Positions 1-28,723 of a DNA stretch of 28,723 nt are shown here, piece after piece. The position numbers and the translations under genes are program-made. The DNA is taken from IMG/VR virus record IMGVR_UViG_3300000117_000041, positions 1-28,723 of that record; one strand, 5' to 3'. The notes beneath the pieces are model-generated. The model worked only from the letters and a program-made list of their open reading frames with translations. It did no database searches and had not been told where the DNA came from. The DNA is from a virus. Position 1 is the first letter of the stretch. Each line of letters opens with the position of its first letter.

Positions 1-229
1 GGTGTAAACCAGGATATTTTTTAGTATATCTTTCATGAAATCCCCCTTCTTTTCTTAGTTCTATTTTATATGTGCCAGCAGGTACACGTGTTTCTCCACG
101 AACTTTTAATGCTCTTGCCTCATCTTCTAGAGTATAACACAAAAACTTTTTACCTATGTCTGTATGTTCAAAAAGCAGACCATGTGTAGAGTCTGCTTCT
201 GAACTAAATCTCAATACTATGAGTTTCAT
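1..229 (-). CDS. DUF5675 family phage protein (3' end cut by window edge)
   Basis: The reading frame starts at the ATG at 229 and is still open at base 1, giving 76 visible residues; the C-terminus lies outside the window. The start reads MKLIVLRFSSEADSTHGLLF, followed by CYTLEDEARALKVRGETRVP, AGTYKIELRKEGGFHERY and PGLH. The CxTLED, GETxVPAGTY and GGFhxRY blocks are, from memory, the hallmark of the DUF5675 family, which is widespread in phages and prophages and has no settled biochemical function. It starts 7 nt after the preceding stop and has no clear Shine-Dalgarno. It is the last gene of the small-protein module. A peptidoglycan or virion-associated role is sometimes suggested, but nothing visible here proves that. 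Confidence 0.75.
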   Translation of the reverse strand, partial: MKLIVLRFSSEADSTHGLLFEHTDIGKKFLCYTLEDEARALKVRGETRVPAGTYKIELRKEGGFHERYTKKYPGLH

Positions 230-235
230 ATGTTA

Positions 236-664
236 TTAATCGTCAGATGCAATTCCTGTATCAGGACCATCACAAATTAAAAATTGTACTTTTTGTGCAG
301 CTAATGTAGCAGCAAGATCTAAATTAGTTGAATTATCACCTGCTCCATCTATATGTATAGGAGAAAACATGCATTCGCCTGGTTTAAGATCTGCAATTAC
401 ATCACCATCTGGCTTTACAGCTACTGGATAATCTGTGTCTACATTTTTTATAAATGTAAAAATCATATCCTTATTGTGACTTGCTAAGTTAATTGTAGTG
501 TCGCTTGTTCCGTTTGTTAAAATTTCACCTGTAGAAATTAACGCTGAATCAACAGTCGTGCTTGCAGTTGAAAATGAAGGTGAAAAACTAAGTACAGAAT
601 TACCATCTGAATCTACTAATGATAATGTACCTGATACTGTTACTGATAATGCTTGTGTTGCCAT
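236..664 (-). CDS. Small virion-type protein, paralogue of the 129-aa upstream gene
   Basis: A 142-aa protein starting at the ATG at 664, 10 nt after the preceding gene. The N-terminal half is Ser/Thr-rich and beta-prone (MATQALSVTVSGTLSLVDSD). The second half carries FTFIKNVDTD, a gap, then ADLKPGECMF. The upstream neighbour has the matching FIYVRNLDDT and GILEPGQFLM at the same spacing, so the two are diverged paralogues sharing one beta fold. No signal peptide or membrane segment is visible. Small Ala/Thr/Asp-rich beta proteins expressed with tail genes are usually decoration, fibre or accessory virion proteins; that role is inferred from composition and position. I do not recognise a named family. 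Confidence 0.7.
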   Translation of the reverse strand: MATQALSVTVSGTLSLVDSDGNSVLSFSPSFSTASTTVDSALISTGEILTNGTSDTTINLASHNKDMIFTFIKNVDTDYPVAVKPDGDVIADLKPGECMFSPIHIDGAGDNSTNLDLAATLAAQKVQFLICDGPDTGIASDD

Positions 665-674
665 GTTTTAATTA

Positions 675-1064
675 TTATGCGTTAGCGTCTATTTCTATTG
701 CAGCATACTCAATTGTTACAGTAGCTGTATCTGCTTTTGCTATAGTTGTTCCTGTGCCTCTAATAATAGTCATTAAAAACTGTCCTGGCTCTAAAATACC
801 AATTAAATCAGCAGCACTTGATGCTCCATCATAAATCTTTACAAAGTTTGTATCGTCAAGGTTGCGCACATAAATAAATCTACCTGCCGTTGTTGCGGCC
901 ATAATTTCTTTATCACCATCATGATCTACATCTAGTCTACCTGTTGTAACTTGATCTACACCAGTTATATTTAAGGTTTTACCACCTGTTTGACTTTGCG
1001 AATAACCTGAAGCTGAATTAGCTGTCATGTTAAGTGAATAAGTCAAAGTATAATTTTTTGCCAT
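675..1064 (-). CDS. Small virion-type protein, first gene after promoter
   Basis: A 129-aa protein starting at the ATG at 1064. It is the first gene behind one of only two sizeable intergenic gaps in the window, and that gap holds a Bacteroidota-type promoter. The start MAKNYTLTYSLNMTANSASG is beta-prone. The centre has FIYVRNLDDT and then GILEPGQFLM, which align with blocks in the downstream 142-aa protein. The LxPGxxxM segment resembles short beta-sandwich virion proteins that present a constant loop. There is no signal peptide, Cys or membrane segment. Having its own promoter suggests it is needed in higher amounts than its upstream neighbours, which would fit a structural protein. No named family is recognised. 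Confidence 0.7.
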   Translation of the reverse strand: MAKNYTLTYSLNMTANSASGYSQSQTGGKTLNITGVDQVTTGRLDVDHDGDKEIMAATTAGRFIYVRNLDDTNFVKIYDGASSAADLIGILEPGQFLMTIIRGTGTTIAKADTATVTIEYAAIEIDANA

Positions 1065-1084
1065 TTTATTCTATTATTAGATTA

Positions 1085-1119
1085 CAAAGATACATTTTTT
1101 TTTATTTAATAAAAATCAA
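1085..1119 (-). promoter_or_regulatory. Bacteroidota-type promoter for the paralogous virion-protein pair
   Basis: In the 51-nt gap 1065-1115 the minus strand reads TATCTTTG at 1092-1085, an exact match to the Bacteroidetes -7 consensus TAnnTTTG. A TTG at 1119-1117 lies 24 nt upstream, somewhat further than the usual 19-21 nt for a -33 TTTG box, so the -33 element is weak. An A-tract lies between them. The expected transcription start is near 1078, about 15 nt before the ATG at 1064. Promoter identity is inferred from the consensus and from the position in a rare gap. Confidence 0.6.
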
Positions 1120-1355
1120 TATGGTACATCATCTGGTTCTATATTTTCTAGTGAACCATTACCACCAGACGGACTTGTTGGATCAACACCATCAGTTGAT
1201 GTAGCTTGTTGGTGAGTAGAACCAGCCATATATCCAGTTACACCATTTACTTCATGAGTATGATAGCCAGTTAAACCATTGCTTACCCCATAAGCTAAAG
1301 CTTCTGCTAATGTGCTATATACAGGCACCCCATCTATTCTAGTTAATTCTGCCAT
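1116..1355 (-). CDS. His-motif small phage protein (GYHTH...GYM...H)
   Basis: A 79-aa protein starting at 1355 through a TAATG stop-start overlap with the preceding gene. The order is: MAELTRIDGVPVYSTLAEAL, then ALAYGVSNGLTGYHTH, then VTGYMAGSTH, and a Ser/Gly/Asp-rich tail ending DDVPY. The regularly placed His residues and the GYHTHxxxGxxGYMxGxxH pattern recur in small proteins of marine tailed phages that I recall being annotated as virion-associated. The His cluster could bind metal, but that is inference. It lacks a signal peptide and hydrophobic helix. It is the last gene before the gap that holds a promoter. Confidence 0.7.
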   Translation of the reverse strand: MAELTRIDGVPVYSTLAEALAYGVSNGLTGYHTHEVNGVTGYMAGSTHQQATSTDGVDPTSPSGGNGSLENIEPDDVPY

Positions 1356-1591
1356 TATTTAATTTTGTTTTTAAGTACTTCACACTTTTCATATTCTTCT
1401 GTTAGAATATAATATTCGATCATATCTTCTAAAAGAATATTCATTTTATTCTTATCTTTTAATACGTCAGGTGACATAGCACAATAAACGATCTCTTTGT
1501 TAAGATTAAATAAACTATCAAAGGTTAATTCACCATTTATAATGCTGTATGCATTATTCATTGCTTCTGATAAACATTGTTCACTATGCAT
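1355..1591 (-). CDS. Small helical phage protein of unknown function
   Basis: A 78-aa protein starting at the ATG at 1591 inside an 8-nt overlap (ATGCATAG) with the preceding gene, and ending in a 1-nt overlap with the next. The visible sequence is largely helical and acidic (for example MNILLEDMIEYYILTEEYEK), with three Cys residues and a Lys-rich end KCEVLKNKIK. The C-terminal helix, with its Tyr-Glu-Lys pattern, resembles small T4-type phage proteins of unknown role, but I cannot name a family. The overlaps on both sides imply translational coupling and support it as a real gene. It is acidic, unlike the basic proteins encoded just upstream. Confidence 0.6.
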   Translation of the reverse strand: MHSEQCLSEAMNNAYSIINGELTFDSLFNLNKEIVYCAMSPDVLKDKNKMNILLEDMIEYYILTEEYEKCEVLKNKIK

Positions 1592-1898
1592 GTTGTTCGT
1601 TCAAACGAGACATTCTCGCTCCACAACAACACATGTTTTTGTCAGCAAGTTTACCTCTATAGTTACCACCATGTTTGTATCTACTTACCCTACCTTTTTC
1701 TCTTTTTTCTTTTGCCGCTCTTGCTTTATCACCTTTACTTAATTGACTCCAAGTTTTTGGTGTCTTTTTACTTATTTTTTTAGTAGGACGAAATGTATTT
1801 TCACCTTTACTATAGTCTTTATTACCACGAGGAGTACGCCAGTCTTCTTTAAACCAACGCTTTAATCTTAATCCAGCTGCTGTTTTACGTACTGCCAT
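1584..1898 (-). CDS. DUF5872-like basic phage protein
   Basis: A 104-aa, very basic protein starting at 1898 through a TAATG overlap. It opens MAVRKTAAGLRLKRWFKEDW, then has FRPTKKISKKTPKTWSQLS and EKREKGRVSRYKHGG. The RWFKEDW plus RPxKxxSKKTPKTWxxL pattern matches my recollection of DUF5872, found in marine phages and large viruses with no known function. The end has MCCCGARMSRL, a Cys triplet followed by a basic/hydrophobic patch. A YxxGG element (RYKHGG) is shared with several other proteins in this window. The composition would suit nucleic-acid binding or packaging into the virion; neither is shown. Family assignment is from memory. Confidence 0.7.
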   Translation of the reverse strand: MAVRKTAAGLRLKRWFKEDWRTPRGNKDYSKGENTFRPTKKISKKTPKTWSQLSKGDKARAAKEKREKGRVSRYKHGGNYRGKLADKNMCCCGARMSRLNEQHA

Positions 1899-2080
1899 TA
1901 ATCAAGTTGTCTTAACATTCCACCGCTTTTGTATTTCATACCTTTAGCAGCTTTCTTTTTACTATTTCCCCAATTAGCAGCTCCAACCTTACGACATTTA
2001 GCCATCGCACCACTTCTATATGCAGATGTTTTAGGACCATATCTTGATACTACTTTATTATAACATGCATCTTTTGCCAT
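1898..2080 (-). CDS. Small basic Cys-containing phage protein with KGMKYKSGG tail
   Basis: A 60-aa protein starting at the ATG at 2080, 1 nt after the preceding stop. It starts MAKDACYNKVVSRYG, then SAYRSGAMAKCRKVGAANWG, and ends KAAKGMKYKSGGMLRQLD. The DACYxKVxxRY...SAYxSGAxxKCRKVGAxxWG pattern is a compact Cys/basic module I recognise from many marine phages and some large DNA viruses, without a proven role. Its last 17 residues are almost the same as the tail of the next protein (2082-2258), and the junction DNA is nearly identical too. That points to a tandem duplication of the 3' end. Confidence 0.75.
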   Translation of the reverse strand: MAKDACYNKVVSRYGPKTSAYRSGAMAKCRKVGAANWGNSKKKAAKGMKYKSGGMLRQLD

Positions 2081-2081
2081 A

Positions 2082-2258
2082 TTAGCTTAATTGTCGAAGA
2101 GAGCCTCCTAATTTATATTTCATACCTTTACTCGCCTTTTTAGGTTTGCTATGAGTATATCCTTTCTTTTTCATATCTAAATGATCTTGCATAGTATTAG
2201 CCATAAAACCTTCACCGCTTTTACTATACATCATATGTTTTTTAAATTTCTTTGCCAT
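2082..2258 (-). CDS. 58-aa basic phage protein sharing the KGMKYKxGGxLRQL tail
   Basis: A short frame from the ATG at 2258 to TAA at 2082-2084, with 1-nt gaps on both sides that leave no room for anything else. It reads MAKKFKKHMMYSKSGEGFMA, NTMQDHLDMKKKGYTHSKP and KKASKGMKYKLGGSLRQLS. The tail matches the neighbour's KAAKGMKYKSGGMLRQLD residue for residue apart from four changes. It is strongly basic and Met-rich, with no Cys and no signal peptide. The shared tail suggests a common partner or destination, perhaps inclusion in the virion. I cannot name a family. The perfect fit between neighbours and the conserved tail make it a convincing gene despite its size. Confidence 0.8.
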   Translation of the reverse strand: MAKKFKKHMMYSKSGEGFMANTMQDHLDMKKKGYTHSKPKKASKGMKYKLGGSLRQLS

Positions 2259-2259
2259 A

Positions 2260-2571
2260 TTAACTTAATTGATCGTACCTACAACCAGCATTACAGTTCC
2301 ATTTACGAAGAGATTTATTAATTCTTGAGTTAGGATCTCTTGCTGTTTTAGCAGAAGTTAATCTTTTTTTCATACCGCTCATACGAGCACAAAAAGATTT
2401 TCTACGCTTTGCTGCTTTAGATCCTTTTTTAAGTTTAGAAGGCTTAGTAGTTACTGCTGTCTTAAGTTTACTTCCAGGATTAGCTTTTCTATAAGAGGCT
2501 ACGCCTTTTTTATTAAGACCACCAGATGGATTTTTACCAGCCTTTCTTTGCCATGCTGCTGTTCTAGCCAT
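2260..2571 (-). CDS. DUF6321-like basic phage protein
   Basis: A 103-aa protein. I chose the ATG at 2571, which sits in an 8-nt overlap (ATGGCTAG) with the holin gene; the frame runs upstream to a TTG at 2607, but those 12 residues are unlike the family. It starts MARTAAWQRKAGKNPSGGLN, then has GVASYRKANPGSKLKTAV and GSKAAKRRKSFCARMSGMKK, and ends with DPNSRINKSLRKWNC. This order matches my memory of DUF6321 domain proteins found in cyanophages and other marine phages, whose function is unknown. It is highly basic with three Cys. The final CRYDQLS echoes the LRQLS ending of its neighbours. Binding to DNA or RNA is plausible from composition only. Confidence 0.8.
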   Translation of the reverse strand: MARTAAWQRKAGKNPSGGLNKKGVASYRKANPGSKLKTAVTTKPSKLKKGSKAAKRRKSFCARMSGMKKRLTSAKTARDPNSRINKSLRKWNCNAGCRYDQLS

Positions 2572-2986
2572 TACTATTATCGTTATTCTTTTTGCTGCTC
2601 CCTCCAAAAAAGAAATCTACAATAGTATTTACTTTAGCACTCATTGCTCCAAATATTGTAGATATAAAACTAATTTCAAACTCTCCTAAATTTATATCTC
2701 CCAATACAAAATGATTAAACATAACAAAACTAATCCCAAAGTATGCAACGGTAAACAATGTTGCTAATACCTTTTGAATAATTGCATCATCTTTATACAT
2801 ATCTCTTGCAGACTTACGATCTTCTACTTCTTTAGCAAAAGCTTCTTTTTCTGCATCCAACAACACTTTGCGTAGCTGTAGTTTAGCTTCATCTCTTTCC
2901 TTATCAGTTGTTATAACTTTATCTAAGATACCCTCAGCGTTATCTACAACCTTTCCTAATATGCCTCCTAAAAGATTATTAATCAT
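2564..2986 (-). CDS. Holin, 3TM/GTA-holin-like family
   Basis: A 140-aa protein starting at the ATG at 2986, in an 8-nt overlap (ATGATTAA) with the preceding gene. It has a short amphipathic N-terminus (MINNLLGGILGKVVD), a charged helix at about 28-66 (DEAKLQLRKVLLDAEKEA, then DRKSARDMY) and hydrophobic segments at about 73-95 and 105-127. It ends VDFFFGGSSKKNN. The charged helix with DRxSARxMY and the FFFGSS-type ending after the last membrane segment are features of the 3TM holin family related to gene-transfer-agent holins (PF11351). Such proteins open the inner membrane and set lysis timing. Its place next to tail and envelope genes fits lysis. It is the clearest lysis gene in the window. 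Confidence 0.75.
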   Translation of the reverse strand: MINNLLGGILGKVVDNAEGILDKVITTDKERDEAKLQLRKVLLDAEKEAFAKEVEDRKSARDMYKDDAIIQKVLATLFTVAYFGISFVMFNHFVLGDINLGEFEISFISTIFGAMSAKVNTIVDFFFGGSSKKNNDNSNG

Positions 2987-5231
2987 TTACTATTACTTTT
3001 ATTGATATATATAATTGATCATGTTTTACAATTGCATTGTAAATGCCAGGACCGATTTGTAAAGATACGAAATTTACAGATTTATGTTCAGATATTTTTT
3101 TACCTAACATATTATAGAATGTTACGTCTACATTTTTTGTAAAGTATATATTTCCTTTTGTTGGATTTGGATAAACGCTTAATACAGATGATCTTATATT
3201 CTGAACATCTGTTGGTCCACTCCATCCATCAAGACAATATTGATATAAATTATCACATGTTGCGTCCCAAGTATTATCACAGCAATATTGATCAATATCA
3301 ATCACCCATTCAAAACACTCATTAGGAATATAATATATATCACCAACGTTGCAGCCAGCAGAAAAATAACACGTACTGTCTTCCACGTTAGCTGACGAAT
3401 TGTAATTAACAGCGGACGGATCAGTACACCCAGGCAAAGGATAAATACAGCTACCATTATTAGTATTCGCATTATCATCATAGTTAATTGCAGTACTGTC
3501 TGTGCATCCATAATAGTAAGGTATACAATTTCCATTATCTGTATTGCACGTATCGCAATAATTCCACATTGTAGGATCTATGCATCCAAATACTACAGGA
3601 ATGCAACTGCCATCATCTGTGTTTGCTAATACATTAAAGTTGAAGGCTGCACCATCGGTACAACCCCAAACAACGGGTATGCATGAACCATCGTCTGTAT
3701 TCGCTAATATACTATAGTTAAAGGCTGTACTGTCAGTACAACCCAATACAACATCTATACATGAGCCATCATCAGCATTTGCTAATTGGCTATAATTTAT
3801 TGCATCCTGATCTGTACAGCCATAAACAAAAGGAGTACAAGATCCATTGTCTGTGTTAGCTAATGGATTATAGTTAAACATGGTGTCGTCAGTACACCCG
3901 TACACAAACGGTATACAGCTACCATTATCTGTATTAGCATTTATGTTGTAGTTGAACATACTTGCGTCTGTACAGCCATATATATAAGGTATGCAGGTGT
4001 CTGATGCTGTAGCTAATGGATCATAATTAAACATTATTGGATCCATACATCCATATACGTAAGGTATACAAGATCCTGATAGCTCTACATTTGCTAAGGG
4101 ATCATAATTATATGCTGTGCTATCCATACAACCTAATACTACCAGAGTAGCACACGATCCATTATCATAATCGTAAGAAGCATCATATTCTAGATATATG
4201 GGATTGGTACATCCTGGATTATAATAACAGCTCCCATCGTCTGTATTTACTGTATCGTTATAGTTTACAGCTAAACTATCTATACAGCCATAAGTTTTTT
4301 CTACGCATGTATTTCCACAATATGGTTGCCCTATAACAGGAAAGAATGGTGGTATAGGATTTACAAATCCACCTTCTATATCTATTGCATAGTAATCTTC
4401 AGAATACAAACTATAACCACATTGTACTGCTGTAAAATCTGATTGCTGCGTTATTTCAAACACCGCCCTTACAGGATAGCCTGCTGCTAGATTTATAAAG
4501 AATGTTGTATCAAAACCATCTACCAATGTGTATGTACCAATGTCTTGATAATTAAACGGTGGTATCATGCTAGTTGCTTGCGACAGTTTGAGTGTAGAGC
4601 CAGCCCAACCGTTTCCAGCTAGGTCAGTTAGTTCAAGCTCATGCAGACAGCTATCTATAGCTATATCTGTATTAGCTGAATCTATATAATTATATGCTAA
4701 TGAGTCTGTACATCCATATACTTTTGGTGTAAAACACATCCCCGTGTCTACTGTAGCAGCTAAGTCAAACTCTACAAAGCTGCTATCCATACAACCAAAT
4801 ACTGGTGGAGGTGGAGGACAGCCAGACGTATATATTACATCCCATATTTGATTACCAAAATCAGCTGTATCTAATTGCCATATAGTATCACCACATTGTT
4901 CTATGTATACAGAACCATCATTACCACCCCATAAACTACCTGCCACACCATCTCCATACGTATCATTTAGCACAAAGTAAAAGCTATCTACAGGTAAACA
5001 TATACTTGCATATTGCGGTTCATAATCCACTATATTACTGTACGGACCACCTTCTAACAAAGTATCTCCAAAGAAAGTCATTATATACCAAGATGTTTCT
5101 TCAGGATATTGATCAGGATTAACTGTAACGTTTAAACTCCATGTATTAGGAGGGCATTGTCCGAATGCAGTACCTATAAAAAATACTACAATCATAATTA
5201 AAGCGTATAAAAACCTTGTAAACTTGTTCAT
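2979..5231 (-). CDS. Phage-encoded surface protein with 14 Cys-pair repeats and T9SS sorting domain
   Basis: A 750-aa exported protein starting at 5231 (TAATG overlap). Residues 1-24 form a Sec signal peptide. A beta domain follows with VLNDTYGDGVAGS, and another at about 197-310 with TDLAGNGWAGS; both resemble the DxxGDGW domains of Bacteroidota secreted proteins. Two repeats of the type GCTDxxAxNYxxxANTDxGSC lie at about 144-196 and twelve at 313-623. A Cys-rich block at 625-667 (QYCCDNTWDATC) precedes the end. The C-terminus has SVYPNPTKGNIYF and finishes GPGIYNAIV...IKVIVND, matching the T9SS C-terminal sorting domain (TIGR04183 type). T9SS cargo crosses the outer membrane and is usually anchored or released at the surface. 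A role in aggregation, adhesion or exclusion of other phages is inference; acquisition from the host is likely. Confidence 0.85.
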   Translation of the reverse strand: MNKFTRFLYALIMIVVFFIGTAFGQCPPNTWSLNVTVNPDQYPEETSWYIMTFFGDTLLEGGPYSNIVDYEPQYASICLPVDSFYFVLNDTYGDGVAGSLWGGNDGSVYIEQCGDTIWQLDTADFGNQIWDVIYTSGCPPPPPVFGCMDSSFVEFDLAATVDTGMCFTPKVYGCTDSLAYNYIDSANTDIAIDSCLHELELTDLAGNGWAGSTLKLSQATSMIPPFNYQDIGTYTLVDGFDTTFFINLAAGYPVRAVFEITQQSDFTAVQCGYSLYSEDYYAIDIEGGFVNPIPPFFPVIGQPYCGNTCVEKTYGCIDSLAVNYNDTVNTDDGSCYYNPGCTNPIYLEYDASYDYDNGSCATLVVLGCMDSTAYNYDPLANVELSGSCIPYVYGCMDPIMFNYDPLATASDTCIPYIYGCTDASMFNYNINANTDNGSCIPFVYGCTDDTMFNYNPLANTDNGSCTPFVYGCTDQDAINYSQLANADDGSCIDVVLGCTDSTAFNYSILANTDDGSCIPVVWGCTDGAAFNFNVLANTDDGSCIPVVFGCIDPTMWNYCDTCNTDNGNCIPYYYGCTDSTAINYDDNANTNNGSCIYPLPGCTDPSAVNYNSSANVEDSTCYFSAGCNVGDIYYIPNECFEWVIDIDQYCCDNTWDATCDNLYQYCLDGWSGPTDVQNIRSSVLSVYPNPTKGNIYFTKNVDVTFYNMLGKKISEHKSVNFVSLQIGPGIYNAIVKHDQLYISIKVIVND
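3363..4295 (-). repeat. Coding tandem repeats: twelve Cys-pair units of about 69-78 nt
   Basis: Twelve consecutive units encode GC(T/I/M)Dxx(A/M)xNYxxxAN(T/V)DxGSC-like segments, residues 313-623 of the 750-aa protein. Most units are 23-25 residues. The DNA copies are diverged, with different third bases throughout, which argues against recent expansion and against a CRISPR array. Units 7-11 (about residues 417-543) are the most alike. Confidence 0.85.
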
Positions 5232-5554
5232 TAAAATTTGCTTATTATGAGTTCGTCAATGTAATTTTGTATTTCTTTTTTTGTTGCAACCATAGAAAAA
5301 CTAATGTCAGCTTGAAATCTTTTAACTTCTTCGCCATCATCAAATATTATTATAGTTGGCACTACAGCTATTTTGTATTTAGTTTGATTATCATTTTGCT
5401 CTATCAAAAGTGCTTGTCTATCACATTCTTTTAATTTTGAGAACCAAACTACATCATTGTTTTTATTCCAATCTGCATTAAAGTGCACAGCTTTTATTTG
5501 AGCTATACACGAAGATGAAATAAAAATTATAATGAAGGTTATTAAAGCTTTCAT
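5231..5554 (-). CDS. Exported thioredoxin-fold protein without CxxC
   Basis: A 107-aa protein starting at 5554 in a TAATG overlap. Residues 1-18 are a signal peptide (MKALITFIIIFISSSCIA, then Gln19), so export through Sec is likely; C16 could instead suggest a lipoprotein, but the context is not a clear lipobox. After it come VHFNADWNKNND at 23-34, then YKIAVVPTIIIFDDGEEVKR at 60-79. The second block is the typical thioredoxin segment with the cis-proline (P66) followed by a strand and a DG turn. The first block sits where FxAxWCxxC would be, but both active-site Cys are missing; only C44 remains in the mature chain. It is therefore unlikely to catalyse disulfide exchange and more likely binds a partner. 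Neighbours are a Cys-rich surface protein and a membrane coiled-coil protein. Confidence 0.75.
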   Translation of the reverse strand: MKALITFIIIFISSSCIAQIKAVHFNADWNKNNDVVWFSKLKECDRQALLIEQNDNQTKYKIAVVPTIIIFDDGEEVKRFQADISFSMVATKKEIQNYIDELIISKF

Positions 5555-5826
5555 TATTTTAATGCATCAATTTTGTCTTCCATTCTGATCATACGCTCTT
5601 CCAATTTCTCTACGTTTCTTTCCGTATTCTTAATTGATTGGCGTATATTAACATCTTTCATATCAAATTCCATTTTTGATATTTCAGGTTTTGGAAGCTC
5701 TTTAGCTTCAGATATGTCAGCTTGTAATGTAAACCACATACCGACAAGCGTGAAAATTAAAGCAGCAATACCACCAAGTGTTTTGATGCTTACATTAAAG
5801 CTTGTATCTTCATTCAATTGTTTCAT
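5554..5826 (-). CDS. One-TM coiled-coil protein, lysis-associated (spanin- or holin-like)
   Basis: A 90-aa protein. I chose the ATG at 5826, which lies 1 nt after the stop of a 28-aa gene; the frame can be read back to a TTG at 5874, but that would overlap the mini-gene completely. A short N-terminus (MKQLNEDTSFNVSIKTL) leads into one membrane span at about 16-35 (GIAALIFTLVGMWFTLQ). A charged helix at about 52-90 follows, with heptad pattern (NVEKLEERMIRMEDKIDAL). One membrane anchor plus a coiled coil resembles inner-membrane spanin subunits or small phage membrane proteins of the XhlA kind. The position among exported proteins near a holin supports an envelope or lysis role. The family is not certain. 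Confidence 0.65.
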   Translation of the reverse strand: MKQLNEDTSFNVSIKTLGGIAALIFTLVGMWFTLQADISEAKELPKPEISKMEFDMKDVNIRQSIKNTERNVEKLEERMIRMEDKIDALK

Positions 5827-5827
5827 T

Positions 5828-5914
5828 TTACTTTTTACATTTTTTGCCACAATGTCCAAAGCACACTTTGCCAAAAGTTAATTTTGTAATTAATTTGCAG
5901 ATAAAATTTTTCAT
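5828..5914 (-). CDS. 28-aa Cys/Lys-rich mini-protein
   Basis: A frame from the ATG at 5914 to TAA at 5828-5830 fills what would otherwise be an 89-nt gap. It starts 1 nt after the stop of the beta-barrel gene (TAA-G-ATG) and ends 1 nt before the next ATG. The peptide reads MKNFICKLITKLTFGKV and then CFGHCGKKCKK. It has four Cys and eight Lys, with an amphipathic first half. The snug fit on both sides, the same spacing seen between other genes here, is the main evidence that it is real. It could be a small membrane-active or metal-binding peptide; neither is established. No Shine-Dalgarno is visible, as is normal in this window. Confidence 0.55.
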   Translation of the reverse strand: MKNFICKLITKLTFGKVCFGHCGKKCKK

Positions 5915-5915
5915 C

Positions 5916-6947
5916 TTAAAATATTATATAGTTAATTCCTAATTTAAAATCGTACCACTCTCTGTTCCAATACTTGTGATACTTTCCTTCTACAAAAGTA
6001 CCTAAATGTTTGTTTATTTTCAAACCAAATATTAGGCCTCCTGAATAATCATACCATTGTTCATTATCATTAAAATTATGATATGAGTACAAACCTCCAT
6101 CATTATAGTGATAGGGCATTATATTTGCCCAGGTATGTAACCAAAAGTTTTTACTATAATAATAGTAATCTAATCCAGCTACTAAAGAGTACTGCCATTG
6201 ATTAGCTAATTCATTTCTTTTCTTTTCTACGTAGTTTTCTAACACATTAGGTATTACAACTTCGTTCCATATTTCATTATTAGTAGCAACTATATTATTA
6301 TTTGGATCAGTATAAATAGATTCAAATACATCAATATTGTATCCTTCTTCTATTGCTAATTGTGTATAATGTATATTGCCAGACTCCATAATCCAGTCAG
6401 ATAACGGATCATAACCATAAGGTTCTGCAAGACGTTGAGCAAATCCTAAATTAAAAGAAAGTTTTTTATTTCCGTTAAGTCTAAGTCTTTGACTTGATTC
6501 AAAATATTTTATATCTGCAAATCCATCTACCATGTATTCTACCTTGGCAAACCATTTTGGATTTACATATCTTATAAAATGATGTTGATCTAAATACTTA
6601 ATACCTTCTTGTCTTTTGTAATCAACTTCAAATAAAAATTCAAATGGAGCAAGACCTATATTAGCAGCATCAGAGAAAGATGTTTCTGTCCCATCTTTAA
6701 ATGGTGACGTAGCTTCGTAATTAAATCTTTTGATTTTACGTATACCCATTGTTAATGAGTAATCATATGGAGTAAATATAGTGTCATACATTAATGTACT
6801 TTCATCAACAGAATATACATCTCTATCAGATAATGATGTTCCTCCATTAGCTGCAACATAAAAAGTAGAAAACTTAAATAGTTTTTTAATCTGTGCATTT
6901 CCATTTACAGAAACAAATAAAAATAATATAATTAAAAACCTAATCAT
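5916..6947 (-). CDS. Predicted outer-membrane beta-barrel protein encoded by the phage
   Basis: A 343-aa protein starting at the ATG at 6947 in an 8-nt overlap (ATGATTAG) with the tail gene. Residues 1-18 form a signal peptide (MIRFLIILFLFVSVNGNA, then Gln19), the usual flavobacterial cleavage pattern. The mature chain has no hydrophobic helix and many alternating aromatic/polar strands, for example WQYSLVAGLDYYYYSKNFWL, YDYSGGLIFGLKI and TFVEGKYHKYW. It ends FKLGINYIIF, a last strand finishing in Phe, which is the beta-signal of outer-membrane barrels. I infer insertion in the host outer membrane. Possible roles are blocking superinfection, altering permeability or aiding lysis. A non-barrel tail protein is less likely because of the signal peptide. 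No named family is recognised. Confidence 0.65.
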   Translation of the reverse strand: MIRFLIILFLFVSVNGNAQIKKLFKFSTFYVAANGGTSLSDRDVYSVDESTLMYDTIFTPYDYSLTMGIRKIKRFNYEATSPFKDGTETSFSDAANIGLAPFEFLFEVDYKRQEGIKYLDQHHFIRYVNPKWFAKVEYMVDGFADIKYFESSQRLRLNGNKKLSFNLGFAQRLAEPYGYDPLSDWIMESGNIHYTQLAIEEGYNIDVFESIYTDPNNNIVATNNEIWNEVVIPNVLENYVEKKRNELANQWQYSLVAGLDYYYYSKNFWLHTWANIMPYHYNDGGLYSYHNFNDNEQWYDYSGGLIFGLKINKHLGTFVEGKYHKYWNREWYDFKLGINYIIF

Positions 6948-8178
6948 GCCTTAAATTTGAATATGTACTTTTATAATATTCTTGTAATAATACAATCTGC
7001 GCATCTGTCAATGCAGAATCATATATGGTTATAACTCCCATTGAACCTTGAAAATCACCAGCATCATTTGACAATGCACCAATATGATTTATTTGAAATC
7101 TACCTTCGGGAGTAGCTGCTGCATTATTAGGATAACCATCTACAATGGTATTAGAGTTATTTGCCATTTCTTCACCAACTAAATTAGCGGCATCGTATAC
7201 ATACACTTTTTGTTTACTGTCATCTAAATTTGTTTCAGAAACCACAATTAATAATTCATTTTCATCTTCTATTATAGATTCATTTGATCCGCCTTTGTCT
7301 ACTGGAGTTCCTCTTGATCCAGTTTGATATGTATCAGTATCATTAAGTCTTACTGTGGCAAATTGATTTCCAGTACCTGTCGCATTAAATCTAAATAAAA
7401 CTGTATTAGCATTTACCTTTAATTGATTTAAACCAGCAATAGTACCGCCTAGTATAGCGTCACTAGCTACTGAACCTTCCATTCTAAAAGCAACAACAAT
7501 AGTAAAATCTATTCCACCCGTAAGCACAGCTGCATCTAATGGCAATCTATCATTTCCTCCATCAAAATTGAGAGCAGGTCTTGATGCTCCAAAAACGCCT
7601 GAAACATTCTTACAACCAGAAGGTCTTATAGCTGGATCTTTTGGTATTACATAATTTACATTAGTATTTTTACCTTCGCTAGGTACTTTTAATAACGTAT
7701 CAGTCCATTGACTGAAATCAAATAAACCAGTACCATCACCTGAAGATAAACCAGCACTAACGTTATGTATGTTTTGGTATTCTCCTGCAATTAAAGTTAT
7801 ACTATCTCCTGCAGAAAATCCAGCAGCAGTTGATGAGCTCACACCTCTTGTTATATTATACAAAATACTAGCTGTACCGCTAGCTATTCTAAAACCTGAA
7901 TATGATATATATTCACTACCAACTAAAATAACACCAGCATCTGGCCAAAGACCTGCGTCAGGTTGCGTACCGCTAGCTATTCTAAGGTCGACAGTAGATG
8001 TTTCATCAGATATAGTATCGTTACAGGTTGGGCTTGTGTCTGGTTTTCTAGGAAATCTAAAAGTATTTGCTACTTTTGAAAAATCAAAATGCAACAAAGG
8101 TTCTCCTAAATCGTGTAATGGATCAAACGACTTACGGTGAGAAGGATTCTCGAGTCCCATATGTAAGCCCATATGCAT
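6940..8178 (-). CDS. LamG/concanavalin-like tail or receptor-binding protein
   Basis: A 412-aa protein starting at the ATG at 8178; in-frame ATGs two and six codons later are possible alternatives. The N-terminal part (LLHFDFSKVANTFRFPRK, then TVDLRIASGT and YISYSGFRIASGTASILYNI) looks like a virion attachment or adaptor region. The C-terminal half reads like a LamG/concanavalin A-type domain: RPALNFDGGNDRL, DFTIVVAFRMEG, and near the end GSMGVITIYDSALTDAQI followed by LLQEYYKSTY. These are the typical strand motifs and the closing 'L-x-D-x-Q-I' helix. Such domains bind glycans, so host recognition is plausible. The order, after the ejection proteins and before lysis genes, matches the tail-fibre position of T7-like phages. 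No signal peptide is present. Confidence 0.7.
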   Translation of the reverse strand: MHMGLHMGLENPSHRKSFDPLHDLGEPLLHFDFSKVANTFRFPRKPDTSPTCNDTISDETSTVDLRIASGTQPDAGLWPDAGVILVGSEYISYSGFRIASGTASILYNITRGVSSSTAAGFSAGDSITLIAGEYQNIHNVSAGLSSGDGTGLFDFSQWTDTLLKVPSEGKNTNVNYVIPKDPAIRPSGCKNVSGVFGASRPALNFDGGNDRLPLDAAVLTGGIDFTIVVAFRMEGSVASDAILGGTIAGLNQLKVNANTVLFRFNATGTGNQFATVRLNDTDTYQTGSRGTPVDKGGSNESIIEDENELLIVVSETNLDDSKQKVYVYDAANLVGEEMANNSNTIVDGYPNNAAATPEGRFQINHIGALSNDAGDFQGSMGVITIYDSALTDAQIVLLQEYYKSTYSNLRHD

Positions 8179-8181
8179 ATC

Positions 8182-8562
8182 TTAGGAAGCTTGTACGTTA
8201 AGACCTGGATGAGCTCCTGAAGCAGGCGCTACATATGCAATGCATTTACCGCTTTCTAGCTTAACTGCAGTCCATCTTCCATAAATAGTTACACCAGTTG
8301 GAAATGTATCTGTACCTGCTACAGCTTTACCAAATGCTCCAGCAGCAGCTGTAGTCATATAAGCTGAGTGTTTTGAACCTTCCACGTAAGATGTAAGTGT
8401 TTCAAAAGTACATTCTTGCAACATTGTAATAGCTACAACATGATGAGGAACCTCACCTGCTGTAGATAAATTTTGCACCTCTTCATCTGAAGAAGTTGAA
8501 TCTAAATATGCGCTACCAAAATAACCTGTAGCTACTGAAAATAAATCGTTTGTATTTGCCAT
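8182..8562 (-). CDS. Small virion-type protein (VTIYGRWT family), copy 2
   Basis: A 126-aa protein starting at the ATG at 8562. It begins MANTNDLFSVATGYFGSAYL and has FPTGVTIYGRWTAVKLESGK at 87-106, then IAYVAP. The 128-aa protein at 8997-9383 starts MANIQDLFRQNYGQLGSVF and has FPAGVTIYGRWTSIEIANG, so the two are clear paralogues with different middles. Small proteins with a GVTIYGRWT strand near the end occur, as I recall, among virion-associated proteins of marine phages. The position between the ejection genes and the receptor-binding gene supports a tail-appendage or decoration role. No membrane segment or signal is present. Confidence 0.75.
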   Translation of the reverse strand: MANTNDLFSVATGYFGSAYLDSTSSDEEVQNLSTAGEVPHHVVAITMLQECTFETLTSYVEGSKHSAYMTTAAAGAFGKAVAGTDTFPTGVTIYGRWTAVKLESGKCIAYVAPASGAHPGLNVQAS

Positions 8563-8566
8563 AATT

Positions 8567-8908
8567 TTATGTTCCTAAGGCTAAAGTGCCTCTGTTATTC
8601 CAAAGTTTACCTGATCCATCTCTTGGATCAGCTGAAGGTAATGATTGATATGTTGTATTGTTGTCTATAACAATCGTGTCATCTGAACTATTATCTAAAG
8701 ACAAAACTAATACTGTTAAAAATGCTCTTAATTTTTCTGCTGTAATCTGTCTAGTTTTAGTTTCGAACAATTCTTCTACCATATCAAGTAGTTCTGCTCT
8801 TGTTCTTTTGTCATCAGAAGCAACAGTTACTTTAGTTAATGTTTGTCGTCTTACTAAAGTTCTGTAGCCAGCTCTTCTTGTTGCATTTGTGTAATCTCCT
8901 TTTGCCAT
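8567..8908 (-). CDS. 113-aa helical phage protein with strong ribosome binding site
   Basis: It starts at the ATG at 8908, 5 nt after a perfect GGAGGT, the only strong Shine-Dalgarno I found ahead of an accepted gene here. The sequence begins MAKGDYTNATRRAGYRTLVR, then RAELLDMVEELFETKTRQI and LRAFLTVLVLSLDNSSDDT, and ends GSGKLWNNRGTLALGT. The central part is predicted helical with an amphipathic pattern; there is no signal peptide. It is flanked by the two VTIYGRWT paralogues and probably works with them in the virion. The strong ribosome site suggests high output. I do not recognise a named family. Confidence 0.7.
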   Translation of the reverse strand: MAKGDYTNATRRAGYRTLVRRQTLTKVTVASDDKRTRAELLDMVEELFETKTRQITAEKLRAFLTVLVLSLDNSSDDTIVIDNNTTYQSLPSADPRDGSGKLWNNRGTLALGT

Positions 8909-8910
8909 AA

Positions 8911-8997
8911 TTAACCTCCAAAATCACCATTAAACTCTCCTGAAAAAGCTCCAGCAGGCTTAACTGTTTTTATTACTATTCCTAATCCTAAACTCAT
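8911..8997 (-). CDS. 28-aa mini-protein coupled by TAATG
   Basis: A frame from the ATG at 8997, overlapping the preceding stop by 1 nt (TAATG), to TAA at 8911-8913. The peptide reads MSLGLGIVIKTVKPAG and AFSGEFNGDFGG. It fills the whole space between the 128-aa and 113-aa genes, and its final Gly-Gly codons supply the GGAGGT of the next gene. The TAATG junction is the same as at eight other junctions here. The Gly-rich, partly hydrophobic peptide has no recognised family. It may be a true small virion peptide, or it may exist mainly to carry ribosomes to the next start. Confidence 0.5.
   Translation of the reverse strand: MSLGLGIVIKTVKPAGAFSGEFNGDFGG
8914..8919 (-). promoter_or_regulatory. 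Strong Shine-Dalgarno GGAGGT
   Basis: The minus strand reads GGAGGTTAATTATG, placing GGAGGT 5 nt before the ATG at 8908. Other starts in the window have A-rich leaders or stop-start overlaps instead, as expected for Bacteroidota. This site is therefore unusual, and it lies inside the last codons of the 28-aa frame. Confidence 0.7.
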
Positions 8998-9383
8998 TAT
9001 CTACCAATATAAGCTATAAATGCTCCTGTTTCACCATTAGCAATTTCTATACTTGTCCATCTACCGTATATAGTTACGCCAGCAGGAAAAATGTTTCCAT
9101 TATCTACTATAGCTCCACCTGATCCCTCTGTCAATGTTTCATTACCTGCACCTAAATTATGAGCAGCTACATCTGTTCCCACAAACTCTATAGATGGATT
9201 ACTTGTATCAGCTGTTAGCCCTCCTGCGTTTGTACCCAATGTTTCTAATTTTGTATCAGCTATAAACGTAATAGCTATAAACACTTTATTAGTTGGCGGT
9301 TTAATTGGCGTATCTGCTGTATCACAAAACACAGATCCTAATTGACCGTAGTTTTGTCTAAATAAGTCTTGAATGTTTGCCAT
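8997..9383 (-). CDS. Small virion-type protein (VTIYGRWT family), copy 1
   Basis: A 128-aa protein starting at the ATG at 9383, the first gene behind a promoter-bearing gap after the giant gene. It opens MANIQDLFRQNYGQLGSVF, has a variable Gly/Thr-rich middle, and ends FPAGVTIYGRWTSIEIANG then AFIAYIGR. Both ends match the 126-aa protein at 8182-8562, with the middles unrelated. This suggests a conserved scaffold with an exposed variable insert. A decoration or tail-appendage protein is the likely role. It is beta-rich, without a signal peptide. It carries one Cys (C20). Confidence 0.75.
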   Translation of the reverse strand: MANIQDLFRQNYGQLGSVFCDTADTPIKPPTNKVFIAITFIADTKLETLGTNAGGLTADTSNPSIEFVGTDVAAHNLGAGNETLTEGSGGAIVDNGNIFPAGVTIYGRWTSIEIANGETGAFIAYIGR

Positions 9384-9397
9384 TTTATTATTTTTTA

Positions 9398-9428
9398 CAA
9401 ATATAGTTAATTTTATTCTCTAAATAAA
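9398..9428 (-). promoter_or_regulatory. Bacteroidota-type promoter for the appendage module
   Basis: In the 29-nt gap 9384-9412 the minus strand reads TATATTTG at 9405-9398, an exact TAnnTTTG -7 box. TTTA at 9428-9425 is 19 nt upstream and serves as a -33 box (consensus TTTG); it falls inside the last codons of the giant gene. The start of transcription would be close to 9391, leaving a very short leader before the ATG at 9383. This would uncouple the appendage genes from the giant gene. Confidence 0.65.
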
Positions 9429-12400
9429 GGTTCAGTTATAGCCTTGGCTGGTGTTATTTTACGAGCCGTGCTAAATGCTTTTAAATCTCCTTGCTTGCCA
9501 AACTCACCACTACGCTCATATCTTTGCAATGTTGCTAGTTCTTTACTAAACTGTAACACATTTTTACCTGTATTGATCGAAGCTGGCGGTAAAGTATAGT
9601 TAACAAATCTATTAACATCAGTAAATATTAAAGCATCATTAGAAAGCTTTTGTATTCTATCTGCATAAAAATCATCATCATCAGCAGCCATGCCCATAAG
9701 CAACAACATTGCGGTCATTCCAAAACCTCTTAATAGTGCATTGATTGCATCTTTTCTGTGCTGTGGTAATGCTTCAAACTCTGCACGCATTTCAGATAGC
9801 TTGCTTGTGCCATTCATCATACGCATTACAAAGTCATATCCTGCTCTGTAAGAGCCTATCTCGTATTCACCGAATCTGTTTATGTCCTCTTGCTTAAGTC
9901 TGTTATAAGCCAATGTTATAAACCATCTTTTAAATTGTTGCGCAGCCACACCTAATGAATAAACACTTAATAGTCTTTGATCTATTTTAGTATAACCTTC
10001 ACCGTGTAGTGTAGCTATCTTGTTGTTTATTTCCATAACTCTTTCGTCACTTACAATACCCGACTCATATTCTTGCGGAGTAAGCTCACCCAAGAAAGCA
10101 GTACCTTGTATCCAATATTCAGATAGCTCCATAGGTAAAAATGCCCATTGTTCTATTTTACTAAATGAATCACGATCACCTACCACATCACTAAACGATA
10201 ATTCAATAACTCTGTATTTTTTTAAAAGCTCTATGCCTTTCCATCCGTCTTTATTCAAAGATGTCCAGAATCGTTTTTCTCCTAAAGCAAACTTAGATCC
10301 ACCTTTATCTCTTAGCTCTTGGTATTTACCAGCAAGTATATTGCCAATACCCACACTTGTACTAAAACCTAAGTGTATTAAAGCTGTCCACCTAACCATA
10401 AACTGTATAGCTTTGTCAGCAGTTTTACCAAATATAGATGTTTGTCTTTGATTTCTTAAAAAGTTATCTCTCCATACACGCTGTACATACTCAGCTGTAT
10501 TCTCATTACCCATCTCTCTATTTACAGCTATAACTCCATCAACTAAGGTAGCTACATCATTAAACCCTCTAAAGCTTTGATCTACTGATCCGTGTACAAA
10601 TGTTACAGATCTAACATACTGTTTAAGGTTATCTGCTAGATTATAACTTGTAAGCTCTTTAGCTCTTGTAGTACGACTTGCATTAAATCTTGAGAACAAA
10701 CCACCTTCCATCAAAGTATCCATTTCTAAGTCTGTAGCAATTATATCTGTACCGTCTTCATGCTTACCTAGGGCTAATTGTTTTTCAGCTCTTTTTTGAA
10801 GTTGTCTTAAATGTCTTACTTTAGTTACTTGATTTTCATCAATTGTCCCATCCATATATTGATTTTTCCAAAACTCAAATGACTGTGGTTCTTTTCTTGC
10901 ATATTTACCTACACCAGTAAGCTTTACGTGATTTATGTTAGAAGTAGATCCTAGATGATTAGCATATAACCCAAGAAGTCCTCTTGCAGATAATGCTTCA
11001 AGATTACCCATTTGGAAATGAGGAATATATAAATCTTGTCCTTTACGTTTTAATAACTTCTTATAGCTATTAGTTATTTGTTGATATTTATTGTAAAACT
11101 CTATTTCTGTTTGAGTAGGATTTTTACTCATAAATTCTGTTCTATTGAAAAGTCTTATACTACTGTCTGGCTGAACGTCAATCATTTTTCCGTACAACAA
11201 TTCAAATCTAGCTCTTGGATTAAACAAACCTTTTAGTCCAAGTCTTTTGCTTTTAATAAGTGCTTTTTCAATTTTGTTTACTTCAGCTATTTGTTTTTTA
11301 ACCTCAACAGCATACAATCTATATTGTCGCTGTATTTCATTGATCATCTCTTGAACCTCTGGTCTTTTGGATGTCATGTTGTTTGCACCAAACCATTTAC
11401 GAATTACACTTATATCTTCGTTGCCTTCGTATTTGTATTTGCCTTTAGATTTATTTCTAAGGTTTTTGATTTGTTTACTCATTGCTTTCTTACCTAAAGC
11501 AAGGTGTAATTTGTGTAACAGTCTAGCATTAGCTACTTCGTCTGTTGTAGCCTGTATTTCTTGTATAGTTTTATTAAGCTCATTCATGCTAAGACTATCA
11601 ATACCCTTTTCTTCTAATTGCTTTTCTCTTGCGTCTAGTTTTCTATATTCATCTTGATACTGATCATATCTGCCATCAAAATAAGATTTATAGTCACTTT
11701 GTTTTATAGCATCATAATTATATCCTAAGAATTTAAAGTATTCGTCTTTATTCAACGGTCTGTTTATTTCCGACAAATGATCTAAATAAAACTCCTTAGC
11801 TTTTTTAAATTTAGCTGTACCGTCTGGCTCTATTTGAACTGCTTGTTGTAGTGTCTTTTGTTGATTAACACTTATCTTATCAGCAACATCCTTAAATATG
11901 TTTGGATGATTAACAAATAACTGTGTAGCTTTATCTTTTACAGATTTAGATTCAGTAGAAGACTCTTTATCTTTTTCTGATTCAAAGTGTTCGTCAAGCA
12001 TATCAAACTTACCGCGCATGTATTCTTTAGAGAACAATGGTGTAATAGAGTTACGCTCGAAGCCTAATTTATTCTTTATAAAATCATACTGCAATAAAGC
12101 ATCTTTTATCTCTGTAGGAAGAACTGTAAACTCATTACGAGCTAATTGTATTTGTTCTTCATTGCTAAACGAGTTGATTTGTTTTTTGTTTATTTCTATT
12201 TGATGTTGATAGTAATCAGACTTGCTGTCGTTACTTAATAATAAATACTTACGAACAAAGTTATCAACAGGTAAATCTTTTCTATTGTTATATTCTTCTA
12301 TAGTATTGTATACCTCACCAATTGTTTTATTATTATTAAGTGCTGGTATAGCTTCAGCAACCTTCATCAAATAATAATCTTCAATTATCTTTCTATGCTC

Positions 12401-15400
12401 TCTTCTTTCGAAATTAAGTTTAATCTTTTTCTCGTCTTCAATGTATGCTATAATATCACGAGCTTCTTTCGTGTACATAAATGATGTAGACTTCTGACGA
12501 TCAACTTGCTGTTGTAATAAATCAATAGAATGTTTTATCAAAGGATCAGATCTAAAGTTACCCATTGTATTAGGTTCAAGCAAACTTGACATACGTCCTT
12601 CACCATTTATAGTGTCTATAAGAGATTGTGCATCATGACCATGCTTAGGCATAGATTTATGTACAGATAGTGCTTTACCAATTGAGAATATCTCATCAGT
12701 AACGCTTTCTAGTTTATCCATAAATCCTATTAAGGCATACTGTGTGTCCTTGCTGTTTCTTTTTAATTTAGATATGTCTAAGTTTATTTCAGCTGTTGTA
12801 TACTTTTTAAGTATTGCTTTTGCTTTAGCTTTGTTTACACCACCAATCTCCATTATTGCTTGTATAGCAGCAGAACCTTTTGTTACAGTCATTACAGATT
12901 GATCGCCTCTATACTTGTCATATGTTTTAACAGCAGGATTGTTCATTATGATAGATATATCTTTTAAATCTAAACCGTGTCTTGCTAATAAGGTAAACTG
13001 ATTTACCGTGTTAGGAGTTAATCCCATTTTGTTAGCATATTGATACTTGGCATTATCTAATACAATGTTTAATAACTCTGCTACAGCAAACGCATTACCT
13101 GCTGCGTTATCTTCAGATGCTATATCAATTAGCCCATTAATATCGTTGTAACTTTTCTCAGTACCTTTTACATTCATCGTGAAGTTAAAGCCAACACCAT
13201 ACCCAGCCATTACGTTTAATACTCTTTGTAATGAAGCTACTGTACCAATCATATTTTGTGCAGGCACGTTGTCATTAAAGTATTGTTTGTCACCTATTGG
13301 TAGTAATTGTGATTGTCTTTGCTCTTCTTTACCATAGAAGTTTTTAACGGCATCTACAGCTTCTTTGGCTACCTTTTCAATGTCAATAGGAGTGGTTAGC
13401 TCGTTATACTTTTGACTGCCTATTTCTATGTCAGCAATAAGATTTATATTAAGCTCTAATAGTCTATTAGCATCAGTTTGCCATTCCTTCAAAACATTAG
13501 TAACTGGCACAGCTTTACGCTTTGTGCCTGGTATTGTAATAGCTTCATCTATATTACCTTTGTGTTCATAGTTAAGGAACAAAGAGTCACCGTCCATATC
13601 TGATCCTATAACTTCAGATACTTTAGATGGTACAGATATAATAGATCTTGCTCCTTCTACACCTTCAGCATGGAAATCTTTAACTACTATCGCTACTGTA
13701 GACTGTTTACCATGTGCAGGTACACGTGTAGCTAATATAACATCTCCAATCTTTACACCGTCTGTTTTAGCTGTAGCTGGTATAATACCTTCTGAAACCA
13801 CAAGATCTCTACCCTCTTCTATATATCTATTAAGTCTATTCTTGTATGTTCCTGTTGGAGCTTTTTCAGCTAACTCAGACATCTTTTGATATGCGTTCAG
13901 ATTCATACCTATACTTGATACCTGGTAAGCTATAGTTCCTTTAAACATAGCCTTAGTACCAAACTTAACTAATCTTGAAGCTGCAAGTTGCTGCATAAGA
14001 TTATGCATCTGAGGTAATAGTGCAGGTGCATATTGTGCTAGAGATGTATTAAGATTACCGAAAAACTCTTCGCCTATTAGCTTGCGTAAATAATCTACGT
14101 CTGCTTGTCTTTCTGCTGGAGTTGACGTGTCTTTATATATAACAGGACCTTTCTTTGTATTTTGATAGCCCTTCATTGCTTTTGCAGCTAGATCATGCAT
14201 TTCTCTAACTATAGCTGTTTCTTCTGTAGTTAAGTTAGAATGATGATGTCCAAACAGCTGTGATGGCATGTGGAATGTATGACGCTCTTTATCAAGCTCT
14301 ACTTGCACACCAAATCCCTCTCCTGATATACCTGTCCAATTACCTTCTTCAGTTTGATCGTATATCTTATCTTGCTCTTGACTTATCTCCTCAACAGACA
14401 TTTTATCTATATCTATAAGGTCTCTTTTTATTTTACCATCTGCTCCTTTGTAATATGGTTTTGGAGCATATTGTTTCAACGCAGATCCAAAAGTAGCAAC
14501 AGGTGTAAAGTCATGATCTTGTTGACTATCGCCAAACTTTTGTTCAGCTATTACTTCTTTACGTTTTCTAAGTACGTCTGCTATCTTTTTAAGAGTTGGA
14601 TTGTTTTTCTCCATTTCAGGAGTAAGCTCTACTATCTTAAACTTACCAAACGTTCTTTTGCCTAATAAGTTTTTGTTTTGATTGTTTACCTCAACATAAT
14701 CATACACGTGCTTAAAGATATGACCTACCTTACGCATAGAACCAAACTTGTCTCTTATCTTTTGTCCGTCACCAGGAAGAACATAAGCCTCAGCATCTGT
14801 AGCTTTGTGCAATCCAGTCGTTCCTTGATACTCTCCATTTTCATTTTCAAATAGATCTTGGAATGCAACAAACTCTATAGGTGTATTACGATCATGTGGT
14901 GTATGCCTCTTGATTGCACCTTCAGCACGCTTAATGTAATCTATTTCGCTTTGCGACTCACTATGCTTACCTATTAAGAGTTGTTGAGCCATAGCCTTAT
15001 TAATAACATAGTTACCTAAGAACTCTTTTAGTTTAGCATTGGTTAGCTTAGATCCGTTTTTACCTATGAGAGTATTAAGCTCTACTTGCTTTTTGTCTTT
15101 AAGTATTTCAGTCTTAAAGTTTTGTACATACTCATCAGTTATTATAAGCTTATACTTGTCGCCTTTCTTTTCTATATCAAATGGAAAGACTCTTTTACCA
15201 TCACCATATGTTTCATTAACAAGTCCTGATTCATACGCCATTCTTACCAAATCATTCTTTTGTTTTGCTGTTCTAGCAAGTATAGACTTTACATAGTATC
15301 TACGTTTAGCTGCACCAAATACAGCAATAGGTTGATCGTAAAATATTGTTTCCTTATTTGTTTTATTTAGATCTAAGTTGTATAGATACTCATTTAGGTC

Positions 15401-18400
15401 TGCAAGCATAAGCTCTTGACTATCCATCTTTACATACTTTCTATTTCTACGATCTAAATTAAAACTTTCGTTCTTAGCAACAACTACACCAGACAACATA
15501 TTGATTGATAGTTCAGATCCTGAATATAGTATTCTAGCATAAGGATTTACAAACTTGCCATCTTTAATATAGCCTAATGATTTCATTAACCTAATATAAG
15601 CCTGTTTGTTATCTCTTCTTAGTTTTGCGTAATTTTCATTTTTGTTATGTAAGCTATTCTCTTTGTTAATAATCATAGTAGGATTCTCCGCTACATCATT
15701 AACCATAGTTATATAGTTCTTTGCTCTTGACTGTACTATAAGCTCTGTAAGAATATTTTTAAAACCATTTTGTATTTGCAATACATCGCCTCTACCTTGA
15801 TTATCTACAAAGTCTTTAATATTAGATTGTACTATTTCCTGTACCGATCCGTATCTTTTACCCTTGTAATTAAATCTTCTACCAGTCTCTGTAAATAGCT
15901 CTGGGCTTATGTATTGATAGTACGATGAGTCAGTATATATTGCATCAAAGGCTTCTTTTACATTACCTGCCTTGACTAAGTCAATTACTGCAAATCTTTC
16001 TTGTGATAACTTAGTTGGTCTTTTAAATGTCTTACCCTCAAAACTACCAAACCATAATGGATTTGCATGTTGATCCATACGAGATACCCATCTCTTTTCA
16101 TCCATACTTAAAGACTCTTCGCTTATCCAAGTGTTTACACCATTGTCACCTTTTCTGAAACTAATTTGTTTCATTGTTTCAATCTTCTTGTTAGCAAAGT
16201 CAATAGACATATCTAACAGTAAAGCATCGACTAAAGACTCTCTGCCAAACTCTTTTTGCAAAAACGCAATAAAACGTTGCACCTCAACATTATCACTATT
16301 AAGAACTTGATCAACAAAAGCAAAAGCATTTTGTTTTTTTACTCTCTGCCCTATTGCAAATAGTTCTGCTAATAACTCTGATTTGTTTACAGGATTGTTT
16401 GGTGTCTTCTTGCTTTCTGTTTGTGAAAAACCTTCTATTACAGTAGATGTTGTTCCAGACAAAGCCTTTTCTTCTCTGTCGTATAGTTGTCCTGCATCAC
16501 TCTCTTCTTGTATAGTTTCTTCGTTTTGTTCAAACTGTAAAACTCTTTCTTGGTCAAAAGCTTCTTTATCTATTTCTTGATTGTTAAGTTTTTGATCAAT
16601 AGCATCCGCAAGCCTATCTAACACTTCTCTGTATCTTGCGTAATCAACTTTATCTACTAATGATTGAACTCTACGTTTTATAAAGTCATGTTGTATAGAT
16701 CCTACACCAAATGGCGCTTTTTGTTTTGTAACGCTATACTTCATGCCGTTCATCTTATACACCTCTACAAGTGCTTCTTGAACAGCAGCATCTCCTTTCA
16801 ATCCTTTAGCCGCAACCTTTTGCGTAACGATCTGAAACATACCTTTAGTAGTAACAGACTCCATACCAAATAACTTTTTACTTGGCTTTTCACTATAAGA
16901 GTTTTTCTTAAGCTGATTATCTACATTTAATGTATTAAAGTTTTTGCTGATATAATCCATCATCTCATCAAGATTCATATCAGCTATTTCTGGGAATGCT
17001 GTTTTTACAGCTCCTTCAGCTTCTTCTCTATTCTTCCCAAACTTACTTACTCTTTTGTATATTCTTTTAAATACGTTTTCAGTTTCTAATGCGTCTTTAC
17101 CATTTTCAATAACATTGAAGATTCCACCCTTACGATTGTATTCTTCATTAGAGAAAGCAAACGCTTCTTCTAATAAACCATACTGAGCCTCATCAGACAT
17201 TCTTTTAATCAAACCTCTAGCGCTAAGAAATGTAAACAACTCTTTTGAGCTTTCTCTGTATTGCTGCGCATTGCCTTCTTCTTGTGATTTACGTATAGTG
17301 TCTACAAGACTTGATAGCACATTTACTACATCTTTTCTATCACTTTTAAGATATGAATTTATGATTTGTTGACCTGTTACAAACTTTCCTCCAACACGAT
17401 AACGTGTAAGCTCAGGATAGTTAACCGCTACCTGTGTTAACCATCCTTGTTTAATGAGTAGCTTGTTCAATCTTTTTTGTAAAGCTGTGCCAGCTATAGA
17501 TTGATAGTATGGATGCGATAACTCGTGAATAAGGTCAGTCTGCATTGCAGCATCTTTATTTACAAGTATTGTACTCCCTAAGAATACAGCTGCTGCTGGT
17601 GCACCAAAACCTTCTAATAATTGTTTGTATGTAAAGGCAACGTCTATGCCTGGGAATTGTTTTTCTAACGTTCTACGTAAATAACGTTGTACTATTTCTT
17701 CACGTGGATTGACAGTAATTTGGTATATATCATTACTGCCTCTTGTGTTTGCTTTCTTATATTTTGTAAGATCGTTGTTATCTAAGTCTTGATCTAAACT
17801 ATTTGATAAATCTGTTTCTGAATCTTCTATAATTATAGCTTCATCAATAACATCCGTGTTAATTTCCTTTAAGGATTTTTTACTTTTTTTTTTAGGTTTT
17901 GGAGCTCTTTGAGAATTTTGCTTTTCTATTTCGGCCATTACCTTCTCAAATTCACCTACATTGTCTTGATAGAATTGTATTTCTTCTTCTGTAAGGGGTT
18001 CGGTTTTGTTTGCCATTTTTTCATACAATGACATTACCTTAACTCGATTTTTCTTTTGTCTTTTTGACATCCTGTTCATTGTGTCTTGGAACTCAGTAGT
18101 TTCTCTATTCGCGTCTCCAAAAACATCTTCTTTAGAATCAGGCACAGGTTTGTTTCTTTGTTCTTTAACCTTTTCTTTTACTGTAGCCGCTGTTTTCTTT
18201 ACTAAATCTAATCCTGCATTAAGAACAGATATAACTTTTTCAGTTATAGTACCTTCTAATCTACCAGCTGTAAGATCCGTCATCTTATCTAAAAACTTAC
18301 CTGAAGCACCTTTGAGATCTTTCTTTTTAATTTTCTGTATAATCTCTTCAGCTTTTTTTCTAGCTTCTTCTTTTGTAAACCCTTTGTTACCTACGGCTTT

Positions 18401-20731
18401 AAGCGCAGCTTCCACTTCTTTTTCTATAGCTTCTGCTGTCTTAGGTGCGTTTTCTTTTAAATACTTATTTACATAGTTAGATCCTTTTTCTTTTTGTTCT
18501 TGAAAAAACTTAACTATCTTTTTAGCTGGTTCACTTTGTATAACTTCTTGACCTTTTTCTTTTACAGCGCCTACAGCCTCTTTAGCTGCTCCTACAACGC
18601 CTACCGCTTTTACTTTATCCCTTACTGCCTTAGCACCTTCAACGATTGCTCCAGGCACTTTAGATATAGCTTGCCCAGCACGTTTAAGTAATCCTGCTGG
18701 CGTTTTAGCTTGCGCCTCATCAATACCTTCTGTTGTGTATTGCTCGAACTGTCCTGGTGTAAGTCCCTTAGATGATCGCTTAACACGTGATCCATCTTTA
18801 GTCATCTTACCTTTACGAACAGTAGCTATTTGTTCTACAAGATTGTCAAGTCCTGCTATTTCTTGATTTGATGTTTCTTCTAATCCAGCATAGTTAGCCT
18901 CTATATCTTCTATGGCTTCTTGTAGCTTTTGCTTATTTTTAATAGTTTTTTTCTTAGATTCTATTGCAGCATCAGCCTTCTCTCTTTCTTTTTGCTTAAA
19001 TCTTTCTATCTGAGCTATTTTAACTTTCTGTAAAAATATTTGATTTTTACCTTCATAGCTCAAGGTATTGTCTTGATGTGCCGACTGGAACATTTCAGCA
19101 TACTCATCAAATGAGTCTTTTATTTCCTCAGCATATTCAACAGACATTTGTTTTTCAGCAACCATACGATCAAGCTTCTCTTTAGCTCTGTCAGGATTAC
19201 CATTATCATTGATAAGCATACCAGCAATAACCTCTGCTCTTTGTTGTTCTGCTTGTTCAAAAGTTGCACCGCTCTCTAGCTGATTATTAAATGTTGTTCT
19301 TTGTTTCTCTAACTGATATTCTCTTTCGGCTATTGCATCTACATAACCTCCTCGCGCACCCATAGTAAGACCAAGAGCAAATGAGCTTACTCTTGTTTCT
19401 TTCATTTCTGGACTATTGAAAAACTCCATGAAACCTGGATAGCCCTCGCCTACATCATAATTAGAAAGATCAGGTCTTTCTTCATATATAGCTTTACGCT
19501 TAATCCATTCTTGATATACTTCTTGGTATTGCTCGGTAAAACCTTCTATTGATCCTGAAGCGCCAGCTTGTAAAAATGGTGCAATCTTTTGACCAAACGT
19601 AACACTACTTTTTGGTATAGACTTCATACCAGCTGAAAGGCGACCTAAACCTCCAAAGGTAAGACCGAACTGCAACATGTCAACACCAATCCATTTGAGG
19701 TTGTCTGTATAAACTTCTTTTGCAGCTGCTGAAGCTTCCTCAGGAGTTAAACCTGCCGCTAACGCTTCTGTAAGTGTTTCTCCCGCTACGAAAGCTCCTT
19801 CCGCTAAGTTACCACCAATACCACCACCAACTGCTGAAACTATAGCTTGTGGCCCTTTTGCTAATGCTGCTGTTTCATCTAAAAACTTATCACCAACCTT
19901 AGCTGATGGATTATACATTTGTGCTTTTTTCAAATTCTTTTTAGTTACACCTTTTACTTGTGCTTTAAAAAGATTTGATCCTCCTTTTGCAAACTTAACA
20001 GCTTTGCTACTATTAAGTAAAAATTTTGTACTAGCTCCTGCTGCACCCATACCTGGCACAAAGAATGACATAGAGTATGGTAATAGTCTTGCAACTTTAG
20101 TTGTCCAAAATGATGGATCAGCCATTGAAGACCATGATATATTTTCTAATTCAGGCGGAATAAATACATCATTTTTCATTTGTATTTCTTGCCCTTTACG
20201 TTTTAAGTAAGATGCTACTGTTGTATTAATACCTGCTTCTGGATCCCACGGTGTAATTGTTGATCCAATAAAATCAATAGTTTGTCCAGTACCTTCTACT
20301 AAATCTCCCCATCCTGCCGCTACACTTCTACCAAAGTCAGATTGTTTTGTTCCACCAGCAACAGATAAACCAGCTGCTGCACCAGCTAAAGTTCCCATAG
20401 GTCCACCTATTGAACCTATCAAACCACCACCTATAACTGCTGCTGCGTCACCTGCTGTAATGTCTGGTGCTAAAAATGTATCAGGATCTGTTATTTGTTG
20501 ATCAGGATTTTCTCCATACATCTGCTGCTGTAATACAGCCCCAGATTCTCCCATCATTTCAGAGCCTACAGCATTCGATATTGCTCTATCGTACGCTTGT
20601 TCTTCTTTTGATTTTTGAAAAAGTGATTCAAAACCTTTAGGCTGCTGCATGCCTTCATCATATTTTTTTGCAGCATCTGCTGGTTTTTCTTCAGCATTTA
20701 TGTTTTTTGTAAAATTAAAAAATGTACTCAT
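9413..20731 (-). CDS. Giant 3772-aa ejection protein with metallopeptidase motif and two-barrel RNA polymerase core
   Basis: Starts at 20731 (TAATG) and is uninterrupted. Residues 91-127 are a glycine zipper (GGGLIGSIGGPMGTLAGAAA); more hydrophobic stretches lie at about 218-235 and 298-310. Charged helical, coiled-coil-like sequence runs through about 470-970. A zincin motif HELSHP is at 1069-1074, with EEAF at 1188-1191 as a possible third ligand, resembling metallopeptidase domains of phage polyvalent proteins. Near 2256-2265 is KFGTKAMFKG, whose Lys-x7-Lys spacing fits the two Lys of the RNA polymerase beta-subunit barrel. RVPAHGKQS at 2336-2344, then GSDMDGD ending at 2382, match the beta-prime order RxPxxHxxS...DFDGD, whose three Asp bind catalytic Mg. 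A hydrophobic helix is near 3670-3684. I infer a virion-carried RNA polymerase and ejection protein. Motifs are seen; activity and packaging are inference. Confidence 0.75.
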   Translation of the reverse strand: MSTFFNFTKNINAEEKPADAAKKYDEGMQQPKGFESLFQKSKEEQAYDRAISNAVGSEMMGESGAVLQQQMYGENPDQQITDPDTFLAPDITAGDAAAVIGGGLIGSIGGPMGTLAGAAAGLSVAGGTKQSDFGRSVAAGWGDLVEGTGQTIDFIGSTITPWDPEAGINTTVASYLKRKGQEIQMKNDVFIPPELENISWSSMADPSFWTTKVARLLPYSMSFFVPGMGAAGASTKFLLNSSKAVKFAKGGSNLFKAQVKGVTKKNLKKAQMYNPSAKVGDKFLDETAALAKGPQAIVSAVGGGIGGNLAEGAFVAGETLTEALAAGLTPEEASAAAKEVYTDNLKWIGVDMLQFGLTFGGLGRLSAGMKSIPKSSVTFGQKIAPFLQAGASGSIEGFTEQYQEVYQEWIKRKAIYEERPDLSNYDVGEGYPGFMEFFNSPEMKETRVSSFALGLTMGARGGYVDAIAEREYQLEKQRTTFNNQLESGATFEQAEQQRAEVIAGMLINDNGNPDRAKEKLDRMVAEKQMSVEYAEEIKDSFDEYAEMFQSAHQDNTLSYEGKNQIFLQKVKIAQIERFKQKEREKADAAIESKKKTIKNKQKLQEAIEDIEANYAGLEETSNQEIAGLDNLVEQIATVRKGKMTKDGSRVKRSSKGLTPGQFEQYTTEGIDEAQAKTPAGLLKRAGQAISKVPGAIVEGAKAVRDKVKAVGVVGAAKEAVGAVKEKGQEVIQSEPAKKIVKFFQEQKEKGSNYVNKYLKENAPKTAEAIEKEVEAALKAVGNKGFTKEEARKKAEEIIQKIKKKDLKGASGKFLDKMTDLTAGRLEGTITEKVISVLNAGLDLVKKTAATVKEKVKEQRNKPVPDSKEDVFGDANRETTEFQDTMNRMSKRQKKNRVKVMSLYEKMANKTEPLTEEEIQFYQDNVGEFEKVMAEIEKQNSQRAPKPKKKSKKSLKEINTDVIDEAIIIEDSETDLSNSLDQDLDNNDLTKYKKANTRGSNDIYQITVNPREEIVQRYLRRTLEKQFPGIDVAFTYKQLLEGFGAPAAAVFLGSTILVNKDAAMQTDLIHELSHPYYQSIAGTALQKRLNKLLIKQGWLTQVAVNYPELTRYRVGGKFVTGQQIINSYLKSDRKDVVNVLSSLVDTIRKSQEEGNAQQYRESSKELFTFLSARGLIKRMSDEAQYGLLEEAFAFSNEEYNRKGGIFNVIENGKDALETENVFKRIYKRVSKFGKNREEAEGAVKTAFPEIADMNLDEMMDYISKNFNTLNVDNQLKKNSYSEKPSKKLFGMESVTTKGMFQIVTQKVAAKGLKGDAAVQEALVEVYKMNGMKYSVTKQKAPFGVGSIQHDFIKRRVQSLVDKVDYARYREVLDRLADAIDQKLNNQEIDKEAFDQERVLQFEQNEETIQEESDAGQLYDREEKALSGTTSTVIEGFSQTESKKTPNNPVNKSELLAELFAIGQRVKKQNAFAFVDQVLNSDNVEVQRFIAFLQKEFGRESLVDALLLDMSIDFANKKIETMKQISFRKGDNGVNTWISEESLSMDEKRWVSRMDQHANPLWFGSFEGKTFKRPTKLSQERFAVIDLVKAGNVKEAFDAIYTDSSYYQYISPELFTETGRRFNYKGKRYGSVQEIVQSNIKDFVDNQGRGDVLQIQNGFKNILTELIVQSRAKNYITMVNDVAENPTMIINKENSLHNKNENYAKLRRDNKQAYIRLMKSLGYIKDGKFVNPYARILYSGSELSINMLSGVVVAKNESFNLDRRNRKYVKMDSQELMLADLNEYLYNLDLNKTNKETIFYDQPIAVFGAAKRRYYVKSILARTAKQKNDLVRMAYESGLVNETYGDGKRVFPFDIEKKGDKYKLIITDEYVQNFKTEILKDKKQVELNTLIGKNGSKLTNAKLKEFLGNYVINKAMAQQLLIGKHSESQSEIDYIKRAEGAIKRHTPHDRNTPIEFVAFQDLFENENGEYQGTTGLHKATDAEAYVLPGDGQKIRDKFGSMRKVGHIFKHVYDYVEVNNQNKNLLGKRTFGKFKIVELTPEMEKNNPTLKKIADVLRKRKEVIAEQKFGDSQQDHDFTPVATFGSALKQYAPKPYYKGADGKIKRDLIDIDKMSVEEISQEQDKIYDQTEEGNWTGISGEGFGVQVELDKERHTFHMPSQLFGHHHSNLTTEETAIVREMHDLAAKAMKGYQNTKKGPVIYKDTSTPAERQADVDYLRKLIGEEFFGNLNTSLAQYAPALLPQMHNLMQQLAASRLVKFGTKAMFKGTIAYQVSSIGMNLNAYQKMSELAEKAPTGTYKNRLNRYIEEGRDLVVSEGIIPATAKTDGVKIGDVILATRVPAHGKQSTVAIVVKDFHAEGVEGARSIISVPSKVSEVIGSDMDGDSLFLNYEHKGNIDEAITIPGTKRKAVPVTNVLKEWQTDANRLLELNINLIADIEIGSQKYNELTTPIDIEKVAKEAVDAVKNFYGKEEQRQSQLLPIGDKQYFNDNVPAQNMIGTVASLQRVLNVMAGYGVGFNFTMNVKGTEKSYNDINGLIDIASEDNAAGNAFAVAELLNIVLDNAKYQYANKMGLTPNTVNQFTLLARHGLDLKDISIIMNNPAVKTYDKYRGDQSVMTVTKGSAAIQAIMEIGGVNKAKAKAILKKYTTAEINLDISKLKRNSKDTQYALIGFMDKLESVTDEIFSIGKALSVHKSMPKHGHDAQSLIDTINGEGRMSSLLEPNTMGNFRSDPLIKHSIDLLQQQVDRQKSTSFMYTKEARDIIAYIEDEKKIKLNFERREHRKIIEDYYLMKVAEAIPALNNNKTIGEVYNTIEEYNNRKDLPVDNFVRKYLLLSNDSKSDYYQHQIEINKKQINSFSNEEQIQLARNEFTVLPTEIKDALLQYDFIKNKLGFERNSITPLFSKEYMRGKFDMLDEHFESEKDKESSTESKSVKDKATQLFVNHPNIFKDVADKISVNQQKTLQQAVQIEPDGTAKFKKAKEFYLDHLSEINRPLNKDEYFKFLGYNYDAIKQSDYKSYFDGRYDQYQDEYRKLDAREKQLEEKGIDSLSMNELNKTIQEIQATTDEVANARLLHKLHLALGKKAMSKQIKNLRNKSKGKYKYEGNEDISVIRKWFGANNMTSKRPEVQEMINEIQRQYRLYAVEVKKQIAEVNKIEKALIKSKRLGLKGLFNPRARFELLYGKMIDVQPDSSIRLFNRTEFMSKNPTQTEIEFYNKYQQITNSYKKLLKRKGQDLYIPHFQMGNLEALSARGLLGLYANHLGSTSNINHVKLTGVGKYARKEPQSFEFWKNQYMDGTIDENQVTKVRHLRQLQKRAEKQLALGKHEDGTDIIATDLEMDTLMEGGLFSRFNASRTTRAKELTSYNLADNLKQYVRSVTFVHGSVDQSFRGFNDVATLVDGVIAVNREMGNENTAEYVQRVWRDNFLRNQRQTSIFGKTADKAIQFMVRWTALIHLGFSTSVGIGNILAGKYQELRDKGGSKFALGEKRFWTSLNKDGWKGIELLKKYRVIELSFSDVVGDRDSFSKIEQWAFLPMELSEYWIQGTAFLGELTPQEYESGIVSDERVMEINNKIATLHGEGYTKIDQRLLSVYSLGVAAQQFKRWFITLAYNRLKQEDINRFGEYEIGSYRAGYDFVMRMMNGTSKLSEMRAEFEALPQHRKDAINALLRGFGMTAMLLLMGMAADDDDFYADRIQKLSNDALIFTDVNRFVNYTLPPASINTGKNVLQFSKELATLQRYERSGEFGKQGDLKAFSTARKITPAKAITEPLFRE

Positions 20732-22629
20732 TAGTAATTAAAATATTTAGTCCAAAGTCTTGCTCTTGACTTTATATTGTTAATGTCTTCTTTTGTAGAC
20801 ACTTTTTCTTTGTATCTATAATATAATTCTAAATTACCTGATGCTAAAATTTCATGCAGCTCTGGATTTTCTTTTTTAAGATTACTTAAATTACCTATAG
20901 CCACCTTCATCATTTCGTGTGTATTTGCTGTTTTTTGATTTATTGCTGCTTTTCCTGCGTTTTCTAAAAGTTCTGTCATAACTATTGGTAGCATTTTATT
21001 ATCAATTCCTGCATTTAACATGCTTATAGCTATTGGAGTTGAATAAGTTTGAGCTATTAAATCTACACCACCTTCATTGCCCTCTGCATAAATAGTTGAT
21101 AATTGATTTTGAGCTTTATCCTTAAGTTTCTTTTGTTTTTCCCTTTTTATTTTGTCTTTAGCAAAGTTAGCAATATTTGTTCTAGTTGATGAAAGCGTTT
21201 CATTTATTTTTTCATCTTTATCCAAACCAGCTATGTTGACATAATCCATACTTAGTTCTTTGTAGTATACATCGTCCTGGAACATATCGTCCTCTTCCAT
21301 TTGTATAATGTAAGCTGGTTGAAACTGAACATCATCTAATGTTGCAAGTTTTTCATTTATAGTAGAAGCTCTATTAGTTGGATCTAAATCTGCTTCACCT
21401 TCTGTCATTAATACCTCTATAGTTCTTCCAAACTTATCTTTACCAATAGCTTTTTGTCCAACAAAAATCCCTTTGATTAACATATCATCTAAGTTTTTTT
21501 CCATAGATAATGGACCAAGCTCATCTTCAGTAATCATGCTACCTTGGAAATTAAACAGTCCTGCACCATCTCCAAAGTTTTCTATAATAAAGTCCCCTTC
21601 ATCAAACTGTATTCTATCACCAAATACTTGACGTAAAACTTTTTCTTGCATATCAGGATTGGTAAATATTTCACCACTTGTTTGTGCTACTATACTATTT
21701 TTAACTATAGGTCTTGAGTTTTCATCGTACCCAACCAACATATCGTAATATTGATCAGCGCCAGACGCTTTAAATATATCTCCATATGAGTATTGTCTAA
21801 GCTGTGCACCTGTAGCTTTTGGTGCCATATCCAAACCTTTAACAAGTTCAGTACCTAAAGTTGTTTTAATTTCTTTTTCACCGTAATCAGCAATTTGCGT
21901 GCCAGCTAATCTTTGTTCAAGATAAGGCATCATTAAAGTTACATCTTGTTGAACAGATTTCATAATCTCATCTTTGTTTGGATTATCTCCAATATGATAT
22001 TCAAAATCTGCAAGTAATGTAGCTTGATTAGCTAATAAATAATGCTCTAATCCAACTTTTTCTTCTACAGTCATTTCATTTAAAAATTCTGTATCAATCT
22101 CACCATCTAACTGACCTCTATATGTTATCGCATCTGTTTCTCCATTCATAAATTTAGCATAGTTATCTTTATCTCTCATAGAGATTAAATGCCCTTTATT
22201 TGAATTTTGGGCTTGTATAATTTTAGCTAAATTTTCTTTATTTTGTGAAACTTGATAAACAAAATCGTTGTTGTTTAGTTTGTATTGGTATTCGGAAATC
22301 AATCTATCTATACCAAATTGTTTAGCTTTTTCATACGATCCATATTGACGCAACATATCATTTATGGGTGTAAGATAGTCATCAGACATTTGTCTAATTT
22401 TTTCTTTGTCTTGTTGTCTTGCGTGCTGCCCTGTTAATAGATCGTTAGCTATTGAATATGATTGATCAATAGATTGTTGAAATGATTGTCGTTGCGCATC
22501 CTCTTGTGCTTGTTGTTGATCCTGCATTTTAGAAATAGCCTGCATATATTGCAGCTCTTCATTTCTTCTTTCTTTTCGACTAGACGATCCAAAAAATCCT
22601 GCTAAAGCATTGTATCCGTATGCATCCAT
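20731..22629 (-). CDS. Probable internal/ejection virion protein, 632 aa
   Basis: It starts at the ATG at 22629, 1 nt after the preceding stop, and ends in a TAATG overlap with the giant gene. The N-terminus MDAYGYNALAGFFGSSSRKE is followed by a Gln-rich helix at about 29-58 (KMQDQQQAQEDAQRQSFQQS). The rest is mixed and acidic, with no signal peptide and no clear membrane span, ending RARLWTKYFNY. I do not recognise a named domain. Its place between the lysozyme-bearing protein and the giant protein matches the internal proteins gp14-gp15-gp16 of T7-like phages, which leave the capsid before the DNA and build a channel. Tight coupling suggests fixed stoichiometry with the giant protein. Confidence 0.65.
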   Translation of the reverse strand: MDAYGYNALAGFFGSSSRKERRNEELQYMQAISKMQDQQQAQEDAQRQSFQQSIDQSYSIANDLLTGQHARQQDKEKIRQMSDDYLTPINDMLRQYGSYEKAKQFGIDRLISEYQYKLNNNDFVYQVSQNKENLAKIIQAQNSNKGHLISMRDKDNYAKFMNGETDAITYRGQLDGEIDTEFLNEMTVEEKVGLEHYLLANQATLLADFEYHIGDNPNKDEIMKSVQQDVTLMMPYLEQRLAGTQIADYGEKEIKTTLGTELVKGLDMAPKATGAQLRQYSYGDIFKASGADQYYDMLVGYDENSRPIVKNSIVAQTSGEIFTNPDMQEKVLRQVFGDRIQFDEGDFIIENFGDGAGLFNFQGSMITEDELGPLSMEKNLDDMLIKGIFVGQKAIGKDKFGRTIEVLMTEGEADLDPTNRASTINEKLATLDDVQFQPAYIIQMEEDDMFQDDVYYKELSMDYVNIAGLDKDEKINETLSSTRTNIANFAKDKIKREKQKKLKDKAQNQLSTIYAEGNEGGVDLIAQTYSTPIAISMLNAGIDNKMLPIVMTELLENAGKAAINQKTANTHEMMKVAIGNLSNLKKENPELHEILASGNLELYYRYKEKVSTKEDINNIKSRARLWTKYFNY

Positions 22630-22630
22630 A

Positions 22631-24784
22631 TTAATTTGGGTTAACTGATCCTGTTGTAGTGTTAGATGAGCCAGGGGTATTTAATCCAACGATAGGGTTA
22701 TTACTATTATTTTGTATTTTATTAGCCAACATTTGCTCAAACATATTTTTATAAATACTTGATTGATCGTTCATGTTATCTGCTACTTGTTGAAATGCTA
22801 ATTGTGCAAAATTAGAAGCTCCCTGTTTGTTTCTAATTTGTTCTGCTAAGTCGTCTGCTCTTTCCGCAGCTCCTTTTCTATATTCAAACTCTTCTTTAAA
22901 ATTAAGAGCCTGTCCATATTTATCCATATTAATTCTTTGTAGCTCTGCATCTTTTGCTGCAAAGTTTAATAAAGCTGTAGATCTTTCTGCATCGAGTACG
23001 CCTGAAGTTGCGAGAAATTTAGCTCGGTCTCCTGCTGTACCTCTTACAGAATTTTCAATACCTATTTGATATGCTTTATCTATATCTTTTCTGTGTTTAG
23101 CAGCCTCTTCAGGAGTAAAACCCATTTTAGAAAGTTGTTGTGTTTGATATAAATGTTTTTTAAACATATCTGACAAACCAGGTAGCTCCAAAGGTTTTAT
23201 TTCCTTCATAGCATCATTGTAAGCTTGTCTACCCATAGTCGCAGCCACCAATGTACCAGGGCCACCTATCATGTCTGTAATCTGTTTTACAAGACCTAAC
23301 CCTTTTGCTAATCCGTCACCAACTTTACCTAATGAATCCCAAAAACCTTTACCGTCTTTAGCATCATTATTTGAAACGTTATCGTTTTTGATTGTTGGCT
23401 CGTCTATATCTTCTGGCTTTACTTCAACTTCAGGAAGATTAACAACAAAATCATTAGGTATAGTTTCAGGAATCTCAGCTTTTTTTTCTGGCTGATTTTC
23501 TATTTCCTTATTTTTTGTACTATCAACAATTCGATCAGACAAACCATAGCTTCCTTCTGGTGTTTCTACTTCCTCTAACTGTGGCATGGTATAACCAAAA
23601 GGACCTTCTGATCTTGGAGCTCCTTGAACTTCTGATATTTCTATAGAAACCTTGTCTATCTGTTTCTTAAGACTAATAATATCATCATTGCTAAAATCTA
23701 TAGCGTTGTCTTGTATAACAGCTAACTGCTCTCTTAATCTTTTTTCTTGCTCAACTAAACCTGATAATTTTGCATTTTTATCAAAGCTAACTTTAAAATT
23801 TTCTAACTCTTCTTTTGCTATTTTATAAGCATTAAGATCGCCTGGTTGATTAGTAGCAAGATAGGTTTTGTACAGCTTATTAACTTTAGTTGTAAGCTCA
23901 TTTTGTGTTTTAAGTTTAGCTTGTTCTTTTTCTTGTTTATCGCTGTTCTCTAAACTTATATTAGCCTTTTCTCTATTTGCATTTTGTTTCCTTTCATTAT
24001 AAGCTACTAAGTCCTTTGGATCTTGTTGTAGTTGAACTGGCTTTGGACCAACAAATGTAAATCTTTTAGTAAAAGGAGTTTGTTCGAATCCATCTTCTGA
24101 GAAAAAAGCTCTATAAAATTTAGTGCCATCTTCAAACTCATCTTCTTTCATAACATTGTCAGCACCTTCTGACTCAGCGCCAATAGATGTGTAAATGTTT
24201 GCTATATTATTTATTTCTTCTTGTGTATAACTTTTGTCATCCGCAGAGTGTGTCCAAGTATTTGTTTCTGTATTATATGAAGATGTAAAGTTTGTGTATT
24301 TGTTAGTTTTTGTATCATATACTTTGTATGTTACACCGCCTCTACCTTCAGTATTTAATATATCACTAAAACCTTGTATGTATGATATTCTTTTGTCTTG
24401 TGCATCAACTGATTGATCTTGTGGCTTTTCAAAATCTAACATAAATTGAACTACTGCATCATCTACGCTATCAAATTCAGAATTTAAATAATTTTGAGCT
24501 TCTGATTCTTCTAATGCAAAATCTATTTGAGCCTTCCAGTTACTTTTCCAATCAGGAACTTGTTGCTGTAATCCTGATTTACGAGTTTTAAAGGTATGTT
24601 GGAATAAACCAATACCTTTATTTTCCATATCTCCAATTTCTACAGCATCTATATAAAAGTCTGACTCTGCTTTTATATTAGCTAAAATACCCATAGCTTT
24701 ATTATGAGTCATTTTAGGCTTAGTCATTAAATAGTCATAAACCTGTTTTGGTGATATTTGTTGTGTTCCTGGTAATACTGCCAT
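22631..24784 (-). CDS. Virion protein with N-terminal phage tail lysozyme domain
   Basis: A 717-aa protein starting at the ATG at 24784. Residues 13-143 match the phage tail lysozyme family (PF18013 type): KAMGILANIKAESDF at 29-43 with likely catalytic Glu40, then NKGIGLFQHT at 55-64, WKAQIDFALEE at 83-93 and FMLDFEKPQD at 114-123. The AESxF, GxGLxQ and FExPxD blocks are in the family order. The domain cuts peptidoglycan during entry. A long charged coiled coil follows at about 265-400. Then come an acidic Pro/Glu stretch, a small hydrophobic patch (GPGTLVAATMGRQ) and an Asn/Ser/Gly-rich end. In T7 the equivalent transglycosylase is part of gp16; here it is on a separate chain beside the giant protein. 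It probably opens the wall for DNA ejection rather than causing lysis. Confidence 0.8.
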   Translation of the reverse strand: MAVLPGTQQISPKQVYDYLMTKPKMTHNKAMGILANIKAESDFYIDAVEIGDMENKGIGLFQHTFKTRKSGLQQQVPDWKSNWKAQIDFALEESEAQNYLNSEFDSVDDAVVQFMLDFEKPQDQSVDAQDKRISYIQGFSDILNTEGRGGVTYKVYDTKTNKYTNFTSSYNTETNTWTHSADDKSYTQEEINNIANIYTSIGAESEGADNVMKEDEFEDGTKFYRAFFSEDGFEQTPFTKRFTFVGPKPVQLQQDPKDLVAYNERKQNANREKANISLENSDKQEKEQAKLKTQNELTTKVNKLYKTYLATNQPGDLNAYKIAKEELENFKVSFDKNAKLSGLVEQEKRLREQLAVIQDNAIDFSNDDIISLKKQIDKVSIEISEVQGAPRSEGPFGYTMPQLEEVETPEGSYGLSDRIVDSTKNKEIENQPEKKAEIPETIPNDFVVNLPEVEVKPEDIDEPTIKNDNVSNNDAKDGKGFWDSLGKVGDGLAKGLGLVKQITDMIGGPGTLVAATMGRQAYNDAMKEIKPLELPGLSDMFKKHLYQTQQLSKMGFTPEEAAKHRKDIDKAYQIGIENSVRGTAGDRAKFLATSGVLDAERSTALLNFAAKDAELQRINMDKYGQALNFKEEFEYRKGAAERADDLAEQIRNKQGASNFAQLAFQQVADNMNDQSSIYKNMFEQMLANKIQNNSNNPIVGLNTPGSSNTTTGSVNPN

Positions 24785-24785
24785 T

Positions 24786-26048
24786 TTAACCCATATTATT
24801 TTTTTTCCATTTTGAGTGATTAGTTTTTATCATGGAAAGTATTTCATCATTACTCATGTCTTCATTGTACTGTTTATCTATGTGATCATATATACCAGCA
24901 CCTTTCTTTGCGACCTGTCCTGTTGGATTGCCATTCTTGTCTAATACAGTGCCGTCTTGAGCTACAGGTAGTGGATTGTCTTTATGGCTTGCTTTTCCAG
25001 GAGTTATGTTATTTTGATTATCTGCCTCTTCTTTAAATATTTCAGCAGCAGTATCGTCATCCCCTCTATTCATTGCGTCACGCATTTCCTCTTCTCTGTT
25101 GTTTATAAGCTCTCCTCCCGTAAACTCGGCTTTTGGCATTTCCCCACCAGTAGCAGCTGTACCTTCTTCTTGTGGTATCATTTCTCCTTCACCGCCTTGC
25201 TGTTCTATAGCCTCTTGCTTCTGTTGATCTTGTTCACTATTCTGTAAAACATTCTCAGCTGTAGCAGGATCTATTTCATTATCAATTTCTTCACCACCAA
25301 ACACTTCTTCATAGGCCTCTGGATCAGCAGCTTTTAAAAACGATTGCGATATGTTTTTAGCCTGATCTAAGTTAGCGAAACCATTATCTCCAACAGGACC
25401 ATCAAAAAATACATTTTTAAAGAATTGATTTTGTTCTCCTTTGTTTTCTCTTATGTAGTTATCAACTACACTATTGTAATCATTTTTTACTATTGCATCA
25501 AATAATGTTTCATTTATATCATTTGTGCGCATGTAGTCTTGTATAACAAATTGACTTTTAATTGGTAATCTATCAAAAGCATCATCACCATATTTACCAT
25601 CTATATACTCTTCAGCTTTTTCTTCTGCTTTCTCTACAATATCACCAAGCGTTTCTTGCACAGATTCATTTGATCTAATACCAAAATCAGCTTTCATTTT
25701 TTTTGCCTTTGTCAAATCGTCTGTTATTCCTAAAGAAATACCCATGCCTGCTTTAACTTCGTATTTCCCATTATCTAATGGCTGTATGAACGCTTCAAAG
25801 GAATCAGTTTCTTCATGATAGCCTTTCATTTGTGGATTTTCTAATCCTGCAAGTGTTTGAATATAATTAGGGTATGCTTGCATTTTAAGAGCTTTATTAA
25901 TAAATAAAACACCATCAGCATCTTGCAAACCTTCTTCTTCAATAAGTTGTTCTATAGTATCATCAGAATCTGCGTCATCAAAGTGACCACCATTAGCGTA
26001 CTCATCTTGCTCTGCAAGTTTGTATAACCTTTCTAATTTGTCGTTCAT
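24786..26048 (-). CDS. Acidic virion protein with a possible degenerate lysozyme-like domain
   Basis: A 420-aa protein starting at 26048 in a TAATG overlap. The N-terminus has DEYANGGHFDD, another YxxGG element. Residues about 75-205 (EETDSFEAFIQPLDNGKYEV, then KAGMGISLGITD, then FDRLPIKSQFVIQDYM and LFDAIVKNDYNSVVDNYI) follow the helix order of T4-type lysozymes (GH24). The GxGH hallmark reads GMGI and a Glu-x8-Asp pair is not evident, so it may be inactive or a false resemblance. A Gln/Glu-rich linker follows. The end has AEFTGGELINNREEEMRDAM and ITPGKASHKDNPLPV, a pattern I recall in large marine Bacteroidota phage proteins. It lies within the ejection-gene block and probably belongs to the virion. 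Confidence 0.55.
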   Translation of the reverse strand: MNDKLERLYKLAEQDEYANGGHFDDADSDDTIEQLIEEEGLQDADGVLFINKALKMQAYPNYIQTLAGLENPQMKGYHEETDSFEAFIQPLDNGKYEVKAGMGISLGITDDLTKAKKMKADFGIRSNESVQETLGDIVEKAEEKAEEYIDGKYGDDAFDRLPIKSQFVIQDYMRTNDINETLFDAIVKNDYNSVVDNYIRENKGEQNQFFKNVFFDGPVGDNGFANLDQAKNISQSFLKAADPEAYEEVFGGEEIDNEIDPATAENVLQNSEQDQQKQEAIEQQGGEGEMIPQEEGTAATGGEMPKAEFTGGELINNREEEMRDAMNRGDDDTAAEIFKEEADNQNNITPGKASHKDNPLPVAQDGTVLDKNGNPTGQVAKKGAGIYDHIDKQYNEDMSNDEILSMIKTNHSKWKKNNMG

Positions 26049-27778
26049 TATTGTCCTAATTGATTTTGTTGATAGAATCCAATGCCATCTTGTCCCATAC
26101 GCTGTGCAAAACCTGCAGATCCACCGCTTATATTTGGGCCTCCACTAACTACTCTTGGGGTAAATCCTGGACCTACACCACCTTGATTAGCACCTACACC
26201 CATAGCTGCAGGAATCAATGGTGATTGCATCATTGCTTCTGGCACCGTTGGTAATGGCTCCATTTTTGGTAAAGGCTCTTCTTTTCCTCTGCCTCCTAAT
26301 AAATCTTTAACACCGCCAACAACACCTTTTACAACATCGCCAACTCCTTTGACTACAGCCTTAACGCCTTTGCCTACAAATTTAACAGCATCTTTAGCAA
26401 CTTTAATTCCAGTAGTCACAACCTTCTTAGCTACCTTGGCAACTTTAGTCACAACTTTTTTAGCAACTTTAACGCCTTGCTTAACTACTTTTGCACCTGT
26501 TTTTACAACTTTCTTAGCTACCTTAGCTCCAGTTTTAACAACTTTTTTTGCAACCTTGCCAACTTTTTTTCCTACTTTTTTTACGCCCTTTTTAATTTTC
26601 TTTATAGTCTTTTTAATTTTTCCCTTAAGTTTTTTAAAAAATCCCTTTTTTTTCTTTTTTCTTCTTTTTCTTTTTCTTCTTCTAAAGAATCCACCAAAAC
26701 CAAACTCTTCTTTTTCTTGAGATGATAAAAAGTCAAAAATACCTTCACCTTCTGGAACATCGTCAGTAAGTTCATTGTACTCTGGAACATGTCCTAAAAG
26801 ACCACCTTCACTATATTGTGTTGTTCCATATGTGTTACCATATCTTGCAGCACTTTGATAATATTGCTGTGCTTGAAATTGACTTGCTTGTGCTTGTCTG
26901 TTTCTTTCAATGCCTTCTAAATAAGCATCACGTATTTCTTGTTTTCTTTGAGCTACTGCCTCTTCGTATTCACGTTGTGCTTTTGCTCTTGCAGCTTTAC
27001 GAGCCTTGTCTCGTTTTTTCTTTCCACCAAGTAGCGATATACCTATACCTATCAAAGCGCCTATTGGTCCAGCTGCCATACCAAGTTTTGCAGTTAATGC
27101 TGTGCCTACTGCTGTTCCAGCTACTTTAGCTCCAATAAAAGCACCTGCACCTGCACCTGATATACCAGCTCCAAGCATTTCACCACCTGTGAATGTAGTT
27201 GGATCATCATCATCAAACGCACTTCTTACAAGTCTTCCTGCTAAGTATGTAGGTATTGCTGCACTTGCTTTACCAGCCATTAAGTTACCATAGTATGATT
27301 TAGATGCAGCAGCAAATTTACTCGGCGCTAACTCAAAACCTGCTGGCATTTGTCCTCCAGGCAATAACGAAGCTTCGGATCCTGTTACAGGGTTTATTAT
27401 TTGCGTTGCACCTCCTGAACCTGGTATAGGACCTGCATATCTTATTTTGTCAACGAGATTACTTACACCTTTGCCTTTAATTAAACCTTCTTTACCAAAT
27501 AGTTGTTTACCCAACATTGCTGCTTGAGGAATCATTCCTACCATTTGCCCCATTCCTATTTTTTGTCTTTGATCAAAAGCTGGCTCAATATATGGGACTT
27601 CGGGAAACATAGCTTGTGCAGCAGAATACGCTGTATAGTTACCCATATTGTTTTGGTTGTATGCATACGCAGGTATTGTATTATTATACATATTTTGTGC
27701 CTGTGTATTAAAATCTCCATACGGGCTAAACATATTTCCGTATTGTTGCTGTATTGATGTAACGTCTGTTAGTGCCAT
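26048..27778 (-). CDS. Ejection-type virion protein with glycine zipper and cationic 11-residue repeats
   Basis: A 576-aa protein starting at 27778 in a TAATG overlap. Residues 1-190 are Gln/Asn/Ala/Gly-rich. A glycine zipper spans about 197-252 (GAGISGAGAGAFIGAKVAGT and GPIGALIGIGISLLGG). A basic helix follows at 253-300 (KKKRDKARKAARAKAQREYE). Then come YSEGGLL at 322-328 and an acidic patch, a run of Arg/Lys at 366-378, and KKLKGKIKKTIKKIKKGVKK. Eleven-residue repeats built on VAKKVVKTGAK occupy 409-492. The end is Pro/Gly-rich. The zipper suggests membrane insertion and the repeats an amphipathic, very basic helix for membranes or DNA. Position fits T7 gp14, an internal protein that forms an outer-membrane pore; that equivalence is inference. 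Confidence 0.7.
   Translation of the reverse strand: MALTDVTSIQQQYGNMFSPYGDFNTQAQNMYNNTIPAYAYNQNNMGNYTAYSAAQAMFPEVPYIEPAFDQRQKIGMGQMVGMIPQAAMLGKQLFGKEGLIKGKGVSNLVDKIRYAGPIPGSGGATQIINPVTGSEASLLPGGQMPAGFELAPSKFAAASKSYYGNLMAGKASAAIPTYLAGRLVRSAFDDDDPTTFTGGEMLGAGISGAGAGAFIGAKVAGTAVGTALTAKLGMAAGPIGALIGIGISLLGGKKKRDKARKAARAKAQREYEEAVAQRKQEIRDAYLEGIERNRQAQASQFQAQQYYQSAARYGNTYGTTQYSEGGLLGHVPEYNELTDDVPEGEGIFDFLSSQEKEEFGFGGFFRRRKRKRRKKKKKGFFKKLKGKIKKTIKKIKKGVKKVGKKVGKVAKKVVKTGAKVAKKVVKTGAKVVKQGVKVAKKVVTKVAKVAKKVVTTGIKVAKDAVKFVGKGVKAVVKGVGDVVKGVVGGVKDLLGGRGKEEPLPKMEPLPTVPEAMMQSPLIPAAMGVGANQGGVGPGFTPRVVSGGPNISGGSAGFAQRMGQDGIGFYQQNQLGQ
26303..26554 (-). repeat. 33-nt coding repeats for VAKKVVKTGAK units
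   Basis: Residues 409-492 of the 576-aa protein consist of seven 11-residue units and one 7-residue unit: VAKKVVKTGAK twice, VVKQGVK, VAKKVVTKVAK, VAKKVVTTGIK, VAKDAVKFVGK, GVKAVVKGVGD and VVKGVVGGVKD. Lys content falls and Gly/Asp rises along the array. The 11-residue period corresponds to three turns of a slightly unwound helix, as in synuclein- and LEA-type repeats. Confidence 0.85.
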
Positions 27779-28723
27779 TAATTAAAAGATTTTCGGTATT
27801 TAGCCATTATTGCAAAGATATTAAATTTTTCTTGAGTTCTTGCTGTTAGCTTAACTCTCAGATAAGTACCAGTTAATCTAGGGTTTTTAGATCCTGCAAA
27901 TAAATTTCTTATTGGTGCTCTTAAAACACCTTCTCTATATTTGTGTAAAGTGTCTTGAAACTCTGTTTCTGTTTGATAAAATGGATTATTATCAGTTTGT
28001 ATATTTTGTCTACCTATATCACTAAAGTCTGTAACAAATTCTATTTTTTCTACATATCTACCTATATCTGTTGATGCTATATTGTTTGAATTTACAGCTT
28101 TGTTACGATCTGTTTGGTTAACAGAAGTCCCATAATATACATTATTAATGTCACCTGTAGACATTACTACATTTAAATTGTCGAATTTTTTATTTTCACC
28201 AGGCCCTTCATTTATTACTTTTTCTACATAAGAAGCGTGTATTACAGGCGTTCTTGTAGACATTGGTGCATCTACAGTTAGTTCGTCATCTATTGCGTAT
28301 GAATCCGTAGATGTTATTGTAATATTAGACTCATACATAAAACCATCTTGTGCATCAATTGTTGCTACAACGTTACCTGTCTGATCTTTAATATCGTATG
28401 TTCCATCAGGATAATTTGATCCTGGATCTAAAATGTGTATTGCTGTTATTACTCCACTTGCATTAACCGCAGAAACCTTCATAAGAGAAACAAATCCAGA
28501 AGTATTTTCATAATTTAAATCAAACGCTATAGCAGAATTTTTTGCGTGTAACTGCGTATCAGAAAAGTATGTAGTTTTATTAGCATGTTTATGATCCCAT
28601 TGCCACAACTGCATGCCGCCTTCAACTAATTCGTGAGCACCATATGCATATTTTGCTGGATTCCAGTAGTAATTATTAGAAGTACCATATGATCCAGATA
28701 ATTGCGCTCCCGATATTACAGAA
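27778..28723 (-). CDS. Tail/nozzle-type virion protein (5' end cut by window edge)
   Basis: The frame is open from the window edge; an internal ATG at 28614 is probably not the start, because the codons upstream read smoothly (SGSYGTSNNYYWNPAKYAYG, then AHELVEGGMQLWQWDHKH). About 315 residues are visible. A short beta module has ITAIHILDPGSNYPDGTYDI, a 'pGSxYxxGxY' motif common in phage structural proteins. The C-terminus ends NPRLTGTYLRVKLTARTQEK, then FNIFAIMAKYRKSF. That closing pattern of a strand pair with a terminal YRKSF recalls the tail nozzle or tubular proteins that precede ejection proteins in podoviruses. Assignment is by position and weak pattern. It ends in a TAATG overlap with the next gene. 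Confidence 0.55.
   Translation of the reverse strand, partial: SVISGAQLSGSYGTSNNYYWNPAKYAYGAHELVEGGMQLWQWDHKHANKTTYFSDTQLHAKNSAIAFDLNYENTSGFVSLMKVSAVNASGVITAIHILDPGSNYPDGTYDIKDQTGNVVATIDAQDGFMYESNITITSTDSYAIDDELTVDAPMSTRTPVIHASYVEKVINEGPGENKKFDNLNVVMSTGDINNVYYGTSVNQTDRNKAVNSNNIASTDIGRYVEKIEFVTDFSDIGRQNIQTDNNPFYQTETEFQDTLHKYREGVLRAPIRNLFAGSKNPRLTGTYLRVKLTARTQEKFNIFAIMAKYRKSFN

Follow-up and report, generated by a model that had tools for sequence, protein, structure and literature searches.

A giant reading frame in a crAss-like structural block

The window, by which we mean the whole 28,723-nt stretch of DNA analysed here, is part of a 48,963-base IMG/VR record and is dominated by a single ORF on the minus strand (9413..20731) encoding 3772 aa. 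ORF calling and translation confirmed the first-pass annotation in finding this frame intact and uninterrupted over 39% of the window, and we assign to its product, in order, an N-terminal module (N-module), a zincin-like region, a two-barrel RNA polymerase (RNAP) and a C-terminal module (C-module). Directly upstream, and sharing one base with the giant ORF, lies a gene for an uncharacterised protein of 632 aa (20731..22629), followed by genes for a protein of 717 aa that has a Phage_lysozyme2 domain at its N-terminus (22631..24784; Pfam E 2.6e-16), an uncharacterised protein of 420 aa (24786..26048), a 576-aa protein combining a Gly-rich hydrophobic segment with long amphipathic repeats of Lys/Val (26048..27778), and the C-terminal part of a 1717-aa crAss muzzle protein (27778..28723; full gene: crAss_MUZ E 7e-137), all of them on the minus strand. 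Encoded between the muzzle protein and the RNAP, the 717-aa protein is probably a wall-degrading cargo. The 576-aa protein, which adjoins the muzzle, appears to stand at the position of crAss cargo protein 1, a likeness that is positional: comparison of the neighbouring proteins with crAss cargo proteins 1 and 2 returned only a weak glycine-rich match, to this same protein. It also matches tape-measure PHROGs, possibly through composition.

At the other end of the window, also on the minus strand, a gene at 2979-5231 encodes 750 aa that begin with a signal-peptide-like sequence, contain about ten repeats of the form GCTD...NYN...DGSC and carry a T9SS type A sorting domain at the C-terminus (TIGR04183; 25.2 bits, cut-off 23). 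The product of this phage gene seems designed to be secreted by a host of the Bacteroidota. Two further minus-strand genes adjoin it, one (5231-5554) for 107 aa that match thioredoxin weakly and in part, the other (5916-6947) for a 343-aa protein with a signal-peptide-like start, for which no family was found.

The structural module of the record is crAss-like, with matches to Crass_capsid (E 3e-38), CrAss_Ring_1 (2e-16) and CrAss_Ring_2 (5e-12) in addition to that of the muzzle, and a P22-like portal and the terminase (TerL) are recognised in the same record. By its major capsid protein, portal, TerL, ring and muzzle proteins this is a crAss-like phage (order Crassvirales), with a muzzle and TerL about 25-29% identical to those of gut Crassvirales. 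IHF genes together with genes 74/75 are a listed criterion for crAss-like phages (PMC7886860). A search of the record for DNA polymerase A returned none. A nearly identical virus is present on a 65,524-base contig whose ends overlap by ~180 bases within the giant gene, suggesting that the map is circular and measures about 65 kb; several further contigs of the group measure 64.7-68.4 kb, which likewise suggests a genome size of ~65 kb for these phages. A DnaB helicase is encoded on the opposite strand, in a stretch of the genome absent from the IMG/VR record.

The giant ORF is not a product of chance, since another contig carries a 3744-aa ORF 74% identical to it and the other complete relatives, about 30-80% identical, hold all three modules in single ORFs of 3644-4100 aa. 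The statement that every complete locus is a single ORF excludes one relative (G002), in which undetermined bases (a run of Ns) interrupt the giant gene. A tree of the RNAP region recovers the window's group as monophyletic (100/99), with ProJPt-Bp1 as its nearest neighbour, at weak support and on a very long branch.

Modules of the giant chain

Searches with the full giant protein against Pfam, PHROG and NCBIfam returned no family reaching significance, and long queries found no match in INPHARED, whether compared as DNA or by tblastn. Raw BLASTP of the protein produced matches to the phi14:2 and crAss001 cargo proteins that were weak but collinear, while tblastn of aa 2101-2406 against 50,697 phages hit mostly crAss-like phages, the best match (E 2e-3) being an annotated RNAP subunit. 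A mixed crAss alignment was too divergent to scan the collection with. We compared the giant protein by hhalign with families built from 17 known crAss-like phages, using off-diagonal cells as controls. The diagonal was collinear, with N-module against N-module at 93% (E 3.5e-7), RNAP against RNAP at 97.9% (E 5e-13) and C-module against C-module at 98.5% (E 2e-15); off-diagonal cells reached at most 0.7%, and zincin against zincin 2.1%. The comparison was repeated with 27 sequences of the window's group divided into eleven tiles, with reversed sequences as controls, yielding 89-98% for RNAP tiles, 66-99.5% for C tiles and 54-79% for N tiles, against at most 1.6% for the reversed controls.

The N-module (aa 1-700; 18632..20731, minus strand) is the counterpart by hhalign of crAss001 gp47 and of the N-terminus of phi14:2 gp78, its tiles 1-400 and 301-700 scoring 54% and 79% with reversed controls <1%. 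The C-module (aa 3200-3772; 9413..11134, minus strand) corresponds to crAss001 gp49 and phi14:2 gp76, with a best tile at 99.5% (E 4e-23, 358 columns). For aa 601-1000, 1201-1650 and 2751-3200 no counterpart was detected with the hhalign tiles.

Several features named by the first-pass annotation are present along the chain (minus strand throughout). The glycine zippers that it described at the N-terminus correspond to a glycine-rich stretch at aa ~95-127 (20351..20449), with GG/GxxxG patterns over aa ~97-127, which is possibly a membrane-interacting segment but lies below a simple transmembrane hydropathy threshold. The charged region is a lysine-rich linker (aa 575-955; 17867..19009) in which K+R reach up to 23% per 150 aa at aa 750-900. 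The expected C-terminal hydrophobic helix occupies aa 3665-3683 and is followed by DDDD (9683..9739); hydrophobic segment and acidic run are kept in 27/27 relatives, 72-131 aa before the C-terminus. The zincin motif, HELSH, starts at aa 1069, and a polymerase motif, SDMDGD, at aa 2377.

The zincin-like region (aa 1040-1200; 17132..17614, minus strand) comprises HELSH at 1069-1073 and a downstream E1188/E1189 pair, from which we infer the third metal ligand. In the alignment of 27 proteins the H, E and H of the motif and both downstream E are invariant in their columns (27/27), and a contiguous HExxH is present in 26/27, placing a near-invariant zincin-like motif on the same chain as the polymerase, as had been proposed. 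The exception (L156, the giant ORF of G021) reads HEFTGH, with one extra residue, and its site may be altered. Another relative (L168) has a second HExxH, HETIH, 248 aa ahead of the conserved one (giant-ORF positions aa 1058 and 1306). The region stands where the crAss "zincin" does: the spacing between HExxH and the RNAP motif is 1309 aa in the window and about 1440-1670 aa, counted across genes, for known crAss N-modules with HExxH. Most of twelve crAss zincins examined have a downstream EE- or EN-type motif at variable distance, some of which may be chance occurrences. The zincin tile gave two weak values, 2% against crAss zincins and 8% against the mid-region of the RNAP, and the region had no match in Pfam. 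Its AlphaFold2 model was poor (pLDDT 59) and gave no PDB match; as the zincin fold is unconfirmed, protease activity is suggested at the level of the motif.

Domain-by-domain structure prediction, the check proposed in the first-pass annotation, was informative for the polymerase and not for the zincin region. The AlphaFold2 model of aa 1625-2784, built from 29 sequences (pLDDT 78, pTM 0.76), has as its best PDB match 6vr4, the virion RNAP of phi14:2 (Foldseek E 3.3e-22; Z 20.3, 924 residues aligned, 12% identity), whereas a profile search of PDB sequences gave no match. Runners-up in the fold search were the phage protein P74 gp62 (Z 12.8), plant RDR2 and fungal QDE-1, and matches to the model in a viral structure library were dominated by crAss-like phages. 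On this model the polymerase part is a two-barrel RNAP of cellular type, as first suggested. Its core aligned to 6vr4 spans aa 1688-2753 (12473..15670, minus strand), and the stretch covered by the alignment (chain 543-1821) is expected to include both barrels. In the PDB search the model matched two-barrel RNAPs instead of a T7-like single-subunit fold of the N4 kind. The metal-binding triad of two-barrel RNAPs is represented by DMDGD at aa 2378-2382 (13586..13600, minus strand), aligned on GSDFDVD of crAss001 gp50; a DFDGD DNA pattern gave no match, DMDGD being the actual motif. The G-x-D-x-D-x-D motif and the upstream R-x-P...S are both present in invariant alignment columns, with D, D, G and D of DMDGD, and likewise the upstream R and P, invariant in the 27 relatives.

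A probable virion cargo on one chain

We consider, with a probability of about 0.9, that the giant ORF encodes, in one chain, the whole transcription cargo of a crAss-type virion, made up of N-module, zincin-like region, RNAP and C-module. The giant protein is very probably virion cargo, since its counterparts in two phages are virion proteins: gp78, gp77 and gp76 of phi14:2 are annotated as structural proteins detected by MS/MS, and gp47, gp50 and gp49 of crAss001 were found in virions by proteomics (PMC10172136). The chain would be packed into the head late in infection and, preceding the DNA or travelling with it, would leave in a partly unfolded state by way of portal, ring barrel and muzzle, following the proposal made for the exit of crAss001 cargo through portal, barrel and muzzle (PMC10172136). 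In the host, the RNAP would refold and transcribe the early genes, in the DnaB-containing block on the opposite strand, before host RNAP takes over; the virion RNAP of phi14:2 is reported to transcribe early genes (PMC10136315). The C-terminal hydrophobic helix, with its acidic run, may tether the chain to the inner membrane, and the zincin may process the giant chain or host proteins, zincins of phage polyvalent proteins having been proposed to process multidomain chains (PMC5512222).

Origin and timing of the protein could be read differently. An assembly artefact fusing neighbouring genes might be suspected from the split gene of G002, yet that split falls at Ns, and the explanation is refuted by independent contigs, on which every other complete relative, about 30-80% identical, has the single ORF again. 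Unpackaged single-chain two-barrel RNAPs do exist, such as P23-45 gp64 (PMC10770324), and the polymerase could in principle be made after infection and stay out of the virion; we hold this to be very unlikely, because the giant gene lies in the structural block past the muzzle, on the same strand, its counterparts are virion proteins and its nearest fold is that of a virion RNAP.

The first-pass annotation had also placed an entry channel in the giant molecule. Under that proposal the glycine zippers at the N-terminus and the hydrophobic helix near the C-terminus would let the chain double as a DNA-conducting ejectosome, with the glycine-rich aa 95-127, the presence of the helix in all 27 relatives and the predicted membrane helices in the N-terminal domain (NTD) of N4 gp50 (PMC12633501) speaking for it. 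In crAss001, however, the proposed channel proteins gp45 and gp46 are separate from the RNAP cargo (PMC10172136), and in the window four other ORFs occupy the corresponding position (20731-27778). With the N-terminal stretch under the transmembrane threshold and one TM-like helix insufficient for a channel, we find this role quite improbable, and the zincin is more likely to process its own chain or host proteins than to build a channel. Such processing could go as far as a polyprotein, whose cleavage, perhaps the work of the zincin it carries, would release pieces resembling gp47, gp50 and gp49, either inside the virion or once the chain has been ejected. Separate genes for the modules in phi14:2 and crAss001, the near-invariant HExxH and EE, and the processing role proposed for polyvalent-protein zincins (PMC5512222) fit this scheme, but N4 vRNAP, which also has a zincin, is packaged unprocessed (PMC5512222), and other crAss-like fusions (N-module+zincin+RNAP, RNAP+C-module) have no known cutting; we judge it unlikely. 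The more specific proposal that these phages form an undescribed compact (~65 kb) crAss-like lineage with an obligate single chain, which its own zincin cuts into working subunits during or after ejection, seems to us rather doubtful.

We favour a single-chain virion cargo. The presence of one chain across the whole group argues that the three modules work together in equal numbers; to our knowledge, no roles have been established for the RNAP partner proteins (gp47 and gp49 families). With 3772 aa, where the annotated sets add up to about 5000-7400 aa, the protein offers a shorter construct for structural and biochemical work, useful for asking how a virion polymerase threads through the tail and refolds.

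Comparison with other virion polymerases

The first-pass annotation had asked whether homologues are split into separate genes in related phages. They are encoded by two or three genes in the surveyed crAss-like phages and by one ORF in the complete relatives of the window's phage. Steigviridae distribute the modules over three genes, Intestiviridae combine N-module and zincin in one gene and RNAP and C-module in the next, and Suoliviridae have N-module, zincin and RNAP together, followed by the C-module. None of the 17 references, a set that left out the epsilon and zeta groups and most named genera, has all three modules in one ORF, and a non-exhaustive search of the crAss-like phage literature found no description of a group with such an all-in-one chain. 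New here are the complete three-module fusion, its fixation in a small-genome group and its compactness; the parts themselves were already known.

Closest in fold is phi14:2, whose virion RNAP (gp77 in the GenBank record, gp66 of Drobysheva et al., PDB 6vr4) has gp78 and gp76 as partners. The two phages share the three modules in the same order and a similar gene order past the muzzle, with smaller genes in phi14:2 between the muzzle gene and gp78, gp77 and gp76; phi14:2, however, uses three genes (1797+2180+1421 aa = 5398) where the giant ORF is one of 3772 aa, and the shared catalytic motif differs in its residues, DFDID in phi14:2 and DMDGD here. The same three modules are virion cargo in crAss001 (gp47, gp50 and gp49; PMC10172136), but as three genes (2341, 2412 and 1349 aa), of which two lie on the opposite strand. 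In p-crAssphage (Carjivirus communis) there are two genes of 1957 and 4070 aa, gp45 with the N-module and zincin and gp44 with the RNAP and C-module and a hydrophobic helix near the C-terminus, annotated respectively as 'RNAP associated protein fused to zincin protease' and 'RNAP catalytic subunit fused to unknown RNAP subunit'. The Suoliviridae-type phages cr55_1, cr50_1 and cr272_1 carry N-module, zincin and RNAP on one chain (4551, 4774 and 6386 aa) and differ in having a separate C-module gene. The 6386-aa gene of cr272_1 (L021:3237-22397) contains 37 in-frame stops under code 11, consistent with the stop-codon reassignment described for crAss-like phages.

Beyond the crAss-like phages, the first-pass annotation had thought the combination of functions in one molecule unusual and had held that in T7 and N4 these jobs fall to separate proteins or a single-subunit polymerase. 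The claim of rarity does not stand, as N4 gp50, P23-45 gp96 and the annotated p-crAssphage fusions already combine such functions. The vRNAP of N4 (gp50; Schitovirus) is one chain of 3500 aa with an NTD bearing predicted membrane helices, an RNAP and a HExxH zincin-like domain (PMC12633501, PMC5512222). Its likeness to the giant ORF would lie in the mode of working, as a giant ejected chain; the N4 polymerase is T7-like and single-subunit, with the zincin placed after it. Thermus phage P23-45 gp96 (5002 aa) likewise unites a two-barrel virion RNAP with metallopeptidase and membrane domains in one chain (PMC10770324), but there the RNAP is N-terminal and fused to the tape measure of a long-tailed phage. 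The giant ORF would join N4 and P23-45 as another instance of an RNAP, a metallopeptidase motif and a membrane segment carried on one ejected chain.

Follow-up and report, generated by a model that had tools for sequence, protein, structure and literature searches.

A giant crAss-type phage protein with a predicted single-chain two-barrel RNA polymerase fused to homologues of virion proteins

The giant protein encoded in the window (here, the whole analysed stretch of 28,723 nucleotides, positions 1 to 28,723 of the IMG/VR virus record IMGVR_UViG_3300000117_000041) is very probably a DNA-dependent virion RNA polymerase (vRNAP) of the crAss type, with two barrels in a single chain that also comprises a gp078-like part, a putative zincin and a gp076/gp49-like domain; by homology, it would be delivered from the virion and transcribe early genes (Table 1). 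Sequence comparison and structure modelling together show homology of the core to the vRNAP of phi14:2 (PDB 6VR4), a two-barrel fold, an invariant Asp triad and a three-way fusion. Neither Pfam nor PHROGs yielded a significant match in searches with the giant protein.

Table 1. Features of the giant protein and of the adjacent genes, in window coordinates.
Feature	Position	Strand	Remark
Giant fusion protein, 3772 aa, whole ORF	9413..20731	(-)	single uninterrupted open frame
N-terminal part, gp078-like, residues 1-560	19052..20731	(-)	segment HMM vs phi14:2 gp078, E 2e-10; next match 0.096
Putative zincin region, residues 990-1240	17012..17764	(-)	conserved HExxH and downstream Glu
HELSH, residues 1069-1073	17513..17527	(-)	zincin-type HExxH, between the N-terminal part and the polymerase
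RNA polymerase core, residues 1660-2850	12182..15754	(-)	6VR4 profile match, AlphaFold2, Foldseek; limits approximate
First barrel (beta-like, DPBB-B), residues ~1935-2085	14477..14929	(-)	predicted from model strand pattern and 6VR4 alignment; limits approximate
Lys2007, first barrel	14711..14713	(-)	near-invariant, 60/61; the remaining row has a gap
Lys2030, first barrel	14642..14644	(-)	invariant, 61/61; aligns with a 6VR4 Lys (YLKYSQAV)
KFGTKAMFKG, residues 2256-2265	13937..13966	(-)	Lys pair of the original prediction
Second barrel (beta-prime-like, DPBB-A), residues ~2260-2390	13562..13954	(-)	model strands; limits approximate
RVPAHGKQS, residues 2336-2344	13700..13726	(-)	second-barrel motif; crAss counterpart RIPTEGKQS
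GSDMDGD, residues 2376-2382	13586..13606	(-)	Mg-binding Asp triad; three Asp identical in 61/61
Post-second-barrel region, residues 2390-2850	12182..13564	(-)	HMM vs phi14:2 gp077 1471-1918, E 3.2e-10
C-terminal domain, residues 3150-3772	9416..11284	(-)	phi14:2 gp076, 2e-15; phicrAss001 gp49, 2.2e-14
632-aa protein, immediate neighbour	20731..22629	(-)	upstream of the giant gene in most relatives with enough flank
717-aa protein, N-terminal tail lysozyme	22631..24784	(-)	PF18013, E 2.6e-16
crAss-type muzzle gene, 3' part	27778..28722	(-)	PF25731 crAss_MUZ, E 5.9e-137 on L004:2-5251

Homology and predicted fold of the polymerase core

When a profile of 61 aligned core sequences was compared with all PDB sequences, the only RNA polymerase matched was 6VR4 (E 2.1e-24), the other two matches up to E 1 being designed proteins, one of them helical and the other an assembly component (E 0.001-0.007). 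A single-sequence phmmer search with the giant protein found no match in PDB; of the sequence searches, that with the family profile was the one to reach 6VR4. The homology does not depend on the crAss sequences included in the alignment, as the profile built without them still finds phi14:2 gp077 (E 9e-16) and phicrAss001 gp50 (E 2.5e-22), both in small target sets.

Among named phages, tblastn with the core produced weak matches to 18 records from crAss-like phages and phages related to them. The majority of these matches span residues ~2222-2385, and several of the matched proteins are annotated as RNAP. In the alignment, RVPAHGKQS...VKDF...VP...GSDMDGDS of the giant protein corresponds to YRIPTEGKQS...VKEF...VP...GSDFD(V/I)DS of the crAss phages. 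The same search against named phages with the core of one relative (L025) gave no match.

The AlphaFold2 model of residues 1660-2850 has mean pLDDT 87.5 and pTM 0.86, and its top Foldseek match in PDB is again 6VR4 (E 4.8e-22, TM 0.65 on the query, 12% identity). It is followed by eleven QDE-1/RDR2 chains (6e-6 to 8e-4), and then by large subunits of the Pol II type with insignificant scores. Compared with predicted viral structures, the core model had its best named matches in proteins of crAss-like phages, including phi14:2. Hence the profile, AlphaFold2 and Foldseek agree on a two-barrel RNA polymerase in a single chain, of the crAss-like gp66/QDE-1 kind, as had been suggested by the original prediction; the features of a phi14:2 gp66-type vRNAP, that is, homology across the core, two double-psi barrels in one chain and a catalytic DxDxD, are all present. 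A polymerase of the N4/T7 type was considered and rejected, since structural comparison gave significant matches to two-barrel enzymes only and 6VR4 was found by profile.

The presence of QDE-1 and RDR2 as the second-best structural matches could be taken to mean that the enzyme is RNA-dependent, or that the protein is a former polymerase, now a dead scaffold. We consider this very improbable, as the DNA-dependent 6VR4 is far closer (4.8e-22 vs 6e-6), and a dead scaffold would have no need for the invariant catalytic Asp residues and Lys2030.

Barrels and catalytic residues

The three motifs of the original prediction (Table 1) have exactly the residue numbers and coordinates given there. Judged by composition alone, they are unconvincing: in shuffles of the giant protein, DxDGD arises in 4.7% of cases and RxPxHG in 0.35%. 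It is conservation that raises the find above chance, with Asp2378, Asp2380, Asp2382, Arg2336 and Pro2338 identical in all 61 rows of the core alignment. Both observations that might have spoken against the two-barrel assignment, a model lacking the paired barrels or relatives lacking the Asp residues of DxDGD, were looked for, and the model has the two-barrel fold, with the Asp residues retained in 61/61 rows.

The lysines are a different matter. Lys2256 and Lys2264 had been proposed as the catalytic pair, separated by the same 8-residue step as in bacterial beta, but they vary among the relatives, being Lys in 30 and 20 of the 61 rows, respectively. In the model, a long helix precedes them and the first strand of the second barrel follows. 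The step by itself is uninformative, because the giant protein contains 35 K-x7-K pairs. The sole conserved position in KFGTKAMFKG is 2260, at the start of the second barrel (Lys in 50 and Arg in 8 of the 61 rows). The model strands of this barrel are 2262-2271, 2311-2317, 2331-2336, 2345-2353, 2364-2366 and 2383-2388.

In the model, the first barrel is situated ~180-320 residues upstream of KFGTKAMFKG. Lys2030, located in this barrel, is the best candidate for the catalytic-site Lys, and its position and conservation suggest that it may contact the nucleotide. Lys2030 and Asp2378 are 348 residues apart, and hence the compact enzyme that had been deduced from the 114 residues between the last Lys of the proposed pair and the Asp triad is not seen. 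The reading of the protein as a reduced two-barrel enzyme has KFGTKAMFKG and its 8-residue Lys step in its favour; as it relied on the 2256/2264 pair, which is variable and one of 35, and as the first barrel lies farther upstream, we assign almost no probability to it.

The bridge helix, the trigger loop and parts of the clamp are expected in residues 2390-2850. A separate observation concerns residues 2134-2170 (window 14222-14332, minus strand), where Gln2143 and Gln2158 are invariant (61/61). The best local match of this segment in 6VR4 is near the N-terminus of the latter (89-222), thus out of order, and is not significant by itself; a permuted element is possible.

Flanking domains, the putative zincin and conservation of the fusion

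In phi14:2, gp078, gp077 and gp076 are adjacent genes transcribed in this order, which is the order of the corresponding segments in the giant protein, and the annotation of all three as virion proteins is based on MS/MS. The profile of the C-terminal domain also matches the C-terminus of Carjivirus gp44 (3.4e-8). The segment matches show that the giant protein is a fusion of counterparts of three virion proteins that are separate in phi14:2, which had been overlooked in the original prediction. For the C-terminal domain, no match was found in PDB, Pfam or PHROGs, nor by tblastn among named phages. No transmembrane helices were predicted in the window protein and four relatives (19-residue Kyte-Doolittle mean of at least 1.6); membrane insertion of the N-terminal part is not evident, as there is no hydrophobic segment above the 1.6 mean.

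Scans of IMG/VR retrieved dozens of relatives, with 42 distinct full-length ORFs of 3508-4701 aa. All 42 are single chains containing G[SA]DxDGD, a uniformity that is partly due to selection, as some of the scans were baited with the catalytic motif; the scan baited with the C-terminal domain gave the same picture. When HMMs built solely from close relatives of the window protein were applied to the 37 other full-length ORFs, detection was complete for the C-terminal domain (37/37), followed by the N-terminal part (35/37) and the polymerase (26/37). Thus, the fusion architecture is old in this group, and the polymerase changes faster. The C-terminal domain, with its wider detection among the relatives, is an attractive target for study. 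No relatives of the giant protein were found in 84,980 bacterial and archaeal genomes, and hence these provide no provirus or host clue; from the crAss kinship of the phage, a host in Bacteroidetes would be expected.

The HExxH region, which follows the N-terminal part and precedes the polymerase, is probably a zincin, as judged by motif and conservation. His1069, Glu1070, His1073 and Glu1189 are invariant in 33/33 rows, and HExxH is present in 41 of the 42 full-length relatives, at ~850-1250. The region was modelled with pLDDT 72, and for the window protein neither Foldseek nor searches of PDB and Pfam gave a significant match. In Carjivirus, gp45, adjoining the RNAP gene, is annotated as a crAss zincin.

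Such a region allows for another reading of the fusion, namely that the giant protein is a polyprotein, cut by a protease, perhaps its own zincin, at capsid maturation or after ejection, with the fusion serving for co-packaging only. The invariant HExxH...E motif and the correspondence of the segments to three separate phi14:2 proteins are consistent with it, and it has been proposed that the zincins of giant phage proteins process them (PMC5512222). Still, no cleavage site was identified in the giant protein, the full chain is retained in 42/42 distinct full-length ORFs, and N4 gp50, which is similar in size and content, has been studied as one full-length chain (PMC12633501). We find a polyprotein rather unlikely.

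The phage, delivery of the polymerase and known systems

The virus record is a partial contig of 48,963 bases, which encodes a crAss-type capsid protein, a muzzle, two ring proteins, a P22-type portal and TerL. The crAss-type Pfam matches are PF23898 (3.4e-38), PF25731 (5.9e-137), PF24228 (1.8e-16) and PF25702 (5e-12), and the PHROG matches are phrog_6547 (portal) and phrog_6681 (TerL). The phage thus has the set of MCP, ring, muzzle, portal and TerL of the crAss type that is expected of Crassvirales. In the TerL tree (12 rows, midpoint root, with Suoliviridae and Steigviridae as the crAss families sampled), it branches outside Suoliviridae, Steigviridae and Fpv3 with support 100/99. Its TerL shares at most ~30% identity with those of the named phages compared and belongs to no named crAss family among those sampled.

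The giant gene is located in the late virion/ejection block, on the same strand as the tail lysozyme and muzzle genes beside it, and the order lysozyme - 632-aa protein - giant protein is conserved among relatives. The tail lysozyme that had been noticed among the neighbours is borne out by the PF18013 match in the late cassette of a crAss-type phage. The proposed entry of the protein into the cell together with the DNA has good support from its homology to virion proteins detected by MS (phi14:2 gp076-078; phicrAss001 gp49 and gp50, PMC10172136). An RNAP made in the infected cell for middle or late genes would resemble the non-virion two-barrel RNAP that P23-45 has besides the virion one (PMC10770324), but we consider this quite improbable, given the position of the gene in the late virion cassette beside the muzzle and tail lysozyme and the homology of both flanking segments to virion proteins. 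A second, non-virion RNAP may be encoded elsewhere in the genome, the contig being partial.

Virions of phicrAss001 contain the RNAP-associated gp47, gp49 and gp50, and their ejection was proposed to need partial unfolding (PMC10172136). By homology, the giant protein would most likely be packed in the capsid and pass through the crAss-type tail mostly unfolded, with the N-terminus in front, ahead of the DNA or with it; it would then refold in the cytoplasm and transcribe the earliest phage genes. Asp2378, Asp2380 and Asp2382 would hold the Mg ions, with Lys2030 and probably Lys2007 at the catalytic centre. Owing to the fusion, parts that are separate in phi14:2 and phicrAss001 would be present in equal copy number and delivered jointly, and the zincin may cleave the chain after delivery.

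The enzyme of phi14:2 (gp66, 6VR4; gp077 in KC821624) shares with the giant protein the core fold, the order of the barrels in one chain, the Asp triad in a GSDxDxD context and a place in the late virion gene block. It is very divergent (12% identity in the structural alignment), with DFDID instead of DxDGD, and its partners gp078 and gp076 are separate proteins, whereas here they are fused to the RNAP. The core is also homologous to that of the crAss-like gut phages (Carjivirus gp44; phicrAss001 gp50 with gp49; E 1e-13 to 1e-22). In Carjivirus gp44 the RNAP and the C-terminal domain are already fused; the giant protein differs in having the gp078-like part and the HExxH region in the same chain, and in its cellular-type DGD motif. 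Giant size alone is not new, as vRNAPs of up to ~6000 aa are listed in reviews as a crAss hallmark (PMC10136315).

N4 gp50 (Schitoviridae) has a similar layout, being one chain of ~3500 aa that combines an N-terminal ejection part, a polymerase, an HExxH domain and another large domain (PMC5512222, PMC12633501). Its polymerase is T7-like, of an unrelated fold, and the HExxH domain follows the polymerase, whereas here it precedes it; hence the resemblance is convergent. In Thermus phage P23-45, too, a two-barrel RNAP, with DFDGD, forms part of a giant virion protein, gp96 (PMC10770324), but it is fused to the tape measure of a long-tailed phage, at the N-terminus, and it represents a different two-barrel branch; it was absent from the significant Foldseek matches of the core model in PDB. 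QDE-1/RDR2 share the fold class and the two barrels in one chain, but are eukaryotic, with a weaker structural match and no sequence match.

We tentatively suggest, as an idea to which we give rather less than even chances, that a deep lineage alongside the named families of Crassvirales has merged ejection cargo, a protease and a two-barrel RNAP into one uncut delivery-and-transcription chain, arriving independently at a layout like that of N4 gp50. The find would extend injected two-barrel RNAPs to a large metagenomic phage group in which the giant protein has no match in Pfam or PHROGs; the crAss cargo proteins are collapsed into one chain, and the fusion is conserved across this uncharacterised group. 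As N4 gp50 has a parallel arrangement around an unrelated polymerase, there may be a physical reason for tethering polymerase, protease and ejection parts. The 42 full-length examples allow for a comparative study of the fusion order and the essential parts.

Two Flavobacterium phages have giant virion proteins at a similar genome position, Elemo gp18 (3694 aa, HEIFH at 1543; L130:3852-14936) and Fpv3 gp32 (4287 aa, GLDYDID at 3114; L128:33939-46802). Neither matched any segment of the giant protein; they could be even more divergent cases.

Several minor observations concern other genes of the window. The profile of the 632-aa neighbour weakly matches the N-terminal third of phicrAss001 gp50, the RNAP (E 0.0015), with pieces out of order, which may be due to chance or to a relocated N-terminal RNAP domain. 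The muzzle gene (L004:2-5251, minus strand) has an ambiguous codon, X in the translation, near window end 28720, and because of it the ORF at the window end seems 5' open. The 107-aa protein (window 5231-5554, minus strand) has a signal-like N-terminus and, by eye, a thioredoxin-like pattern (FNADWN...VPTIIIFDDGEEVKRF) without CxxC. Finally, the 750-aa protein (window 2979-5231, minus strand) has a signal-like N-terminus, many repeats of the 'GCTD...NYN..ANTDDGSC' type and a C-terminus with weak similarity to the sorting domain of type IX secretion (PF18962, E 2.6e-4, below the cut-off), and looks like a surface or secreted protein of Bacteroidetes.
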